From: Ancylobacter oerskovii
GTDB lineage: Bacteria > Pseudomonadota > Alphaproteobacteria > Rhizobiales > Xanthobacteraceae
Assembly: GCF_018390555.1 (NCBI RefSeq)
Contig: NZ_JAHBGB010000037.1
Location: 1-64,000 of the forward strand
Reading direction: 5' to 3'
DNA length: 64,000 bases
Made by a program: the position numbers and the translations under genes. The stretch's first letter is position 1. Every line of letters begins with the position of its first letter. Of this stretch, positions 1-64,000 are shown in pieces. The notes below the pieces were generated by a model that was not told where the DNA came from, searched no databases, and worked only from the letters and a program-made list of their open reading frames with translations.

Positions 1-2
1 AC

Positions 3-488
3 ACGCTGTGGACCTCGGTCAATCGCGGGCTGGACGCCGATTTCGAGAACATCGTGCTGTTCGGTACCGCCACCGATGCCGGCGGTAACGGCAAGAGCAA
101 CATCGTCTCCGGCAACGGGCTGAACAACAACCTCTATGGCGGCGGCGGTGCGGACAGCCTGTACGGTCATGACGGCAGCGACCGGCTGTTCGGCGAGGAC
201 GGCAACGACTACATGACCGGCGGCAAGGGCACCGACGCCTATTATGGCGGGCTGGGCTATGATTATGCGATCCTCGAGGAAGGCGGCGGGGTCGACTATT
301 TCGTCGACTGGAACGTCACCCGCGACCGGGTGGTGTTCGACAGCGCGATCTTCGCCTCGATCGGGGCGGCGATGGATGCGGCGTTCCAGAACGGCACCGA
401 CGTGGTGATCTGGGACGGCAGCGACGGCATCGTGCTGCAGAACGCCAGGCTGGCCGACCTCACCACCAGCAATTTCCTGATCACCTGA
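3..488 (+). CDS. RTX calcium-binding protein, C-terminal part (5' truncated)
   Basis: This is the tail of a larger protein whose start lies before the window; the reading frame is open from base 3. About 35-75 residues in there is a block of glycine/aspartate-rich nonapeptides of the hemolysin-type calcium-binding (RTX) kind (GGGGADSLYGHDGSD, then FGEDGNDYMTGGKGTD). A roughly 80-residue C-terminal cap follows, ending in NFLIT. Such repeats fold as a calcium-loaded parallel beta-roll, normally in proteins secreted by type I systems through an uncleaved C-terminal signal. No ABC exporter or HlyD-like gene is visible here. The N-terminal effector domain is unseen, so enzyme, adhesin or S-layer function cannot be decided. 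Confidence 0.8.
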   Translation, partial: TLWTSVNRGLDADFENIVLFGTATDAGGNGKSNIVSGNGLNNNLYGGGGADSLYGHDGSDRLFGEDGNDYMTGGKGTDAYYGGLGYDYAILEEGGGVDYFVDWNVTRDRVVFDSAIFASIGAAMDAAFQNGTDVVIWDGSDGIVLQNARLADLTTSNFLIT

Positions 489-716
489 CCGGAGCGCAGG
501 GCGGACCGGCGCGAGACGAGCGGCGGTTCACCGACAAGACAGCTCTCCGTGATCTGCGCCGGGAGCCGGACATATTTCCTGGGCCATTGGGAGGTTTGAG
601 GCGGGGGCACCATGCGGATCAACCGCAACTGCGCGCCACTCGACCGGCAAATCCGCAGGAGACATGATAAATCGCGTAATTGAACGCTGCCGCTACGCTG
701 TGGGCTGGGGATCACG

Positions 717-1922
717 ATGTTTCATAAGGAAGAAGCATGGTGCGCAAGCGGCGTGCTCGCGGCCGTCCTGGCATTGACGCTCGGCGGCTGCGCGCCGATG
801 CCGCGTACTTCCTTCACCGAACAGGAGCAGAGCCGGGCGGTCATCCCGGGTATCCCGGAGGCTCGCTATTGGGCGGATTCGAAGAGCACCGCGGTGGAGG
901 CGGCCCGCTACACGCAAATGTCCCGCGAACCGTTCCGCTACCTGGCGCTATCCGGTGGCGGTGGCGACGGCGCCTTCGGGGCGGGTTTCCTCAAGGGGTG
1001 GTCGGAGAGTGGCACGCGCCCCGAATTCACCGTGGTCTCGGGTGTCAGCACAGGCGCCTTGATCGCGCCATTCGCCTTTCTCGGTCCCGCCTATGACGAC
1101 ACGCTGAAGGAAATGTACACGGGCGGCTACGGCATCACCCTGGTGGACAATCCTGATCCGCTGAATGCGTTGTTCGGCAACGGGGTCTTCGACAGCGGGC
1201 GCCTGCTGACATTGGCGCGCCGCTTCGTGACCAGCGACGTGATCGCGGCCGTCGCGCGCGAGCATCGCCGGGGACGGCGGCTTCTCGTTACGACCACCAA
1301 TCTCGACGCCGAACGGTCGGTCATCTGGAACATGGGCGCCATCGCCGCCAGCGGCGCGCCGGGTTCCGAGGAACTGTTCCGCCGTGTCATGACCGCGTCG
1401 GCCAGCATTCCCGGCGTCTTCACACCGACCATGATTGATGTCGAGAGTGGATCCAGGTACTTCGCGGAGATGCACGTCGACGGCAGCGTCATCTCGAATA
1501 TCTTCGTGCTGCCAAGCGAATATCTGCTCAATCCCGCCCGTATCATGTCACGGCATGGTGGCGCGATATATATCCTCAATAACGGGAAAATAACGTCAGA
1601 TTTCGAGGTGGTTAAACAGAACACCCTGGAGATCGTGTCGCGGTCGGTTTCGACCATGATACGGTCGTCGTCAACCCGCACCTTCAATGACGTCTACACG
1701 TTTTCGAAGCGCAACGGCCTCGGATTTTATATCGTGTCGGTGCCGCCGAACATCGACGATTCCGGGACGATGACATTCGATACGGATGCCATGCGTGACC
1801 TTTATGTCGTGGGCCATGACCAGGGACGTTCCGGTGGTGCCTGGGCGACGAGGCCTCCGGCGGCGCCCGTCGATCCGCAGCTCGACGGCGCTCCCCGGAC
1901 GCGGACGGCATCGGGGAATTGA
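717..1922 (+). CDS. patatin-like phospholipase, predicted lipoprotein
   Basis: Predicted acyl hydrolase of the patatin family, 401 residues. A hydrophobic N-terminal stretch ends in a lipobox (LTLGGC, Cys25), so it is probably lipid-anchored in the envelope. The glycine-rich oxyanion loop GGGGDGAFGAG (about 80-90), the nucleophile elbow GVSTG (Ser111) and the second dyad residue in HVDGS (Asp255) are all present, so the Ser-Asp dyad looks intact. The ATG at 717 is chosen because it keeps the whole lipoprotein signal. An ATG at 737 is in another frame. It stands alone on this strand. Substrate is unknown; phospholipid or another acyl ester is possible. Confidence 0.85.
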   Translation: MFHKEEAWCASGVLAAVLALTLGGCAPMPRTSFTEQEQSRAVIPGIPEARYWADSKSTAVEAARYTQMSREPFRYLALSGGGGDGAFGAGFLKGWSESGTRPEFTVVSGVSTGALIAPFAFLGPAYDDTLKEMYTGGYGITLVDNPDPLNALFGNGVFDSGRLLTLARRFVTSDVIAAVAREHRRGRRLLVTTTNLDAERSVIWNMGAIAASGAPGSEELFRRVMTASASIPGVFTPTMIDVESGSRYFAEMHVDGSVISNIFVLPSEYLLNPARIMSRHGGAIYILNNGKITSDFEVVKQNTLEIVSRSVSTMIRSSSTRTFNDVYTFSKRNGLGFYIVSVPPNIDDSGTMTFDTDAMRDLYVVGHDQGRSGGAWATRPPAAPVDPQLDGAPRTRTASGN

Positions 1923-2094
1923 TCGATCGCTTCGCCGGTCGGGCGGCGGTTCGAGCGGTCGACGGAAAATGCCTCAGAGCCGCTGATGTTCGACCTGCCG
2001 GCAGCACTGGCCGGCGACTGCAACGCCATGCCGAGGCACTCGACATCGGCAAGCCGGAGCATTCACCGTCTTTTCACTGGGACGTGCCGGGCGG

Positions 2095-2490
2095 TTATGC
2101 CGCCGTCAGCCAGGCTGGATCGAACCAGCGGTCGGCCTCCCCGTCATAGGGGAGGCGGGTGATATCCCAATGCTGGATGAGAGGCGCATAGCTCTTCCAC
2201 ACCGCCGGGCCGCCTCCGACATAGACCACCCGGTCCGGGAACGCGGCAATGACGGATGCAGGATCATCCCCGGATCTGATCCCCACGACGGTGCGGTCGG
2301 CGTAGGCGAAAGCGGGGATCGACGATTTCGTCGCCGGACCGACCAGCAGGACATGGCCGCGGGTCAGCGCGAAGAAGCGGGCGACGTCGGCGGAAAACTC
2401 CGGTTCCTTGCGGCCTTCCCAAGGAAGCCCGCCGCGGAGGCCGAGCTGGCCACGAAGACCGATCGCGCACATTGAACGGACGTCAGCCAT
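2095..2490 (-). CDS. dihydrofolate reductase family protein (short)
   Basis: Protein of 131 residues resembling dihydrofolate reductase, which reduces dihydrofolate with NADPH. The N-terminus has the family pattern (CAIGLRGQLGLRGGLPWEG), where the proline-tryptophan corresponds to the substrate loop. A C-terminal nucleotide-loop pattern follows (VVYVGGGPAVWKSYAPLI). It is shorter than the usual 160 or so residues, with the middle compressed (HVLLVGPATKSSIPAFA replaces the normal HVVMGRKTWESI-like segment). It could therefore be a divergent paralogue and not the housekeeping FolA. The start at 2490 (MADVRSM) is preferred to 2514 because the family begins near there. No thyA is adjacent. Confidence 0.65.
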   Translation of the reverse strand: MADVRSMCAIGLRGQLGLRGGLPWEGRKEPEFSADVARFFALTRGHVLLVGPATKSSIPAFAYADRTVVGIRSGDDPASVIAAFPDRVVYVGGGPAVWKSYAPLIQHWDITRLPYDGEADRWFDPAWLTAA

Positions 2491-2517
2491 GGGGTTCCTC
2501 GCTTGGAGCGACACGGA

Positions 2518-2724
2518 TTATCTCGGGGGCGGTTCCGTCTGGAGATCGCGCGGCCCCTTGGGCAAGTCCTGGGGATCGACTTGGCCGGCTTGCCGCTCCT
2601 GAAGTGTGTCGGCGTGATAGAGGTTGAAGCCGACGAAGATCGCCACGATCATCGCCGCAACGATGGCGAGAACAATGATCGCGGCCTTCTTGGCATCACG
2701 AGGTGGCGGAACATGTGCGGACAT
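2518..2724 (-). CDS. small single-pass membrane protein, hypothetical
   Basis: Protein of 68 residues. A short charged N-terminus (MSAHVPPPRDAKK) is followed by one hydrophobic helix (about residues 14-36, AAIIVLAIVAAMIVAIFVGF) and a polar, proline-rich tail ending TEPPPR. Topology is probably N-in with the tail outside. The ATG at 2724 follows an AAGGCGAG ribosome-binding sequence; a longer reading from 2790 adds unconvincing residues. It lies 27 bases upstream of the DHFR-like gene on the same strand, so the two may be co-transcribed. I do not recognise the family. Confidence 0.5.
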   Translation of the reverse strand: MSAHVPPPRDAKKAAIIVLAIVAAMIVAIFVGFNLYHADTLQERQAGQVDPQDLPKGPRDLQTEPPPR

Positions 2725-3183
2725 GGGTCTCGCCTTGATGAAGGGGCTCAGCGAGAAACGCTGGCCTGCTCCCGGCGTTCCCTGTTCCACCGCTCATTGT
2801 ACGGTCTCATGAACCTTGTGGCGGATATGGAGGTCAGGACTGAAGGGCCACCATAGGGACGGCCGGAGAAATAGTCCGGCCGAAGCCGACCGAGTGCCGA
2901 CCATCGAGCCTGAAGGGAAACTCAGGCGACCGTCGAACCCCGGAAGCGGCATGAAGGGGCCCGGCAGAGAAACGAAAAAGCCCGGCGCCTGGCCGGTCTT
3001 TTTTGGCTGTGGGGATAGTCAGGCGCATGCCTTCTCGGGCGCCTCATCCTCAACTTCCCGGCGTGCAACAGCCAACATGCGGCGCATTCGACGCGATGAG
3101 CTTCGGATACACTTCATCGCGGAGGACGGGCGTGTCCGACATTGCTCCCGATCATGCATCTCGCCCGCCGGAGCGAAGCTTCG
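2725..3183. other. intergenic region, 459 bases
   Basis: No convincing gene is seen in either strand. The one clear element is the terminator hairpin at 2975-3004. The rest shows no strong promoter or repeat. Confidence 0.5.
2975..3004 (-). terminator. bidirectional intrinsic terminator
   Basis: A 12-base stem with one mismatch (AAAAAGCCCGGC paired with GCCGGTCTTTTT) and a five-base loop. It has A-tracts on one side and T-tracts on the other, so it can work in both directions. It lies about 180 bases past the stop of the leftward antiporter gene and most likely ends that transcript. Confidence 0.75.
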
Positions 3184-4815
3184 TCAGTTCTCGGACGCGG
3201 TCTCGAATGCGGCCTCCGCGAGATCCGTCTCGCGCAGTAATTTGTGGGCGATGTCGCTCGAGATCCGATGATTGCGCACCAAGGCTATGATGGCCGCGCT
3301 CTCGGCCTTCAGCGCCAATGCGTGCAGCCGCTCTTCGGCATGCACGGCATCCTCGCCCTGTCGAACTTCCGGCTGCAGCTGGCCCAGGCGGTGTTGGTAG
3401 TATTCGGTGACGGAGGCAAGCGCCGTCAGACGGCCGTCCGCGCCCGGTCCCTGGTGTTCGCCAGCTCGACCAAGCGCGGCGATCGCCGCCTTCGCGGCTT
3501 CGATGCGGGCCATGAGTTCCTGTTGATCCTGCCGGGGTTCCTGCGGCAGGGGGACGCTCTTCAACAACCTCGGCAGGCCGACATTGGCCAGGATCAGCGA
3601 GCCGAGGATCACGCCGGCCGCGATGAGGATGGCAAGATCGCGCGCGGGAAAGGGTGATCCGTCGGGCAGAAGCAGCGGCAGGCTCAGCGCGCCCGCCAGC
3701 GTGACGGCTCCTCGGACACCCGCTACCGACATGGCCAGCACCAGCCGGCTGTTCGGCAGGCGCTGGCCATGAGCGCGTTCCGTGTCGAGCCGCAGCCAGA
3801 TGAAGACCGAGATCCAGACCCAGACAAAACGCAGCACCGCCAGGGCGGCGATCACGGCCAGCACATAGACGGCCAGCCAGCCGAGTTCCGCATGGCCGCT
3901 CTCGGCAGCGCCCGCGCCGACCCGCGTCATGATGCCGGGCAACTGCTCGCCGAGCAGCAGGAAAATGGCCCCGTTCAGGGCGAATTGCAGCGTCTCCCAT
4001 ACGGCGTTGCGGCGGATGCGGGTCATGGCGAGCGCCTGGCCGCTCACCTCGATCCAGCTCATCATCATGCCGGCGGATACGGCCGCCAGCACGGGCGAGC
4101 AGCCGATCGCATCGGCCAGCGCATAGGCGCCGTAGGGATTGAGGAGACTGATGAGTATCTGGGAGGAGGTATTCTCTCCCAGGCGAGCCACCACCCAGAG
4201 CTTGACCGAGGCGATCACCCTGCTGAAGGCGAGGCCGAGCACCACGCCGCCGATCGTTGCCCAGGCGAGCCCTCCCAATGACGGCCAGAAGGGAAACGTG
4301 CCGGTCATCATCACCGCTACGGCGATGCGGAGGCAGACGAGGCCGGAGGCATCGTTGAACAGGGCCTCGCCTTCCAGAATGCGCAGCAGCCGACGCGGAA
4401 CCGGCACGTCCGTCACCATGGCGGTGGCCGCCACGACATCGGTGGGCGACAGCACCGCCGCCAGCGCGAAGCAGACCGGGAGCGGCATGGCGGGGAGGAT
4501 CAGGTGCAGCATGAGCCCCACCCCGAGCACGGTGAAGAAGACGAGCCCGAAAGCAAGCGACAGGACGATGGCGGCATTGTCCTGCAGGTCCCGCTTCGGC
4601 ACGCGCCAGCCGTCGAGAAACAGCAGCGGCGGCAGGAACAGCAGGAAGAACAGTTCCGGTTGCAGGGTGACGCCGAAATCCGTGGCAAAGCCGATGACGG
4701 CGCCAGCGGCGATCTGGATAAGCGGTGGTGCGATCCGCCCGCCTGCGGCGCTGGCGATCCAGTGGGTGGCGACGACCCCGACGAGAAGCACGAGGACAAT
4801 CCAGAGCAGGTTCAT
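3184..4815 (-). CDS. Na+/H+ antiporter, CPA1 family
   Basis: Integral membrane cation/proton antiporter of 543 residues, related to NhaP/YjcE proteins, which exchange cytoplasmic Na+ or K+ for protons and support pH and salt tolerance. About 12 hydrophobic segments fill residues 1-400. Family signatures are visible: FLPPLLFLDGW in an early helix, AAVLSPTDVVA (about 115-125) and the ion-binding GEALFNDASGLV segment (about 150-160). A hydrophilic cytoplasmic tail of about 130 residues follows. The ATG at 4815 opens directly into the first helix. It is transcribed alone, divergently from the gene at 5213. The ion cannot be decided from sequence. Confidence 0.9.
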   Translation of the reverse strand: MNLLWIVLVLLVGVVATHWIASAAGGRIAPPLIQIAAGAVIGFATDFGVTLQPELFFLLFLPPLLFLDGWRVPKRDLQDNAAIVLSLAFGLVFFTVLGVGLMLHLILPAMPLPVCFALAAVLSPTDVVAATAMVTDVPVPRRLLRILEGEALFNDASGLVCLRIAVAVMMTGTFPFWPSLGGLAWATIGGVVLGLAFSRVIASVKLWVVARLGENTSSQILISLLNPYGAYALADAIGCSPVLAAVSAGMMMSWIEVSGQALAMTRIRRNAVWETLQFALNGAIFLLLGEQLPGIMTRVGAGAAESGHAELGWLAVYVLAVIAALAVLRFVWVWISVFIWLRLDTERAHGQRLPNSRLVLAMSVAGVRGAVTLAGALSLPLLLPDGSPFPARDLAILIAAGVILGSLILANVGLPRLLKSVPLPQEPRQDQQELMARIEAAKAAIAALGRAGEHQGPGADGRLTALASVTEYYQHRLGQLQPEVRQGEDAVHAEERLHALALKAESAAIIALVRNHRISSDIAHKLLRETDLAEAAFETASEN

Positions 4816-5212
4816 GCGGTCTCATCGGGACAGGCGTGGAGCTGGTTCCGTCAGGATCGTCACGCCTGTGCCGCATGGCCCGATCCTGCGTGTCGTCGCC
4901 GGGGGGAGCGGTAACGGCTCTCGGGAGCATGACGCGATGGAGCGCCCCATTCTTCTCGATCCACATCTCCGCTGCGGATTCGACCGCCGCGGCGACATGC
5001 TGCCGACCGCTGGCGGGGCGTGCATCCGATGCGACGGCCAGCCGGCCTGTGGCACCGTCGATGTCGAAGCTGGTTCACGAGCGGGTGCGCGGGCGATGCA
5101 TGGGAGCTTTCGCACCGATGCCTATGCCGGCACGTTCTTGCCGCAGGCTCGTGCATCTTGCCGCCGAGGGAAGAAGGCGTTCTTTATGAGAGGCCACAGA
5201 TCAGGAGCCCCG
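4816..5212. promoter_or_regulatory. divergent intergenic region with an inverted repeat
   Basis: 397 bases between the leftward antiporter and the rightward hydrolase; both promoters should be here. A perfect 9-base inverted repeat, ACAGGCGTG at 4830-4838 and CACGCCTGT at 4861-4869, lies just upstream of the antiporter start and could form a leader hairpin or be a protein site. An open frame runs through this region into the hydrolase, but it lacks protein-like composition. Confidence 0.35.
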
Positions 5213-6274
5213 ATGTCCCCCGGCCCGTTCTCCTCCGTCGCTTGCGCCCTCGTCGCCGCGTCGCTTGTTGCCGTCCCGGCGGCCTCCGCCTGCACGCGGT
5301 TCGTCTATCTCGGACCGAACGACAACGTCATCACGGCCCGCTCCATGGACTGGTCGCAGGATATCCTGACCAATCTCTGGATATTTCCGCGCGGCATGGA
5401 GCGCGATGGCGCGGGAGGCGCCAATTCGCTGCGCTGGACGTCGAAATATGGCAGCGTGATCGCCTCCGGCTATGACATCTCCACCACCGATGGGGTCAAC
5501 GAGGCCGGGCTGATGGCCAACATGCTTTGGCTGACGGAGTCCCGGTATCCGCCGGCCAACCCCGCCAAGCCGGGCCTCTCCATCGCCGCCTGGGCGCAAT
5601 ATGTGCTCGACAATTTCGGCACGGTCGCCGAAGCGGTGGCGGCCCTGAAGGACGAACCCTTCGTGTTGGTCAGCGACACCCTGCCCGACGGCAGCCGCAT
5701 GGCGACGCTGCACCTGTCGATCTCCGACCCCAGCGGCGACAGCGCCATCATCGAATATATCGACGGCAGGCAGGTCATCCATCACGGCAAGCAGTATCAG
5801 GTGATGACCAACTCGCCGACTTACGACCAGCAGCTGGCGCTCGCCGCCTATTGGCAGCAGATCGGCGGGCTGAACCAGTTGCCGGGCACCAACCGCGCCG
5901 CCGATCGCTTCGCCCGCGCTTCCTTCTATGTCAACGCCATCCCGAAATGGGAGGATCCGAACCGCGCGCTCGCCAGCGTGTTCAGCGTCATCCGCAACGT
6001 ATCGGTGCCCTATGGGCTGACGACGCCGGAGCAGCCCTTCGTCTCCTCCACGCGCTGGCGTACGGTCGTGGACCACAAGCGCAAGCTGTATTTCTTTGAA
6101 TCCGCGCTGACTCCGAACACGTTCTGGGTCGACCTGAAGGCCATCGACTTCGCCCCGGCCACCGGACAGGTGAAGAAGCTCGACCTGGGTCCGATCCAGG
6201 ACCATGTCTTCTCCGGCGACGCGACCTCCGCATTCAAGCCGGCCAGGCCCTTCGATTTCCAGCCGCCCGGCTGA
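5213..6274 (+). CDS. choloylglycine hydrolase / penicillin V acylase family protein, exported
   Basis: Linear amide C-N hydrolase of the Ntn superfamily, 353 residues. These enzymes use an N-terminal cysteine to cut amide bonds in bile salts, penicillin V or acyl-homoserine lactones. A signal peptide ends in VPAASA, so cleavage would expose Cys27 as residue 1 of CTRFVY. Arg43 and Asp46 in ARSMDW sit at the spacing of the active-site Arg and Asp of bile salt hydrolases, and the TNSPTYD segment matches the conserved Asn-Ser-Pro loop. The start at 5213 is chosen because of AGGAG six bases upstream. Substrate is open; in an environmental bacterium acyl-homoserine lactone or another N-acyl amide is more likely than bile salts. 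Confidence 0.85.
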   Translation: MSPGPFSSVACALVAASLVAVPAASACTRFVYLGPNDNVITARSMDWSQDILTNLWIFPRGMERDGAGGANSLRWTSKYGSVIASGYDISTTDGVNEAGLMANMLWLTESRYPPANPAKPGLSIAAWAQYVLDNFGTVAEAVAALKDEPFVLVSDTLPDGSRMATLHLSISDPSGDSAIIEYIDGRQVIHHGKQYQVMTNSPTYDQQLALAAYWQQIGGLNQLPGTNRAADRFARASFYVNAIPKWEDPNRALASVFSVIRNVSVPYGLTTPEQPFVSSTRWRTVVDHKRKLYFFESALTPNTFWVDLKAIDFAPATGQVKKLDLGPIQDHVFSGDATSAFKPARPFDFQPPG

Positions 6275-6282
6275 TCGCCCTG

Positions 6283-6312
6283 GCCGGAAGGTCCCAGGGA
6301 AGGGCTTCCGGC
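6283..6312. terminator. hairpin between convergent genes
   Basis: Perfect 8-base inverted repeat GCCGGAAG / CTTCCGGC with a 14-base loop, lying between two genes that end toward each other at 6274 and 6331. There is no T-tract, so it is at best a weak or Rho-assisted terminator or an mRNA 3' end protector. Confidence 0.4.
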
Positions 6313-6330
6313 GCGATAGGCCTTCGCGGG

Positions 6331-9300
6331 CTAGAAGCGCAGCGTCGCCTGCGCCGCGAAGGTGTGGCCGGTGAGGTTGTCGCGGATCTCCGCCTCATAG
6401 GCGGCGCCGAGCGAGAGGCGGTCGGACGCCACCGCATTGAGCTCGAGGCGCCCGAGGAAGGCGTTCGAGCCGATCGGCGCGCTCTCCGTCTCGAAGATGG
6501 TTCCGAGGATGTCGAGATCGCTCGTCTGGGCGAGATCGCCGAAATCATGCCGCCATCCGGCGCTGAGTACCGGCTCCAGCACCGTGCCGTTCGACAAGAC
6601 GACGCGCCGCGAAAACGCCACCGCCAGCGTCGCCTGCGTTTCGTCGAAGGTTTGGCCGGGCACCGACAGGGCGAACAGGCTGCCCGTCTCCCCCATGCCG
6701 TCGCGGTGGAAGCCGCGATAACCGAGTGTCGCCGACGGCGTCACGGTGACGGCGGGGGTCTCGAAGGCGCGGAACAGCGTCGCCTCGGCGAAGCCGCCGA
6801 GCCCGTGGCCGTTCGACGCCGCCGCCTCGGAATAGGCGCCGAGCGTGGTGGTGCGGACGGTGGAGAGATCGCCATATGTCACGCCGCCGCGTAGCGCGAG
6901 GGCCATCGGCCCGATTGCGAAAGTGCCGTACAGGCCGCCGTGATAGGTGTCGACGTCGCCCGAGCCGTCCACTCCCGCCGAGACGTCGGCATATTCGTAG
7001 GAGGCCGCGATGCCGGCGACGCCGAAACCGAACCGCCAGTCGAGGCCCAGCACCACATTGCTCGCGCGGGTGTCATAGCCGGCAAGCCCCAGCGAGCCGC
7101 TGACATTGGTGGCATTGGTCTCGCCGGCCACCCAGGCTTCTCCGGTGCCGTAGGGAGTGCCGGTGGTCGCGAGCCGGTTGAGCGCCACGCCCATCTGCCG
7201 TTCGCCGAGCGTATCGGCGAACCGCCCCACCGCCCGCACCGCAGTCGTCGCCATGTCGGCCTGCAACTGGCCGGTGAGCGAGGAGAAGCCCCGATCGAGC
7301 GCCATCGCATCGGCGGCATAGAGAATATTGAACAGGTCGTTGGCGTTCGCGTCAGGCCGCACGCCCGCGGCGGGGCGCAGCGCGTCGATCGCCGCGCCGA
7401 GCGAACGTTCGTTGCGTGTCGAGGAGAGGCCGAGTGCGGCGAAATCGCCATAGCGCGCAGGGGTCGCCGCCAGCGCCAGCGTCTGCGGGGCATAGAGCAC
7501 GTCCAGGCGAGTGCCGGCGGGAAGCCCGCTGTCCGGCTGCGCCAGCGCGGCGAAGCTGCCGGTGATCGACGGAGCCTGGACAAAGGCGAAGCTCTGGCCG
7601 AGGGACGGGGTGAAACTATTGGTCGCCTCGCCGACGATACCACGCAACACCGGCGCCAGCGTGCCGCCCGCCGTGAACACCGACTCCGCGCCGAGCACGA
7701 CCAGCCGATCGAAGGAGCCGGCGCCGCTGCCCGTCGCGGGACCGTCGATCTCGATGCGGGTCGTGGCAGTGGAGGCGAGCGTCACGTCGCCGGAAACGGT
7801 GAGGGTGCCCGGTGAATGGCCGGGGGCCAGCGTGCCGGCGATGGTGACGTCGGCATTCACCCGGCCGGTTCCGCCGAGCGTGCCGTTGGTTGCGATCGCG
7901 AGCGACGGCGTCGTCAGCGCGCCCTCGACCGACAGCGTGCCGCCATCCACCGTGGAAGCCTTCTGGAACGTCACGTCATCCAGCACCGTCAGGGTGCCGG
8001 AGCCGACCTTGTCGAGGCTTCCCTGGCCGGTGAAGCCCACCAGCCAGGCGATGTCCGTATTTTCCGCCCCGACCGTATAGGTGCCCGATCCGTTCATGCC
8101 GACCGGACCGGCGGCGAGCGCGCGGTCGAGGCGGACGAGGCCCCAGCCATAGATCTCATCGATGCCGGGCGCGCCGAGATCCTGCGCCGTCACGAACATG
8201 ATGTTGACGATCTCGGCCGGCGTGAAGCTGGGGTAGGCCTCGATCAGCACCGCGAGGGCCCCGGCGACATTCGGGGAGGCCATCGAGGTGCCGCTGTAAT
8301 AATCATAACTGTCCTTGGGCACCGTGGAGTCGATGCCTCGATCACCTGGCAGCCCTCGATCAGGGAAGCGAACGGCGACCTGGTCGCCGCCCGGTGCCGA
8401 GACGCACCAGTTCATCGCCACGCCGCACATCTGGGAGTAGCTGGCGAGCTGGTTGTAGGCATCGAGCGCGACCACCACCACGATCCGCCCCCGCGCGTTG
8501 CCGTCCTCGGCCTCTGCAGCGGCGAGCGCCTCGGCTGAAGTGAAGCTCAGATCCAGGCCCGATCCGTGATCGTCATAGACCAGATAGCCCGCACTGTTGC
8601 GGACGCCCTGGTTCGCAGGCTGGATGAAGGGATAAAGTCCGATGCCGTCTGGACTTTCCGACCGTATCGGACTGTAGATCCGCCCATTGCCGGCCGCCAT
8701 GACGATGATCTGACCGGCATCAAGATTGCGCCTGGCCATTTGCGCCTCGGCGAGCAGGTAGCCCTGCTGGACTGCATCTCCCAGGTCCCAGTTCACCGCA
8801 CCCCGGGGAGGATTGGGGCCGAAGCTCCCATTGATGACGCGGACATCCGGGAACTGAGCGAGGTACTGGAAAGCGTAGGTTTCCGCCGCGAAGTCTTTGC
8901 CGCCGATTTCGTCGCAGCCGCCCTTGAGGATGCTGGGGCCACAATACTCGATGTCGACGATGGACAATTCACCGCCGTTGTAGGGAACAGTGCCCCCTCC
9001 GGCTATGGCCTTGACGGCCAGCAACGTCGCCCCGGACGCGACGCCCTGCATTCCGAAACCGTTCTGGCCGGCACCGATGATGCCGGCGACATGCGTGCCG
9101 TGACCATCCAGGTCCATCGGGTCGGTCGGGCCCTGCACGAAGGCGGCGTAGAAATCCTCCTCGTCCCAGTTCGCGGGCAATCTGGCGGGGTCGAACCAAT
9201 AGAGGAAGCTCGTCGAGCGCGGATCGATGCGGCCGGCGAATTCGGGATGCATCGTCCCGTCCGGGCGGATGTCGATGCCGCTGTCGATGACGCCCACCGT

Positions 9301-9789
9301 CACGCCCCTGCCGGTCAGTCCGAGCGCAAGGGCGGCGTCGACATGCATGGCGTCGAGGCTGTAATTGCGCTGGTACTCCGACAGGCTGGACGGAGGAATG
9401 TTCGGATCGCCGCCGGGGAACGGCGTCGGATTGGCGAGAACGCCGGTCCCGCCGGCGGGGGAGGGCGAAGCTGCCGCCGTCAGGCGCGCGAGTTCCTGGC
9501 CGGTCGCCGCGGCCTGCCGGATGGCACCGGCGAGTTCAGGGCGAAGTTGCTGCGCAACCGTCTCGATCGCGGTGGAGCGGTAGGGCGTCAGGCGGGCATT
9601 CTCGACGACGCTGGCGATCAGCGAGCGATCACCATAGCCGGCTGCGGTCCCGAGCGCCGCTTGCAGGCTCGTCCATTCCGTCCGCGAGGGCTGTCGCGGC
9701 TCCGCCATGGCGGAAGGGCTCATCAAGGCGGCGGTCAGCGCCACATATGAAACAAGAACGCGGCGCCATCCGAACCGAACGCTCAACAC
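6331..9789 (-). CDS. subtilisin-like serine protease autotransporter (type Va)
   Basis: Protein of 1152 residues that secretes its own protease domain. A signal peptide (about 1-29, ending SAMA) is followed by an S8 domain with the full triad: Asp169 in GVIDSGID, His230 in DGHGTHVAG, and Ser near residue 500 in GTSMASPNVAG. Next comes a passenger stretch with autotransporter-associated beta-helix patterns (YTVGAENTDIAWLVGF, then TLTVLDDVTF and VSGDVTLAS near 580-680). The last 270 or so residues are the outer-membrane beta-barrel, ending in phenylalanine (FAAQATLRF), as BamA substrates usually do. It is monocistronic. The protease may be released by self-cleavage, as in other members of the family. 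Confidence 0.92.
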   Translation of the reverse strand: MLSVRFGWRRVLVSYVALTAALMSPSAMAEPRQPSRTEWTSLQAALGTAAGYGDRSLIASVVENARLTPYRSTAIETVAQQLRPELAGAIRQAAATGQELARLTAAASPSPAGGTGVLANPTPFPGGDPNIPPSSLSEYQRNYSLDAMHVDAALALGLTGRGVTVGVIDSGIDIRPDGTMHPEFAGRIDPRSTSFLYWFDPARLPANWDEEDFYAAFVQGPTDPMDLDGHGTHVAGIIGAGQNGFGMQGVASGATLLAVKAIAGGGTVPYNGGELSIVDIEYCGPSILKGGCDEIGGKDFAAETYAFQYLAQFPDVRVINGSFGPNPPRGAVNWDLGDAVQQGYLLAEAQMARRNLDAGQIIVMAAGNGRIYSPIRSESPDGIGLYPFIQPANQGVRNSAGYLVYDDHGSGLDLSFTSAEALAAAEAEDGNARGRIVVVVALDAYNQLASYSQMCGVAMNWCVSAPGGDQVAVRFPDRGLPGDRGIDSTVPKDSYDYYSGTSMASPNVAGALAVLIEAYPSFTPAEIVNIMFVTAQDLGAPGIDEIYGWGLVRLDRALAAGPVGMNGSGTYTVGAENTDIAWLVGFTGQGSLDKVGSGTLTVLDDVTFQKASTVDGGTLSVEGALTTPSLAIATNGTLGGTGRVNADVTIAGTLAPGHSPGTLTVSGDVTLASTATTRIEIDGPATGSGAGSFDRLVVLGAESVFTAGGTLAPVLRGIVGEATNSFTPSLGQSFAFVQAPSITGSFAALAQPDSGLPAGTRLDVLYAPQTLALAATPARYGDFAALGLSSTRNERSLGAAIDALRPAAGVRPDANANDLFNILYAADAMALDRGFSSLTGQLQADMATTAVRAVGRFADTLGERQMGVALNRLATTGTPYGTGEAWVAGETNATNVSGSLGLAGYDTRASNVVLGLDWRFGFGVAGIAASYEYADVSAGVDGSGDVDTYHGGLYGTFAIGPMALALRGGVTYGDLSTVRTTTLGAYSEAAASNGHGLGGFAEATLFRAFETPAVTVTPSATLGYRGFHRDGMGETGSLFALSVPGQTFDETQATLAVAFSRRVVLSNGTVLEPVLSAGWRHDFGDLAQTSDLDILGTIFETESAPIGSNAFLGRLELNAVASDRLSLGAAYEAEIRDNLTGHTFAAQATLRF

Positions 9790-10071
9790 TTTGCCCCCGC
9801 TTGTGCCGATTCACCATCATGAGCCGCATAGCATTGCGCGGCTTGGGCGCGCCAGATCTTTTCTGACGTTGGGTCAAAGGGTTACCGATAGTGCGGCAAG
9901 TTGGCGCGAGGGCCGGCCGTCCATGTCGCGTCCGGGCTCCCAAACCTGTCGGTTCGGTGCCGCTCTTGTCCATGAACAGAGGGCGCCGATCGGGGCACGG
10001 TACCGCTGGCGACGGCGAAACCGAGATGCATTGCAAACGGCGGAGAGCGACGGCCGCATCGGAGCCGGCTA

Positions 10072-10815
10072 TCAGCTGTTCGCCACTCCGCTGAGTCTGG
10101 CGAGGTCCTCGCGTTGCCGGGTTGCTTCTTTCCGCTCGCTGTACCGGCTGGTGAAGTAATCCGCCCTGTCCCGCAGCAGCAGGGTGAACTTGACCAACTC
10201 CTCCATCACATCCACGACGCGCTCGTAATAGGGCGACGGCTTCATGCGCCCGGCCTCGTCGAATTCCTGAAAAGCCTTGGCGACCGAGGACTGGTTGGGA
10301 ATGGTCACCATGCGCATCCAGCGGCCGAGCACCCTCAACGCGTTCACGGCATTGAAGGACTGCGATCCGCCGGACACCTGCATCACCGCGAGGGTGCGGC
10401 CCTGCGTCGGGCGGATGCCGCCATATTCGAGGGGAAGCCAGTCGATCTGGCTCTTGAACACCCCGGTGAGGTTGCCGTGCCGCTCCGGGCTGCACCATAC
10501 CTGTCCTTCCGACCACAGCGACAGCGACCGAAGCTCCTGCACCTTGGGATGATCGGGCGAGACGCTGTCGGGCATGGGCAGGCCATGTGGATCGAATATG
10601 CGCGTCTCGGCGCCCATGCGGGTCAGCAGGCGGGCCGCTTCCTCGACCAGCAGCCGGCTGTAGGAGCGTTCCCGCAGCGACCCGTAGAGCAGCAGGATGC
10701 GCGGCGGATGCTGGCTCGGCTCCCGTCCTGCGAGCTTGCCGAGGTCGGGTATGTCGAGATGGTCGAGGTCGAGAGCGGGAAAGTCGTCGGCTTCAGGCAT
10801 CTTGGCTTCAGGCAT
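10072..10815 (-). CDS. arsH: ArsH, NADPH-dependent FMN reductase / organoarsenical oxidase
   Basis: Last gene of the arsenic operon, 247 residues. ArsH is a flavodoxin-fold FMN protein. In characterised members it oxidises trivalent methyl- and phenyl-arsenicals to the less toxic pentavalent forms and can reduce other acceptors. The FMN-binding loop [12 protein letters not shown] is near residue 40, and the family stretches [20 protein letters not shown] and [13 protein letters not shown] follow. The ATG at 10815 overlaps the stop of the upstream MFS gene (10808) by eight bases, suggesting translational coupling. A longer open frame to 11022 exists, but it is the shadow of that gene. Confidence 0.93.
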
Positions 10816-12061
10816 GGGGGCTCCCGGCGGTTCGGGCGATGGGATGGCGCGACAGGCCGGCGGCGATCCAGAAACCGGCCGCGAGCAGCAGCGTTCCCGC
10901 GATGAGGGCGTAGAGAACCGCCTCGTAGGAGCCGCTCGCGGCCCACAGCAACGCTGCCCCGAGCGGCGCGACGGCCCGGCTGATGGAGGCCGGCGCCGCC
11001 AGGGCGCCGTTGACCGCGCCATAGGCCTGTTTCGTCAGCATCTCGGGAACGGCAAGGCCACGCACGATGGTCATGATGCCGTTGGCCCCGCCATAGAGCA
11101 CGGCCATGGCGGCGATGACGGTGAAGCTCGGCGGCAGTTCCAGTGCCATCAGCGCCACCGGAAACACCAGCACGACGCCACAGCCGATGATGCGAACCGA
11201 GGCTTTCGGCGCCAATATCCAGATGGCCAGCCGGCCGGCCACCTGCGCGGGGCCGATGACGGCCATCGCCGCGACCACGGCGGCACTGTTGAAGCCCCGT
11301 TCCATCAGCAGCGGATAGAGATGGAAGGTGAAGGCGGAGAAGGTCGCGCTGTAGGCGGTGAAGGCGATGGCGAGCGCCCAGAACACCGGCTGCCGCAACA
11401 CCCATCGCACGACGGAGTTGGGCGTCCACGAGGTGCCCGAAGGCCCCGCAATATCGCCCGCATGCCGGTCCAATGCCGGCCGGATGACCGCGCCATAGAG
11501 GCCGGCGCACAGAAGGAGGTTGATCGCGCCCAGCACCATCAGCGTGTCACGCCAGCCGATGCGGTCCAGGAGCAACTGAACCAGCGGAATGAAGACCGTG
11601 GAGGCGAAGCCGCCCCACAGCGTCAAGGCCGTTATCCCCGCGCGGGCATTGGCGGCCCCGGCGCGACGCGCCACCACCGCGAAGGCCGGCTCATAGAGCG
11701 TGGCGGCCTGAAGCGCGCCGATGCCGGCGACACAGAGATAGAAGGCCAGCAGGCTCGACATTTGCGACCATGCCAGCAGGAGCAGACCCGCCAGCATGGA
11801 GCCCGCCGTCATCACCAGCCGTCCCTGGCCCCGGTCGATGGCGGCTCCTACCGGATAGGCCGCGAGCCCCGCCAGCGCCAGACCGAGCGTCGCTGCGCCG
11901 TAAAGCTCGGTCTTCGACCATCCAAGGTCATGGCGCATCGCCTCGGCGATCAGCGGGAAACTGTAATAGAGCGAGCCCCATGAGCAGATCTGCCCGATGC
12001 CCAGTCCGGTGATGAACAGGCTGGTGGGACGCGGTGCGGCAATCTCGTCAGGGGAAGTCAT
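10808..12061 (-). CDS. arsenic-operon MFS efflux transporter, ArsK-like
   Basis: Major facilitator transporter of 417 residues with about 12 membrane segments and the [13 protein letters not shown] loop between helices 2 and 3. It starts by a four-base overlap with acr3 (ATGA at 12058-12061) and ends inside the arsH start. Two kinds of MFS protein are known in ars operons: ArsJ, which exports 1-arseno-3-phosphoglycerate and needs a partner GAPDH, and ArsK, which exports arsenite, antimonite and trivalent organoarsenicals. There is no gapdh here and ArsH is present, so I favour ArsK. That choice is inference from context; the MFS assignment itself is firm. Confidence 0.75.
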
Positions 12062-13110
12062 TGCTGGCGAGTGACCCGAGACACTTCTGGACGCCCACCC
12101 TCATACCAGCCCTTGGAGCGGTTCACGATCCAGACGACGGTGAGCATCACCGGCACCTCGATGAGCACGCCGACGACGGTGGCGAGCGCCGCCCCCGACT
12201 GGAAGCCGAACAGGCTGATGGCCGCGGCGACCGCCAGCTCGAAGAAGTTGGACGCCCCGATGAGCGCCGAAGGACCGGCGACGCAATGCTGCTCACCCGA
12301 AAGGCGATTCAGCACATAGGCCAGCCCGGCATTGAAGTAGACCTGTATGAGGATCGGCACCGCCAGCAGGGCGATCACCATCGGCTGGGCGAGGATCTGC
12401 TCGCCCTGGAAGCCGAACAGCAACACCAGGGTCGCCAGCAGCGCCGCCAGCGAGAGCGGCTGGAGCCGCGCCAGAAGCCGGGTAAGCGCCTGTTCCCCGC
12501 CCCGCAGAACCCGCCCCCGCACGATCTGGGCGATGATCACCGGCACGGCGATATAGAGCACCACCGAGAGAACCAGCGTATCCCATGGCACGGTGATGGC
12601 GGAGAGCCCCAGCAGGAGGCCGACGATGGGCGCGAAGGCGAACACCATGATGGCGTCGTTGAGCGCCACCTGGCTCAGCGTGAAATGCGGCTCGCCCTTC
12701 GTCAGGTTCGACCACACGAACACCATGGCGGTGCATGGGGCGGCGGCGAGGATGATCAGCCCGGCGATATAGCTGTCGATCTGGTCGGCCGGCAGGTAGG
12801 GACGGAACAGCCAGCCGACGAACAGCCAGCCCAGCGCCGCCATGGAGAACGGCTTCACCGCCCAGTTGATGAACAGCGTGACGCCGATGCCCCGCCAGTG
12901 CTGGCGAACTTCCGACAGGGCCGCGAAGTCGATCCTGAGCAGCATCGGGATGATCATCAGCCAGATGAGCACCGCCACCGGCAGGTTGACCTTGGCGACC
13001 TCCGCCGCGCCGATCGCGTGGAAAAGGCCCGGCAGGAGGTGCCCCAGCGCGACGCCGACCACGATGCAAAGGGCCACCCACAGGGTGAGGTAGCGTTCGA
13101 AGGTGGACAT
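12058..13110 (-). CDS. acr3: Acr3-type arsenite efflux permease
   Basis: Arsenite exporter of the Acr3/BASS superfamily, 350 residues and about 10 transmembrane segments. It extrudes As(OH)3 using the proton motive force. The essential cysteine of Acr3 proteins lies in the helix LAAAPCTAMVFVWS (Cys126). Other family blocks are NLPVAVLIWLMIIPMLLRIDF and VALNDAIMVFAFAPIV. It starts six bases after the arsC stop, and its own stop overlaps the MFS start. It is the main efflux step for arsenite made by the two reductases upstream. Confidence 0.95.
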   Translation of the reverse strand: MSTFERYLTLWVALCIVVGVALGHLLPGLFHAIGAAEVAKVNLPVAVLIWLMIIPMLLRIDFAALSEVRQHWRGIGVTLFINWAVKPFSMAALGWLFVGWLFRPYLPADQIDSYIAGLIILAAAPCTAMVFVWSNLTKGEPHFTLSQVALNDAIMVFAFAPIVGLLLGLSAITVPWDTLVLSVVLYIAVPVIIAQIVRGRVLRGGEQALTRLLARLQPLSLAALLATLVLLFGFQGEQILAQPMVIALLAVPILIQVYFNAGLAYVLNRLSGEQHCVAGPSALIGASNFFELAVAAAISLFGFQSGAALATVVGVLIEVPVMLTVVWIVNRSKGWYEGGRPEVSRVTRQQ

Positions 13111-13116
13111 GCCGCG

Positions 13117-13542
13117 TCACGCTCCCGCCACGCGGTGGCCCTGCGCGTCGATGACGCGCTCGCCGTCTTCCTTGCTGAACGCGCCGAGTTGCGGCGGCAG
13201 CAGGTCGAGCACCTCCTCTGAGGGGCGGCACAGCTTCACGCCCCTGGGGCTGACCACGATGGGGCGATTGATGAGGATCGGATGCGCCATCATGGCGTCG
13301 AGCAGCTGCTCGTCGTCGAGCCGCGGATCGTCGAGCCCCAGTTCGGCATAAGGCGTGCCCTTCTCGCGCAGGATCGCCCGTACCGGCACGCCCATCCGGG
13401 TGATCAGTTGCGCCAGCAATGCGCGGCTGGGTGGGGTTTTCAGGTACTCGATCACATGCGGCTCGATGCCGGCATTGCGGATCATGGCCAGGGTATTGCG
13501 CGAGGTGCCGCAGTCGGGATTGTGGTAGATGACGACGTCCAT
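13117..13542 (-). CDS. arsC: glutaredoxin-type arsenate reductase ArsC
   Basis: Arsenate reductase of the E. coli plasmid R773 ArsC family, which turns arsenate into arsenite using glutathione and glutaredoxin. The N-terminus MDVVIYHNPDCGTSRNTL carries the catalytic cysteine (Cys11), and the later blocks ILINRPIVVSPRGVKLCRP and EVLDLL match the family. The start at 13542 gives 141 residues, the usual length, and follows GAGGCGG. An earlier ATG at 13554 overlaps the upstream stop (ATGA) and would add four residues. This operon also holds a reductase of an unrelated fold just upstream. Confidence 0.93.
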   Translation of the reverse strand: MDVVIYHNPDCGTSRNTLAMIRNAGIEPHVIEYLKTPPSRALLAQLITRMGVPVRAILREKGTPYAELGLDDPRLDDEQLLDAMMAHPILINRPIVVSPRGVKLCRPSEEVLDLLPPQLGAFSKEDGERVIDAQGHRVAGA

Positions 13543-13550
13543 GGTCCGCC

Positions 13551-14078
13551 TCATGCCACGCTGGGGCGGGGTGCGGTCGACCCCTGTAACTGGCCGATCT
13601 CGATCAGCTTGGAGCCGAGCGTCATCCGATCCAGGCTGGCGATCGGTAGCGCCGTGAAGACGGAAATCCGGTTCCTGAGATAGCGGAAGGCCGCGACGAA
13701 GGCGGTTTCCTTCTGGATGTCCATTCCGTCGACCGCGGCAGGATCTTCTATCCCCCAATGCGCGGTCATGGGCTGGCCCGGCCATACCGGGCAGGCTTCC
13801 CCCGCTGCGTTGTCGCAGACGGTGAACACGAAATCCATAACAGGCGCGCCGGGCGTGGCAAACTCTTCCCAGCTCTTCGACCGAAAGCCCTCAGCGGGAT
13901 AGTCGTAGGCCCGAAGCACCTTCAGAGCGAGGGGATTGACGGTGCCTTTCGGCTGGCTGCCGGCGGAGAAGGCCCGAAAGCGGCCGGCCCCGTCCTTCGC
14001 GAGGATGCTCTCGGCCAGGACCGAACGCGCCGAATTGCCCGTACAGAGGAAGAGGACATTGTAGATGCGGTCAGTCAT
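13551..14078 (-). CDS. arsenate reductase, low-molecular-weight phosphatase type
   Basis: Protein of 175 residues with the fold of low-molecular-weight tyrosine phosphatases. The phosphate-binding loop FLCTGNSARS holds the nucleophilic cysteine. A second cysteine pair in FTVCDNAAGEACPVWPG matches the resolving cysteines of thioredoxin-coupled ArsC enzymes, so a reductase is more likely than a phosphatase. The ATG at 14078 lies inside the end of arsR (stop at 14071), an eight-base overlap. The tail after about residue 140 (SLDRMTLGSKLIEIGQL) is typical of the alphaproteobacterial branch. Confidence 0.88.
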   Translation of the reverse strand: MTDRIYNVLFLCTGNSARSVLAESILAKDGAGRFRAFSAGSQPKGTVNPLALKVLRAYDYPAEGFRSKSWEEFATPGAPVMDFVFTVCDNAAGEACPVWPGQPMTAHWGIEDPAAVDGMDIQKETAFVAAFRYLRNRISVFTALPIASLDRMTLGSKLIEIGQLQGSTAPRPSVA

Positions 14079-14442
14079 CGGCGGCCTCCTTTGCCACAAG
14101 GGCTTGTGGGGAGCAGCAGGGGGAGAGGTCGGAAATCAGCGGCTCGCACACGTCCGGGCGGCCACGGCAGCAATCCTTGACGAGGAAGCCGGCCATCGCC
14201 CGCACCGTATCGAGCTTCGCGCGGTAGATGATCGTCCGGCTCTGGCGTTCGGCGCCGATCAGTCCCGCCCGCGTGAGCACCGCCAGATGGGTGGACATCG
14301 TGTTGTGGGGAACCGCGAGCCGGCGGGCGACCTCTCCGGCAGGCAGCCCAAGCGGTTCATGCTCGATCAGCAGGCGAAAGACGTCCAGCCGGGTCGATTG
14401 CGCGAGCGCGGCGAATGCGAGGATGGCTTGTTCTGATTCCAT
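14071..14442 (-). CDS. arsR: ArsR-family arsenite-responsive repressor
   Basis: Winged helix-turn-helix repressor of 123 residues that should block the ars operon and let go when As(III) binds. The recognition helix lies about residues 38-56 (VARRLAVPHNTMSTHLAVL). The classical ELCVCDL metal site is absent; instead there is a C-terminal cysteine cluster, Cys91-Cys92 and Cys99, with a further pair at 109-110. This resembles the Acidithiobacillus-type ArsR, which uses three C-terminal cysteines. The first codon sits directly against an inverted repeat with no visible ribosome-binding site, so the message may be leaderless. It is the first gene of the six-gene operon. Confidence 0.93.
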   Translation of the reverse strand: MESEQAILAFAALAQSTRLDVFRLLIEHEPLGLPAGEVARRLAVPHNTMSTHLAVLTRAGLIGAERQSRTIIYRAKLDTVRAMAGFLVKDCCRGRPDVCEPLISDLSPCCSPQALVAKEAADD

Positions 14443-14462
14443 ATGTCGAGACTAGTCGACAT
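14443..14462 (-). promoter_or_regulatory. ArsR operator candidate overlapping the ars promoter
   Basis: Perfect 7-base inverted repeat ATGTCGA (14443-14449) and TCGACAT (14456-14462) with a six-base spacer, immediately upstream of the arsR start codon. On the reverse strand a TTGCAG hexamer followed 17 bases later by TAGTCT could be the -35 and -10. That would put the operator across the -10 and the transcript start at or next to the ATG. Confidence 0.65.
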
Positions 14463-14810
14463 TATGAGGTCCTGCAATCGCTATAGTCCCGGATCGTCGG
14501 GCGTCTCGCCATGGAGGGCGACAGCGAGGCGCGCTCGCGGCGTTGAATTCCTTGGCTGAAGGCTTCCGGTCCGGCCAGGCTCGGCGCCGCGCGTCACGCA
14601 CGGGATGCCGGCTTTCATCCCGCCTGCCGGATGTCGAGAGAAGAAGAGGTCATCTGCCAACCATGCATGGCGCCGGCCTTCGGGCCGGATGGCCGGTGCG
14701 CGGAAAGCGTGCTGCGCGCATCCCGTGGTTGCCGGACCCGATCCGCGATCTGTAGGATCCGCCCTACAAGAGCGCGCGGAAAGCGCGACGGCTTTGGGCG
14801 AGGAGTGCAC
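14463..14810. other. divergent intergenic region
   Basis: 348 bases between the ars operon and the FkbM gene. It contains a short inverted repeat TGTAGG (14751-14756) / CCTACA (14763-14768) about 45 bases before the FkbM start, which may be a regulatory site. Nothing else is recognised. Confidence 0.3.
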
Positions 14811-15728
14811 ATGGGTATGTCGGAGCGCGACGTCGAACGCGTCCTCACGCGCTATTTTCAGGAAGGCGACAGATCGGAGGAGACGACGCTTCTTGCGGAT
14901 CCACAGCTCGACGTCGACATGAACATTGTCGATCACATCCTGGAAAAGCCCGAGGCGCATGACGAGGACTATATCGTCTTCAGGCATTTCACCGATCCCG
15001 CCACGACCATTCTCGATATCGGGGCGAATTTCGGCTACTCGGCGACCGGTTTTTGGCGGGTCGGCGCCAAATCTTCCATCGCGGCATTCGAGCCGATCAA
15101 GGGCTTCGAGCCGATCCTGGCGGAGCTCGGGCGCCGCGTGAATGCGCGGGCTTCCCGCGGCTGGTGGGCGCGCCTGCGCCATCGTCCCAAATATGAGCAC
15201 TATCGCACCGGCATCTCGGACCGCGACGACGAGCTGACGTTTCACACCTCGGTCATCAATGGCCGCATCCAGTCCGCGCTGACCACCGCGGACACCAATC
15301 CTCACATCCCCTCCTATGTGAAGAACACGTTCGACTATGCGCGCAACTATCTCGGCGCGGTCGAGACGTTCAAGATCCACCCGTTCACATCGCCCGTCAC
15401 GACGGTCGACAACTGGATGGCTTCGGGCGTGTCGAAGCTCAATCTTCACCGGATCGTGGCGGTGAAGATCGACACAGAGGGGTTCGAGGGGCATGTGCTG
15501 GTGGGAGCGTCAAAGCTGCTCGACCGTCAGAAGCCCCTCATCATCGCCGAGTGCGGTCACGTCATCGATCTCGCCACCAAGACCGCCTTCTCGCACGGCT
15601 ACGTGTTCGCCGAACGCGAAGGCGATCAGCTTCGCGTGTCGGACCGGCCCACCCAGCGGGTGAACGGCTTCTTCATACACCCGGAAAAATTCAGCGCTTA
15701 TCGGCAGATGGGTCTGTTGAGGGACTGA
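14811..15728 (+). CDS. FkbM family methyltransferase
   Basis: SAM-dependent methyltransferase of the FkbM family, 305 residues. Motif I for SAM binding is TTILDIGANFGYSATGF (about residues 63-79), followed by an acidic residue in AAFEPIKGF. The family signature VAVKIDTEGFEGHVLVGA lies near residue 220, and a long insertion separates the two. FkbM proteins O-methylate sugars, polysaccharides, glycolipids or macrolides. No glycan cluster is next to it, so the acceptor is unknown. The ATG at 14811 follows AGGAG by five bases, which decides against the longer frame from 14631. Confidence 0.85.
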   Translation: MGMSERDVERVLTRYFQEGDRSEETTLLADPQLDVDMNIVDHILEKPEAHDEDYIVFRHFTDPATTILDIGANFGYSATGFWRVGAKSSIAAFEPIKGFEPILAELGRRVNARASRGWWARLRHRPKYEHYRTGISDRDDELTFHTSVINGRIQSALTTADTNPHIPSYVKNTFDYARNYLGAVETFKIHPFTSPVTTVDNWMASGVSKLNLHRIVAVKIDTEGFEGHVLVGASKLLDRQKPLIIAECGHVIDLATKTAFSHGYVFAEREGDQLRVSDRPTQRVNGFFIHPEKFSAYRQMGLLRD

Positions 15729-15748
15729 TCCCTTCGGCGGCGCGGGCG

Positions 15749-16597
15749 TCAGGCGGCTGCAACCGCCGCCGGCACCCGCGCATCGATCCTGTCCCGGATG
15801 CGGGCCGGTACCTGCCGAGCGGACTTGATGCGCGGCCGGTCCATCTCGGCGACGGGCGCCTCCGGTGCCTCCTGCCAGTTGTCGAAGCGACGGCGGGTGA
15901 CGTTGTCGACGAAGGTCTCGGCCGGAACCCCTTCGGCGAGGATCAGCGAGTGATCGTCAAGCTCGACATGGTAATAGACGAGGGGGCTCGGCATGTCGGT
16001 GTGACGGACGATGGTGGTCCCGTTGACCAGCGCGCCCGCCTGGACCAGCAGGCCGTCTAGCTCCAGCGCATGATCGGACGAAACATAAAGGTCGCGCTTC
16101 GGCAGCCCTTCGCCCAATGCGCCGGCACGGATCCGCACCGGCATCGTCTTCAGCGGATCGGCAAAGAGGGTGGAGACGGTTTGACGCGCCAGCCAGCGCA
16201 CCGGCCTGGCGGCGCCCTGGGCGGTGAGCACGAGATCGCCGGCCTTCAGCGTCTCTATGGCAACCTCGCCGTCCGGCGTCGCGATCATCGTGCCGCTCAG
16301 GAAGCAAAGAACATAAGGGGCCTGATTGATCGGAATCTGCTCGCCCGGAAGATATACGTTATTGCTGAGAAGCCACCGCTCGGCCCCGCCTATCGAAAAG
16401 AACATGTCGTTTCCGAAGCGGCCGATGTAGGGAAGCGACTCGTCGATCCCTATCGAGGGAACGGTAACTTCCGCTATGTCGCCGGGAGCTAGATCCGCAT
16501 CGGCCGCTGTCACGGTGGCATTTTGCAGGACCTCCGAATCCAGGATGACGCCAGAACTGTCGGTCGCATACAGATAGGCAAATGCGGCTTCTGCCAC
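15749..16597 (-). CDS. Hint-domain protein (Hint_2, Hedgehog/intein type)
   Basis: Protein of 282 residues. After a beta-rich region of about 95 residues there is a Hint module. It begins at the splice-like junction VLCFLSGTMIATPDGEVAIE, where the cysteine is the expected nucleophile, and continues through LKAGDLVLTAQGAARPVRWL and YVSSDHALELDGLLVQAGALV. The usual end motif follows (ILAEGVPAETFVDN). Hint_2 proteins are common in Alphaproteobacteria, often with RTX repeats and type I secretion; an RTX tail occurs at the start of this window but is not adjacent. Self-cleavage at the cysteine is plausible but unproven. GTG start with GGAAGG just upstream. Confidence 0.85.
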   Translation of the reverse strand: MAEAAFAYLYATDSSGVILDSEVLQNATVTAADADLAPGDIAEVTVPSIGIDESLPYIGRFGNDMFFSIGGAERWLLSNNVYLPGEQIPINQAPYVLCFLSGTMIATPDGEVAIETLKAGDLVLTAQGAARPVRWLARQTVSTLFADPLKTMPVRIRAGALGEGLPKRDLYVSSDHALELDGLLVQAGALVNGTTIVRHTDMPSPLVYYHVELDDHSLILAEGVPAETFVDNVTRRRFDNWQEAPEAPVAEMDRPRIKSARQVPARIRDRIDARVPAAVAAA

Positions 16598-16944
16598 GGT
16601 CCTTCCCCCTCATATTCGTTTGCCTAGTGTGAACGACATTGAATGCAGAAACCAGATCATGTGAATGCTACGAAGTTGCAGCGGTTTTTCTGCATTTTTT
16701 TCGCTCCATCCATCCGCCGATACCGTTGGTTCCGCGCAAGATGGCGGGATGGCGACGCCGAGCGCGGCGGCCGGGGAGGCGGGCACGGTTGGCGACGCCC
16801 GGGCTGGGAGGTTCCATGGCGGCCGCTCCCGGTCGTGGGGGACTGACGGAGCCGCACCGGAATCCTGTGCGTCGGCAAAGCGGTGCTGGACGACGGCCCG
16901 CGCTTCCCCGATCATTCGCGCCTCGGGGCTGGAGCACATCTCAG
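16598..16944. other. divergent intergenic region with uncertain gene start
   Basis: 347 bases between the Hint gene and the multicopper oxidase. The oxidase frame is open back to 16639, but the translation there is arginine/proline/glycine-rich and shows no export signal or domain, so I treat it as non-coding. The first 100 bases are relatively AT-rich (TTTTTCTGCATTTTTTTCG near 16685) and are the likely promoter area. Confidence 0.4.
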
Positions 16945-19900
16945 TTGGAACAGGTTGGACCGGTCGGGTGCAGGGTCGCTCGCGCGATCGCTGCCGCCCT
17001 TTTTCTCGCGTCGCTGGTCGGCGATGACGCCTTCGGCCAGACGGCTTTCGCGCCGGCCGAGTTCCGGGAGCCGGTCACGCTGTCGAGCGTGGATGGCGTG
17101 CTCGAGGTCGTGCTCACCGCACAGCAGGGGAGGATCGCTCTCGACACGGCGTCGGCACCGGTCGGGAATGCGCTGCTGTTCGGCTACCGGCTGGTCCGCG
17201 GCAAGGCTTCCAACGGTGAGGCCGCTGCCCGCGATCTATATCCCGCGCCCACCCTGCAGGTGTCTCCCGGCGAGCGGCTGGTGGTGCGGCTGGAGAACGG
17301 ATTGTCGGGGCTGGCCATCCGCGATTTCTACGATCCGAAATATACCGAGGCCGGCGGGCAGGTGCCGATTTATCCGGCGCCGTTGGTCGAATCCCCGCTC
17401 AATCTCCACACGCACGGCCTGCATGTCAGTCCCAAGGCCAATTCCGACAATGTGCTGATCCATATGCCGGTCGGCACCGGCAATAGCTATGTCTACGACA
17501 TCCCTGCCAACATGCCGCAAGGGATGTACTGGTATCATCCGCATCTGCACTCGCTGACGGCGGCGCATGTCTATCTCGGGCTTGCCGGCATGCTGTCGAT
17601 CGGGCGCAGCGACGGCAACCTGCCCGTCGTCACGCAGAAAGCCATCCCGATCCGCAACATGGCGCTGCAATACAATTTCGTCTTCGACCGGCAGGGGCGG
17701 AATCCGCAGTTCAACAACGCCAACTGGCCGCAATTCGTCAGCACGCTGACGCCGCCGGCCGAGGGCGCGCTCGCGGCCGGCACCTATCGGCCGCTTCTCG
17801 CGCCGGTGAACTTCACGCAGTCCGCGCCGGGCGCGCGCTTCGCCACCGTGTGGCATGCCGGCCCGCTGTCGATCGCCAATGCGCGCGGCCGTTTCCAGTT
17901 CATCCCGAACAATCTTCAGATCTTCACCGCCGGCGCCGGGCCGGAAGGCAGCGTGCCCGCAAACCCCGACCTCCCCGAACATCGGCGCGACGTTCAGTTC
18001 ACCGTCAACGGCCAGTTCCAGCCGACGCTTCGCATGAAGCCCGGCCAGACCGAGATCTGGGTTCTGGCCAATATCAGCGACATGGCCTACATCACCGTGC
18101 AGTTGACGGAGACGGGGACCGGCCGCCACCCGAAGATCGCCATCGTCGGGCAGGACGGCAATCCGAGCCCGCTCGTCCGCCATCCGGTCGAGGAAAACGG
18201 CACCCGGCTGATCATCCCGCCGGCCTCGCGCTTCGCGATCGCGGTGACCATGCCGGCGGAAGGCGAGCTGGTCCTCGACATGCCGGCGCGGGGCGGCGGC
18301 GCGCGCATGGAAAATTCCCCGGGCATCCTCTACACCAGCAACGGCACCGAAAACCCGCCGGCGGTGCTCGGCACCCTCAGCGTGCCGCCGGCGGCCGTCA
18401 GCTATAATGACGGTTTCTTCCTGTTCCCGACCCAGCGCCTCGCCCGCGTCGTCGCCGAGCCGGGCAGGGGCGAGACCACGCCCTTTGCCGAGGGCGATCC
18501 GCTCGGGGCGTTTACCTCCTTCGAGGATCTGTCGCAGGTCACGCCGGATCTCACCCGGCACATTCTCATCAATGGCGGCTTCCTCAACAATCTCGCCAGC
18601 ACGGACGATCCGAAGGCCTTCATCTACGCCTTCGACAGCGGCGCCTTCCCGAATGTGCCGATCCTCCAGCCGCGTCTGAACTCGGTGGAGGAATGGGTGT
18701 TCAGCAACGAGAACAACGACGAGCATCCCATCCATGTCCATGTGAACGATTTCCAGATCGTCGGCCTGTCCGATCCCACCATCGGCCTGAAGCTGGGGCC
18801 GGTGCAGCAGGGGATCGACAATGCCAATGTGCCGGCGCCCAATCTCGGGCCGGCCGAGGCGGTGATCGAGCCGGGCCGGCTGGCGATCCGCACCCGGTTC
18901 GAGGATTATACCGGCCTGTTCGTCATGCATTGCCACCGTCTCAACCATGAGGATAACGGCCTCATGGCGCTGGTGAACGTCATCCCGGCGGTCTCGTCCT
19001 ATGCGGTGGCGGTGGCCGGCACCGCGGGCGAACCGGCCACGGTGCGGATCCATGATGGCGCCACCCGCCTCGCCACGGTCACGCCGTTTCCGGGATTTTC
19101 CGGCCCGGTGAGCGTCGCCATGGGCGATGTCGACGATGACGGCGAGCTGGATCTCGTCGCCGGCGCCGGGGCAGGGCATGCGCCCGAGGTCGTCGTGCTC
19201 TCGGGCGCGTCGCAGGCCGGGGCCGCCGCCTTCTCGAAGGAACTCGCCCGCTTCTTCGCCTTCGATGCCGCCGCGACCGGCGGCGTCAGCGTGGCGGCGG
19301 CGCAGATCGATGGCGAAAGCACCGGCGACAACATCGTCGTCGGCTCCGGGCCGGGCCTGCCGAGCGAGGTGAAGGTGTTTTCCTCGCGCCTGCCGCCCGC
19401 CGGCTCCGCTCCCGAATTGTTCGCCGCCTTCAGCCCCTATCCCGGCGACACCTCCGGGCTTGCGGTCAGCACGGGCTTCGTCGACTTCACCACCGGGCGG
19501 CAGAGCATCGTGACCGCGCCAGGCCCCGGCACGCCCTCGACCGTCAAGGTGTTCGTCTTCCCGCTGCTGGCTCCCCTGGAGGGAGCGGGGCACGGCCATG
19601 GGCACGCGAAGGCCGAGCCCCGGCAACCGGTCCTGACCACCGCATTCCCGCCCTTCGGCGAGGATTATCGCGGCGGCGTGTCGCTCGCCACCGGCTGGCT
19701 GGCCGGTGCTCTCGGCGGTGCCGAGCGCATCGTGGTCGGTCAGCTCGAAGGAGGGCGGGTGAAGGTGTTCTCCAGCGGCTCGGCCCTCGACGGCGGGCCG
19801 TCCATGTATCTGCACAGCGCCTCCGCGCATCAGCAGGCCCGCTTTGCCGAGATGGCGTCGTTCTCGCCCTTCGGCGAAGCGGCCCGCGGTGTCAGCGTCG

Positions 19901-20082
19901 CCACGACCAGCACCACCGAGGGAGCGGACCTTCTCGTGAGCCAGCTGCCGTCCGGCGGCGATGGCGGCGTGCGCCGCTTCGGCTTCGGCCGTGCCGATGC
20001 GACGGCGACCGTCGCTGCCGCGACGCTCCTCGGCGAGCAGCGGATCGACGGGCGAGGGGCGATCAGTCTGGGGGGCGACTGA
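16945..20082 (+). CDS. multicopper oxidase fused to C-terminal FG-GAP-like repeats
   Basis: Exported multicopper oxidase of about 1045 residues. Copper ligand motifs occur in order: HTHG (about 155), YHPHLH (about 196), HPIHVHV (about 594) and MHCHRLNHEDNGLM (about 660). The trinuclear and type 1 sites therefore look complete. After about residue 720 the protein continues with FG-GAP/VCBS-like blades (GDVDDDGELDLVAGAGAG, then VSVAAAQIDGES and VVGSGPGLPSEVKVF). These would form a beta-propeller, an addition that typical CueO or SufI proteins lack. A secretory signal (AIAAALFLASLVG...AFGQ) lies just inside. I choose the TTG at 16945 because it precedes that signal; the frame is open to 16639 and the start is uncertain. 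The substrate could be metal ions or phenols. Confidence 0.8.
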   Translation: MEQVGPVGCRVARAIAAALFLASLVGDDAFGQTAFAPAEFREPVTLSSVDGVLEVVLTAQQGRIALDTASAPVGNALLFGYRLVRGKASNGEAAARDLYPAPTLQVSPGERLVVRLENGLSGLAIRDFYDPKYTEAGGQVPIYPAPLVESPLNLHTHGLHVSPKANSDNVLIHMPVGTGNSYVYDIPANMPQGMYWYHPHLHSLTAAHVYLGLAGMLSIGRSDGNLPVVTQKAIPIRNMALQYNFVFDRQGRNPQFNNANWPQFVSTLTPPAEGALAAGTYRPLLAPVNFTQSAPGARFATVWHAGPLSIANARGRFQFIPNNLQIFTAGAGPEGSVPANPDLPEHRRDVQFTVNGQFQPTLRMKPGQTEIWVLANISDMAYITVQLTETGTGRHPKIAIVGQDGNPSPLVRHPVEENGTRLIIPPASRFAIAVTMPAEGELVLDMPARGGGARMENSPGILYTSNGTENPPAVLGTLSVPPAAVSYNDGFFLFPTQRLARVVAEPGRGETTPFAEGDPLGAFTSFEDLSQVTPDLTRHILINGGFLNNLASTDDPKAFIYAFDSGAFPNVPILQPRLNSVEEWVFSNENNDEHPIHVHVNDFQIVGLSDPTIGLKLGPVQQGIDNANVPAPNLGPAEAVIEPGRLAIRTRFEDYTGLFVMHCHRLNHEDNGLMALVNVIPAVSSYAVAVAGTAGEPATVRIHDGATRLATVTPFPGFSGPVSVAMGDVDDDGELDLVAGAGAGHAPEVVVLSGASQAGAAAFSKELARFFAFDAAATGGVSVAAAQIDGESTGDNIVVGSGPGLPSEVKVFSSRLPPAGSAPELFAAFSPYPGDTSGLAVSTGFVDFTTGRQSIVTAPGPGTPSTVKVFVFPLLAPLEGAGHGHGHAKAEPRQPVLTTAFPPFGEDYRGGVSLATGWLAGALGGAERIVVGQLEGGRVKVFSSGSALDGGPSMYLHSASAHQQARFAEMASFSPFGEAARGVSVATTSTTEGADLLVSQLPSGGDGGVRRFGFGRADATATVAAATLLGEQRIDGRGAISLGGD

Positions 20083-21043
20083 ACCGGGAATTCCCTTCGC
20101 GGGCGGAGCGTTCGACCGATGCCACGGCGAGGGTGGCTCCGGCGATGACGAGGGCCGAGCCGAGAAGCAGGTCCGCGCTCGGCACCCTTCCGAAGAACCA
20201 CCAGTCGAAGAGCACCGAGAAAGCCACGGATGTGTACATGAACGGCCCGATGATCCCGGCGTTCGGGAGCAGGCGATAGGCCCGGTCGGTCAGCAACTGG
20301 TCGATGACCGCGACGACGGCCATCGCGATGAACGCGGCCAGCGCCGCGAGCGTCAGCCGGTCGCCGATGACGGGGCCGGACATGGCGAGGGGGAGGGGCG
20401 TCGCGTGATGGAGCGGCGGCTCCCCGCCGGCGAAGAGCGCATAGACCGCGAATGGCAGCGAGAGGAAGGTCGCCATCCCGAAGGTCTGGATGAAGGTGGC
20501 CCGGGCGCTCTGGTCGTAGTTGCGGGCGATATCGTAGAGCAGCATCTTGGACAGGGCGGCGGCGACGCCGGACAGCAGGGCGGCGACCGTCGCGAAATCG
20601 AAGGCGATGACGGCGCCCCGCCAGGGATGGATCACCACTAGGATCCCCGCAAAGCCGATCAGGAGCCCGATGGCGGTCATCAGCCGCATGCGCTCGCCGA
20701 ACCAGATCCAGGCGATGAGCGGGATCAGCAGCGGCGAGATGTGGTGGAGCAGCACGACCTTGGCGAGATGGCCTTCGAAGAGCGCCAGCACATGCAGGAT
20801 CTGACCGCCGGCGACGCAGCAGGCACGCATGAAGGCGGGTTTCCAGGACGGGGAGAAGACGCTGGTCCAGACGGATCGGCTGGCGAACGCCGCCACGATC
20901 AGCACCGGCAGGATATTGTGGCCGCTCGCGACGACGGCGGCCGGCAGGAATTTCGCATAGGCCGTGAAGATGGAGAGCAGCGCCGCGCATGCCGATGCGA
21001 TCAGCATGAAGGCGATGCTCTGCCAAAGCCTGCCCCGACCCAT
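20063..21043 (-). CDS. EamA/DMT-family transporter
   Basis: Drug/metabolite transporter of 326 residues with ten predicted helices in two EamA repeats (about 10-145 and 165-305). Segments such as ISPLLIPLIAWIWFGERMR and FMYTSVAFSVLFDWWFFGR mark the ends of the two repeats. Such proteins export amino acids or other small metabolites; the substrate cannot be told. Its 3' end overlaps the end of the multicopper oxidase gene by 20 bases in the opposite direction. The next gene on the same strand starts farther upstream. Confidence 0.85.
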   Translation of the reverse strand: MGRGRLWQSIAFMLIASACAALLSIFTAYAKFLPAAVVASGHNILPVLIVAAFASRSVWTSVFSPSWKPAFMRACCVAGGQILHVLALFEGHLAKVVLLHHISPLLIPLIAWIWFGERMRLMTAIGLLIGFAGILVVIHPWRGAVIAFDFATVAALLSGVAAALSKMLLYDIARNYDQSARATFIQTFGMATFLSLPFAVYALFAGGEPPLHHATPLPLAMSGPVIGDRLTLAALAAFIAMAVVAVIDQLLTDRAYRLLPNAGIIGPFMYTSVAFSVLFDWWFFGRVPSADLLLGSALVIAGATLAVASVERSAREGNSRFSRPPD

Positions 21044-21081
21044 GACGTCATGCCTCCAATATCATCGCCGGACCGGCCGCC

Positions 21082-21600
21082 TCAGGGATGCGACATGTCC
21101 GAGGACGCGGCGGGGGCATTGCCTGTTGGCAATCTATAGGCGGCATGGCAAGCCTTGCAGGCATTCGCCACCGCGTCATAAGCCGGCGTAAAGCCGGCGA
21201 GCCCCTGCGAGGCGGAGGTGGCGGCGACTTCCGCCGCCGCCCGGAGCCTGGCGATGTGGGACACGAAATCCTCGAAGTTCCGCCAGATCGCCGGCGCCGC
21301 GCGCGTGTCGTCGCCGGTTTCGCTGCCGGGAGGGAAAAGGGCGGCCAGCGTCGCGGCGTCGGCGGCGATCGACCGCATGGCGCCGGCCGCAGCTGTGGCG
21401 TCGTAGGGCGCATGGCCCTTCACCATGGCCGAGGCCAGCTTGTGAGCTTCGGAGAGCGCCGCCATCACCTCCTGGCGATCCGCGATCGGGTCGTCCTGCG
21501 CCGCGGCCGGCCCGGGGTGCCCGAACGCCGGAAGCATGCCCAGGGCGAGGAGCCCGAACAGGCGGGGCGAACGCCTATTTCCTGCTTTTCCGCGTGCCAT
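21082..21600 (-). CDS. class II cytochrome c (c'/c556 type)
   Basis: Periplasmic c-type cytochrome of 172 residues. A signal peptide (GLLALGMLPAF...GPAAAQ) precedes a four-helix domain. The single heme motif CKACH lies near the C-terminus, as is characteristic of class II cytochromes (c' and c556), in NACKACHAAYRLP. These act as electron carriers or bind NO. The ATG at 21600 is preferred because longer reading adds arginine-rich residues before the signal. It sits 83 bases after the ferritin gene on the same strand. Confidence 0.85.
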   Translation of the reverse strand: MARGKAGNRRSPRLFGLLALGMLPAFGHPGPAAAQDDPIADRQEVMAALSEAHKLASAMVKGHAPYDATAAAGAMRSIAADAATLAALFPPGSETGDDTRAAPAIWRNFEDFVSHIARLRAAAEVAATSASQGLAGFTPAYDAVANACKACHAAYRLPTGNAPAASSDMSHP

Positions 21601-21683
21601 CTTTTCCGCGTGCCATGCCGGGCCGTCGCCTTTTTGGGGGCGGCGCGGCGGATGCGATCTGAGCCCCGCCGCGCCGGCGCGCA

Positions 21684-22181
21684 TCAACCGGCCTTGGTCA
21701 GCTCGGCAAGCTCGCGATCGATGAAGTATTTCGCGTTCGGGCCGCCACCGATCAGGTCGATGCGATCCAGGATCTTCCGGCACAGCTTCTCTTCCTCGTG
21801 CTGCTCGCGGGCGAACCACTGCAGGAAGGCGTCCGTCTCGAAGCTGTTCTCGGCGCGGGCCAGTTCGATGGCCTCGACGATGTGCCGCGTGACCTTGCGC
21901 TCCTCGTCCTGCACGGCGACGAACAGTTCGCGGATGTCCTCGGCCTTGATCAGCGGCCGCTGGTGGCCGTGCAGGGTGATCTCGGCGCCGAGATCGTCCA
22001 GGAACTCGAAGAATTTGAGCATGTGGCCGAGTTCTTCCTGGGCATGAGCGAGAAAGAACTTCGTCGCCCCCTCGAACGAGTGGGACGAGGTCCAGGCGGC
22101 GGCTTGGGTATAGATGTGGTGCGCTTCCATCTCGCCGTTCAGAAGCTCGTTGAGCTTGGTCTTCAGCTTGTCGCTGACCAT
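21684..22181 (-). CDS. ferritin-like iron storage protein (non-heme)
   Basis: Four-helix ferritin of 165 residues that oxidises Fe(II) and stores iron in a 24-subunit shell. Ferroxidase ligands are visible: Glu in LNGEMEAHHIY, the EExxH unit AQEELGHMLKF, Glu in QDEERKVTRHI and a C-terminal EQHEEEK. The heme-ligand methionine pattern of bacterioferritin is not obvious, so I call it ferritin. MVSDK at 22181 is chosen since GAGGAAC lies just before it; 22193 is an alternative. The AT-rich region upstream is likely its promoter and may be iron-controlled. Confidence 0.85.
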   Translation of the reverse strand: MVSDKLKTKLNELLNGEMEAHHIYTQAAAWTSSHSFEGATKFFLAHAQEELGHMLKFFEFLDDLGAEITLHGHQRPLIKAEDIRELFVAVQDEERKVTRHIVEAIELARAENSFETDAFLQWFAREQHEEEKLCRKILDRIDLIGGGPNAKYFIDRELAELTKAG

Positions 22182-22548
22182 TTCGTTCCTCATGGGGGCT
22201 GGGGCCGACCTTCTGGCAGGCCGGACGGCAATATCGGATGTCGTGTGATGGCAGGCCCGATCAACCGCGGCGCGAACGGTATTTGCGGCGGTGACGGCAT
22301 GAAATCATACCGGATAATCTGAATCAAACGACGATAGGGGATTTTATCTATTTTAGTTTGTAATAATTATCATGTAATGTTGCTTTTTCTAAATTCCGAT
22401 ATGCCGATGCTTCGTGTCGAGCGCTGTCATGAAAATTATAGAATGCTCGTGATGGTCTGGCGTTTGTTGGTTTTTCACTCCTATTGATCCTTCGCCCGAG
22501 ACGCCGAAGATGTTATGCGTTGCGACATGTCGTCCTGATGGGCAGGTC
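22182..22548. promoter_or_regulatory. AT-rich divergent promoter region (ferritin / porin)
   Basis: Bases about 22310-22470 are strikingly AT-rich for this genome (for example TTTGTAATAATTATCATG at about 22357-22374). The stretch AATAATTATCAT resembles half of a Fur-type box. A TTTTAG near 22351 and a TTCTAAA near 22387 resemble half-sites of the Irr-type iron control element. These are loose matches only. Promoters for the leftward ferritin and rightward porin must lie here. Confidence 0.4.
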
Positions 22549-23964
22549 ATGTTGCGTGCAGGCTTTCGCAGGAACCGGCCGGAAAGGTCGACGGCTGACG
22601 TCGCCGGGGGCAGGGCGGGCGCGCTTCGTCTCGCGGCCCTGTCGGTGCTGGCTGCGACGTCCGGCGCGGCGATGGGGCATGCCGCCGATGTGGCGCATGT
22701 CGAGGCCGGCTCCATTTCCTGGGACCAGCTTCTCGCGCGCCAGACGCTGACCGGCGATTGGAATGGCTCGCGCACCGCGCTCGAGCAGAAGGGCCTGACC
22801 TTCACGCTCACCCAGACCAGCGACTTTCTGGGAAACCCTTCCGGCGGAATCCGGCAGGCCGCGGCCTATGACGGTGTGTTCATGCCGGAGCTGGACATCG
22901 ATCTCGAAAAGCTCATGGGCTGGCACGGCGGCAGCGTGCATGTGGCGGGCTACGCCATCCAGGGGCACGGGCTGTCGCAATACGACATCGGCAATCTGCT
23001 GACCGTCACCTCCGTCGAGGCGCCGGCAGGCGGCAGGCTCGGCGAGTTGTGGTTCCAGCAGGAACTGCTGGGCGACGCCCTGGCCGTGAAGGTCGGGCGG
23101 CTCTTGGCCGATCAGAGCTTCGTCATCAGCGAGACCGCCAGTGTCTTCGTGAACTCCACCTTCGGCTTTCCCGGCAGCTTCGCGACCGATCTGCCCGGCG
23201 GGGGACCGGCCTATCCCGACGCCGTTCCGGGCGTGCAGCTGGTGGCCAGGCCGAACGGCGACTGGACCCTGCAAGGTGCGGTGTTCGAAGGCGATCCCGA
23301 TGCCGGGAGCCTTGCCGAGGGCGGCGTCTTCGCCATCGCCGAGCTGGCCTATGCTTTCACGCCCGCGACGAACGCCGGCGGCCTGCCCGGCACCTACAAG
23401 CTCGGCGCCTGGTACAATTCGGAGACGTTCGACAATCTGGCGACCGCCAGCAACGGCGTGTCGCTGGCCAGCCCGCTTTCGTCGGGCGTGCCGGCCGGCG
23501 AGACGGGCAATTATGCCTTCTACGCCGTCCTCGACCAGTCTCTCTGGCGCGAGCCGGGAACGGATGGCCAGGGACTGTCCGGCTTCGCGCGTGCGACCTT
23601 CACGCCGCTGGGCGACCGCAACGAGATCGACTGGTATGTCGATTTCGGGCTTGCCTATACCGGTCTACTGCCCGGGCGGGACAGCGACGTCATCGGCATC
23701 GGCTTCGCCTATGCCCATATGAGCGGCAGCCTCGCCGATCTGGCGCGGGCCGCCAATGCGGCGTCCGGCGCGGCGGACCCGATCCCGGACTATGAGGCGG
23801 TCCTCGAGATCACCTATCAGGCCGCCCTCGCGCCGTGGCTCTCGGTCCAGCCCTTCTTCCAGTATGTCATCCATCCCGGCGGCAATGCCCCCGATCCGCA
23901 GGATCAGGACGTCGCCATCGGGAACGCCACGGTTGTCGGCCTGCGGGTCGCCGTGACGCTCTGA
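22549..23964 (+). CDS. OprB-like carbohydrate porin
   Basis: Outer-membrane porin of about 471 residues, OprB family, which lets sugars diffuse across the outer membrane. After a long N-terminal region with an export signal (LAALSVLAATSGAAMGHA), the mature part starts with LLARQTLTGDWNGSRTALEQKG, the OprB hallmark. It runs as alternating beta-strands, for example LTFTLTQTSDFLGN and GELWFQQELLGDALAVKVGRL. The end is a typical barrel strand (VVGLRVAVTL). Start choice is uncertain: ATG at 22510 is also in frame. No sugar transporter is adjacent, so the substrate is open. Confidence 0.85.
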   Translation: MLRAGFRRNRPERSTADVAGGRAGALRLAALSVLAATSGAAMGHAADVAHVEAGSISWDQLLARQTLTGDWNGSRTALEQKGLTFTLTQTSDFLGNPSGGIRQAAAYDGVFMPELDIDLEKLMGWHGGSVHVAGYAIQGHGLSQYDIGNLLTVTSVEAPAGGRLGELWFQQELLGDALAVKVGRLLADQSFVISETASVFVNSTFGFPGSFATDLPGGGPAYPDAVPGVQLVARPNGDWTLQGAVFEGDPDAGSLAEGGVFAIAELAYAFTPATNAGGLPGTYKLGAWYNSETFDNLATASNGVSLASPLSSGVPAGETGNYAFYAVLDQSLWREPGTDGQGLSGFARATFTPLGDRNEIDWYVDFGLAYTGLLPGRDSDVIGIGFAYAHMSGSLADLARAANAASGAADPIPDYEAVLEITYQAALAPWLSVQPFFQYVIHPGGNAPDPQDQDVAIGNATVVGLRVAVTL

Positions 23965-24129
23965 CGTCGGTCGGCGCCGCGCGGGGACGATTCATCTCGG
24001 GTGGATGAGGTTTTCTCGTCGGAGATGATTGGCGTCCCGCCTCGAGCCCGATTAAGAAGGGGCATTCTCGATCCCTTCCGATGGCTGCCGTTCTACGCCT
24101 GACGACATTACGAGTAGGTGGAGCCGGTC

Positions 24130-26046
24130 TTGTCCTTTTCGATCACCAATCCTGCGCTCGCTCGCGCCCTGGCCGAGCGCGACTACAACAACCCGACGCC
24201 GGTGCAGCTCGCCGTGCTCGCCCCCGACGCGCTCGGGCGCGACCTCTTGGTGTCGGCGCAGACCGGCTCCGGCAAGACCGTCGCCTATGGCCTCGCGATG
24301 GCCGGGACGCTGCTGGGCGTCGAGGAGCGCTTCGCCGCCGCGACCGCCCCGCTGGCGCTGGTGGTCGCTCCCACCCGGGAACTGGCGTTGCAGGTGCAGC
24401 GGGAGTTCACCTGGCTCTATGCCGGGACCGGCGCGCGCATCGTCTCCTGCGTCGGCGGCATGGATCCGCGCGCGGAGCATCGGCTGCTGAACCAGGGCGC
24501 GCATATCGTCGTCGGCACGCCCGGTCGCCTGCGCGACCATCTCGAGCGCGGCCGGCTCGATCTTTCCGCCCTGCGGGTCGTCGTGCTCGACGAGGCCGAC
24601 GAGATGCTTGACCTCGGCTTTCGCGAGGACCTGGAATTCATTCTCGATGCGACCCCGCCGGAGCGGCGCAGCCTGCTGTTTTCCGCCACCATGCCGCGCG
24701 GAATCACGGCTCTCGCCAAGCGCTATCAGAGCGACGCGCTGCGCATCGAGGTGGCGGGCTCGGAGGGCGGTCACGCCGATATCGAGTACCGCACCATCCG
24801 CATCGCTCCCACCGAGCTCGACCATGCAGTCGTGAACGTGCTGCGCTATTACGATACGCCCAGCGCCATCGTGTTCTGCAACACCCGCGAGGCGGTGCGG
24901 CGGCTGCATGCCATGCTGCAGGAGCGGCAGTTCTCCGCGGTGGCGCTGTCGGGCGAGCTCAGCCAGAACGAGCGCAACAACGCCTTGCAGGCGCTGCGCG
25001 ACGGCCGGGCGCGGGTCTGCGTGGCGACCGATGTCGCGGCGCGCGGCATCGATCTGCCCAATCTCGGCCTCGTCGTTCATGCCGAGCTGCCGAACGACGC
25101 CGAAAGCCTGCAGCATCGCAGCGGCCGCACCGGGCGGGCGGGGCGCAAGGGGGTGAGCGTCCTGCTGGTGCCGCCGTTCCGCCGCCGGCGCAGCGAAGAG
25201 CTGATGCGGAGCGTCGGCATCGCCCCGGTCTGGTCGGGGCCGCCGACGGCCGACGACATCCGCAAGCTCGATCACGAGCGCATGCTGCTCGACCCCATGC
25301 TCACCGAAGAGCCCGGCGAGGAGGAGGTCGCCGCCGCGCAGGCGCTGCTCGCCAGCCATTCGGCCGAACATCTGGCGGCGCTGCTGGTTCGCCTCTATCG
25401 CGCGGGCCTGCCGGCTCCCGAGGAGGTGGTCGATCCCGGCGAGCCGCGCAGCCTGCGCGACCGCGATACCCGGCGCGAGGCCGGCGGCCCGTCCGGCGAG
25501 GGCGGCACCGCGTGGTTCCGCCTCAATATCGGCCGGCGCAACAATGCCGATCCGCGCTGGCTCCTGCCGCTCATCTGCCGGCGCGGAAACGTGACGCGCC
25601 GGGATATCGGCGCCATCCGCATCTTCGATGAGGAGACGACCTTCGAGGTCAGCCTCGGCGCCGCCGATCGCTTCGCCAAGGCCGCGCGCCGGGGGGATGG
25701 CGACGATGTGCTCATCGAGCCGTTGCCGGCCGGCCCGTCGGAAGGGCGCAGCGAGCGTCCCTCTCGCGGCAAGCCGCCCCATGCGAAGCCCCATCGCGGC
25801 AAGCCGATGCAGGGGAAGCCGTATCCCGACAAGCCGCGCCGCGATGGCCCCCCCGATGACGGGGCGCCTCATGAGGCGGGCTTCCGCAAGCCGGGAAAGG
25901 GCAAGCCGGCCTACGGCAAGGCGCAGGCCGCCGGCAAACCCGCCGCCGGCAAACCCGCCTTCGAAAAGCCCTGGGAGGCGAAGCCCTCGGGTCACTCCGC
26001 CAAGGCGGGGAAGAACGCGAAGGACAAGCGGCCCCGGCGCCCGTGA
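24130..26046 (+). CDS. DEAD-box RNA helicase with DbpA-like RNA-binding domain
   Basis: ATP-dependent RNA helicase of about 638 residues. Motifs in order: Q motif (PTPVQ), I (AQTGSGKT), Ia (PTRELA), TPGRL, II (LDEADEM), III (SATMP) and VI (HRSGRTGRAGRKG). After residue 450 a DbpA-type RNA-binding domain is seen (WFRLNIGRRNNADPRWL, then GNVTRRDIGAIRIFDEETTFEV). This domain binds 23S rRNA hairpin 92 in DbpA and points to ribosome assembly. The last 100 or so residues are a low-complexity Lys/Pro/Gly tail with repeated GKP units. The TTG at 24130 follows GGTGGAG by six bases; GTG at 24118 is the alternative. Confidence 0.92.
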   Translation: MSFSITNPALARALAERDYNNPTPVQLAVLAPDALGRDLLVSAQTGSGKTVAYGLAMAGTLLGVEERFAAATAPLALVVAPTRELALQVQREFTWLYAGTGARIVSCVGGMDPRAEHRLLNQGAHIVVGTPGRLRDHLERGRLDLSALRVVVLDEADEMLDLGFREDLEFILDATPPERRSLLFSATMPRGITALAKRYQSDALRIEVAGSEGGHADIEYRTIRIAPTELDHAVVNVLRYYDTPSAIVFCNTREAVRRLHAMLQERQFSAVALSGELSQNERNNALQALRDGRARVCVATDVAARGIDLPNLGLVVHAELPNDAESLQHRSGRTGRAGRKGVSVLLVPPFRRRRSEELMRSVGIAPVWSGPPTADDIRKLDHERMLLDPMLTEEPGEEEVAAAQALLASHSAEHLAALLVRLYRAGLPAPEEVVDPGEPRSLRDRDTRREAGGPSGEGGTAWFRLNIGRRNNADPRWLLPLICRRGNVTRRDIGAIRIFDEETTFEVSLGAADRFAKAARRGDGDDVLIEPLPAGPSEGRSERPSRGKPPHAKPHRGKPMQGKPYPDKPRRDGPPDDGAPHEAGFRKPGKGKPAYGKAQAAGKPAAGKPAFEKPWEAKPSGHSAKAGKNAKDKRPRRP

Positions 26047-26073
26047 GCGGTGCCGCGCAAGCGCGCACCGCTC
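26045..26073. terminator. hairpin between convergent genes
   Basis: GAGCGGTGC at 26045-26053 pairs perfectly with GCACCGCTC at 26065-26073, and the inside pairs again (GCGC-AA-GCGC) after one bulged base. It starts at the helicase stop codon and lies before the convergent permease stop at 26090. It has no T-tract. Confidence 0.5.
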
Positions 26074-26089
26074 CCGGCCGGCCAATCGG

Positions 26090-27382
26090 TCAATCGCGGG
26101 CGGCGGCCGGCTTCCGGCCGAATCCCAGCACCTGGTAGAGCACCAGCGCCGCGAGCGTCGACGTGCCGATGCCGCCGAGAGCGAAGCCGCCGACGGTCAC
26201 GGTGAAATCCCCCGCACCGAAGACCAGCGCCACGCCGACTGTGAAAAGGTTGCGCGGATCGGAGAAGTCCACCTTGTTGTCCACCCAGATCTTCGCCATC
26301 GCCGAGGCGATCAGGCCGAAGACGCAGACGGCGAGGCCCGCGAGCACCGGAGCCGGGATCGTTTGCAGAAGCGCGCCGAATTTGGGGGACAGCCCGAGCA
26401 GGATCGCGATCGCGGCGGCAACCGGGAAGATCAGCGTCGAATAGACCTTGGTCATGGCCATCACGCCGATATTCTCGGCATAGGTGGTGACGCCGGTGCC
26501 GCCACCGAAGCCCGCCAGGATGGTGGCGAGGCTGTCGCCGAGGAAGCCGCGGCCGATATAGGGATCCATATTGTAGCCGGTGATCGATCCCAATGCCTTG
26601 ATATGTCCGAGGTTCTCCGCCACCAGCACGATGGCGACCGGGGCGATCAGCGTGATCGCCGTCCAGTCGAAGGTCGGCGTGGTGAAGTTCGGCACTCCGA
26701 ACCAGGGGGCGGCGGCCACCTTGCCGAAGTCGATGGCCGGGATCAGGCCGAGCCCGTTGCCGCACAGCAGCACCAGCGCATAACCGAAAACCAACGCGAT
26801 CAGCACGGCGACCCGCCGCGTCGCGCGCGGCCCGTAGGTCGCCACCAGCGCCATGCACAGCACGGTCAGCAGCGCGACGCCGAGATGCGCATAGGTGCCT
26901 TTCAGCTGGTTGATCGCCACCGGGGCGAGATTGAGCCCGATGGAAACGCCGATGGCGCCCGTCACCGCCGGCGGCATCAGCTTCTCGACCCAGCCGGAGC
27001 CGATCGCCATCACGATCAGGCTGATGGCGGCATAGACCAGCCCGGCCGCGATGATGCCGCCCAGCGCCACCGCGATATTGGGATTGGGGCCACCGCCGGC
27101 GAATCCCGTCGCGGCCATGACGACGGCGATGAAGGCGAAGGAGGAGCCGAGATAGCTCGGCACCCGGCCGCCGGTGATCACGAAGAAGATCAGCGTGCCC
27201 ACGCCCGAGAAGAACACCGCCACATTGGGGTCGAAGCCCATGAGCAGCGGTGCGAGGATGGTCGAGCCCGACATGGCCAGCAGATGTTGCAGGCTCATCG
27301 GCACGGTGGCGGCAAGGGGAAGCTTTTCGTCCGGCAGGACCGTGGCGGTGGTGGCCGGGCGCCAGTCAGGGAAGTAACCCAT
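26090..27382 (-). CDS. uracil/xanthine permease (NCS2 family)
   Basis: Nucleobase/cation symporter-2 protein of 430 residues with about 14 membrane segments. It imports uracil, xanthine or urate with protons. The N-terminal MGYFPDWRP is typical of the RutG/UraA-like branch. The family core appears as TYAENIGVMAMTKVYS (the QNxGxxxxT-type signature, with E in place of Q) and as LVAENLGHIKALG, which carries a substrate-site glutamate. Glutamate at that site favours uracil. ATG at 27382 is chosen over GTG at 27385. It is divergent from the transaminase operon. Confidence 0.9.
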   Translation of the reverse strand: MGYFPDWRPATTATVLPDEKLPLAATVPMSLQHLLAMSGSTILAPLLMGFDPNVAVFFSGVGTLIFFVITGGRVPSYLGSSFAFIAVVMAATGFAGGGPNPNIAVALGGIIAAGLVYAAISLIVMAIGSGWVEKLMPPAVTGAIGVSIGLNLAPVAINQLKGTYAHLGVALLTVLCMALVATYGPRATRRVAVLIALVFGYALVLLCGNGLGLIPAIDFGKVAAAPWFGVPNFTTPTFDWTAITLIAPVAIVLVAENLGHIKALGSITGYNMDPYIGRGFLGDSLATILAGFGGGTGVTTYAENIGVMAMTKVYSTLIFPVAAAIAILLGLSPKFGALLQTIPAPVLAGLAVCVFGLIASAMAKIWVDNKVDFSDPRNLFTVGVALVFGAGDFTVTVGGFALGGIGTSTLAALVLYQVLGFGRKPAAARD

Positions 27383-27712
27383 CACACATCTCGTGCAAGC
27401 AGCGGTGGCTGAGGCGCTGCAAGCGGCACGCTTGGGCTTCCTCCAGGCTCAGGAATAAACTGGACGCCGGCGGGGCGGTCAATCGCCATTACCGGGCGTG
27501 AGCCGGCCGGTCGGTCGACCCGGGCGGGACGCCGCCATCGGGCGCCGCCCGCCGGGCAGGACATGCGCGTCGCGGCGGCGCCAGGGCAACGGCCGGCGCA
27601 AGCTTTCGGAAGTGGTACCGTCATTTTCCCGGAAAGCGGTCCTTTTTGATGGAGCCATTCGGGAGAAATCTGTCCTCCACCCGCTCAGCGGGGGATTTCG
27701 AAGGAGGACATC
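27383..27712. promoter_or_regulatory. divergent intergenic region (permease / transaminase operon)
   Basis: 330 bases. A 15-base palindrome CAAGCG-gca-CGCTTG at 27420-27434 lies about 40 bases before the permease start and is a candidate operator. A small hairpin CCCGC-tca-GCGGG at 27680-27692 lies just before the AAGGAGG ribosome-binding site (about 27701-27707) of the transaminase. Confidence 0.4.
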
Positions 27713-28654
27713 ATGAGCCAGTCGAGCCCCGACTACTCGAAAGGCGCCGCCTATATGAACGGCACCTATGTGCCGATCGCCGAGGCCAGGATTCCCGTCG
27801 GCGACTGGGGTTTCACCCATTCCGACGTCACCTATGACGTGGTTCACGTCACCGATGGCGGCTTCTTCCGGCTGGAAGATCATCTCGACCGCTTCCACCG
27901 TTCGCTGGAAGGCTACCGCCTCGATCCCGGCGTCACCCGCGAGGAGATGCGCACCATCCTCGGCAAGGTGGTGGCGCTCAGCGGCCTGAAGGATGCCTTC
28001 GTCGCGATGCTGTCCACCCGCGGCGTGCCGCGCGTCTACGGCTCGCGCGACCCGGCCGATTGCGACAACACCTTCATCGCCTATGCGGTGCCGTGGGTCG
28101 ACGTGATCAAGCCGGAGGTGCAGGAGCGCGGCGCGCATCTGCTGGTGGCGCAGGTGCCGCGCATCTCGCAGAACTCGCTCGACCCGACGCTGAAGAACTA
28201 CATGTGGCGCGATTTCACCCGCGGCATGTTCGAGGCGAAGGACAAGGGCTTCGACACCGCCGTCCTGCTCGACAGCGAGGGCTACCTCACCGAGGGCGCC
28301 GGCTTCAACGTCTTCATCGTCAAGGACAACAAGGTCATCACCCCGGATCGCGGCGCGCTGCGCGGCATCACCCGCCTCGCCGTGCTCGACCTCTGCCCCG
28401 AGCTCGGCCTCGAGCCGGTCGTCGGCCCGATCACCTTCGAGGACCTGATGGAGGCCGACGAGGTGTTCACCACCACCACCGCCGGCGGCGTCATGCCCTG
28501 TGCGCGGGTGAACGAGCGCATCTACGGCAATGACCGGCCCGGCCCGATCAGCGCCCGGCTGAAGGAGACCTATTGGCGCAAGCACAAGGAAGGCTGGCAC
28601 ATGACGCCGGTCAACTATGCCGACGCCGACAATCCCTTCCAGGCCGCGGCCTGA
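27713..28654 (+). CDS. class IV aminotransferase, (R)-amine transaminase-like
   Basis: PLP enzyme of fold type IV, 313 residues. The catalytic lysine is Lys161 in LDPTLKNYMWRD, and the cofactor-side LTEGAGFNVFIV follows. The N-terminal active-site block GFTHSDVTYDVVHVTDGGFF is close to that of (R)-selective amine:pyruvate transaminases (ATA-117 type). So are the phosphate-binding RGITR and the TTTAGGVMP loop. It differs from branched-chain and D-amino-acid transaminases at that block. I expect transfer of an amino group from an (R)-amine or related compound to pyruvate. A near-perfect AAGGAGG precedes ATG 27713. It heads an operon with a polyamine-type ABC importer. Confidence 0.85.
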   Translation: MSQSSPDYSKGAAYMNGTYVPIAEARIPVGDWGFTHSDVTYDVVHVTDGGFFRLEDHLDRFHRSLEGYRLDPGVTREEMRTILGKVVALSGLKDAFVAMLSTRGVPRVYGSRDPADCDNTFIAYAVPWVDVIKPEVQERGAHLLVAQVPRISQNSLDPTLKNYMWRDFTRGMFEAKDKGFDTAVLLDSEGYLTEGAGFNVFIVKDNKVITPDRGALRGITRLAVLDLCPELGLEPVVGPITFEDLMEADEVFTTTTAGGVMPCARVNERIYGNDRPGPISARLKETYWRKHKEGWHMTPVNYADADNPFQAAA

Positions 28655-28773
28655 GCGGTCGCGGCTACAGCTCCAGGGCGGCGCCAGACCGCCCGGAGAG
28701 AGAGAGGAAACGCGCAAGGCAAGGGCCTCGCTGGGACCCATCCCGCCAACCTAAAAAACCAGAGGGCGTGGCC

Positions 28774-29973
28774 ATGACCAAATCGAAGCACAGTTCATCC
28801 GGCGCCGCGGTCCCGTCCGCGGCATCCGTCAGTCGCCGCACGGTGCTGAAGACGCTTGCGGCCGGCAGCGCCACCGCGTTCGCCGCGCCCTATATCCGGC
28901 CCGCCTCGGCGGCGCCGACGCAGTTGCGCGCGCTGATGTGGGAAGTCTATGCCGTCCCCGATATCGTCGGGGCCTTCGAGGAAAAGCACAAGATCAAGTT
29001 CTCGCCGACCTTCTTCGACGGCAATTCCGAGGCCTACAACAAGCTGCGCGTCGGCGGCACCCGGGATTTCGATCTCGTGCAGGCGGACGGCTTCTGGCCG
29101 AGCCTGTATTTTCGCGAGAAGCTGATCCGCACCATCGACTACGCCAGGATTCCGAACACCGGGAAGGTCTATCCGGTGTTCAAGCCGGATCGCTTCAAGC
29201 TGCTCACCGACCCGGCGACCGGCGGGCATTTCGGCGTTACCTGGTGCTGGGGAAGCTACGGCACCACCTACAACACCGCCGAGGTGCCGAAGGAGAAGGT
29301 CGAGAGCATCGAGGTGCTGTTCGACCCCGCCTTTGCCGGGCGCCTCTCCACCAGCGCGCGCTTCGAGGAGAACATCGCGCTGACCGGCATCCTCGCCGCC
29401 ACCCGCATGGGCACCAAGGACAAGCCGCGCCCCGACGGCAAGCCGTTCAACCCCTACGTCCTCACCGACGAGGAACTGGCCGAGATCGAGAAGCTGCTGA
29501 TCCAGCAGAAATCCCTGCTGCTCACCCGCTATCAGGACAACACCACGCTGCAGCAATTGCTGGAGAGCGGGGCGATCGTCGCGGCGCCGGAATTCGCGCA
29601 GGTCTATCGCGTGCTGGTGCAGAAGAAGCTGAAGGGCGAGATCGCCACCGACTTCGCCCACCAGCTGGTGCCGAAGGAGGGCGGACTCGGCTGGGTGGAC
29701 ACCTGGCTGGTGACATCCGGCGTCACCGACCCGGCGGCGCTCGATATCTGCCACGACTTCATGAACACCTTCCTCGCGCCGGAGAACATCAAGAAGATCT
29801 CGCTCATCGCCGGTGCGTCGGCGACGATCGATCTGCGCCCGATCTCGACGCCCGAGGAGCAGCAGCTCTACCTGATGGACCGCACCGAGGAGCTGTCGTC
29901 GATGTACATGTTCGACCAGCCCTCCTCGACCGAGAAATGGGAACGGGTCTGGTCGCGCGTACAGGCCGCCTGA
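28774..29973 (+). CDS. ABC transporter substrate-binding protein, polyamine type, Tat-exported
   Basis: Periplasmic binding protein of 399 residues similar to the spermidine/putrescine (PotD/PotF) class. The N-terminus carries a twin-arginine signal (VSRRTVLKTLAAGSATAFA, cleaved after ASA near residue 47). The mature part opens with QLRALMWEVYAVPDIVGAF, then FDLVQADGFWPSLYF and WGSYGTTYNTAEVP, as in this class. The ligand is not clear. The Asp and aromatic residues expected for polyamine binding were not mapped. It starts 119 bases after the transaminase, and a strong hairpin separates it from the ATPase gene. Confidence 0.88.
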   Translation: MTKSKHSSSGAAVPSAASVSRRTVLKTLAAGSATAFAAPYIRPASAAPTQLRALMWEVYAVPDIVGAFEEKHKIKFSPTFFDGNSEAYNKLRVGGTRDFDLVQADGFWPSLYFREKLIRTIDYARIPNTGKVYPVFKPDRFKLLTDPATGGHFGVTWCWGSYGTTYNTAEVPKEKVESIEVLFDPAFAGRLSTSARFEENIALTGILAATRMGTKDKPRPDGKPFNPYVLTDEELAEIEKLLIQQKSLLLTRYQDNTTLQQLLESGAIVAAPEFAQVYRVLVQKKLKGEIATDFAHQLVPKEGGLGWVDTWLVTSGVTDPAALDICHDFMNTFLAPENIKKISLIAGASATIDLRPISTPEEQQLYLMDRTEELSSMYMFDQPSSTEKWERVWSRVQAA

Positions 29974-29989
29974 CGCGCCTGAAGCCATC

Positions 29990-30011
29990 GCCCGGGCCAT
30001 GCGGCCCGGGC
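29990..30011 (+). other. intercistronic hairpin after binding-protein gene
   Basis: Perfect 9-base GC stem GCCCGGGCC / GGCCCGGGC with loop ATGC and no T-tract, 16 bases after the binding-protein stop codon. Such hairpins commonly protect the upstream message so that binding protein is made in excess of the membrane parts. Confidence 0.6.
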
Positions 30012-30045
30012 CTTGCTTGCGTCCGTTCGCAATAAGGAGTGCGGC

Positions 30046-31128
30046 GTGGCCTACATACATCTCGACGGCGTTTCCCGGCAGTATGGAAGCGTCTGGGCGG
30101 TCGATCGCGTCAACATGGCGATCGAGAAGCATGAATTCGTCTCCCTGCTCGGGCCGAGCGGCTCGGGAAAGACGACGCTGCTGCGCATCATCGCCGGGCT
30201 GGAGCGCCCGACGCAGGGCCGCGTCCTCATCGACGGCGAGGACGTCACCGAGCTGCCGCCGCACAAGCGCGGGGTGGCGATGGTGTTCCAGGAGTTCCTG
30301 CTGTTCCCGCACCGCACGGTCTATGAGAACCTCGCCTTCCCCTTGCGCATGCTGAAGCTGCCGAAGGGCGAGATCGAGGCGCGCGTGGAATGGGTGGTGG
30401 GCATCCTCGCCCTGCGTGGGCTGGAGACGCGCTACCCGAACCAGCTTTCCGGCGGCCAGCAGCAGCGCGTCGCGCTCGGGCGCGGCCTTGTCGGCCGGCC
30501 GAAGGTGCTGCTGCTCGACGAGCCGCTCGCCAATCTCGACCGCGAGCTGCGCCAGGAGATGGAGGTCGAGATCCGCAAGCACCAGACGGGGCTCGGCATT
30601 CCCTTCGTCTATGTGACGCATAATCAGGAAGAGGCGCTCTCGATGAGCGACCGCATCGCGGTGGTGCGCGGCGGGCGCATCGAGGATTTCGCCTCCCGCG
30701 CCGACATTTACGACCGGCCGAAGACCGCGTTCATCGCCCAGTTCGTCGGGCGCTCCAGCCGCTTCGAGGCCATCGTCGCCGGCGGGGACCGCCGGCTCGC
30801 CCTGCGCGGCGACGGCATCCTGATCGAGGCCGAGAGCCAGCCGGGCCTTGCGTTGGGCGAGCGGGTCGCGGCCTATGTGAAGAACGAGAAGGTGCGCCTG
30901 AAGCCGGCGGAGCCGGGCGGGGCGGATGCGCCGAACGCGCTTCCGGCGACGGTTCGGCATGTCATCCTGCGCGGCGCCTATGCCGAATATGTGCTGGGCT
31001 GGAGCGGTGGCGAGCTCATCGCCAGCCGGCCGCGCAGCGAGGCGGAGTTCGCCGAGGGGGCGGCGGTCACCGCCTTCTGGAACGCGGCCGATGTCGACCT
31101 GTTCCCGGTATCGGAGCCGGGCCGATGA
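30046..31128 (+). CDS. ABC transporter ATP-binding protein, polyamine type (PotA-like)
   Basis: ATPase of 360 residues that powers the importer. Walker [11 protein letters not shown]-loop [14 protein letters not shown], signature [13 protein letters not shown], Walker [13 protein letters not shown] and the H-loop [10 protein letters not shown] are all present. A C-terminal regulatory TOBE-like domain (about 240-360) is typical of the CUT1/polyamine class. The GTG at 30046 is chosen because AAGGAG lies seven bases upstream. Its stop overlaps the next gene's ATG by four bases. Confidence 0.92.
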
Positions 31129-31985
31129 AGGGACGCGTCGCCCCGGCCGTCTTCCTCGGCATCCCCACCCTGTTCCTGGCGGCGCTGTTCGTGCTGCCGC
31201 TGCTCTCCATGCTGGTGCTGAGCGTCTGGCGCACCGAGAACTACCACATCATTCGCGACGTCAGCTTCCACAACTATGCGGTGCTGGCGACGGAAGGCGC
31301 CTACATGACCTTCCTCATGCGTTCGCTGGTGATGGCGACGGCGGTCTCGGCGATCTGCACGCTGATCGCCTGGCCGGTGGCCTATGGCATCACGCTTTAT
31401 GGCGGGCGCTACAAGCTCCTGTTCACGCTGGCCTTCGCCGTGCCGTTCCTCACCGGCGAAGTCCTGCGCATCATCGCGCTGCAGGGCCTGCTCGGGCCGC
31501 TGGGGCTGCTCAACGGCGTGCTGCTGGCGCTTGGCGCCGCGCCGTTGCGGGTGATCATGTACACCAATGTCGCGAGCGCCATCGGCCTCGTCTATCTCTA
31601 TTTGCCGATCGTGGTGACGGTGATCTACCTGTCGCTGCTCAATTTCGACCAGCGGCTGATCGATGCCGCCACCATCTTCGGGGCGAGCCCGGCGCGGGCC
31701 TTCTTCGAGATCACCTGGCCGCTCAACCTGTTCGGCACGCTGATCGGCTTCGCGCTGTGCTTCATTCCCTGCCTGTCGGCAACGCTGGCGCCGCGCTTCC
31801 TCGGCGGGCCCAACGGCACGCTCTACGGCATGGCGATGGCGCAGCAATTCGGCGAGAGCGGCACCTGGGCGCTCGGCGCCGCCATGGGCGTGGTTCTGTT
31901 CGCGGTCTCGGTGCTGCTGGTGGTCGTCGCGGCGCGTCTGGTCGATCTGCGCCGCACCGGCTTCACCGGCTTCGGGAGGGGATGA
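31125..31985 (+). CDS. ABC transporter permease, PotB-like
   Basis: Membrane permease of 286 residues with six predicted helices. The EAA loop that contacts the ATPase is seen as DAATIFGASPARAFFEITWPL near residue 185. It overlaps its neighbours at both ends by ATGA (31125-31128 and 31982-31985), implying coupled translation of the two permeases in equal amounts. It forms the channel with the following gene. Confidence 0.9.
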   Translation: MKGRVAPAVFLGIPTLFLAALFVLPLLSMLVLSVWRTENYHIIRDVSFHNYAVLATEGAYMTFLMRSLVMATAVSAICTLIAWPVAYGITLYGGRYKLLFTLAFAVPFLTGEVLRIIALQGLLGPLGLLNGVLLALGAAPLRVIMYTNVASAIGLVYLYLPIVVTVIYLSLLNFDQRLIDAATIFGASPARAFFEITWPLNLFGTLIGFALCFIPCLSATLAPRFLGGPNGTLYGMAMAQQFGESGTWALGAAMGVVLFAVSVLLVVVAARLVDLRRTGFTGFGRG

Positions 31986-32824
31986 GCATGTCCATGAAGC
32001 TCGGCAAATGGAAACCGGGAAAGATCGCGCTTCTGGCGACGGTCGCCGTCTCCTACCTGTTCCTCTACCTGCCGGTCGTGCATATCGGCCTCGCCAGCTT
32101 CGCGCGGAACTCCAACTTCCCCTATCCGCCGAAATGGTCGCTCGACATCATGACGCGGCTGTTGTCGAACTCGCTCTACCAGACCGCGCTCGGCAACAGC
32201 CTCCTCATCGGCGTCTTCGCGGCCCTGTTGTCGACCGCGCTGGCAGGGCTCGCCACCATCGGCCTTCTGCGCCATGCCGGACGGCGCGCGCCGGTCTATC
32301 TCGCGCTGTTCATCGCGCCGCTCTTCGTGGCGGAGGTGCTGCTGGGCATCTCTTCGCTCATCTTCAACGGTCTGTTCCTCGGCCTGCAGGGCAACATCGT
32401 CTCGGCGATCCTCGCCAATGTCGTCCATTGCTTCAGCTATGCGGTGCTGATCATCGCCACCCAGCTCTACCGCTATGACTGGCGGCTCGACGACGCGGCG
32501 ATGGTGTTCGGGGCGAGCCCGGCGCGCACCTTCTTCGAGGTGACGCTGCCGCTGATCTGGCCGGGCCTGCTCGGCGCCTTCATCGTCACCTTCATCATGG
32601 CGTTCAACAATCTGGAAATCTCGTTCTACCTGCTCGGCGCCACGCCCACCTTGCCGTCGGCGGCCTGGGGGGCGCTGCGCTACGGCGTGAAGCCGGAGCT
32701 CTACGCGCTGGCGACCTGCGTGAACCTGATCGTCTTCACCCTGCTCGCCGTGATGTTCGTGCTGATGATGACCGGTGCCGCCACCTTCGGCCACCGGCCC
32801 GAGCGCGAGCGCAGCGCCGTCTAG
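31982..32824 (+). CDS. ABC transporter permease, PotC-like
   Basis: Second permease subunit, 280 residues and about six helices, with its EAA loop at DDAAMVFGASPARTFFEVTLPL near residue 170. Three in-frame ATG codons (31982, 31988, 31994) are possible; the first overlaps the previous stop. The later half (NNLEISFYLLGATPTLPSAAW) matches the PotC branch. It completes the importer. Confidence 0.9.
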   Translation: MSMSMKLGKWKPGKIALLATVAVSYLFLYLPVVHIGLASFARNSNFPYPPKWSLDIMTRLLSNSLYQTALGNSLLIGVFAALLSTALAGLATIGLLRHAGRRAPVYLALFIAPLFVAEVLLGISSLIFNGLFLGLQGNIVSAILANVVHCFSYAVLIIATQLYRYDWRLDDAAMVFGASPARTFFEVTLPLIWPGLLGAFIVTFIMAFNNLEISFYLLGATPTLPSAAWGALRYGVKPELYALATCVNLIVFTLLAVMFVLMMTGAATFGHRPERERSAV

Positions 32825-32892
32825 CCGGCGATCGGGCGCGCGAGGTGGCGCAGAACTTGCGTTCCGCTGATCGGTCAGATCGCGGAGGCATC

Positions 32893-34404
32893 GTGCGCCT
32901 GCTGGATTCGCTTGCGTTGGATATTGAGAGGCAGGCCGATGCCCCGCTGCATCGGCAGCTCTATCGCCGGCTGGCCGAGGAGATCGCGGCGGGCTCGCTC
33001 CGGCCGGGCGAGAAGCTTCCGTCCACGCGCGATTTCGCCAGCCTGCTCGGCGTGTCGCGCAACACGGTGCTGCTGGCCTTCGATCATCTGATCTCGGAAG
33101 GCTACCTGCAGCCACTCACCGGCTCCGGCACCTATGTGGCGCGTGAACTCCCCGAGCAGCTGCCGATCCGGGCGCCGGCCCGCATCAATCCCGCCATCGA
33201 GGCGGCGGGCAGCCTCAACCGGTCCTTCACGCCGTCCTCCGCCATCACCAATGCGCCGTCCACCTTGCGCCACATGCGCCGGCCGGTGCCGTTCCGCGCC
33301 AATTTCCCGGCGGTCGACATGTTTCCCGTCCGGCAATGGGCGAGCCTCGCGGCCAATCTGTATCGCCAGCTCGATCCCGACGCGGCCGGCGAACTGCTCG
33401 GCGAGGGCGACCCGCAGGGCTACCGGCCGCTGCGCCTCGCCATTGCCGAGCATGTCGCCCTGAGCCGCGGCCTCGCCTGCACGGCGGACAACATCGTCAT
33501 CTTCGCCGGGGCGCAGCACGCGGTCGATCTTGCCTGCCGCATCCTGCTGACGCCCGGCGAACGGGTATGGTGCGAGGATCCCGGCTATGACGGCATCTAT
33601 GCCTCCGCCACCGCGGCGGGTGCGATCCCGGTCCCGGTCCCGGTCGACGAGGAGGGGCTCGTCGTCGAGGAGGGAATGGCGCGGGCCGCGGATGCCCGCC
33701 TCGTCTATGTGTCGCCTTCCAAGCAGTTTCCGCTCGGCATGGAACTGAGCCTCGAGCGGCGCCACGCGCTGCTGCAATGGGCGCGTGCCGCCGGCGCCTG
33801 GGTGCTGGAGGACGATTACGATACCGAGTTCCGCTATGCCGGCCGGCCGATGCCGGCGCTGCACGCGCTGGATCGGGAAGGTCGCGTTCTCTATTTCGGC
33901 ACCTTCAGCAAGATGCTGTTTCCCGGCCTGCGGCTCGGCTTCGCCGTGCTGCCGGATGCGCTGGTCGAGGCCTTCGTCTCCGCCCGCGCCATTGTCGGGC
34001 GCTACTCGCCGATGCTGGAGCAGGCGCTGGTCGCCCGCTTCATGGCCGATGGCCACCTCGCCGCGCATGTGCGGCGCATGCGGCGGCTCTATGCGCGGCG
34101 GCAGGACTATCTGCTGCAGGCCATCGCGCGGCGCCTCTCCCCCTGGATGACGGCGGCGCCGACCAATACCGGCATGGAGATCATCGCCCGCCTCGCCGAG
34201 GGCCTCGGTGGACGGCGCGTGGCGGAGGCCGCCGCGCGCCGCGGTCTGGAGATCATGCCGATCGCCGCCCTGGCGCGCGAGGCCGAGGCCGATCACCTCA
34301 TCGCGCTCGGCTTCAGCGCCTTTGGCGAGGAGCAGATGGACGAGGGGATCGACATTCTGCGCGGCATCTTCACCGCCATGGCGGCTCCGGGGCGGGCGAG
34401 CTAG
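32893..34404 (+). CDS. MocR-family regulator (GntR DNA-binding domain plus aminotransferase domain)
   Basis: PLP-dependent transcription factor of 503 residues. An N-terminal winged helix (about 18-80, PSTRDFASLLGVSRNTVLLAF) binds DNA. The C-terminal fold-type-I aminotransferase-like domain senses PLP or an amine; its Schiff-base lysine is in FGTFSKMLFPGLRLGF. MocR proteins (PdxR, GabR, TauR, EhuR) usually control nearby transport and transaminase genes. It therefore probably regulates the transaminase-importer operon that it follows on the same strand. The GTG at 32893 has GGAGG just upstream; the frame is open from 32845. Confidence 0.9.
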   Translation: MRLLDSLALDIERQADAPLHRQLYRRLAEEIAAGSLRPGEKLPSTRDFASLLGVSRNTVLLAFDHLISEGYLQPLTGSGTYVARELPEQLPIRAPARINPAIEAAGSLNRSFTPSSAITNAPSTLRHMRRPVPFRANFPAVDMFPVRQWASLAANLYRQLDPDAAGELLGEGDPQGYRPLRLAIAEHVALSRGLACTADNIVIFAGAQHAVDLACRILLTPGERVWCEDPGYDGIYASATAAGAIPVPVPVDEEGLVVEEGMARAADARLVYVSPSKQFPLGMELSLERRHALLQWARAAGAWVLEDDYDTEFRYAGRPMPALHALDREGRVLYFGTFSKMLFPGLRLGFAVLPDALVEAFVSARAIVGRYSPMLEQALVARFMADGHLAAHVRRMRRLYARRQDYLLQAIARRLSPWMTAAPTNTGMEIIARLAEGLGGRRVAEAAARRGLEIMPIAALAREAEADHLIALGFSAFGEEQMDEGIDILRGIFTAMAAPGRAS

Positions 34405-34628
34405 CCGGTTCGCCCGCCCCGCGCGAGCCCCGCCGGTCCCGCATGGAAAGCCGGGCCGATCGCCGGGGAAGGAGGCCGCTGCCGCGAGCGATGCGAGCTG
34501 AGCGCCAGTCATGACGCAATCGGGGAAATATTGGTGGCGATTAACGAAAAATCAGCATGTTCTTCGGGCTGGATCCACTTGGCAGTCGCGGTGGTGCATG
34601 GAATCCTTTCCGATCATGGGAGGAGCGA

Positions 34629-34928
34629 ATGCTTGATTCGACGGATCGCATGAACATCCCACTGGAGCGGCAGGGCTATGTCCGCTTCGTACCTTACGGC
34701 GCTCCCACCCAGCGGCCGGCTTTCACCACGCGACTTTCCGCGCTCAAGCATCTGCCGGCCGAATATGACTACATCGCCGAATCGAAGAACTATGCGGTGC
34801 TCGGCATCTGGGTCGACGGCATCGGGCGGGTGAACGGCAATTCCGCCGAGACCTTCGTCAGGACCATTGCCCGCCGGGTGTCCGCCGCCGGCGTGGCCGA
34901 CGTGGCCGGTATGGCGACGACGGGCTGA
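34629..34928 (+). CDS. hypothetical protein
   Basis: Protein of 99 residues, soluble, with no recognised domain. The sequence is fairly ordinary in composition (VRFVPYGAPTQRPAFTTRLS, then YDYIAESKNYAVLGIWVDG), which supports a real gene. GGAGGAG lies six bases before ATG 34629, and the frame also extends to 34557. It stands alone between the MocR gene and a leftward transporter gene. No function is proposed. Confidence 0.55.
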   Translation: MLDSTDRMNIPLERQGYVRFVPYGAPTQRPAFTTRLSALKHLPAEYDYIAESKNYAVLGIWVDGIGRVNGNSAETFVRTIARRVSAAGVADVAGMATTG

Positions 34929-34936
34929 CGCGCGAC

Positions 34937-35044
34937 CTATTCCTTGTCCCGCGAGGCGTCGAACGCCACGATGAGAATCCCGGCGGCGCCCAGCACGCAC
35001 ATGGCGGAAACGGTGGCGAACGGGGTCATTCCAAGAAAGCTCAT
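34937..35044 (-). CDS. possible very small membrane peptide
   Basis: A 35-residue reading with one hydrophobic helix (FATVSAMCVLGAAGILIVAF) and a short charged tail. A 14-base tandem duplication spans its start region. It may be a genuine small membrane protein or the remnant of one. Evidence is only the hydrophobic pattern. Confidence 0.25.
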   Translation of the reverse strand: MSFLGMTPFATVSAMCVLGAAGILIVAFDASRDKE

Positions 35045-35062
35045 CGGCGAAAGCTCATCGGC
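35035..35062. repeat. 14-base tandem duplication
   Basis: GAAAGCTCATCGGC occurs twice head to tail with no mismatch, across the start of the small leftward reading frame at 35044. Confidence 0.8.
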
Positions 35063-35151
35063 GCCAGCCTGAATCCATTGCTGCGATGCAGCATAGCGCG
35101 CGGCGGCTGGCGGCGCCAATCACGATGCGGTGCCTCCGGCGAAACCGCCGG

Positions 35152-35592
35152 CTAGCGCTGGATGAGGAACACTCCGGCGATCAGCAGCGCGGCGCCGGCG
35201 AGGCGTGTCGGCGACACCGTGTGCTGCTGCAGGCCGAGAATGCCGTAATGGTCGAACGCCAGCGAGCCCACCATCTGGCCGACGACGACCAGCGCCAGGG
35301 TCGTGGCGGCGCCGATGCGCGGCACGGCCAGGATCGCGGTGAGTATGAAGAGGGCGCCGAACAGGCCGCCCGACCAGGACCACCAGGAGGTTCGGCCGAG
35401 CGCCGCCGCGGAGGGCAGGGTGCTGCCGGTGAACAGCAGCACCGCCACCATGGACAACGTCCCGACGGCATAGCTGGCGAGGCCCGCCCAATAGGGCGAG
35501 GCCAGCTCGGTGCGCAGGTTGGCATTCAGGACTTGCTGGAACGCCACGGCGATTCCGGCGGCGACGACGCCGAGATGGAGAATCAGGTTCAT
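35152..35592 (-). CDS. DMT-family inner membrane protein, YdcZ type
   Basis: Half-size drug/metabolite-type membrane protein of 146 residues with five hydrophobic segments, matching the YdcZ (DUF606) family. Family-like segments are VAFQQVLNANLRTELASPYWA and TTLALVVVGQMVGSLAFDHYG. Such proteins probably act as dimers. The substrate is unknown. It ends near the small reading frame at 34937-35044. Confidence 0.85.
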   Translation of the reverse strand: MNLILHLGVVAAGIAVAFQQVLNANLRTELASPYWAGLASYAVGTLSMVAVLLFTGSTLPSAAALGRTSWWSWSGGLFGALFILTAILAVPRIGAATTLALVVVGQMVGSLAFDHYGILGLQQHTVSPTRLAGAALLIAGVFLIQR

Positions 35593-35706
35593 CCCGGCAG
35601 ATTAGCGCCGGTTCCCGAACCTCGCCTATGGCGGCGGATTTTCTTCGCTACCGCAGGTTGACCCTAGTGGAACGTCGGGAACTAGTGCAAGATCGGCGTG
35701 CGAAAT

Positions 35707-35760
35707 GATCGTCCCCAGTAAAGGACGATCCAAAAAGCTCGGTACCTCTTGATAGGTACC
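35707..35760 (+). other. two tandem hairpins in the leader of a small gene
   Basis: First: GATCGTCC (35707-35714) and GGACGATC (35723-35730), 8-base perfect stem and 8-base loop. Second: GGTACC (35741-35746) and GGTACC (35755-35760), itself palindromic, also an 8-base loop. Both lie within 75 bases before ATG 35781 and neither ends in a T-tract. Confidence 0.5.
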
Positions 35761-35780
35761 ACTCATAGGGATGGAAGCCG

Positions 35781-35987
35781 ATGCCTGATCTCACCCGACA
35801 CAGCATGGTCAAGGTTCTGACCATTCGCGATGGCGATCTGAAAGTCCCGCTCGCCGAAGCGATGGAAATGATCGACGAAAATCCCGCCTGGCACGTTCGC
35901 ATCCCCACCGGATACAACCCGCAGGGTGGAAAGATATTGGCTCTCAACGATGTGAGGCGCCTGCTCAAGGAGCTTCCCCACGCCTAG
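35781..35987 (+). CDS. small hypothetical protein
   Basis: Protein of 68 residues, soluble and mixed in charge (MVKVLTIRDGDLKVPLAEAM, then WHVRIPTGYNPQGGKILALN). No recognised domain. The N-terminal half looks like a beta-strand followed by a helix. A GGGATGGAAG sequence sits before the ATG. It stands alone behind two tandem hairpins, so its expression may be controlled at RNA level. Confidence 0.5.
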   Translation: MPDLTRHSMVKVLTIRDGDLKVPLAEAMEMIDENPAWHVRIPTGYNPQGGKILALNDVRRLLKELPHA

Positions 35988-36188
35988 CCGCGGCATCGAT
36001 GCCGGGTGCCCGTCGCGTTGATTCGGCTCGATGTGGGTGCCTGCGACGCTCCGGCATGTGACGACCCGTCCCTGCCTGCCCGGCGTCTCGGCGCCGCGAA
36101 TGGCCGGCCGGCATGTCCCGTCGCCGTCTGCCCCCGTGCTTCCCGGGGAGCGGAGGGCGATGGTCCCTGCCTTGGCGGCGGAAGATCT

Positions 36189-37235
36189 TCAGCGGCCGGT
36201 CCCGGCATAGAACGCGGCCAGCGGGTCGAGGCTATCCTCGGGCAGCCTCTCGGCGATCTTCTGCATGATCGGCGCATGGGCGCTGCCGCCGCGCGCCTTT
36301 TGCCGCATCAGGCGGAGCTGGGCGGCCAGGTAGCCGGCATCCTGCCCGGCAAGGCGGGGAATGGCCGGGTTGCGCCGGGCCGACGCCCCATGACAGCTTT
36401 CGCAGGCGGGCACGTCGGCCTGCGGCAGTCCGTTGCGGGCGATCCCGGCGGCCTCGCCGGTACCGGAAGGAAGGCTGTCGCTTAGCCCCGGGCGTTCGGC
36501 ATAATGGCGGGCGAGGCGGGAAACATCCTCGTCCGTGAGCCGTTCGACGGCCAGCTGCATGAAACCGCCATGGCGGCGTCCCTCGCGGAACGCCCGTAGC
36601 GTCGCGGCGAGATAGGTCTCGCTCTGCCCGCCGATGACCGGGAACGCGCCTCCCGCCGCTCCGCCATCCTGCCCATGGCAGCGGGCGCAGGCCTCCAGCA
36701 CCGGATCCCCGGAGACGGCAGGCCCGAAGGCGAGCGCGCGGTAGCGCTCGGGCGTCATCTGCGGCAGGGCGCGGAGGAAGCCGACCATCGCCCAGACCTC
36801 GTCGGCCCGGCCGCGTGCCGGCCAGGCGGGCATGCCGGTATATTTCACTCCATGGCCGACGATGCGGGAGAGCTCGCGCGGGGTCCATTTGTCCGCGGAG
36901 CCGGTGAGGCGCGGCGGCGGCGGCGTCATGTGACGCGCCTCCACCGGCGTCGGCATCAGCGGCGAGCCGTGGCAGAACGCGCAGCCGGTCTCGAAATGGC
37001 CGGCGGCGCGGCGGACGAGCCGCTCGGCGTCGAGATCGGCCGGCGGCTCCGGTTCGAACCACGCATAGGTGCGTACATAGTTGCGCATGCCCCAATGCAG
37101 CGCCCAGTTGGTGATCTGCCAATGTCCGGTGCTGGCGCCGATATTGACGATCCCGCTCCAGGCGAGGAGCAGGCCCGCGCCGCCGAGGACGGCAAGGCCG
37201 AGCAGCAGGCGGCGCCCGGTGACGACGATCCTCAT
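36189..37235 (-). CDS. triheme cytochrome c
   Basis: Membrane-anchored cytochrome c of 348 residues. A single N-terminal helix (about 9-27) is followed by three c-type heme motifs: CAFCH (85-89), CARCH (183-187) and CESCH (278-282). Distal methionine candidates are MPAW and the IMQK segment. The second and third domains resemble diheme c4/c553-type cytochromes. It is the last gene of the oxidase cluster and overlaps ctaG by ATGA (37232-37235). It likely feeds electrons to the caa3 oxidase, perhaps from a bc1 complex or a periplasmic dehydrogenase. Confidence 0.9.
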   Translation of the reverse strand: MRIVVTGRRLLLGLAVLGGAGLLLAWSGIVNIGASTGHWQITNWALHWGMRNYVRTYAWFEPEPPADLDAERLVRRAAGHFETGCAFCHGSPLMPTPVEARHMTPPPPRLTGSADKWTPRELSRIVGHGVKYTGMPAWPARGRADEVWAMVGFLRALPQMTPERYRALAFGPAVSGDPVLEACARCHGQDGGAAGGAFPVIGGQSETYLAATLRAFREGRRHGGFMQLAVERLTDEDVSRLARHYAERPGLSDSLPSGTGEAAGIARNGLPQADVPACESCHGASARRNPAIPRLAGQDAGYLAAQLRLMRQKARGGSAHAPIMQKIAERLPEDSLDPLAAFYAGTGR

Positions 37236-37897
37236 GGAGCGTCTCCCCTCATGACGCGGCGCTCCTCGGGCGCGAGCAGCACCCGCGCCATCAGCACCAG
37301 GCCGCCGGCGAGATAGACCGCGCCGCCGACCATCAGCATGATCACCCCGCCAAGCTGCTGGTCGGCGAGGGCAGCGGCCTGTGCCGCATGCTCGTGGTGG
37401 TAGAGCGGGCGGCTGGCGAAGGCGAGGAGTGCGCCGAGCAGCGTCATGTGCATGGAGGTGACGAGCAGCGCCAGCGTGCCCATCAGGCTGCCGGCCATCC
37501 GGTTGCCGGCGCCGTTGCCGAGGCAGCTCAGCCACAGCAGCAGCCCGACCGCGAGAAAGCTCGCCTGTTCGAGGACGAGCAGGCCCGGCGCGTGGCGGGC
37601 GAGGCCGTGCAGCCCGGGCATGTGCCATCCCCACACCACGGCGAATTCCGCCATGGCGATCCCCAGCGGCGGAAACAGGCGCGGCCAGCGGCGGGTGGGG
37701 TCGAGCCCGCTGCCGGACAGGTCGATGGCGATGAGCGGGGCGGCGAGGGCGACCACGCCCATATGCATGGTCATATGCGCGCTGAACGCATACGCGCCGG
37801 AGGCCTGCGGGCCGGCATGCATCGCCAGGCCCGGCAGCGGCCCGCCCCATATCAGCGCAAGCAGGAGAAGGCCGGCGGCGAGGCAGGTGCGTTTCAT
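37232..37897 (-). CDS. ctaG: CtaG, cytochrome c oxidase assembly membrane protein (caa3 type)
   Basis: Polytopic membrane protein of 221 residues of the caa3-CtaG family, thought to help build the copper centre of caa3 oxidases. Family-like histidine-containing helices are seen: HMTMHMGVVALAAPLIAID, then FAVVWGWHMPGLH and LVTSMHMTLLGALLAF. It is unrelated to the Cox11-type protein also called CtaG. ATG 37897 overlaps the previous stop by four bases. Confidence 0.88.
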   Translation of the reverse strand: MKRTCLAAGLLLLALIWGGPLPGLAMHAGPQASGAYAFSAHMTMHMGVVALAAPLIAIDLSGSGLDPTRRWPRLFPPLGIAMAEFAVVWGWHMPGLHGLARHAPGLLVLEQASFLAVGLLLWLSCLGNGAGNRMAGSLMGTLALLVTSMHMTLLGALLAFASRPLYHHEHAAQAAALADQQLGGVIMLMVGGAVYLAGGLVLMARVLLAPEERRVMRGDAP

Positions 37898-38262
37898 CGC
37901 ACGCACTCCGTGATGAAGAGCGCCGGCAGCGCCCCGAACAGCACGGCGACGGCGCTCAGCCCCACCAGCAGCAGCGTGGCGAAGCCGAGAAAGTGCTGGC
38001 GGTCCTCGTCGGTCGCCTCGTCATGCGGCGGCAGGTCGTCGCCGAAGCCCCAGTGGCGATGTGCCTGCAGCCCGGCGAGCAGGATCAGCCCGAGCGCGAG
38101 GAGGGTCGCCCCCGCGATGGCCAGCCGCAGGCCCGGGAGCCAGGACGGGTCCTTGGCGCAGACGATCGCCGCGGCGACATAGCAGAACAGGAAATGCAGC
38201 GCCCACACCGTCGGCGGGGTGATCAGCGTCCACATATTGGCGGTGTCGCGGCGAAACAGCAT
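37894..38262 (-). CDS. small membrane protein of the caa3 oxidase cluster
   Basis: Protein of 122 residues with three hydrophobic helices (about 11-36, 45-65 and 90-115) and a His-containing loop (AGLQAHRHWGFGDDLPPHDE). Its place between coxA and ctaG, with overlap into ctaG, suggests a role in oxidase assembly or as a small subunit. I do not recognise a named family. The ATG at 38262 has GAGGAAG six bases upstream. Confidence 0.7.
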   Translation of the reverse strand: MLFRRDTANMWTLITPPTVWALHFLFCYVAAAIVCAKDPSWLPGLRLAIAGATLLALGLILLAGLQAHRHWGFGDDLPPHDEATDEDRQHFLGFATLLLVGLSAVAVLFGALPALFITECVR

Positions 38263-38271
38263 GGCGCTTCC

Positions 38272-40782
38272 TCACATGGTCAACGGGGCGAGGAGGAGCA
38301 CGGCGAGCGTCGCCGCCATGGTGAGCGCGGCGAAGTGCCAGTAGAGCACCACGTTGCGCAGGTCGATGTCGTGCGTCGCGGTCAGCCGCCCGGCCAGGCT
38401 GCCGGCCAGGCAGTAGCCCTGCATCAGCGCGCCGGCGGTATTGTGCAGCGCCGTCCAGATCGCCAGGACCCACACCATGGCGTCGTAGACGTGGCGGGTC
38501 GGCGAGAGGCCGGCGTTCCAGGGGGCGGCGAGCAGCAGGCCGCCACCGGCAAGCGCCAGCAGCGCCGCCAGCGCCAGGGCGAGGCGGGTGGCGGTGGCGC
38601 GCCCGGTCGCGTTCAGTCGCCGCGCGGCCAGCATCAGCGCCCAGGCCGCCAGCGTCGCGATGCCGGCCGCCATGCCGAGCGCGAGGTCGGGAAGGGCGGA
38701 CCCCTCGGGCGGGAAGGCGGCATGCACCGTCCAGTAGTAGAAATAGGCGAAGATCAGGCTGAGGAAGGCGGTGCCGTCGCCGACCATGGTGATGAACATC
38801 GCCCACCAGCCGACCGATGTCGGCCCCGAGGCATAGAGCGGCAAGGCGATGCCCATCCCGGCGTCGGTCGTCGGCTTCTCCGGGATGCGGGCGGTGCCGG
38901 TCCACAGCCAGACCAGGATGGCCACGACGCCGGCGACGCCGCTGGCGAGGCCGAGCCACCACCCGTGGAAGGTGGTGGCGATGAAGCTGCCGCCGATCAG
39001 CAGGGCGGCGATCATCGGCTTGAAGCTGTTGCCGGGTACCCGCAGCACCTGCTCGGGCGTGGCGTCGAGGACGTCGGTGACCATAGTCTCGCGCTGGCCC
39101 TCCGGCGCGCCGGGCAGGAAGAAGCGGCCGGTGTCGATGTCGTCGATCAGGTTCTTCTGGTCCCAGAGCGGGTAGCGGCTGGAGACCAGCGGCACCGAGC
39201 GGATGCCCCAGGGTTCGGACGGATCGCCCGCCACCCATTCCAGCGTGCCGGCGTTCCACGGGTTGCGCGGCGCGCGCGGCTTGCCGGGGCGCAGCACGTC
39301 GACCACGAGCACGAGGATGCCCGCCGCCATCACGAAGGCGCCGAGGGTGGAGACGAGGTTCAGCCCCTCCCAGCCCAATCCTTCCTGATAGGTGTAGACC
39401 CGGCGCGGCATGCCCCGGAGACCGGTGATGTGCATCGGCAGGAAGGCGATGTTGAAGCCGCAGAACATCAGCCAGAACGACCAGCGCCCGAGCCTTTCCG
39501 ACAGCATCCGCCCGGTGATGAAGGGGTGGAAGTAGTAGACCCCGGCGATCAGCGGGAAGAACATGCCGCCGATCAGCGTGTAGTGCAGGTGCGCGACGAC
39601 GAAATAGCTGTCATGCGCCTGCCAGTCGAAGGGGGCGAGCGCCACCATCACCCCGGTCAGCCCGCCAAAGGTGAAGATGGCGAGTGCCCCGGTGGCGTAG
39701 AGCATGGGGATGGCGAAGATCACCCGTCCCGCCAGCAGCGTCGCCACGAAGACGAAGATCTGCACCCCGGTGGGGATCGCCACCGCCTCGGAGGCGGCGG
39801 AAAAGAAGCCGATCGACAGCGCCGGCAGGCCGATGGTGAACATGTGGTGCGCCCACAGCCCGAAGCTGAGGAAGCCTGTGCCCACCGCCGCCAGCACGAT
39901 CCAGCCATAGCCGAGGATCGGGCGCTGCGCGAAGGTCGGCACGATCATCGCGAGCAGCGCGATGGAAGGCAGGAAGATGATGTAGACCTCGGGGTGGCCG
40001 AAGATCCAGAACAGGTGCTGCCATAGCACCGGGTCGCCGCCGCGCGCGACGTCGAAGAACGGCCAGTCGAACAGCCGCTGCATCTCGAACAGGATGTCGC
40101 CGGCGATCAGCGGCGGGAAGGCGAACAGGATCATCCCGCCGACGATCAGCACATACCAGCAATAGAGCGGCATCAGGTTGATGCGCATGCCCGGCGGGCG
40201 GCATTTCAGCACCCCGACGATCAGTTCCACCGCCGCGGCGATGGAGGCGATCTCGATGAAGGAGAGGCCGAGCAGCCAGATGTCGGCGCCGATGCCGGTC
40301 TGCTTCGTGTCCGTGGCGAGCGGGGGATACATGAACCAGCCCGAATCCGGCGCGGCGTCGAACAGGATCGAGCCGCCGACGAACACCCCGCCGATCAGGA
40401 AGCACCAGAAGCCGAAGGCGGAGAGGCGCGGAAAGGGCAGGTCGCGCGCGGCCAGCATCTGCGGCAGGATGAGGATCGCCACCGCCTCGAAGATCGGCAC
40501 GGCGAACAGGAACATCATCATCGTGCCGTGCAGCGTGTAGAGCTGGTTGTAGGTGCCGGCCGGGACGAGGTCGTTGTCGGGTACGGCGAGCTGCGCGCGC
40601 ATGATCAGCGCCAGCACGCCGGCGAACAGGAAGAAGAAGAACGAGGCGGCGGTGTACCAGACGCCGACGATCTGGTTGTTGACGTTGGAGAAATAGCGCC
40701 AGCCGGTGGGCACTTCCCAGGCGGCCCGGAGCTCCCGCTCTTCCCGGCGCTTGCGGTCCTCGTCCGTTTCGGACCCGGTCAT
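38272..40782 (-). CDS. coxA: cytochrome c oxidase subunit I fused to subunit III
   Basis: Heme-copper oxidase catalytic subunit of 836 residues, reducing oxygen to water and pumping protons. Heme and copper ligands are visible in LYTLHGTMMMF, HPEVYIIFLP (CuB His and the cross-linked Tyr), LWAHHMF and VVAHLHYTL. After about residue 560 the protein continues with a subunit III-like segment of seven further helices (TTFHGWWLGLASG, then FLSLIFAYFYYWTVH and LRNVVLYWHFAALTM). This gives a CoxA-CoxC fusion as in some caa3 oxidases. ATG 40782 overlaps the coxB stop (ATGA). The A-type proton-channel motifs were not checked one by one. Confidence 0.93.
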   Translation of the reverse strand: MTGSETDEDRKRREERELRAAWEVPTGWRYFSNVNNQIVGVWYTAASFFFFLFAGVLALIMRAQLAVPDNDLVPAGTYNQLYTLHGTMMMFLFAVPIFEAVAILILPQMLAARDLPFPRLSAFGFWCFLIGGVFVGGSILFDAAPDSGWFMYPPLATDTKQTGIGADIWLLGLSFIEIASIAAAVELIVGVLKCRPPGMRINLMPLYCWYVLIVGGMILFAFPPLIAGDILFEMQRLFDWPFFDVARGGDPVLWQHLFWIFGHPEVYIIFLPSIALLAMIVPTFAQRPILGYGWIVLAAVGTGFLSFGLWAHHMFTIGLPALSIGFFSAASEAVAIPTGVQIFVFVATLLAGRVIFAIPMLYATGALAIFTFGGLTGVMVALAPFDWQAHDSYFVVAHLHYTLIGGMFFPLIAGVYYFHPFITGRMLSERLGRWSFWLMFCGFNIAFLPMHITGLRGMPRRVYTYQEGLGWEGLNLVSTLGAFVMAAGILVLVVDVLRPGKPRAPRNPWNAGTLEWVAGDPSEPWGIRSVPLVSSRYPLWDQKNLIDDIDTGRFFLPGAPEGQRETMVTDVLDATPEQVLRVPGNSFKPMIAALLIGGSFIATTFHGWWLGLASGVAGVVAILVWLWTGTARIPEKPTTDAGMGIALPLYASGPTSVGWWAMFITMVGDGTAFLSLIFAYFYYWTVHAAFPPEGSALPDLALGMAAGIATLAAWALMLAARRLNATGRATATRLALALAALLALAGGGLLLAAPWNAGLSPTRHVYDAMVWVLAIWTALHNTAGALMQGYCLAGSLAGRLTATHDIDLRNVVLYWHFAALTMAATLAVLLLAPLTM

Positions 40783-41765
40783 CGCAGGCTCTCCATATAG
40801 GCGAGGATGGCGTCGAGCTCGGCCGGCGCCAGCATGCCGAAGGACGGCATGCGCACCCCGGGCTTCAGCCGCTCCACGTCGGCGACGAAGCGGCGCCGGT
40901 TCCCGGGCGTGTTGGGCATGAGGCCGGCGCCGAGGCTGGAACGCCCGGCGAGATGCGTCAGGTCCGGGCCGATGGTGCCGGTCGCGGCCGTGCCGCGCAC
41001 CGTATGGCAACCGCCGCAGCCATTGGCGAGGAAGGCGGCCTCGTCGCCTCCCGGCGTGGCGGGGGCGGCCTGCCGGACGAGCCAGGCGTCGAAGTCCGCC
41101 GGCGGCATCACCTCCACCGGAAAGGCCATCAGCGCGTGGGCGGTGCCGCAGAATTCGGCGCAGACGCCGCGATAGGTGCCGGGGCGCTGCGGCCGCAGCA
41201 CCAGCCGGTTGGTCCGGCCGGGGATCATGTCCATCTTGCCGCCCAGCGAGGGGATCCACAGCGAATGGATCACGTCGACGCTGTCGAGCGTGAGCTCGGC
41301 GGCGCGGCCGGCGGGCAGGCGGAGCTCGTTGGCGGTCTCGATCCGCACGTCGCCTGCGCCGACATAGGTGATGCGCCACCAGTATTGCTCGGCGGAAATC
41401 TCGATCCGCAGCGCCGGCTCGGCGGCGCGCAGCACCGGCATCAGCCGCAGGCCATAGATCAGCAGCCCGGCGAGGATGAGCGTCGGCGCGAAGGCGCCGC
41501 TCCACAGGATGAGGCGCAGCCCGGCGCGGTCGCTGATCGGCTGCCTCTGGAAGCGGCCGCCGAACACCGCCGCGCCGACGACCAGCGCCCAGACAAGGCC
41601 GGCACCGGCGAGCATCACCCAGAAGAGATGCGCGATCTCGGCGGCTTCCTCGCCGGCGGGATCAAGCGCCGATTGCGGGCCGCCGCAGGCGGATACGAGG
41701 AAGCCGGCGCCCAGAACGAGGCCGGCGCTACATTCCCGCCTTCTGCGATCGGGCGTGGCTCCCAT
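40779..41765 (-). CDS. coxB: cytochrome c oxidase subunit II with fused cytochrome c (caa3)
   Basis: Subunit II of 328 residues, probably a lipoprotein (lipobox FLVSAC, Cys27). Two membrane helices (about 45-68 and 88-107) precede the CuA domain with its ligands His167, Cys202, Cys206, His210 and Met213 in CAEFCGTAHALM. A cytochrome c domain follows (CGGCH at 250-254, and MPSFGML holding a likely distal Met). Fusion of a heme c domain to CoxB defines caa3-type oxidases. It lies 15 bases after the small gene at 41781. Confidence 0.95.
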   Translation of the reverse strand: MGATPDRRRRECSAGLVLGAGFLVSACGGPQSALDPAGEEAAEIAHLFWVMLAGAGLVWALVVGAAVFGGRFQRQPISDRAGLRLILWSGAFAPTLILAGLLIYGLRLMPVLRAAEPALRIEISAEQYWWRITYVGAGDVRIETANELRLPAGRAAELTLDSVDVIHSLWIPSLGGKMDMIPGRTNRLVLRPQRPGTYRGVCAEFCGTAHALMAFPVEVMPPADFDAWLVRQAAPATPGGDEAAFLANGCGGCHTVRGTAATGTIGPDLTHLAGRSSLGAGLMPNTPGNRRRFVADVERLKPGVRMPSFGMLAPAELDAILAYMESLR

Positions 41766-41780
41766 GCCGGTGCCGGGCGG

Positions 41781-42038
41781 TCAGGAGAGCGCGCTCCACG
41801 GCGTGGCCGAGGGATCCTGCGTGCCGAGCAGGCTTTCGCCGTCGCGGGCTCCCGGCACCACGATCACCACCTCGCGCCCGGCGCGGATGCCATTGGAGGC
41901 CGAGGCGACGGCCGCCTCGAAGGCGGCTTCCTTGCTCGCATAGGCCATTCCTGCCTCGTCGTTCAATTCGATGCGCCACGCGGCCTCGGTGCCGCGGATG
42001 CGGTAGATGTCGACATCCTCGCGGGTGGGTGTCCGCAT
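41781..42038 (-). CDS. small hypothetical protein between topoisomerase and oxidase genes
   Basis: Protein of 85 residues, soluble. It has an alternating pattern with a central helix (SKEAAFEAAVASASNGIRAG) and a beta-strand (EVVIVVPGA). It is somewhat like short DUF2188-type stress proteins, but I would not assign it. The ATG at 42038 is picked because GGAGGG lies seven bases upstream; 42056 is an alternative. It sits close to both neighbours on the same strand. Confidence 0.6.
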   Translation of the reverse strand: MRTPTREDVDIYRIRGTEAAWRIELNDEAGMAYASKEAAFEAAVASASNGIRAGREVVIVVPGARDGESLLGTQDPSATPWSALS

Positions 42039-42065
42039 CGATTGACCCTCCGTCATCTGGTCTCG

Positions 42066-43202
42066 TCACGTCGGGTGAACGGCTGCGGGCGAAATGGGTT
42101 CCGTGCGGCGCCGGCGGTTTCGCGCCGGCTTCGTCGCCGGTGGCGGCGCGCCGGTGCTCTCCTGCAGCAGCTGCGCGAGCAGCGCCGTGCGGGCCGCCAG
42201 GGACCGCCGCGCATCCGCCCCGCCGGCGAGGCGGGCGAGCCGTCCGCTGGCGAAGGCGGCGATCACCGCGTCGTGCACATAGGAGGAGCGACAGACCGTG
42301 ACGGTGTTGGCGAGCTGCTCGGCGAGAGGCTCCACCGCGGTCTTGATCTGCTGCCGCAGGCCGCGCTCGCTGGTGTCGGGCACCACATGGGACAGCCCGT
42401 CTATGACGCCCAGGCAGGCGGTCAGGGTACGGAAATCCTTCAGGGAAATGCCGGCGCCGCCGATCTCGCGGAGATAGGCGTTCACCTCGCCGGCACGGAG
42501 CGCATGCACGCCGCCGCCCGCGTCCCGATGGAGGAAAAGCCGACGGCCGGGCAGGGCCTTGAGGCGGAGCAGGGCGGCGGCGAGCGCGGCGTCGCGGGCC
42601 TCCTTCTCGACGAGCTTGCCGCCCTTGCCCTTGAAGCGGAGCGTGATGCGCTCGCCCTCGATCCGCAAATGCGACTTCAGCAGCGTGGTGGCCCCCCGCG
42701 TGCCGCGCTCCTCGGCATATTGCTCGCCGCCGGCGCGGATGGCGGTGAGGGCGACCAACTGCACCACGCTCGCCAGGGCGAGGCGGCGGTCGGGCTCGGG
42801 CCGGCCGAGCGCGCGGCGCACCGAACGCCGGATCGCCGGCAGCGATTGCGCGAGGCAGGCGAGGCGCAACGCCTTCAGTTCCTCGCGTACCCGCGTCCAG
42901 TCGGGGTGATAGCGATATTGCAGCCGGCCGGCGGCATCCTCGCCGATCGCCTGCAGATGCGCGCGTGGGTCCGGGGCGTAGCGCACGTCGCGATAGGCGG
43001 GCGGCACGGCGAGGCCTAGCAGGCGGGAGCGGATCTCGGGATCGGTGACGAGGCCTCCCTCGGCGTCGTGGAAGCTGAAGCCCTTGCCGGCCTTCCGGCG
43101 GCGGATGGTGAGCTCGGCGCGAGCGGCGATCCGCAGGCCGCATCGTCGCGCGAGCCGGCGGAGAGCGCCGCGATCGAAGGGGAGGAGGGTGGTTTTCGGC
43201 AT
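42066..43202 (-). CDS. type IB DNA topoisomerase
   Basis: Eukaryote/poxvirus-like topoisomerase IB of 378 residues, which relaxes supercoils through a 3'-phosphotyrosine. The N-terminal DNA-binding part (to about 85) includes GFSFHDAEGGLVTDPE. The catalytic domain has RAGGEQYAEERGTRGATTLL, KGKGGK (catalytic Lys), ISLKDFRTLTA (catalytic Arg) and CRSSYVHDAVI, where the tyrosine near residue 304 is the nucleophile. Bacteria carry this as an accessory enzyme. It is the first gene of a leftward run that continues into the oxidase cluster. Confidence 0.93.
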   Translation of the reverse strand: MPKTTLLPFDRGALRRLARRCGLRIAARAELTIRRRKAGKGFSFHDAEGGLVTDPEIRSRLLGLAVPPAYRDVRYAPDPRAHLQAIGEDAAGRLQYRYHPDWTRVREELKALRLACLAQSLPAIRRSVRRALGRPEPDRRLALASVVQLVALTAIRAGGEQYAEERGTRGATTLLKSHLRIEGERITLRFKGKGGKLVEKEARDAALAAALLRLKALPGRRLFLHRDAGGGVHALRAGEVNAYLREIGGAGISLKDFRTLTACLGVIDGLSHVVPDTSERGLRQQIKTAVEPLAEQLANTVTVCRSSYVHDAVIAAFASGRLARLAGGADARRSLAARTALLAQLLQESTGAPPPATKPARNRRRRTEPISPAAVHPT

Positions 43203-43355
43203 GGCGGATCGATGCTGGAGGCGATGCTGGAGGCCCGGCTGGCGTGCCGCGACCCTCGGTCGCGCCGGATCAACGTCTTGTGGCGAAGGCCGTTCCTTCG
43301 CTAGGGAACGCCGGTTCGTGCCGAACGTTGATCACGGCCGGACGCGGAGGAAACG

Positions 43356-43712
43356 ATGGACGAGCGTGAAGAACACATACGTCGCCGGGCCCACAGGCTG
43401 TGGGAGGAGGAAGGGCGGCCCGAAGGGCGCGCCGAGCAGCACTGGTTCCAGGCGAAGGAGATGCTGGCGGTCGAGGAGGGCGAGATGCCGACCTCTCCCG
43501 TTGCCGAGCCGTCGCCGGAGCCGATCGAGGCGCTGGTCAATGCGGGCGAGTTCCCCACCCTGACCGATCAGGGCGAAATGGAGATCCCGCACCGGCCGCA
43601 GGCGGAAGCCGCGCCCGCGGTCGCGGCGCCGAAGCCGGCCGCCCGCGGTGGGGGGAGGGCGCCGGGAGCGAAGTCGGCCGCCAAGGCGGCCAAGCCGCCG
43701 GCCCTCGGCTGA
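43356..43712 (+). CDS. DUF2934-domain protein
   Basis: Protein of 118 residues. The first 33 residues are a DUF2934 domain (HIRRRAHRLWEEEGRPEGRA, then HW). Next comes an acidic/proline-rich linker and an Ala/Lys/Gly-rich basic tail (GAKSAAKAAKPPALG) that might touch nucleic acid. DUF2934 has no known function and is frequent in Rhizobiales. It is divergent from the topoisomerase gene. Confidence 0.8.
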   Translation: MDEREEHIRRRAHRLWEEEGRPEGRAEQHWFQAKEMLAVEEGEMPTSPVAEPSPEPIEALVNAGEFPTLTDQGEMEIPHRPQAEAAPAVAAPKPAARGGGRAPGAKSAAKAAKPPALG

Positions 43713-43740
43713 CGCTTCAGGGAACCCGAAGCAACATCGC

Positions 43741-43769
43741 CCGGGACGCCGAACCATTCGGCGCCCCGG
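43741..43769 (+). terminator. strong hairpin after DUF2934 gene
   Basis: A 13-base stem with one mismatch (CCGGGACGCCGAA with TTCGGCGCCCCGG) and loop CCAT, 29 bases after the stop. It has no T-tract, so it could be a Rho-type or partial terminator. Confidence 0.5.
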
Positions 43770-43818
43770 ACATTGGGAAGGCAGGCAGGCCCGAACGGGC
43801 GCCTTTCTCGCTTGCGGA

Positions 43819-43850
43819 GCGGATATCGGCGGCGTGACCGCGATATCCGC
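43819..43850 (+). promoter_or_regulatory. inverted repeat in the leader of the sugar dehydrogenase
   Basis: Perfect 10-base inverted repeat GCGGATATCG and CGATATCCGC with a 12-base spacer, ending 30 bases before ATG 43881. Each arm holds the palindrome GATATC. It is a candidate operator or leader hairpin. Confidence 0.45.
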
Positions 43851-43880
43851 AACCGTTCGGCGAACAGTCAGGAGCCGCCG

Positions 43881-45260
43881 ATGTCCATCTCCCGATCATC
43901 CCGTCCCGCGCGCCGCCTGCTGGTCCCCGGCATGCTCGCGCTTCTGCTGGCGGTCGCCGCCTGCGATCGCGGATCGCAGCTCGCGGAAAGCGCCGGCTAC
44001 GGGCCGGATCCGCAATTGCCGGAGCCGCACGCCTCGTGGTTTCCGACCCTGAAGATCGCCGATGCCGTCGGCTGGCCGCAGGGAGCCGCGCCCAGGCCCG
44101 CGGCCGGCCTGGAGGTGAGCGCCTTCGCCGGCGGGCTGCAGCATCCGCGCTGGCTTTATGAATTGCCGAATGGCGACATCCTCGTCGCCGAGAGCGATGC
44201 GCCGCCCAAGCCGGAAGGCGCATCCGGCGGCCTACGCGGCTGGGTGCAGGGACTGTTCATGAAGCAGGCCGGCTCGCGCACGCCGAGCGCCAATCGCATC
44301 ACCCTGCTGCGCGATGCCGACGGAGATGGCGCGGCGGAAGTGAAGACCACCTTGGTCGACAAGCTCAGTTCGCCCATCGGCATGGCGCTGGTCGGCGACC
44401 GCCTCTATGTCGCCAATGCCGACGCGGTGGTGAGCTTCCCCTATCAGGAGGGCGCGACCCGTCTCGAAGGTCCGCCCACCCGGCTTGCCGCGCTTCCCGC
44501 CGGGCGCAACCATCACTGGACCAAGAGCCTTCTCGCCAGCGAGGACGGCTCGAAGCTCTATGTCGGGGTCGGCTCCAATTCCAACGCCGCCGAAAACGGC
44601 ATGGAGGAGGAAGAGAACCGTGCGGCGGTGCTGGAGATCGACGTGAAGACCGGCGCCTCGCGGGTGTTCGCCTCCGGCCTGCGCAACCCGGTCGGCATCG
44701 ACTGGAACCCGGCCAATGGCGAGCTCTGGGTTTCGGTGAACGAGCGCGACGAGATCGGCGACGATCTGGTTCCCGATTACATGACCTCGGTGAAGGAGGG
44801 TGGCTTCTATGGCTGGCCCTATTCCTATTACGGCCAGCATGTCGACACGCGGGTCGAGCCGCCGCGCCCGGACCTCGTGGCGAAGGCGATCAAGCCGGAT
44901 TACGCGCTGGGCTCGCACACCGCCTCGCTCGGCTTCACCTTCGTCAGGACGCCCGCCCTCGGCGAGCGCTTCGCCAGCGGCGCCATCGTCGGCCAGCATG
45001 GCTCGTGGAACCGCAGCCGGCCGGTCGGCTACCGGGTGATCTTCGTGCCCTTCGCCGATGGCCGTCCCTCGGGGCCGCCGGAAGAGGTGCTGACCGGCTT
45101 CCTCAACGCCAAGGGCGAGGCGCAGGGCCGTCCGGTCGGGGTGCTGGTCGATCGGCGCGGCGGCCTGCTGGTGGCCGACGATGTCGGCAATACGGTGTGG
45201 CGGGTGAAGGGCGCGGCGAGCGCACCGGTTCCCGGGCCGCAGACCGGCAGCTCCGGCTGA
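43881..45260 (+). CDS. PQQ-type sugar (sorbosone) dehydrogenase, lipoprotein
   Basis: Predicted beta-propeller aldose/sorbosone dehydrogenase of 459 residues in the GDH-B/YliI-like family. It should oxidise sugars in the periplasm using PQQ. A lipoprotein signal ends in LAVAAC. Propeller segments include FAGGLQHPRWLYELPNGDILVAES, then ENRAAVLEIDVKTG and FASGLRNPVGIDWNP. The loop HGSWNRSRPVGYRV is conserved in this branch. The ATG at 43881 has AGGAG seven bases upstream. No PQQ synthesis genes are in the window. Confidence 0.85.
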   Translation: MSISRSSRPARRLLVPGMLALLLAVAACDRGSQLAESAGYGPDPQLPEPHASWFPTLKIADAVGWPQGAAPRPAAGLEVSAFAGGLQHPRWLYELPNGDILVAESDAPPKPEGASGGLRGWVQGLFMKQAGSRTPSANRITLLRDADGDGAAEVKTTLVDKLSSPIGMALVGDRLYVANADAVVSFPYQEGATRLEGPPTRLAALPAGRNHHWTKSLLASEDGSKLYVGVGSNSNAAENGMEEEENRAAVLEIDVKTGASRVFASGLRNPVGIDWNPANGELWVSVNERDEIGDDLVPDYMTSVKEGGFYGWPYSYYGQHVDTRVEPPRPDLVAKAIKPDYALGSHTASLGFTFVRTPALGERFASGAIVGQHGSWNRSRPVGYRVIFVPFADGRPSGPPEEVLTGFLNAKGEAQGRPVGVLVDRRGGLLVADDVGNTVWRVKGAASAPVPGPQTGSSG

Positions 45261-45287
45261 CCGGGCGTCGAACGGGGGCGCCTCGCC

Positions 45288-45890
45288 ATGCCGGCTCGGG
45301 CAATGACGGTCCATCTGTGCATCGACATGCAGAAGCTGTTCGCGCCGACCGGGCCCTGGCCGACCCCCTGGATGGCGCAGGCGCTGCCGAACATCGCCGC
45401 GGTGGCGGAGCTGATGCGGGAGCGCAGCGTGTTCACGCGGTTCATTCCCGCCCGCGAGGCGGCGGAGGAGATCGGCACCTGGCGCGCCTATTGGCGGCGC
45501 TGGTCGGGGCTGACGCTCGAGGCCCTGGACCCCCGTATCCTCGAGCTCGTGGACGAGCTGCGCGAGCTGGCGCCGGCCGAGCGCGTGGTCGACAAGACCC
45601 GCTTCTCCGCCTTCGCCGCGCCGCGTCTCGCGCCGGTCCTCAATGGCATGCGGGCCGGGACGCTGGTGATCACCGGCGCGGAAACCGATGTCTGCGTCCT
45701 CGCCACGGTCATGGATGCCGTGGATCGCGGCTACAGGGTGATCGTGGTGGAGGACGCGGTGTGCTCCTCTTCCGATGCCGGCCATGACGCGGCGCTGGCG
45801 ATTTTCCGCCGGCGCTTCGCCGCGCAGATCGAGACGCTGTCGACCACCGCGCTTCCCGATCATCTTGCCCGACAGGGGCGTGAATACTGA
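45288..45890 (+). CDS. isochorismatase-family cysteine hydrolase
   Basis: Protein of 200 residues with the isochorismatase/nicotinamidase fold. The catalytic triad is visible: Asp13 in CIDMQ, Lys103 in VVDKTRFSAF and Cys136 in GAETDVCVLAT, with the expected cis-peptide before it. Members cut amides such as nicotinamide or ureidoacrylate or act on other small molecules; the substrate is unclear. It follows the sugar dehydrogenase by 27 bases and may share its transcript. Confidence 0.85.
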   Translation: MPARAMTVHLCIDMQKLFAPTGPWPTPWMAQALPNIAAVAELMRERSVFTRFIPAREAAEEIGTWRAYWRRWSGLTLEALDPRILELVDELRELAPAERVVDKTRFSAFAAPRLAPVLNGMRAGTLVITGAETDVCVLATVMDAVDRGYRVIVVEDAVCSSSDAGHDAALAIFRRRFAAQIETLSTTALPDHLARQGREY

Positions 45891-45975
45891 GGACGGAAGT
45901 AAATAATACCTTGGAACGAAGATGTGAGCATGACGTTCTCCGGTGGGGTGCGGGACATTCCAGCCGGAGGCGATA

Positions 45976-46473
45976 ATGGCCGAGAAGACACTCGATACGC
46001 TGTTTCACGAAACCCTCAAGGACATCTACTACGCCGAGCGCAAGATCCTGAAGGCGCTGCCGAAGATGGCGCGCGGCGCCCAGTCGCCGGAACTGAAGGC
46101 CGCGTTCCAGCAACACCGCGACGAAACCGAAGGTCAGGTGGAGCGCCTGCAGCAGGTGTTCGAACTGATCGGCAAGCGTGCGCAGGGCAAGACCTGCCCG
46201 GCCATCGACGGGATCATCGAGGAGGGCGAGGAGATCCTCGAGGAGTTCAAAGGCACGCCGGCTCTCGATGCCGGTCTCGCCGCCGCCGCGCAGGCGGTGG
46301 AGCATTACGAGATCAGCCGCTACGGCACGCTGAAGCGCTGGGCGCAGCAACTCGGCCTCAAGGAGGCGGTCGGCCTGCTCGACGCCACCCTCAAGGAGGA
46401 GTTCAAGACCGACGAGTCGCTGACCAAGCTTGCCGATCAGGTCGCCAATGTGAAGGCGCAGAAGGCGGCCTGA
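45976..46473 (+). CDS. YciE/YciF-type ferritin-like protein (DUF892)
   Basis: Protein of 165 residues forming a ferritin-like four-helix bundle. The start MAEKTLDTLFHETLKDIYYAE and the metal-type residues in QQHRDETEGQVERL and AQAVEHYEISRYG match DUF892. Related proteins (YciF) are stress-induced. The ATG at 45976 is preferred since GGAGG lies seven bases before it; longer reading to 45943 adds no family residues. The gene downstream may be co-transcribed. Confidence 0.85.
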   Translation: MAEKTLDTLFHETLKDIYYAERKILKALPKMARGAQSPELKAAFQQHRDETEGQVERLQQVFELIGKRAQGKTCPAIDGIIEEGEEILEEFKGTPALDAGLAAAAQAVEHYEISRYGTLKRWAQQLGLKEAVGLLDATLKEEFKTDESLTKLADQVANVKAQKAA

Positions 46474-46491
46474 CGGGCTCGCGACGCTTCC

Positions 46492-46520
46492 GGCGATGCC
46501 GGCTCAAGGCCGGCATCGCC
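46492..46520. repeat. palindromic intergenic element, REP-like copy 1
   Basis: Perfect 12-base stem GGCGATGCCGGC / GCCGGCATCGCC, loop TCAAG, between the ferritin-like gene and the next gene. It shares the core CGATGCCGGC...GCCGGCATCG with the element at 62112-62140. Confidence 0.6.
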
Positions 46521-46541
46521 CCGTCCGTCGAAAGGACCGCC

Positions 46542-46988
46542 ATGGCTTCGCACCCCATCCAGAAGCAATCGGTCTGGCGCCGCTACGGCTATGGCTGGGT
46601 GACGCTGGGTTTCTTCCTCATCTCGCTTGTCGGCCACTGGCTGTTCGGCTGGTTCGCCTATGTCGACGCGCAGCTCCAGCATGGCGCGCCGGTGGAGGTG
46701 TGGGGCTATACGGTCGAGATGATGCGCGACACGCTGGAGAACTGGCAGTCGGAATTCCTGCAGCTGATCTGGCAGATCGGCGGTCTCGCCTTCCTGCTTT
46801 ATGTCGGCTCGCCGCAATCCAAGGAGGGCGACGACCGCATCGAGGCGAAGATCGACGCCATCCTCGCCGCGGTCGATCCCGGTAAGGCCGATCAGCTGAT
46901 CGAGGAGATCGACCGCGAATATGCCGGCCGGCATACCGATCCGCGCTGGGAGCGGCTGGCCCGCGAGGGGCGCGCGAAGAGCGCCTAA
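46542..46988 (+). CDS. DUF6766-like membrane protein
   Basis: Protein of 148 residues with two membrane helices (about 17-36 and 72-92). Its central stretch ENWQSEFLQLIWQIGGLAFL followed by GSPQSKE matches the conserved block of DUF6766 proteins. The last 55 residues are hydrophilic with a helical pattern (IEAKIDAILAAVDPGKADQ). The family function is unknown. The ATG at 46542 follows AAAGGA. It lies 68 bases after the ferritin-like gene. Confidence 0.75.
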   Translation: MASHPIQKQSVWRRYGYGWVTLGFFLISLVGHWLFGWFAYVDAQLQHGAPVEVWGYTVEMMRDTLENWQSEFLQLIWQIGGLAFLLYVGSPQSKEGDDRIEAKIDAILAAVDPGKADQLIEEIDREYAGRHTDPRWERLAREGRAKSA

Positions 46989-47022
46989 GGCTCGGGTCAT
47001 TCCGCCGTGGTGGGCGATGCCG

Positions 47023-47238
47023 TCAGCCCGGCCTGAGGGTCCTGTACTCCACCGACCAGGCCTCGATCTGTTCGCCGGTGAACGGCCATTCGCCGACAAG
47101 GCTGACGCCCTGCCGGATCTCGTTTGCCACCACCGGCCAGAAGCGGTCGACGAGTTGCGGGATCGTCGGTTGGGGGAAGCCTTTGCCCTCGAGATCGAGA
47201 GCGCAGATGCGGCGGGCGGTCTGTTCCAATGTCTTCAT
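47023..47238 (-). CDS. small hypothetical protein
   Basis: Soluble protein of 71 residues, mixed helix (TARRICALDLEGKGFPQPT, then WPVVANEIRQG). No known domain. The ATG at 47238 is preceded by AGGGTG. It is convergent with the DUF6766-like gene and divergent from the MFS gene. A near-palindrome lies 34 bases before its start. Confidence 0.55.
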   Translation of the reverse strand: MKTLEQTARRICALDLEGKGFPQPTIPQLVDRFWPVVANEIRQGVSLVGEWPFTGEQIEAWSVEYRTLRPG

Positions 47239-47271
47239 GCGTACACCCTACTCGAACACCCGCCGGCGATC

Positions 47272-47287
47272 TGCGCACTAGTGTGCA
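47272..47287. promoter_or_regulatory. near-palindromic operator candidate
   Basis: TGCGCACTAGTGTGCA, a 16-base dyad with one mismatched pair, in the divergent space between 47238 (leftward) and the MFS gene. It looks like a repressor site; no regulator is adjacent. Confidence 0.4.
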
Positions 47288-47329
47288 TTTTGCCGCCGCA
47301 AGCTGGGGACACGTCGCGGCAGCTTCCGG

Positions 47330-47479
47330 TTGACACCCGGGCGGCCGCCGCCTAAGGCAGTCCGGTCGCCGGTTGCACCGGCCGTAAGCGTTTGACGTCA
47401 AGCAACGCACTCAACGATCCTCACCGGTCGGAGTGCGTTTTTTTGCGCCCATCGGTCGAGGAACAGCCTGGAGATCCCC
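47330..47479 (+). promoter_or_regulatory. structured 5' leader of an MFS gene, possible attenuator
   Basis: A TTGACA at 47330-47335 could be the -35. Downstream lie a hairpin GCCGGT-tgc-ACCGGC (47368-47382), a perfect 10-base palindrome TTGACGTCAA (47392-47401), and a terminator (47404-47444), all before ATG 47480. Three CGGTCG repeats (near 47364, 47425 and 47454) could allow alternative pairing. Confidence 0.4.
47404..47444 (+). terminator. intrinsic terminator inside the MFS leader
   Basis: Perfect 9-base stem AACGCACTC (47404-47412) and GAGTGCGTT (47431-47439), 18-base loop, then a run of seven T residues from 47438. It lies only 35 bases before the MFS start codon. Confidence 0.75.
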
Positions 47480-48706
47480 ATGGCTTCGTCATCGACGCGC
47501 GACCCGGCACAGGGCCGCCTGCTGCTGCTGACCGCGATTCTCTTCGCTTCCTATCTGTGCATCGGCATCTCGCTGCCGATCGTGCCGGTCCATGTGTCCG
47601 AGACGCTCGGGCTCGGCAATGTCTGGGCGGGGCTCGGCGTCGGCATCGCCTTTCTCGCCACCATCGCCAGCCGGGGCACGGCCGGCAGCCTCGCCGACCG
47701 CCGCGGCGCCAAGAGGGCGGTGGCACGGGGGCTGGGGTGCTACGCCGCCGGTGCGCTGGTCACGCTGGCCGCCGGCCTGCCGCTGTCCTCACCGGTCCTG
47801 GCCTATCTTGTCCTGCTGGCCGGCCGGCTGTGCGTCGGGCTGGGGGAAAGCCTGGTGGCGGTGGGCATCATCGCCTGGGGCATCGGCCTTGTCGGCCCCG
47901 CCCGCTCCGGCCGGGTGCTGGCGCTCGTCGGCGCCGCCCTTTACGGGGCGCTCGCCGTCGGCGGGCCGGTCGGCCTCGCTTTGTACGACCGGTTCGGCTT
48001 TGCCGGCGCGATGGCGGTCAGCGCCGTCCTGCCATGCCTCGGCCTGCTGGCGATCTGGCGCATCCCGGGCGTGGCCGCGCATCCCGGCGCGGAGCGCCCG
48101 CCCTTCTGGCGCGTGATCGGCCGGATCTGGCCGCACGGATCGATCGTCTGCCTGCAGGGCATCGGCTTCGCGGCCATCGGCGCGTTCTTCACCCTGTATT
48201 TCCTCGACCGAGGCTGGAGCCATGCCGGGCTCGGCCTCTCCGCCTTCGGCGGCGGCTTCGTGCTGGTCCGGGTTCTGTTCGGCCATTTGCCGGATCGGAT
48301 CGGCGGCCTGCCGGTGGCCATCGGATCGCTCGCCGTCGAGGCGGCCGGCCAGGTGCTCATCTGGAGCGCGGGCAGCCCGCTGCTGGCCCTTGCCGGCGCC
48401 TTCCTGACCGGGCTGGGCTGCTCCATGATCTATCCGGCCATGGGGCGTGAGGTCGTGCGGCTGGTGCCGCCGCATCTGCGCGGCACGGCGCTCGGCGGCT
48501 TCTCGGCCTTTCAGGATGTCGCCTACGGGCTGACCGGGCCGATGGCCGGCTTCCTCGCCGACCGCGCCGGCTATGGCAGCGTCTTCCTCATCGGCGGCGC
48601 GGCGGCGGCCGCCGGGCTGGCGATCGCCCTCGGCCTGCGCCGCATGCCGGCCGTGGCGGCCCGCCAGCCGGACGCGAACCCGGCCGGCCCGTCGCTCGAT
48701 ACTTAA
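47480..48706 (+). CDS. MFS transporter, YhhS/YfcJ-like
   Basis: Major facilitator exporter of 408 residues with 12 predicted helices. It resembles the YhhS/YfcJ arabinose-efflux-like group. The helix 2-3 loop is GTAGSLADRRGAKRAV, and the second-half counterpart is VRVLFGHLPDRIGGLPV. The substrate is unknown. It sits behind a leader with an intrinsic terminator, so read-through is probably regulated. No adjacent regulator gene is seen. Confidence 0.85.
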   Translation: MASSSTRDPAQGRLLLLTAILFASYLCIGISLPIVPVHVSETLGLGNVWAGLGVGIAFLATIASRGTAGSLADRRGAKRAVARGLGCYAAGALVTLAAGLPLSSPVLAYLVLLAGRLCVGLGESLVAVGIIAWGIGLVGPARSGRVLALVGAALYGALAVGGPVGLALYDRFGFAGAMAVSAVLPCLGLLAIWRIPGVAAHPGAERPPFWRVIGRIWPHGSIVCLQGIGFAAIGAFFTLYFLDRGWSHAGLGLSAFGGGFVLVRVLFGHLPDRIGGLPVAIGSLAVEAAGQVLIWSAGSPLLALAGAFLTGLGCSMIYPAMGREVVRLVPPHLRGTALGGFSAFQDVAYGLTGPMAGFLADRAGYGSVFLIGGAAAAAGLAIALGLRRMPAVAARQPDANPAGPSLDT

Positions 48707-49009
48707 GCTGAGCTAACAAGTCGGACTGGCTTTCTAAATGGAACTAACGCAGTTCCGGTCCTATGGTCTTCCTCGAGCAGCACGACAGATCGCTGCCGCG
48801 CCCTGAGCCGGGGAGTTGCCCACGGCCCGGGGCGGAGGACAAGACGCCGCTTCGCACCAACCCGCACCGTCCCCGACGCCGGCCGCAAGGCCGCGCGCGG
48901 CCGTGACCGACGCTTCGCGCCGCCGGCTTCGCCGGGCCGCGCCGACGCGCCCGCATGGCCCGCGCCCTTGCGCCCGGCCGGGCCACAGGATCGCATTGAG
49001 GATCGCACG
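48707..49009. promoter_or_regulatory. promoter region of acid-sugar operon 1
   Basis: 303 bases. A 17-base inverted repeat GGAACT-aacgc-AGTTCC (48740-48756) is a good operator candidate. The rest is GC-rich with no clear gene. Confidence 0.4.
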
Positions 49010-50368
49010 ATGAATCTCTCGACCTTGCTCCAAGCCCGCGCCGCCGCCGGCCGTCCGGTCCGGGCCGGCCTGATCGGCGCCGGCAAATTCGGCTCGATGG
49101 TGCTCGCCCAGGCGCAGCGCATCGCGGGACTGCAGATCGTCGCCGTCGCCGACCTCAATGTCGGCAAGGCGCGGGAATCGCTGGCGCGGGTCGGCTGGCC
49201 GGCGGAGCGCTACGCGGCGACCAGCGCCGGCGACGCGGTGAAGACCGGCCGCACCTTCGTCACCGACGACGTGGCGGCGCTGCTGGCCTGCGACGAGATC
49301 GAATGCGTCATCGAGGCCACCGGCCACCCGATCGCCGGCACCCGCCATGCGCTGGCCGCCATCGACGCGAGCAAGCATGTGGTGATGGTCAATGTCGAAG
49401 CCGACGTGATGGTCGGCCCGATCCTCGCCGAGCGCGCCCGCAAGCAGGGCGTCATCTATTCCATGGCCTATGGCGACCAGCCGGCGCTGATCTGCGAACT
49501 GGTCGACTGGGCCCGCGCCACCGGCTTCGAGATCACCGCCGCCGGCAAGGGCATGAATTTCGAGCCGCGCTACCGCTACTCCACCCCCGACACCGTGTGG
49601 GGCTTCTTCGGCTGGACCGAGGAGGAGGTGAAGGCCGGCGACTTCAATCCGAAGATGTACAACTCCTTCACCGACGGCACCAAGGCGGCGATCGAGATGG
49701 CGGCGGTCGCCAACGGCACCGGACTCGACTGCCCGGATGACGGGCTGGCCTTCCCGCCCGCCGGCCTGCACGACCTCGCCAAGGTGTTCCGCCCGGCGGC
49801 GGATGGCGGGCGCATGGCGCGCTCCGGCCTCGTCGACATCGCCGCCAGCCAGGAGCCGGACGGGCGCGAGGTCTACAACAACATCCGCTACGGCGTGTTC
49901 GTCACCTTCAAGGCGCACAACGAATATGCCCGCGCCTGCTTCAAGCAGTACGGCCTGCTCACCGACCCGTCCGGCTGGTACGCCTCGATGTGGCGCCCGT
50001 TCCACATCATCGGGCTGGAGACCTCGGTGAGCGTGCTCTCGGCCTGCCTGCGCGGCGAGCCGACCGGCTGCTCCAAGGAGTTCCGCGGCGACGCGGTGGC
50101 CACCGCCAAGAAGGACATGCAGCCGGGCGAGATGCTGGACGGCGAGGGCGGCTACGCGGTGTGGGCCAACGCCATCCCGGCGACCCGCAGCCTCGATTTG
50201 CGGGCGCTGCCGATCGGCCTCGCCCACAACGTCAAGCTGAAGCGGCCGCTCAAGAAGGACCAGATCGTCTCCTTCGACGATGTCGAGCTCACCGCCGATC
50301 TCGACGTGGTCCGGCTGCGCCAGGAAATGGAAGACCGCTTCCGCCCCGGCACCAGCGTCGCCGCCTGA
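49010..50368 (+). CDS. DRL-like oxidoreductase (homoserine dehydrogenase-like, SAF domain), paralogue 1
   Basis: NAD(P)-dependent oxidoreductase of 452 residues. The Rossmann fold is VRAGLIGAGKFGSMVLAQA. Conserved blocks follow: IECVIEATGHPIAGTRHALAA, then VVMVNVEADVMVGPIL and YSMAYGDQPALICELVDWA. A C-terminal SAF-like domain contains CAVAKKDMQPGE-type residues (ATAKKDMQPGEMLDGEGGYA). This layout matches the family that includes Brucella DRL, an alternative first enzyme of the MEP pathway, as I remember it. Many paralogues of that family are thought to do something else. Here it leads an operon with a TRAP transporter and sugar-acid enzymes, so a catabolic role is more likely. The ATG at 49010 matches the family start. 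Confidence 0.85.
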   Translation: MNLSTLLQARAAAGRPVRAGLIGAGKFGSMVLAQAQRIAGLQIVAVADLNVGKARESLARVGWPAERYAATSAGDAVKTGRTFVTDDVAALLACDEIECVIEATGHPIAGTRHALAAIDASKHVVMVNVEADVMVGPILAERARKQGVIYSMAYGDQPALICELVDWARATGFEITAAGKGMNFEPRYRYSTPDTVWGFFGWTEEEVKAGDFNPKMYNSFTDGTKAAIEMAAVANGTGLDCPDDGLAFPPAGLHDLAKVFRPAADGGRMARSGLVDIAASQEPDGREVYNNIRYGVFVTFKAHNEYARACFKQYGLLTDPSGWYASMWRPFHIIGLETSVSVLSACLRGEPTGCSKEFRGDAVATAKKDMQPGEMLDGEGGYAVWANAIPATRSLDLRALPIGLAHNVKLKRPLKKDQIVSFDDVELTADLDVVRLRQEMEDRFRPGTSVAA

Positions 50369-50452
50369 GGCGCGGGCGAGGGCAGGGTGGTGCACGCCTC
50401 CCTGCCTTCGCATCCGGCCCTCGAACCCTTCGCTTTCCCACAGGACGACGAC

Positions 50453-50764
50453 ATGACCGCTGCCCCGCACACGCCCTTCGTCGTCATCGCCGAGTTCCGG
50501 GTGAAGCCCGGCGCGCTCGACGCCTTCCTCGCCGCCGCGCGAGACGATGCCCGCCGGTCGCTCGCCGACGAGCCGGGCTGCCGGCAGTTCGACGTCGTGG
50601 TGCCGGAGGCCGGCGACAGCGTGGTGTTCTACGAGGTCTATGACAGCCGCGCCGCCTTCGACGCGCATCTGGAGACGCCGCATCTCGCCCGCTTCCGGCA
50701 GGCGTTCCCACCGCTGATCATCGAGGAGCGGCCGGTGCGCTTCGCGGCCCGGCAGCATCCGTGA
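50453..50764 (+). CDS. antibiotic biosynthesis monooxygenase (ABM) fold protein
   Basis: Protein of 103 residues with the dimeric alpha-beta-barrel ABM fold. Typical blocks are FVVIAEFRVKPGALDAFLAA, then EPGCRQFDVVVPEAGD and VVFYEVYDSRAAFDAHLETPHL. Relatives include YgiN (quinol monooxygenase) and LsrG (a phospho-sugar isomerase). The latter is tempting in an operon for sugar acids. The ATG at 50453 is used; it starts 84 bases after the DRL-like gene. A hairpin GGCAGG / CCTGCC (50381-50406) lies in the gap. Confidence 0.8.
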   Translation: MTAAPHTPFVVIAEFRVKPGALDAFLAAARDDARRSLADEPGCRQFDVVVPEAGDSVVFYEVYDSRAAFDAHLETPHLARFRQAFPPLIIEERPVRFAARQHP

Positions 50765-50787
50765 CCGCCGGAACGGGAGACAACGCC

Positions 50788-51723
50788 ATGTCCGTCACCT
50801 CCGCCGCCACGCTTCGCCGGATCGGCTTCATCGGCACCGGCATCATGGGCGGCCACATGGCCCGCCGTATCGCCGGGGCCGGCTTTTCGGTCCGCGCCTG
50901 GAACCGCACCGCCGCGAAATCCGAGGCGCTCGCCGCCGATGGCGTCGAGGTCGCGCCCTCGGCCCGGGCGGCGGCGGCCGGCGCCGATGCGGTGGTGTGC
51001 ATGCTCTCCTCCGGTCCGGTCTGCGATGCCGTGCTCGGCGGGCCGGAAGGGGTGATCGCCGCCATGCGCACCGGCGCGACGCTGGTGGTGATGAGCTCGA
51101 TCCCGGTGGAGACCGCCCGCGCCCAGGCGGAGGCCAGCGCCCGCCGTGGCCTGCGCTATGTCGATGCGCCCGTCTCGGGCGGCGAGCGCGGCGCCCGCGA
51201 GGGCACGCTCTCCATCATGGCCGGCGGCGAGGCGCGCGCTGTCGCCGATCTCGCCCCGCTCTTCGCGCCGCTCGGGCGCGTCACCCATGTCGGGCCGGCC
51301 GGCTCCGGCGAGCTTGCCAAGCTCGCCAACCAGTTGATCGTAGCCTCGAACATCTGCGCGGTGGCGGAAGCCCTGCTGCTCGCCGAGCGCGGCGGCGCCG
51401 ACCCCGAAAAGGTGCGCGAGGCGCTGATCGGCGGCTTCGCCGATTCCACCGTGCTGCGCCAGCACGGCGAGCGCATGGTGCGCGGCGATTTCGCGCCGGG
51501 CGGCCCGGCCAAGTATCAGGTGAAGGACACCTCGACGGCGCTGCGCCTCGCCCGCTCCTACGGCCTCACGCTTCCGGTCGCCCACACCGTCGACCGGCTG
51601 TTCCAGAACCTGGTCGATCACGGCGGTGCCGATCTCGATCACAGCGCCGTGCTCCTCGAGCTGCGGCGCGCCAACCAGCCGGCGGAGGCTTCCGCCCCGG
51701 CGGAGACTTCCGCCGACGTCTGA
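50788..51723 (+). CDS. beta-hydroxyacid dehydrogenase (GarR/LtnD-like)
   Basis: NAD(P)-dependent dehydrogenase of 311 residues of the 3-hydroxyisobutyrate / tartronate semialdehyde reductase family. Cofactor motif IGFIGTGIMGGHMARRI, substrate loop VDAPVSGGERGAREGTLS and the catalytic-lysine helix GSGELAKLANQLIVASN are clear. Relatives reduce 2-hydroxy-3-oxo acids or oxidise tetronates (LtnD). In this operon it most likely works on an acid sugar or its C3 product. The ATG at 50788 has GGGAGA upstream; the GTG at 50761 overlaps the previous stop but is less likely. Confidence 0.88.
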   Translation: MSVTSAATLRRIGFIGTGIMGGHMARRIAGAGFSVRAWNRTAAKSEALAADGVEVAPSARAAAAGADAVVCMLSSGPVCDAVLGGPEGVIAAMRTGATLVVMSSIPVETARAQAEASARRGLRYVDAPVSGGERGAREGTLSIMAGGEARAVADLAPLFAPLGRVTHVGPAGSGELAKLANQLIVASNICAVAEALLLAERGGADPEKVREALIGGFADSTVLRQHGERMVRGDFAPGGPAKYQVKDTSTALRLARSYGLTLPVAHTVDRLFQNLVDHGGADLDHSAVLLELRRANQPAEASAPAETSADV

Positions 51724-51780
51724 CCATGGCAAATAATGCCAATCAACCGGGACAAAGAATCCCGCTACGGAGGAAACGAC

Positions 51781-52788
51781 ATGCACGCCTTCTCGCTCCG
51801 CGGCCTCCTGGTCGCCGCCTCTCTCGCCGCCTCGCTCTCCCTTGCGGTTCCCGCCGGCGCCGAGACGCTCACCCTCTCCACGCCGGACGCCGACAATTCG
51901 GAAATCACCCTCGCCGCCAAGCACTTCGCCGAGGTGGTGAAGCAGAAGACCAATGGCGAACTGGAGATCAAGGTCTTCCCTAACGGCACCCTCTATGGCG
52001 GCGATCCCTCCGCCGGGGTGAAGCAGCTGGCCGGCGGCTCGCTCGACATGCTGCTCAACGCCACCTCGCTCTATGCCACCTTCAACCCGAAATTCACCGC
52101 CATCGCGGTGCCCTATCTGTTCGACGGCACCGACCAGCTGCGCGCCTATCTCGACAGCGATCTCGGCGAGGAACTGCGCGGCGACCTGTCGAAGATCGGT
52201 ATCCTCGGCCTCGACCTGTGGTCGCGGCCGCTGCGGCAGATCACCAATTCCAAGCGGCCGATCACCGCGCCGGACGATCTCAAGGGCCTGAAACTGCGGG
52301 TGCCGAACAACCCGCTCTGGGTGAAGTTCTTCGGCGCCATGGGCGCGGCGCCCACCCCGATGGCCTTCGCCGAGGTGTATAATGCCCTGCAGCTCGGCGT
52401 GGTGGACGGGCAGGAGAACCCGGTCAACGTGCCGGTCAGCGCCCGGCTCTACGAAGTGCAGAAATACCTGACCATCTCCAACCACATCGCCGATGCCTGG
52501 GTGCTCGGCATGAATCCGCGCCGCCACAAGGCGCTGTCGGACGCCCACAAGGCCGCGCTCGCCGAGGCGGCGAAGGAGACCGAGGACTGGAAGGCGAAGA
52601 ACGACGCCGCCGACATCGCCGCCTCCATCGCCATTCTCGAGAAGAACGGCATGAAGACCAACGAGCTCACCGCCGAGCAGCGCGCCGAATTCGTCGCGGT
52701 GTCGAAGAGCCTCTACCCGGTCTTCGAGGCCCTGGTGAAGGACCCGTCCTTCTTCCAGCGCACCACCTCCTTCGCCGGCAAGAGCTGA
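51781..52788 (+). CDS. dctP: TRAP transporter substrate-binding protein (DctP family)
   Basis: Periplasmic solute receptor of 335 residues. A signal peptide (ending VPAGA) is followed by the DctP pattern. The carboxylate-binding arginine is probably in GLKLRVPNNPLW, and the typical stretch TPMAFAEVYNALQLGVVDGQENP is present. Such receptors bind organic or sugar acids through that Arg. GGAGG lies six bases before ATG 51781. A hairpin separates it from dctQ. Confidence 0.9.
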   Translation: MHAFSLRGLLVAASLAASLSLAVPAGAETLTLSTPDADNSEITLAAKHFAEVVKQKTNGELEIKVFPNGTLYGGDPSAGVKQLAGGSLDMLLNATSLYATFNPKFTAIAVPYLFDGTDQLRAYLDSDLGEELRGDLSKIGILGLDLWSRPLRQITNSKRPITAPDDLKGLKLRVPNNPLWVKFFGAMGAAPTPMAFAEVYNALQLGVVDGQENPVNVPVSARLYEVQKYLTISNHIADAWVLGMNPRRHKALSDAHKAALAEAAKETEDWKAKNDAADIAASIAILEKNGMKTNELTAEQRAEFVAVSKSLYPVFEALVKDPSFFQRTTSFAGKS

Positions 52789-52807
52789 CGTCGGCGTGCC
52801 GAACCCG

Positions 52808-52828
52808 GCGGCGGCCACCGGCCGCCGC
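52808..52828 (+). other. intercistronic hairpin after dctP
   Basis: Perfect 9-base stem GCGGCGGCC / GGCCGCCGC with loop ACC, 19 bases after the dctP stop, no T-tract. It parallels the hairpin after the ABC binding-protein gene at 29990-30011. Confidence 0.6.
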
Positions 52829-52855
52829 TCCCCCTCGCGGATAGGTGGTGTTCCC

Positions 52856-53476
52856 ATGTCCTCATCCGACAAATCTTCCGCCGCTGCGCCTTCCCGCGGC
52901 TTCCCGCTCGGCCGGCTGGTCGAGGTGATGGCTGATTATGCGGCGGGTCTCGCCTGCGGCGGCATCCTCGTCGTGGTGCTGATGCAGGTGGTGGGCCGGC
53001 TCATCGGCCATCCGCTGCCCTGGACCGAGGAGGCGGTGCGCTTCCTGTTCATCTGGATGGTGTTCCTCGGCCTTGCCGCCGGCTTCCGCACCGTGGAGAG
53101 CGCGCGTGTCGTGCTGTTCCTCGCCATGATGCCGCGCCTGTCGAAGCGCATCGCGGTGCCGATCTATGTCGTGTTCTCCATCGGCTTCTTCCTGCTGGTG
53201 GGCTGGACCGGCATCACCCTCGTCGAGCAGCAGATCATGATGAACGAGGAGGCGGCGACGCTGCCGATCCCGATGTGGGTCGTCGGCCTCGTCATGCCGG
53301 TCTCCTCGGTCATCGCCATCCTCGCCATCGTGGATTCGCTGCGGCGCCGGCGCGATCTGATCGCGCTGCCGGAAATGGGCCTGCCGCCGGACGAGATCGT
53401 CCATGCCGACGTCTCGATGACCGGCGGTCATCACCATGTCGCCAGCCCCACCGTCACGGGAGCGCACTATCAATGA
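52856..53476 (+). CDS. dctQ: TRAP transporter small permease (DctQ)
   Basis: Four-helix membrane subunit of 206 residues. Hallmarks are the PLPWTEEAVRFLFIWMVFLG stretch and a following loop with AGFRTVESARVVLFL. The C-terminal tail (about 165-206) is longer than usual and contains histidines (TGGHHHVASP). Its stop overlaps the dctM start by four bases. Confidence 0.9.
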   Translation: MSSSDKSSAAAPSRGFPLGRLVEVMADYAAGLACGGILVVVLMQVVGRLIGHPLPWTEEAVRFLFIWMVFLGLAAGFRTVESARVVLFLAMMPRLSKRIAVPIYVVFSIGFFLLVGWTGITLVEQQIMMNEEAATLPIPMWVVGLVMPVSSVIAILAIVDSLRRRRDLIALPEMGLPPDEIVHADVSMTGGHHHVASPTVTGAHYQ

Positions 53477-54756
53477 TGAGCGCCATCCTCTTCGCCCTGT
53501 TCTGCGTCCTCAGTGCGCTCGGCGTGCCCCTGGCCATCGCCCTCGGCCTCGCCGCCGTCGCCACGCTGTTGGTGTTCACGCCGATGCCGCTCGACCTGCT
53601 CACCCAGACGATGTTCTCCTCGATGAACTCGTTCCTCCTGGTGGCGGTGCCGCTGTTCATCCTGGTCGGCGCGGTGATGGAGCGCGGGCGGGTCGCCGAG
53701 CGCATCTTCGATTTCGCCGAATCCATGGTCGGCTGGCTGCCGGGCGGGCTGGGCCATGTGAACGTGCTGTCCTCGGTGATCTTCTCCGGCGTGTCGGGTT
53801 CCTCGGTCGCCGACATCGCCTCGGTCGGCGCCATCGAGATCAAGGCGATGGAGCGCCACGGCTTCCCCAAGGGCTATGCGGTGGGCATGACGCTGTGCAC
53901 CGCCACCCTGTCCTCGATCATCCCGCCCTCGATCCTCATCGTCATCGCCGGCTCCATCGCCAACGTGTCGATCGGCACGCTGCTAGTGGCGGGGCTGGTG
54001 CCGGGGCTGTTCATTGCCTTCGCCTTCCTGGTGTTCAACCACTTCTATTCGGTGCGCTACGGCTACAATCCGCCGTCGCCGTTCAATTTCCGCATGGTGG
54101 TCGTCACCGGGCTGCGCGCCATCCTGCCGATGCTGACCCCGCTGATCCTGATCATCGGCATCGCCTCCGGGGTGTTCACCCCCACCGAGGCGGCGGCGAT
54201 CGCGGTGCTCTACGTGCTGGTGCTGGGCGTGCTGGTCTACCGCACCATCCCGCTCGCCGAGGTGCCGGAGATCCTGGTCTCCACCGCCCGCATCTCCGGC
54301 ACCATCCTGTTCATCGCCGCCACCTCGCAGATCGCCGCCTGGGTGTTCACCTATGAGGGGCTGCCGAACACGCTGACGGCGATCCTCGGCGGCATGAATC
54401 TGGGGCCGACCACCGGCCTCCTGGTGATCTTCGTCTTCCTGCTGCTGATCGGCATCTTCATGGAGGCGATCCCGGCGATGTTCATCCTCATCCCGGTGCT
54501 GATGCCGACGGTGACGGCGCTCGGCATCGACCCGATCCATTTCCTGATCATCACGGTGATGACGCTCACCCTCGGCCTCGTCACCCCACCGGTCGGCGTC
54601 TGCCTGTTCGCGGCGGCGCAGGTCTCGGGTATGAGCGTCGACGAGGTGGTGAAGGGCTCGCTGGCGCCGATGACCGTGCTGACGCTGGCGATCTTCGCGC
54701 TGGTGCTGTTCCCGGTGCTGACGCTCGGGCCGCTGCACCTGCTCGGGCTCTATTGA
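53473..54756 (+). CDS. dctM: TRAP transporter large permease (DctM)
   Basis: Large membrane subunit of 427 residues with about 12 helices. Family signatures are SSMNSFLLVAVPLFILVGAVM, then FSGVSGSSVADIASVG and CTATLSSIIPPSILIVIAGS, with FMEAIPAMFILIPVLMP later. It forms the Na+-coupled channel with dctQ. Both ATG 53473 and 53476 are possible. Confidence 0.93.
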   Translation: MMSAILFALFCVLSALGVPLAIALGLAAVATLLVFTPMPLDLLTQTMFSSMNSFLLVAVPLFILVGAVMERGRVAERIFDFAESMVGWLPGGLGHVNVLSSVIFSGVSGSSVADIASVGAIEIKAMERHGFPKGYAVGMTLCTATLSSIIPPSILIVIAGSIANVSIGTLLVAGLVPGLFIAFAFLVFNHFYSVRYGYNPPSPFNFRMVVVTGLRAILPMLTPLILIIGIASGVFTPTEAAAIAVLYVLVLGVLVYRTIPLAEVPEILVSTARISGTILFIAATSQIAAWVFTYEGLPNTLTAILGGMNLGPTTGLLVIFVFLLLIGIFMEAIPAMFILIPVLMPTVTALGIDPIHFLIITVMTLTLGLVTPPVGVCLFAAAQVSGMSVDEVVKGSLAPMTVLTLAIFALVLFPVLTLGPLHLLGLY

Positions 54757-54767
54757 GGATCAGGTCG

Positions 54768-55286
54768 ATGACGGTGCCGGACTTCGTGGTGGTGATGGGC
54801 GTGTCGGGGGCCGGCAAGAGCACCGTGGCCCAGCAGCTTGCCGACCGGCTCGGCGCCGCCTTCATCGAGGCCGACCGCCTGCACAGCCCGGAGAATGTCG
54901 CGCTCATGCGCCGGGGCATCGGCCTGACCGATGCCATGCGCTGGCCGTGGCTGGAGGCGGTGGGCGCGGCGGCGCGGGCGGAGCCGCGCCGGCCGGTGGT
55001 GATCGCCTGCTCGGCGCTGCGCCGCATCTATCGCGATTTCCTGCGCGAGCGGCTTCCCGGCCTGCGCTTCGTCTTCGTCGACGGCCCGCGCGAGGTGATC
55101 GCCGAGCGCCTGCGCGCCCGGCCGGGGCATTTCGCCGGCATCACCCTGCTCGACAGCCAGCTGGCGACGCTGGAGCCGCCGGAGCCGGGCGAGCGGGCGG
55201 TGACCGTCTCGCTGACGGCGAGCCCGGAGGCGATGGTCGACATGGCCCTGCGCGGGCTCGGCGCGGCGGAGCGGGTTCCCGGCTGA
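54768..55286 (+). CDS. gluconokinase (GntK/IdnK family)
   Basis: Carbohydrate kinase of 172 residues. P-loop MGVSGAGKSTVAQQLA and the family stretch DRLHSPENVALMRRGIGLTD, then MRWPWL, identify the gluconokinase family, which phosphorylates C6 sugar acids at O6. The middle CSALRRIYRDFLRE is also conserved. In this operon it may use an imported sugar acid other than gluconate. It starts 11 bases after dctM and ends three bases from a convergent LysR gene. Confidence 0.88.
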   Translation: MTVPDFVVVMGVSGAGKSTVAQQLADRLGAAFIEADRLHSPENVALMRRGIGLTDAMRWPWLEAVGAAARAEPRRPVVIACSALRRIYRDFLRERLPGLRFVFVDGPREVIAERLRARPGHFAGITLLDSQLATLEPPEPGERAVTVSLTASPEAMVDMALRGLGAAERVPG

Positions 55287-55289
55287 GGA

Positions 55290-56246
55290 TCAGTCCGCCG
55301 GCACCGGCTTGCGGGCGGTCCGGCCGGCCAGCGCCTCGGCGGCGGCATGGGCATGGCGGCGCCGGGCCTCCCAGCCGGCGCGCTCGGTGCGCAGCCAGTC
55401 GAGGAACAGCCGCACCTTGCGCTGGCGCAGATGCTCGTGCGGGCAGACGATCCACTGCGTCACCAGCCGGATCGGCGGCGGTCCGGCCACCGGGCAGATC
55501 AGCCGGCCGGTCTCCAGCTCGCGCTCCATCATCAGCGTGCTTTCCAGCGCGATGCCCATGCCGCCGGCGGCGGCGTCGATGGCCATGTGGCTGCGGTCGA
55601 ACAGCACCCGCGCCCAGCGCTCCGCCGGCTGCACGCCGGCCAGCGCGAACCAGCGCGGCCATTGCGCCTGCGACTTCACCGAGTGGATCAGCCGGAAGCG
55701 CGGCAGCTCGGCGGCGGTGAGGCTGGCCGGGGGCGCGTAGTCCGGCGAGCAGGCCGGCAGGAAGTCCTCCTCCGCCATGCCCTCGACGAACAGGCCAGGC
55801 CAGCGCCCGTCGCCGTGGCGGATCTCGACGTCGACCACCTCGCGCTTGAACGCGGTCGGCTCGTTGGTGCCGTCGATGCGCACCTCGAGGTCGGGATGGC
55901 GGTCGAGAAACGCCCCGAGCCGCGGCAGCAGCCATTTGTTGGACAGGGTCGGCGTGGCGCGCACCGTCAGCGTCGTCACCGAGCGGTAGCCGCGGATCAG
56001 GTTGGTGGCCTCGGCGATGCGCTCCACCTCGTCGGTGATGGAGGCGAAATAGCGCTCGCCGGCCTCGGTGAGCACGACGCGGCGGCCGACCTTGCTCATC
56101 AGCGTCAGGCCGAGCTGGGTCTCCAGCGCCTGCACCTGCTGGCTCACCGCCGAGGGCGTGACGGCGAGTTCCTCCGCCGCCTTGGAGATGCTGCCGAGGC
56201 GGGCGACGGTGCGGAACACGAAGATGGCGCGGATCGGCAGCTGCAT
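55290..56246 (-). CDS. LysR-family regulator, GcvA-like
   Basis: Transcription factor of 318 residues. The winged helix at about 5-65 (FVFRTVARLGSISKAAEEL, then TPSAVSQQVQALE) is followed by a GcvA-type effector domain. The ATG at 56246 matches the family start; the frame extends to 56378 with unlikely residues. It converges with the TRAP operon and could regulate it. Its target site is unknown. The tail after about residue 295 is Ala/Arg-rich. Confidence 0.88.
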   Translation of the reverse strand: MQLPIRAIFVFRTVARLGSISKAAEELAVTPSAVSQQVQALETQLGLTLMSKVGRRVVLTEAGERYFASITDEVERIAEATNLIRGYRSVTTLTVRATPTLSNKWLLPRLGAFLDRHPDLEVRIDGTNEPTAFKREVVDVEIRHGDGRWPGLFVEGMAEEDFLPACSPDYAPPASLTAAELPRFRLIHSVKSQAQWPRWFALAGVQPAERWARVLFDRSHMAIDAAAGGMGIALESTLMMERELETGRLICPVAGPPPIRLVTQWIVCPHEHLRQRKVRLFLDWLRTERAGWEARRRHAHAAAEALAGRTARKPVPAD

Positions 56247-56453
56247 CGCTTCCTCGCTTTCGGTCGCGGGCCGGGCGGGCGTCCGGGAGAGGGGACCCAA
56301 CCACCCGGCGGGGCGGGGAGGCCGCCGGCCACGCCTGCCCAACGCCTGCCCAACGCCGGCCCCGTCCCGCCCATTCATATCGCCGGGCGGCGGCGATGGC
56401 GAGGCCGCGACGAGCGGGAGCGCGCCACAGGTCGGTGCGCGGCCCGCCCCGCC

Positions 56454-57353
56454 TCAGCGCCGCAGGTGCCGGCGGGCCGCCTGCATCACGTCGCGCGTCA
56501 GTTCGGCGATCCGGTCGGCGGCGAGGCGGTTCACCTGCCAGTACAGCGGTACGTCGAGCGGCGTGTCCGGGATCAGCTCCACGAGCCGCCCCGCCTCGAT
56601 ATGCGGCCGGACCAGCAGGGCAGGGTTCATGCCCCAGCCCATGCCGGCGATGCAGGCCTCCACGAAGCCGTGCGTCGAGGGCAGCCAGTGGGTGGGATGA
56701 ACCACCTCCTGCCCGATCGCCTGGCGCAGCCAGCGGTCCTGCAGCCGGTCCTTCTGGCTGAAGGTCAGCGCCGGCGCCGCGGCGAGGGCGTCCGGGGTGA
56801 CGCCGGCCGGGAAGTGGCGGTCCATGAAATCCGGGCTTGCCGTCGCGTGGTAGCGCAGCGCGCCGAGCGACAGCCGGCGGCACCCCGCGACGGGCTTTTC
56901 GGTGCTGGTGACGGCGGCGATCACCCGTCCCTGCCGCAGCCAGTCCGCGGTGTGCTCCTCGTCGTCGACGGCGATGTTCAGGAGATGCGGGGAGCGGCGG
57001 GCGAACGCCGATATCCCGGCCATGAACCAGGTGCCGAGGCTGTCGGCATTCGCCGCGACATGCAGCGTCACCTTCTGCGCCGGCCCGGCGGGCGCCGCGA
57101 GCGCGGGCAGGTGCTCCAGCAGGTCGCCTTCGAGCATGCTGACATTTTCCATGTGCCGGCACAGCCATTCGCCGGTCAGCGTCGCCGTGCAAGGGGCGCC
57201 GCGCGCGATCAGCACCGTGCCGAGGCGCTCCTCCAACTGCTTCACCCGTTGCGAGACGGCGGAGGGCGTCACATGCAGCAGGCGGGCGGCCTTCTCGAAG
57301 CTGCCGGTCTGAACCACCGTGGAAACCGCGCGCAAGGCAGCGTAGTCGAGCAT
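56454..57353 (-). CDS. ArgP/LysG-like LysR regulator
   Basis: Regulator of 299 residues of the ArgP/LysG (IciA) group, which activates the lysine/arginine exporter gene in response to basic amino acids. N-terminal LDYAALRAVSTVVQTGSFEK and TPSAVSQRVKQLEERLG are characteristic, as is THGFVEACIAGMGWGMNP in the effector domain. It is divergent from the LysE-type exporter gene at 57453, the standard arrangement. Confidence 0.93.
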   Translation of the reverse strand: MLDYAALRAVSTVVQTGSFEKAARLLHVTPSAVSQRVKQLEERLGTVLIARGAPCTATLTGEWLCRHMENVSMLEGDLLEHLPALAAPAGPAQKVTLHVAANADSLGTWFMAGISAFARRSPHLLNIAVDDEEHTADWLRQGRVIAAVTSTEKPVAGCRRLSLGALRYHATASPDFMDRHFPAGVTPDALAAAPALTFSQKDRLQDRWLRQAIGQEVVHPTHWLPSTHGFVEACIAGMGWGMNPALLVRPHIEAGRLVELIPDTPLDVPLYWQVNRLAADRIAELTRDVMQAARRHLRR

Positions 57354-57403
57354 GGATTTAGTTTTGCTTCATCGAGATTAGCTTCATTAACTAGCCTAAA
57401 TCC
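57354..57403. promoter_or_regulatory. ArgP/LysG operator region
   Basis: Perfect 8-base inverted repeat GGATTTAG (57354-57361) and CTAAATCC (57396-57403) with 34 bases between them, in the divergent space. It also contains a repeated GCTTCAT. It is probably the regulator-binding region. Confidence 0.55.
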
Positions 57404-57452
57404 GGCCGCCGCGGTAGCGCAGGCCATCCTTCCCGGCGGCGTGGCATCTGCA

Positions 57453-58061
57453 ATGGATCTTCCGGTTTTCGCGACGGGCCTGACCATGGGCCTCAGCCTC
57501 ATCGTGGCGATCGGCGCCCAGAATGCCTTCGTGCTGCGGCAGGGCCTGCGCAACGAGCACATCTTCGCCGTCTGCCTCACCTGCGCCGTGTCCGATGCGC
57601 TGCTCATCATGCTCGGCGTCACCGCCTTCCGGCAGATCGCCACGCTGCTACCCTGGCTGGATCCGGCGATGCGCTATGGCGGCGCCGCCTTCCTGTTCTG
57701 GTATGGCGCGAGGAACATGCGTTCCGCCCTGGCCGGCTCGGGCGCGCTGGCGGCGGCGGAAGCCGGGCGGGCGAGCCTGTGGCAATGCCTCGCCCTGTGC
57801 CTGGCGCTCACCTGGCTCAATCCGCACGTCTATCTCGATACGGTGGTGCTGCTCGGCACCATCTCCACCCGCTTCCCGGGCCGCGAGATGTCCTTCGCCG
57901 CCGGCGCCATGACCGGCTCCTTCCTGTTCTTCTTCTCGCTGGGCTATGGCGCGACGCGGTTGCGCCCGATCTTCGCGAACCCGATGGCCTGGCGCCTCAT
58001 GGAAGCGCTCATCGCCCTCACCATGTGGCTGATCGCCTTCCGGCTGGCGAGCGGGGCGTGA
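57453..58061 (+). CDS. LysE/ArgO-type amino acid exporter
   Basis: Exporter of 202 residues with six helices. Family motifs are LSLIVAIGAQNAFVLRQGL at the N-terminus, and LALTWLNPHVYLDTVVLLG in the second half. It exports lysine and/or arginine and is divergent from its regulator. The ATG at 57453 is used; GTG 57441 is in frame. It protects against excess basic amino acids or dipeptides. Confidence 0.93.
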   Translation: MDLPVFATGLTMGLSLIVAIGAQNAFVLRQGLRNEHIFAVCLTCAVSDALLIMLGVTAFRQIATLLPWLDPAMRYGGAAFLFWYGARNMRSALAGSGALAAAEAGRASLWQCLALCLALTWLNPHVYLDTVVLLGTISTRFPGREMSFAAGAMTGSFLFFFSLGYGATRLRPIFANPMAWRLMEALIALTMWLIAFRLASGA

Positions 58062-58079
58062 TCGCCCGCCATTGCCGCG

Positions 58080-58955
58080 TCAGTGACCGTCGAAAACGTC
58101 GAGGTTGTTTCTGACGAAGTCGATGAAGCGGCCGATGAGCGCGATCTGAGTGAATTCGCTGCGCCAGACCATCCAGGCATTGCGGGCGAAGGGGGAGCCG
58201 TTGGCATAGTCGAGCGGCGTCGAATACAGCCGGTGCGACCGGCCGGTGAATTTCGGCGACAGGAAGATGCCGTAGCCGAGCCCGTTGGCGATCATCTCCA
58301 GGCAGGTGTCGCCATGGTTGGCGCGCATGCCGATCAGCATCGGCGCGGTGAAGTGGCTGTGCCACCAGTCGTTGAGCAGCCGCTTGGCGAACGGGTCGCT
58401 GAGATAGGAGATCTGCGGCGTCGTCGGCAGCTCGGCGAGGTCGAGCGGCTCGCGATTGACGAGGCAGGCCTGCTCCTGGCCGATCAGCATGCGCTCGAAC
58501 GGGCCGTCGAAGTCGCCATAGATGAAGCCGACATGCACCCGGCCATCCTCGATCAGCTTCACGATCTCCGAGCTGACGCCGGTGGAGATGTCGAAGGAAA
58601 CGTCGGGGCAGTCCGCCTGATAGCGCTTCAGCCCGGCGGGCAGCGTGTAGCGGGCGAAGGAATTGGTCACGCCCAGCCGCAGGGTGCCCGAGCGGTCGCC
58701 GAAGCTCATGAGCTGGGTGCGGATCTCGCCGAAATGCGCCAGCACCTTCCCGGCCTCGCGGGCGAGGTATTCACCTTCCGGCGTAAAGGCGACGCCCTTG
58801 GGCGTGCGCACCACCAGCCGCACCCCGAAGTCGCGCTCGATCGCCTGCAGGCGCTTGGAAAGCGCCGGCTGGGTCATGGCGAGCCGGTCGGCCGCGCGGG
58901 TGATGTTCGCGGTGCGGTGCAGCTCCAGGATGATCTTGCAGGTGCTCTCGTCCAT
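58080..58955 (-). CDS. LysR-family regulator, CynR/CbbR-like, divergent to operon 2
   Basis: Regulator of 291 residues. HTH at about 4-62 (ILELHRTANITRAADRLAM, then TQPALSKRLQAIERDFGVRL). The effector domain continues with GVTNSFARYTLPAGLKRYQ and TGVSSEIVKLIEDGRVHVGF. Its start at 58955 is chosen over longer reading to 59021. It lies 271 bases from operon 2, and a palindrome with the LysR T-N11-A pattern sits between, so it very likely controls operon 2. Confidence 0.88.
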   Translation of the reverse strand: MDESTCKIILELHRTANITRAADRLAMTQPALSKRLQAIERDFGVRLVVRTPKGVAFTPEGEYLAREAGKVLAHFGEIRTQLMSFGDRSGTLRLGVTNSFARYTLPAGLKRYQADCPDVSFDISTGVSSEIVKLIEDGRVHVGFIYGDFDGPFERMLIGQEQACLVNREPLDLAELPTTPQISYLSDPFAKRLLNDWWHSHFTAPMLIGMRANHGDTCLEMIANGLGYGIFLSPKFTGRSHRLYSTPLDYANGSPFARNAWMVWRSEFTQIALIGRFIDFVRNNLDVFDGH

Positions 58956-58983
58956 GTCGCGAAGGCGGCGCCGTTGGGTCAGG

Positions 58984-59000
58984 CATTCCATTTTGGAATG
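58984..59000. promoter_or_regulatory. LysR operator candidate (T-N11-A)
   Basis: CATTCCA-TTT-TGGAATG, a 17-base perfect dyad with a T-N11-A core, 29 bases upstream of the LysR start and 227 bases before operon 2. It is the type of site LysR proteins bind in divergent regions. Confidence 0.65.
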
Positions 59001-59226
59001 GCAATCCATGAGAGATCGCAATTTTACAGGCGCGTCAACCTCGCTTAGGACTGATCAGAATAACAAGAGGCATCGGCGCCGCGCGCGACCGGCCCAGGGA
59101 ATGCCGCTCAGGCATTCGCCGACGGGAGAAGGCAAGCTCGCCAGTATCCGTTCTGTGTGTGGAGAGACACGCCGCGCCCGCAAGGCGCGGATGGATCCCT
59201 ATTGTTTGGAAAGAGCCGGCGTCGTC

Positions 59227-60642
59227 ATGATCTATCATCATCTCTATTCCAAGTTCGCCAAGAAGGACGAGGTGCGCGTCGGCGTGATCGGTGCCGGAAA
59301 CTACGGCACAGCCATCGTCACCCAGGATCCCTACACGCCGCGCATGACCGTCGTCGCGGTGGCGGACCTTTCGGTGGAAGCCGCCCGCGGGGCCTATGAG
59401 AAGGCCGGGTTCGCGGCCGAGACGCTGGTCTATTGCGCCACCGCGGCCGAGGCCGAGGCGGCCATTGCCGCCGGCAAGCGCGTCTATACCGACCAGCCGG
59501 CGCTGGTGGGCGACATTCCGGCGGTGGACATCGTCTGCGAGAGCACCGGCGTGCCGGAAGCCAGCGCCACCTATGCGCTGCAGGCCATCGGCAACGGCAA
59601 GCACGTCGCCATGATCACCAAGGATTGCGACGTCACCGTCGGGCCGATGCTGAAGAAGCTGGCGACCGAGGCGGGCGTCGTCTACACGCCGGTCGACGGC
59701 GACCAGCACGGCCTGCTCATCCAGTTCTACGAATGGGCGAAGTCGATCGGCCTCACCGTGCTCAGCGGCGGCAAGGCCACCGATGGCGAGTTCGTCTATG
59801 ACGATGTCGCCGACACGGTGACGATCAAGACTGACAAGAAGATCCACGCACCCTATGTCGAGACCATCGAGGTCGCGCCCGAGGACCGCAAATATCTCGG
59901 CATGATCCCGGCCGGAAAGGCGGCGGAATATATCGAGAAGCGCGTCGAGATCCTGTCGAAGCTGCCGCAGCCGGGCGCCTATGATTTGTGCGAGACCACG
60001 GTGGCGGCGAACTATACCGGCCTCGCCCCGGCGGTGGACACGCTCTATCATGCCCCGCTGCGCATCACCGAGATCCCCGTCGCCTATTGCGAGCGCGAGA
60101 ATGGCGGCATCTTCGAGGGCGCCGGCGTCATCGATCTCGCCACCTGCCTGCGCGATCCCGTCGAATCCGGCCTCGGCGGCGGCGTGTTCCTGGTCGTGCG
60201 CTGCGACAACGCCTATTCCAACCATGTGCTGACCACCAAGGGCCAGATCGCCAATGCCGACAACAGCGCGGCGGTGATCTACCGGCCCTATCACCTGTGC
60301 GGGGTGGAGACCTCCAGCACCATCCTGGTCGCCGGCCTGCTTGGCCTCGACACCGGCTCGGACGACTACCGGCCGCGCTTCGACCTGATCAAGGTCGCCA
60401 ATCGCGACATTGCGGTCGGCGAGGTCTTCGGCAACGACCACAGCCCGCAGCTCACCGCCCGCATCGTGCCCGCTTTGCCGGTTGCGCCCGGCAATGCCGC
60501 CGCGGCGCATCTGATCACCGGCAACCGCGCCAGGGTCGATATCGCGAAGGGCACCACCATCACCTACGACATGGTCGAGGAGCCGGCCGGCTCGCTATTG
60601 TGGCAGCTGCGCCGGCAGCAGGACGCCGCCTTCCTGGCCTGA
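59227..60642 (+). CDS. DRL-like oxidoreductase (homoserine dehydrogenase-like, SAF domain), paralogue 2
   Basis: Oxidoreductase of 471 residues with the same layout as the protein at 49010-50368. Rossmann motif VRVGVIGAGNYGTAIVTQD, then IVCESTGVPEASATYALQAI, VAMITKDCDVTVGPMLKKLA and VYTPVDGDQHGLLIQFYEWA. The central NVEADV of Brucella DRL and of paralogue 1 is TKDCDV here, so residues at the active site differ. The C-terminal SAF-like part has GTTITYDMVEEPAGS. First gene of operon 2, with transport, racemase-like and kinase genes. The ATG at 59227 is chosen; 59191 is an alternative. Confidence 0.85.
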   Translation: MIYHHLYSKFAKKDEVRVGVIGAGNYGTAIVTQDPYTPRMTVVAVADLSVEAARGAYEKAGFAAETLVYCATAAEAEAAIAAGKRVYTDQPALVGDIPAVDIVCESTGVPEASATYALQAIGNGKHVAMITKDCDVTVGPMLKKLATEAGVVYTPVDGDQHGLLIQFYEWAKSIGLTVLSGGKATDGEFVYDDVADTVTIKTDKKIHAPYVETIEVAPEDRKYLGMIPAGKAAEYIEKRVEILSKLPQPGAYDLCETTVAANYTGLAPAVDTLYHAPLRITEIPVAYCERENGGIFEGAGVIDLATCLRDPVESGLGGGVFLVVRCDNAYSNHVLTTKGQIANADNSAAVIYRPYHLCGVETSSTILVAGLLGLDTGSDDYRPRFDLIKVANRDIAVGEVFGNDHSPQLTARIVPALPVAPGNAAAAHLITGNRARVDIAKGTTITYDMVEEPAGSLLWQLRRQQDAAFLA

Positions 60643-60700
60643 CCCGACAAATCAACCTCATCGATCACCTGACTGCACAAGAAAAGACGGGAGGAAGAGC

Positions 60701-62083
60701 ATGCTGCTGACCCTGCTTGCCTGGGGAACGGTCATCGTCTTCATGACGCTGATCCTCACCAAGAAGATGCACCCCTTCACCGCTATCGTATTGATTCCAG
60801 TGCTGTTTGCCCTTGTCGGCGCGCTGTTCGGGCTGTACGAGGCGCCTACCGCCAAGACCCTGAAGATCCCCGTCGAGAGCGTCACGATGTGGGATCAGGT
60901 CTTCGTGCTCGGCGACTGGGTCAAACAGGGGCTGACCAAGACGTCGGGAACGGCGTTCATGCTGTTCTTCGCGATATTCTTCTTCTCTCTGATGTTGAAT
61001 GTCGGCCTGTTCGACCCTCTTACCAAGAAGGTCGTGCAGCTCGCCAAGGGAGATCCTCTGAAAGTACTTGTGGCGACCAGCGTACTGGCCACCGTCGTCT
61101 CGCTTTCCGGCGACGGAACGACCACGACGCTGATCTGCTGCACGGCGCTGATCCCGGTCTACCAGAAGCTCAACCTCAAGATGATGCATCTGGGCGTGCT
61201 GCTGATCCTGCAGAACACCATTCTCAACCTCCTGCCGTGGAGCGGCCCCACCGCCCGAGTCATTGCAGTTATTGAGGGAATCGACGTGCAGGCGCTGTTG
61301 ATGGCGCTGCTGCCGGGCATGGTGCTGGGCAGCCTGTTCGTCACCGCCGGCGCCTATTGGCTCGGTTTGCAGGAGCGGCGGCGCCTCGGCGTGCAGCATC
61401 TCAGCGACGCCGACATCGAGGCGATCTTCGCGATACACACCAGCGACGAGGATGCGCTGAAGCGCCCGCAATTCGCGCTGGTGAACGGCATCCTGACCGT
61501 CGCGGTGCTGGCCTCACTGATCTCCGGCGTGTTCGATCCCGTCTTCACCTTCCTCGTCGGCACGGTGGTGGCGCTCGTCATCAACTACGAGACGCTGACG
61601 CAGCAGAAGGACCGCATCTACGCCAATTCCGGCGAGGTGTTGCAGACGGTGATCATGGTCATCGGCGCCGGCGTGTTCATGGGCCTGTTCACCAATTCGG
61701 GCATGTCCGATGCGCTGGCCTCCAGCCTCGTCCACATCGTGCCGCCGGCACTGGGCGATTTCTGGGGCCTGATCGTGGTGCTGATCTCGGCGCCGGGTGG
61801 CTTCTTCCTCTCGAACGATGCCTTCTTCTACGGCGTGCTGCCGCCGCTGGTGGAAGCCGGCAAGGTCTATGGCTTCACGCCTTTCCAGATCGGCTTCGCT
61901 TCGTTGCTCGGTCAGGCCTTCCACATGCTGAGCCCGCTCACCGCCTTCATCTACCTGCTGCTCAGCATGACCGGGCTGGACATGGGCGAATGGCAGAAGG
62001 CCTGCTTCCCCTGGTGTCTGGCGCTGTTCGGCATCTTCATCGCCTGCGCCGTGCTGCTTGGGGTGGTGCCGCTCTATCGCTGA
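60701..62083 (+). CDS. CitMHS-type metabolite:H+ symporter
   Basis: Membrane transporter of 460 residues and about 12 helices, similar to the CitMHS (Mg2+-citrate/H+) family. The helix hairpins carry LSGDGTTTTLICCTALIPVY and LNLLPWSGPTARVIAV, the second at the position of the second substrate loop. An opposite-half motif is LISAPGGFFLSNDAFFYG. Substrate could be a di/tricarboxylate or a sugar acid. GGGAGGAAG lies before the ATG. It starts 58 bases after the DRL-like gene. Confidence 0.88.
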   Translation: MLLTLLAWGTVIVFMTLILTKKMHPFTAIVLIPVLFALVGALFGLYEAPTAKTLKIPVESVTMWDQVFVLGDWVKQGLTKTSGTAFMLFFAIFFFSLMLNVGLFDPLTKKVVQLAKGDPLKVLVATSVLATVVSLSGDGTTTTLICCTALIPVYQKLNLKMMHLGVLLILQNTILNLLPWSGPTARVIAVIEGIDVQALLMALLPGMVLGSLFVTAGAYWLGLQERRRLGVQHLSDADIEAIFAIHTSDEDALKRPQFALVNGILTVAVLASLISGVFDPVFTFLVGTVVALVINYETLTQQKDRIYANSGEVLQTVIMVIGAGVFMGLFTNSGMSDALASSLVHIVPPALGDFWGLIVVLISAPGGFFLSNDAFFYGVLPPLVEAGKVYGFTPFQIGFASLLGQAFHMLSPLTAFIYLLLSMTGLDMGEWQKACFPWCLALFGIFIACAVLLGVVPLYR

Positions 62084-62111
62084 CGCGGCGATGCTGACAC
62101 GCCTGATCACC

Positions 62112-62140
62112 GATGCCGGCGGCATGTCCGCCGGCATCGC
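62112..62140. repeat. palindromic intergenic element, REP-like copy 2
   Basis: Perfect 12-base stem CGATGCCGGCGG / CCGCCGGCATCG, loop CATGT, 28 bases after the CitMHS stop. It shares its core with the element at 46492-46520. Confidence 0.6.
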
Positions 62141-62181
62141 CTTCTTCGGATCCAATTCCGCATCGAACCGCCGAGGTTTTC

Positions 62182-62853
62182 ATGACGGCACGCCCTCGTA
62201 TCGTCCTCCTCCACGCCACTCCTGTGGCGATGGAGCCGGTGCAGCAGGCTTTTTCGGCCGGCTGGCCGGAGGCGGAGACTGTGAACCTGCTCGACGACGC
62301 GCTGAGCGCCGATCGTGCCCGGACCGCTGACATCACCGAGGAGATGACCCAGCGCTTCCTCGCCCTCGGCCGCTATGCCGCCCGCATCGGCGCCGATGGC
62401 GTGCTCGTCACCTGCTCGGCGTTCGGCCCGGCGATCGAGCGCCTTGCGGAGGAAATGCCGGTGCCGGTTCTGAAGCCGAACGAGGCGATGTTCCGTGCCG
62501 CCATTGCCAGCGGCCGGCGCATCGGCATGCTCGCCACCTTCGCCCCCGCCGTCGCGACCATGACCGCGGAGTTCGAGACCTTCGTCGCCGAGACCGACGC
62601 CACTGCGCGCCTCGACACCCTCGTCGTTGCCGACGCCATCGACCGGCTGCGCGCCGGCGATGCGGCGGCCCATAATGCGCTGGTGGCCGCCCGCGCTCCC
62701 GAACTGGCCGGCCATGACGCAATCATGCTGGCGCATTTTTCCACCTCGCGTGCCGCCGAGGCGGTGCGCCGGGCGGTCGACGTACCGGTGTTCACCGCGC
62801 CCGATGCCGCGGTCGAATGCCTGCGTCAGCTGATCGAACACGCGGGGAACTGA
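62182..62853 (+). CDS. aspartate/glutamate racemase superfamily protein, one-cysteine
   Basis: Protein of 223 residues in the Asp/Glu/hydantoin racemase superfamily. The first catalytic cysteine is present (Cys78 in VLVTCSAFGPAIE). The second, expected in a motif like GCTH, is replaced by IMLAHFS (His185 and Ser187). Two-base racemisation therefore seems unlikely. Single-cysteine relatives act as decarboxylases or isomerases. It lies directly before the OtnK-type kinase, so it may isomerise or epimerise the acid sugar. The ATG at 62182 has CGAGG upstream. Confidence 0.82.
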   Translation: MTARPRIVLLHATPVAMEPVQQAFSAGWPEAETVNLLDDALSADRARTADITEEMTQRFLALGRYAARIGADGVLVTCSAFGPAIERLAEEMPVPVLKPNEAMFRAAIASGRRIGMLATFAPAVATMTAEFETFVAETDATARLDTLVVADAIDRLRAGDAAAHNALVAARAPELAGHDAIMLAHFSTSRAAEAVRRAVDVPVFTAPDAAVECLRQLIEHAGN

Positions 62854-62856
62854 ACG

Positions 62857-64000
62857 ATGTTGCTCGGGGTCATTGCCGACGATTTCACCGGTGCCGGCGA
62901 CATCGCCAACACGCTGGCCAAGGGGCTGCCCCCTCAGGGCGGGCTTGCGGTGACGCAATATCTCGGCGTGCCAACGCGTCCGGCCGCGCCGGAGGTGGAG
63001 GCGGGCGTCATCTCGCTGAAGACCCGCTCCATTCCCGCTGCCGACGCGGTTGCGCAGTCGCTGGCCGCCCTTGCCTGGCTGAGGGAGCAGGGCTGCCGCC
63101 AGATCGTCTTCAAATATTGCTCGACCTTCGATTCGACGCCGGAGGGCAATATCGGCCCGGTCGGCGAGGCGCTGGCCGACGCGTTCGGCGCCAGCGGCGT
63201 CATCGCCTGTCCGGCCTTCCCGACCGTCGGGCGCAGCGTGCATCAGGGCCATCTGTTCGTGCATGACCGGCTGCTCAGCGAGAGCGGCATGCAGAACCAT
63301 CCGCTCACGCCGATGACCGATCCCGACATCCGCCGCTGGCTGCGCCGGCAGACGCGCGACGCCGTAGGCCTCGTCGCCTCCCCGACGGTGCGCGCGGGCG
63401 CCGCTGCGGTTCGACAGGCGCTCGCGGCCTGTGCCGCACGCGGCGAGACGCTGGTGATCTGCGATGCGGCGACCGACGCAGATCTCGTGACGTTGGGCGA
63501 AGCGGCCGCCGAGGCACTGCTCGTCACCGGCGGCTCGGGTATCGCCATCGGCCTGCCGGCCAATTTCATCACGCGCGGGCAGGCCAAGGGCGTGGCGACC
63601 GCCTTTGCCGGGGTGGACGGTCCCGAGGCCATTCTCGCCGGCAGTTGTTCCGGTGCCACGCGCGGGCAGATCGCGATCCATGCCGCGGCGCATCCGGCGA
63701 TGGCGCTCGATGTCGATGCCGTCATGGCCGGCAAGATCGGCGTCGGCGATCTCGCCGAGTTCATTGCCGCGCATCGCGGGCAGGCGCCGCTGATCTATTC
63801 TTCCGACGACCCGGCCGAGGTTGCCGCACTGCAGAAGCGCTATGGGCGCGAAGCGGTGGCCGGCAGACTGGAGGCGCTGTTCGCCGACACGGCCCGCGCG
63901 CTGATCGCGGGAGGCGTGCGCCGCCTCGTCGTCGCCGGCGGCGAAACCTCCGGCGCGGTGGCGCAGGCCCTGGGGCTGGAGGCGCTGGAGATCGGGCCGG
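62857..64000 (+). CDS. otnK: OtnK-type four-carbon acid sugar kinase (DUF1537), 3' truncated
   Basis: Kinase of the DUF1537 family, at least 381 residues seen; the window ends before the stop. These enzymes phosphorylate 3-oxo-tetronates and related acid sugars. N-terminal substrate domain: LGVIADDFTGAGDIANTL, then FKYCSTFDSTPEGNIGPV and ACPAFPTVGRSVHQGHLFV, all close to OtnK. The nucleotide-binding half begins at about ILAGSCSGATRGQI, with RRLVVAGGETSGAVAQALG near the end. It starts three bases after the racemase-like gene. The next gene beyond the window may be an aldolase, if the usual OtnK neighbourhood applies. Confidence 0.9.
   Translation, partial: MLLGVIADDFTGAGDIANTLAKGLPPQGGLAVTQYLGVPTRPAAPEVEAGVISLKTRSIPAADAVAQSLAALAWLREQGCRQIVFKYCSTFDSTPEGNIGPVGEALADAFGASGVIACPAFPTVGRSVHQGHLFVHDRLLSESGMQNHPLTPMTDPDIRRWLRRQTRDAVGLVASPTVRAGAAAVRQALAACAARGETLVICDAATDADLVTLGEAAAEALLVTGGSGIAIGLPANFITRGQAKGVATAFAGVDGPEAILAGSCSGATRGQIAIHAAAHPAMALDVDAVMAGKIGVGDLAEFIAAHRGQAPLIYSSDDPAEVAALQKRYGREAVAGRLEALFADTARALIAGGVRRLVVAGGETSGAVAQALGLEALEIGP

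Follow-up and report, generated by a model that had tools for sequence, protein, structure and literature searches.

What reactions do two distant relatives of the Brucella DXR-like enzyme (DRL) catalyze when each heads an operon of its own? The question arises from a 64,000-nt stretch of Ancylobacter oerskovii DNA (NZ_JAHBGB010000037.1), the window of this analysis, in which open frames of 27.6% mutual identity lie at 49010–50368 and 59227–60642, both on the forward strand. Each is the first gene of a co-directional group with transport, dehydrogenase or kinase genes, an arrangement proposed in a sequence-only reading and borne out by frame order and by domain and NCBI models. The second operon extends beyond the window end, where OtnK finishes and OtnC follows. 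The features are as follows.

49010–50368, +: paralogue 1, a DRL-fold oxidoreductase fitting the DLO2 family (PF21135 192 bits, SAF 21.3 bits, clade, Ala at the Thr229 position)
50453–50764, +: ABM-domain protein (PF03992 5e-23; LsrG model 27.6 bits, far below its cut-off of 135)
50761–51723, +, start uncertain: dehydrogenase of the HIBADH/tartronate-semialdehyde-reductase type (PF03446 and PF14833; TIGR01505 266 bits, below its cut-off of 340.75)
51736–52788, +: TRAP solute-binding protein DctP (PF03480 9e-80; TIGR00787 over cut-off)
52853–53476, +: TRAP small permease DctQ (PF04290 2.6e-28)
53473–54756, +: TRAP large permease DctM (PF06808 1.8e-104)
54768–55286, +: GntK/IdnK-type gluconokinase (TIGR01313 163.6 bits, cut-off 113.75)
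55290–56246, −: LysR-type regulator, convergent with the paralogue 1 operon (LysR models; GcvA 245.5 bits, below its cut-off of 288)
58080–59021, −: LysR-type regulator, divergent from the paralogue 2 operon (LysR models; no match over cut-off among the 25 listed)
59227–60642, +: paralogue 2, a DRL-fold oxidoreductase assigned to a fourth family of its own (PF21135 79.5 bits, trees, invariant residues, AlphaFold model)
60701–62083, +: CitMHS-type transporter (TIGR00784 363.5 bits, cut-off 259.7)
62182–62853, +: Asp/Glu racemase-superfamily protein that accompanies paralogue 2 (PF01177 1.2e-17)
62857–64000, continuing to C31:64125, +: 3-oxo-tetronate kinase OtnK, DUF1537 (NF043035 539.4 bits, cut-off 350)
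about C31:64148–64801, start uncertain, following OtnK: OtnC (3-oxo-tetronate decarboxylase model NF043034 322.6 bits, cut-off 250)

Two LysR genes and a LysE-like exporter, the latter labeled by eye, lie between the two operons; several relatives of paralogue 2 also carry a divergent LysR gene.

Both paralogues belong to the Brucella DRL family, as had been claimed. They pass PF21135 DRL_cat (192.1 bits for paralogue 1 and 79.5 for paralogue 2; curated cut-off 27) and the SAF model (21.3, barely over, and 27.8; cut-off 21), and in the PDB both strongly match Brucella DRL 3upl/3upy (E 6e-65 and 1.3e-36, respectively). Judged by sequence, this kinship is far above chance. Both retain the Lys191 position of the Brucella enzyme, and the AlphaFold model of paralogue 2 (pLDDT 95.7) has 3upl as its nearest fold over its whole length (TM 0.78/0.84). 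Paralogue 2 also weakly matches homoserine dehydrogenase (HSD) 3mtj, with an E-value of 0.00073.

Homoserine dehydrogenase identity is rejected for both proteins on model scores and tree. The NCBI HSD model NF004976 gives 19.1 bits for paralogue 1 and 18.3 for paralogue 2, about a tenth of its cut-off of 205, and a branch with support of 100 separates 16 alphaproteobacterial HSDs from 44 DRL-type rows, neither paralogue falling among the HSDs. The Rossmann domains are remotely alignable (hhalign E 3e-6 and 5e-6), whereas HSD 6dzs reaches TM 0.37/0.40 against the paralogue 2 model, at rank 10. The genome's own HSD lies at C39:470246. The suspicion that automated 'homoserine dehydrogenase' labels would be wrong is supported: paralogue 2 has 110 matched plasmid relatives, and of the 60 listed, seven carry that label and 11 are called 'flagellar biosynthesis protein FlgA'. 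The HSD NAD-binding model PF03447 scores 26.2 for paralogue 1, just over its cut-off of 24, and 23.6 for paralogue 2, just under it, and these borderline values are a visible source of such labels.

Treating the paralogues as one group does not hold, as each belongs to a family of its own and has its own partner genes. The reported motifs, NVEADV in paralogue 1 and TKDCDV in paralogue 2, are both present, and their difference is diagnostic because the Lys132 column is V in 46/46 paralogue 1-type rows and K in 103/103 paralogue 2-type rows (types set by better score, not by tree; some of the 103 are near copies, with hhalign keeping 88); it is also V in 7/7 DXR-II rows. At the position of Brucella Thr229, all seven DXR-II rows have Thr, paralogue 1 has Ala and paralogue 2 has Asp; across types, the 46 paralogue 1-type rows divide into 37 Ser, five Ala and four Pro, and Asp fills all 103 paralogue 2-type rows. 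The Lys193 position is Met in paralogue 1 and Thr in paralogue 2. The account of the Brucella enzyme in PMC3847144 has Thr229 and Lys193, with Lys191, anchoring a DRL inhibitor. Neither paralogue groups with DXR-II in two quick trees supported by SH-aLRT only, one of 87 hand-picked DRL-type rows and one HSD, the other of 44 DRL-type rows and 16 HSDs with the longest branches excluded; DRL-type rows shorter than 370 residues were excluded from the tree set. Both thus differ from DXR-II in clade and in the replaced Thr229 and Lys193, as well as in their operons and in coexisting with a separate DXR-II in the genome.

DRL-type oxidoreductases besides DXR-II have been reported as uncharacterized families (Carretero-Paulet et al. 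2013, PMC3847144), in which position 229 is Pro, Ser or Ala (DLO2) or Leu, Ile or Val (DLO1). Neither paralogue has a DLO1 residue there, and Ile occurs in four copies from two genomes of the class. Paralogue 1, whose type has solely Ser, Ala or Pro at this position, fits the published DLO2 family. Cupriavidus necator N-1 is a DLO2 organism in Table 1 of that paper; its plasmid copy, which may differ from the Table 1 protein, has Pro at the Thr229 position. The sections of PMC3847144 on DLO2 give no function or operon for the family.

Of the genes in the paralogue 1 operon, the ABM gene, adjacent to the DLO gene and annotated 'putative quinol monooxygenase' in relatives, and the HIBADH-type gene are present at 11/11 orthologue loci examined, with the latter clipped by the record end in one; the gluconokinase is found at four of the 11. 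These loci are the 11 fetched of 12 plasmid relatives at 60% or above, the twelfth, with 38% coverage, being left out. A PhyH dioxygenase lies beside the DLO gene at 15/24 DLO2-type loci of the class. A catabolic acid-sugar role for paralogue 1 is plausible because of the constant ABM and HIBADH partners. Paralogue 1 would be the DLO2 oxidoreductase of an operon supplied by the TRAP transporter and would act with these two proteins, probably oxidizing, isomerizing and reducing an aldonate in a sequence whose last enzyme is gluconokinase.

Paralogue 2 falls outside all three published families. The superclade that holds it is separate in the trees, the Asp at position 229 differs from the Pro, Ser or Ala of DLO2, and of its residues Lys132, Lys183, Asp253 and Lys338, Lys132 and Asp253 are invariant in 103/103 rows of its type. 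This fourth-family status is relative to the description in PMC3847144, among whose 77 DLO rows a stray member is possible. Asp47, at the end of β2 in 97/103 rows, fits NAD as the cofactor. Alignment puts Lys132 at the TANK lysine of the HSD encoded by this genome; in the Pyrococcus horikoshii enzyme, the lysine after Asn115 (Lys116) is described as contacting the reacting hydroxyl (PMC4495429).

The neighbors of paralogue 2 are conserved across three phyla. Among the 30 closest named relatives, counting same-strand genes within 6.5 kb, the racemase-like gene occurs in 30/30, a CitMHS or TTT transporter in 26/30, OtnK in 24/30 and OtnC in 22/30, and LtnD, DenD, OtnI or PdxA in 0/30; a broken Shinella copy was placed in this core by hand. 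Only two of the six loci lacking OtnK end within 3.5 kb, and one of the six has an LtnD-like gene (177 bits) on the opposite strand. Cys78 of the racemase-like protein is present in 31/31. The OtnK model is over cut-off in Paracoccus (581.5) and Caproiciproducens (377.8), and the Herbiconiux frame, whose boundaries are poorly cut, scores 284.6, under it. Co-directional OtnK, OtnC or racemase-like genes occur at 0/24 DLO2-type loci and at 0/7 DXR-II/DLO1-type or divergent control loci. The sequence-only claim that both enzymes are catabolic oxidoreductases for imported acid sugars is therefore well supported by these neighbors for paralogue 2, and plausible for paralogue 1.

Linkage weakens with distance. 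The named scan was centered on paralogue 2 relatives because a broad alignment gave no searchable stretch, with no equal scan for paralogue 1, and it was limited to the best 80 of 438 relatives, which leaves distant members under-sampled. Among the 50 more distant of these 80, OtnK is co-directional in 6/26 and 8/24. Four other genomes of the class have a paralogue 2-like gene without adjoining OtnK, OtnC or racemase-like genes, and OtnK elsewhere. Ancylobacter copies of the 36–39% group have a PdxA-family gene near 12/13 and OtnK near one, and five Microvirga loci have an OtnI-like gene beside the DLO gene; no single substrate can therefore be assigned to the whole superclade. In the class sample, which leaves out this genome's second OtnK locus, 0/37 other OtnK regions have a DLO gene within 6.5 kb, making the OtnK–DLO pairing a minority variant, and the racemase-like gene is found at one of the 37.

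The known counterpart is the L-threonate/D-erythronate pathway (LtnD or DenD, OtnI, OtnK and OtnC). The OtnK and OtnC of the paralogue 2 operon pass their NCBI models, and OtnC belongs to the class II aldolases, the type described for 3-oxo-tetronate 4-phosphate (Zhang et al. 2016, cited through PMC12540250). In place of LtnD, DenD and OtnI, the operon has a DRL-fold enzyme and a racemase-like protein. Elsewhere the genome carries a DenD–OtnK–OtnC set whose members all pass their models (370.8, 548.7 and 280.3 bits), whereas its best LtnD score, 204.3, stays below the cut-off of 350; the OtnK and OtnC beside paralogue 2 should therefore serve another tetronate. LtnD, DenD or OtnI occurs at 0/24 DLO–OtnK loci against 14/37 control OtnK loci (Fisher p 0.0004), the former counted on the same strand and the latter on either, although the locus listing shows none on either strand in the 24. 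This comparison is not relied upon as evidence that DLO excludes LtnD, DenD or OtnI, since 23/37 controls lack them too, the rows are not independent and the strand criteria differ. Replacement of LtnD or DenD is likewise weakly tested, because those 23 loci have no nearby LtnD, DenD, OtnI or PdxA by single-sequence seeds. No paper linking a DRL/SAF oxidoreductase to tetronates was found, by title or abstract start, among the open-licence papers listed.

The reading we favor, with moderate confidence, is that paralogue 2 is an NAD-dependent tetronate dehydrogenase feeding OtnK and OtnC, that paralogue 1 is a DLO2 aldonate oxidoreductase, and that the MEP enzyme is neither of them but a third copy. 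Against it weigh the variable partner sets of the more distant paralogue 2 relatives and, for paralogue 1, the PhyH linkage of DLO2-type loci and a gluconokinase at just four of 11 loci. The CitMHS transporter would import a four-carbon sugar acid, which paralogue 2, standing in place of LtnD or DenD, would oxidize at C2 or C3, with Lys132 taking the place of the HSD lysine that touches the reacting hydroxyl. The racemase-like protein may isomerize or epimerize the substrate or product to give 3-oxo-tetronate, which OtnK would phosphorylate and OtnC decarboxylate to dihydroxyacetone phosphate and CO2. Oxidation at C2 may instead be followed by a distant OtnI, because an OtnI-like gene exists at C36:185756 (396.9 bits, cut-off 325) and none lies beside the genome's DenD set.

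Two alternatives concern the substrate and the chemistry. An unlikely one is that the operons serve neither tetronates nor aldonates: paralogue 2 would act on another C4–C6 hydroxy acid whose product is accepted by OtnK/OtnC-like enzymes, and the substrate of paralogue 1 would be a non-sugar acid, as it may be for its PhyH-linked DLO2 relatives. CitMHS, TTT and TRAP transporters carry many acids, gene context varies along both clades and NCBI names are predictions, all of which suit this explanation; the passing of strict equivalog cut-offs by OtnK and OtnC here, the OtnK of Paracoccus and Caproiciproducens, and a lactonase (PF10282) in two of the close paralogue 2-type operons argue against it. 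Somewhat less probable is that paralogue 2 is an oxidoisomerase, working like DXR in reverse, in which oxidation of a sugar acid, branched or straight, and a carbon shift take place in one step to give the 3-oxo acid for OtnK, the racemase-like protein fixing stereochemistry only. Its nearest fold is indeed a reductoisomerase and OtnI is missing from 30/30 close operons, and D-apionate oxidoisomerase activity exists in a pathway with a 3-oxoisoapionate kinase, as outlined in PMC11747546. However, the inhibitor-anchoring Thr229 and Lys193 are replaced by Asp and Thr, and Lys132 suggests a dehydrogenase resembling HSD. The kinase also scores as OtnK rather than as 3-oxo-isoapionate kinase (OiaK), whose model matches it at 109.6 against a cut-off of 700, and on this score the apionate pathway itself is rejected.

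The MEP pathway remains to be accounted for. The expectation of a normal dxr elsewhere fails, as ordinary dxr (DXR-I) is found neither in this genome nor in any of 28 Ancylobacter genomes searched; beyond dxr, the MEP-gene search covered IspH. A genome lacking dxr in which a paralogue rescues a dxr mutant would have told against a catabolic reading, and its first half is what the genome presents, with the role probably filled by a third family member at C12:929903–931234. This copy is present in 28/28 Ancylobacter genomes, scores 487 bits to 3upl and has DXR-II residues, including Thr at position 229. It groups with the plasmid-borne protein of Sinorhizobium fredii NGR234 (support 99 and 97 in two trees), an organism listed under DXR-II in PMC3847144. 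It is thus, by sequence, probably the MEP enzyme. That either paralogue is a main or reserve source of DXR activity, an idea raised by the lack of DXR-I and helped by the membership of all three copies in one superfamily, is highly improbable given this universal third copy, the Asp or Ser/Ala/Pro at the Thr229 position and the failure of four tested DLO1/DLO2 proteins to complement a dxr mutant (reported in PMC3847144). Ancylobacter seems to depend on DXR-II alone.

Returning to the dehydrogenase reading, paralogue 2 probably represents a family of enzymes, as yet undescribed, that act on four-carbon sugar acids. More tentatively, at somewhat less than even likelihood, it founds a fourth functional family within the DRL fold, made up of tetronate dehydrogenases whose partner is a racemase-superfamily protein with one cysteine. 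Their undescribed route of DRL-type dehydrogenase, racemase-like isomerase, OtnK and OtnC would have been transferred among Pseudomonadota, Actinomycetota and Bacillota, hidden under the names 'homoserine dehydrogenase', 'FlgA' and 'SAF domain protein'. A large unlabeled branch would thereby gain a testable substrate class, which would correct wrong public names and add a step to sugar-acid catabolism. If the proposal is true, the lysine common to paralogue 2 and HSD and absent in DXR-II and DLO2 would mark where the fold left simple dehydrogenation, and the substrate class of paralogue 2 would offer a view of the divergence, within one fold, between an isoprenoid enzyme and dehydrogenases.

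Both paralogues are DRL-like oxidoreductases (DLOs), and their reading frames are present in the window as the sequence-only reading had drawn them:

49010-50368, plus strand, paralogue 1, DRL-fold oxidoreductase
59227-60642, plus strand, paralogue 2, DRL-fold oxidoreductase

The Pfam DRL catalytic domain (PF21135) scores over its cut-off in both, as does SAF, by a narrow margin in paralogue 1. Brucella DRL (3upl/3upy) is a strong solved-structure relative of both, and paralogue 2 has an additional match to homoserine dehydrogenase (HSD) 3mtj (E 0.00073). The AlphaFold model of paralogue 2 (mean pLDDT 95.7, 46 sequences) finds its nearest fold in 3upl (TM 0.78/0.84); ranks 4-9 are other Rossmann-type dehydrogenases with a TM to query of at most 0.35, and the mycobacterial HSD 6dzs ranks tenth (TM 0.37/0.40).

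Phylogenetic placement relied on two trees, one of 88 rows with a single HSD as outgroup and a second including 16 HSDs. A branch with support of 100 in the second tree sets all 16 apart from the DRL-type rows, bearing out the earlier claim that neither paralogue is an HSD. The accompanying distrust of automated labels was justified, as among the 60 plasmid relatives of paralogue 2 listed of 110 matched, at least 7 are named homoserine dehydrogenase and at least 11 flagellar biosynthesis protein FlgA. Support in the first and second tree is 100 and 99 for the clade of paralogue 1, and 97 and 93 for the superclade containing paralogue 2.

A 2013 study named the families DXR-II, DLO1, and DLO2, and a passage in it distinguishes them at Brucella position 229 by Thr, Leu/Ile/Val, and Pro/Ser/Ala, respectively (PMC3847144). 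In our alignment, where row types were assigned by the better score and near copies occur among the rows, this position is Thr in 7/7 DXR-II rows, Ile in 4/4 DLO1-like rows, and Ser (37), Ala (5), or Pro (4) in the 46 paralogue 1-type rows; because the last are DLO2 residues, paralogue 1 is consistent with DLO2. Pro is the residue in the plasmid-encoded copy from Cupriavidus necator N-1; this organism is among those placed under DLO2 (PMC3847144). All 103 paralogue 2-type rows carry Asp, and by this marker paralogue 2 matches none of the three families. The same 103 rows all have Lys132 (Val or Ala in other types) and Lys338 (Leu or Tyr in other types).

The operon of paralogue 2 comprises a divergent LysR gene, paralogue 2, a CitMHS transporter, an Asp/Glu racemase-superfamily protein, 3-oxo-tetronate kinase (OtnK; 539.4, cut-off 350), and 3-oxo-tetronate decarboxylase (OtnC; 322.6, cut-off 250), both by NCBI models; its 3' part extends beyond the window. 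A 3-oxo-isoapionate kinase model reaches only 109.6 in the operon against a cut-off of 700. Past the window end, after OtnC (L005:5541-13236), lies a large molybdopterin-type oxidoreductase, with a sugar ABC/Gfo-Idh/TIM-barrel group on the opposite strand, all labelled by eye.

Among the best 80 of 438 named relatives of paralogue 2, the 30 closest (score of at least 700, plus the broken locus L223) form a core from 27 Pseudomonadota, 2 Actinomycetota, and 1 Bacillota. Counting neighbours on the same strand within 6.5 kb, these 30 loci have a racemase-like gene in 30/30, OtnK in 24/30, and OtnC in 22/30, with CitMHS transporters in 13 and TctA in 13; LtnD, DenD, OtnI, or PdxA occurs in 0/30. 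In one core locus, L196, the opposite strand carries an LtnD-like gene. Among the six core loci without OtnK, the record ends 0.5 kb (L191) or 3.4 kb (L238) past the DLO, the next gene is a lactonase (L207) or an ABC transporter (L203), or a LacI-type regulator lies on the opposite strand (L188). At L223 (Shinella sp. UYSO24), the matches to paralogue 2 and to the CitMHS transporter are each split over several separate frames, and those to the racemase-like gene, OtnK, and OtnC are unbroken.

No co-directional OtnK, OtnC, or racemase-like gene was found in 24 DLO2-type loci or in seven DXR-II/DLO1-type or divergent loci. The 37 OtnK regions of other genomes of the class contain no DLO and one racemase-like gene; set against 30/30 core loci, the racemase-like gene therefore associates with the DLO rather than with OtnK. 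By seed searches, 14 of these regions have LtnD, DenD, or OtnI, and 23 have none of these nor PdxA. The association has limits: the 50 more distant loci of the best 80 of 438 have OtnK in 6/26 and 8/24 and the racemase-like gene in 2/26 and 0/24, and both are absent beside the paralogue 2-like gene of four other class genomes. The racemase-superfamily partner (window 62182-62853) and 30 relatives share one invariant Cys (31/31) and a Ser near the end (30/31), a position that would correspond to the second catalytic Cys of racemases. The sequence-only reading had proposed a catabolic acid-sugar role for both paralogues; this is well supported for the close relatives of paralogue 2 and moderately for paralogue 1.

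In P. horikoshii HSD, Lys116 (after Asn115) and Lys215 are described as touching the oxidised hydroxyl (PMC4495429). Lys132 of paralogue 2 lines up with the TANK lysine in the HSD that this genome encodes, and because of this correspondence with a hydroxyl-contacting lysine, the family resembles a simple dehydrogenase in which Lys183, the equivalent of DRL Lys191, has also been retained. An Asp at the β2 end generally goes with NAD; its presence in 97/103 paralogue 2-type rows would suit NAD as cofactor.

The known tetronate route, as outlined in part of PMC12540250, which cites Zhang et al. 2016 and Guo et al. 2024, runs from LtnD (to 2-oxo-L-threonate) through OtnI (to the 3-oxo form) and OtnK to a class II aldolase-type OtnC yielding DHAP; a three-step bypass uses a different OtnC. 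The OtnC of the paralogue 2 operon is of the class II aldolase type, not the bypass type. A second OtnK-OtnC module lies elsewhere in the genome (L083, G000:C12:262400-279700), forming a canonical DenD-OtnK-OtnC set (370.8, 548.7, and 280.3 bits; D-erythronate dehydrogenase cut-off 325), with OtnI absent from the gene list of the locus. An OtnI-like gene adjoining a HIBADH-type gene at C36:185756 could serve both this set and the paralogue 2 operon, so paralogue 2 may oxidise either C2 or C3. With D-erythronate presumably handled by the DenD set, and with no LtnD over cut-off in the genome, L-threonate is a first guess for the substrate.

Also limiting the picture, an OtnI-like gene adjoins the DLO in five Microvirga loci; the one scored, a partial frame, reaches 259.5, under the cut-off of 325. 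In 13 Ancylobacter genomes, a relative 36-39% identical to paralogue 2 has a PdxA-family gene nearby in 12/13 (a name resting on one representative), with TTT permease genes at 7 of the loci and OtnK at 1, perhaps marking a second C4-acid route.

The paralogue 1 operon encodes paralogue 1, an ABM protein, a HIBADH-type dehydrogenase, DctPQM, and gluconokinase, with a convergent LysR gene. In 11 plasmid-borne orthologous loci (at least 73% identical), the DLO is followed by the ABM and HIBADH genes in 11/11 (the latter cut in L298, where the locus reaches the record's start); a co-directional TRAP system is present in 8/11 and gluconokinase in 4/11. An oxidise-isomerise-reduce path delivering an aldonate to gluconokinase is a tentative reading. 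In the wider class (Alphaproteobacteria), 15/24 DLO2-type loci (sampled from L142-L161, L166, L168, L169, L172) instead have an adjoining PhyH-type dioxygenase, in some cases together with a GntR regulator (5/20).

An ordinary dxr, sought elsewhere in this 5.48 Mb, 99.76% complete genome, did not turn up: DXR-I is absent by PF02670 (found in 10/14 control genomes) and by TIGR00243, which also finds none in all 28 Ancylobacter genomes searched and detects it in 16/18 other genomes of the order. IspH is present. A third family member lies instead at C12:929903-931234 (487 bits to 3upl), grouping in both trees with the protein of S. fredii NGR234 and with the DLO1-like group. One Ancylobacter DXR-II-type copy (L291) has an in-frame TGA. 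Given its DXR-II residues, tree position, and presence in 28/28 Ancylobacter genomes, the third copy is probably the MEP enzyme.

For both paralogues, the case against an HSD or a DXR role is strong. The finding is wider than first stated, as the two represent distinct families, and the third copy probably resolves the missing dxr.
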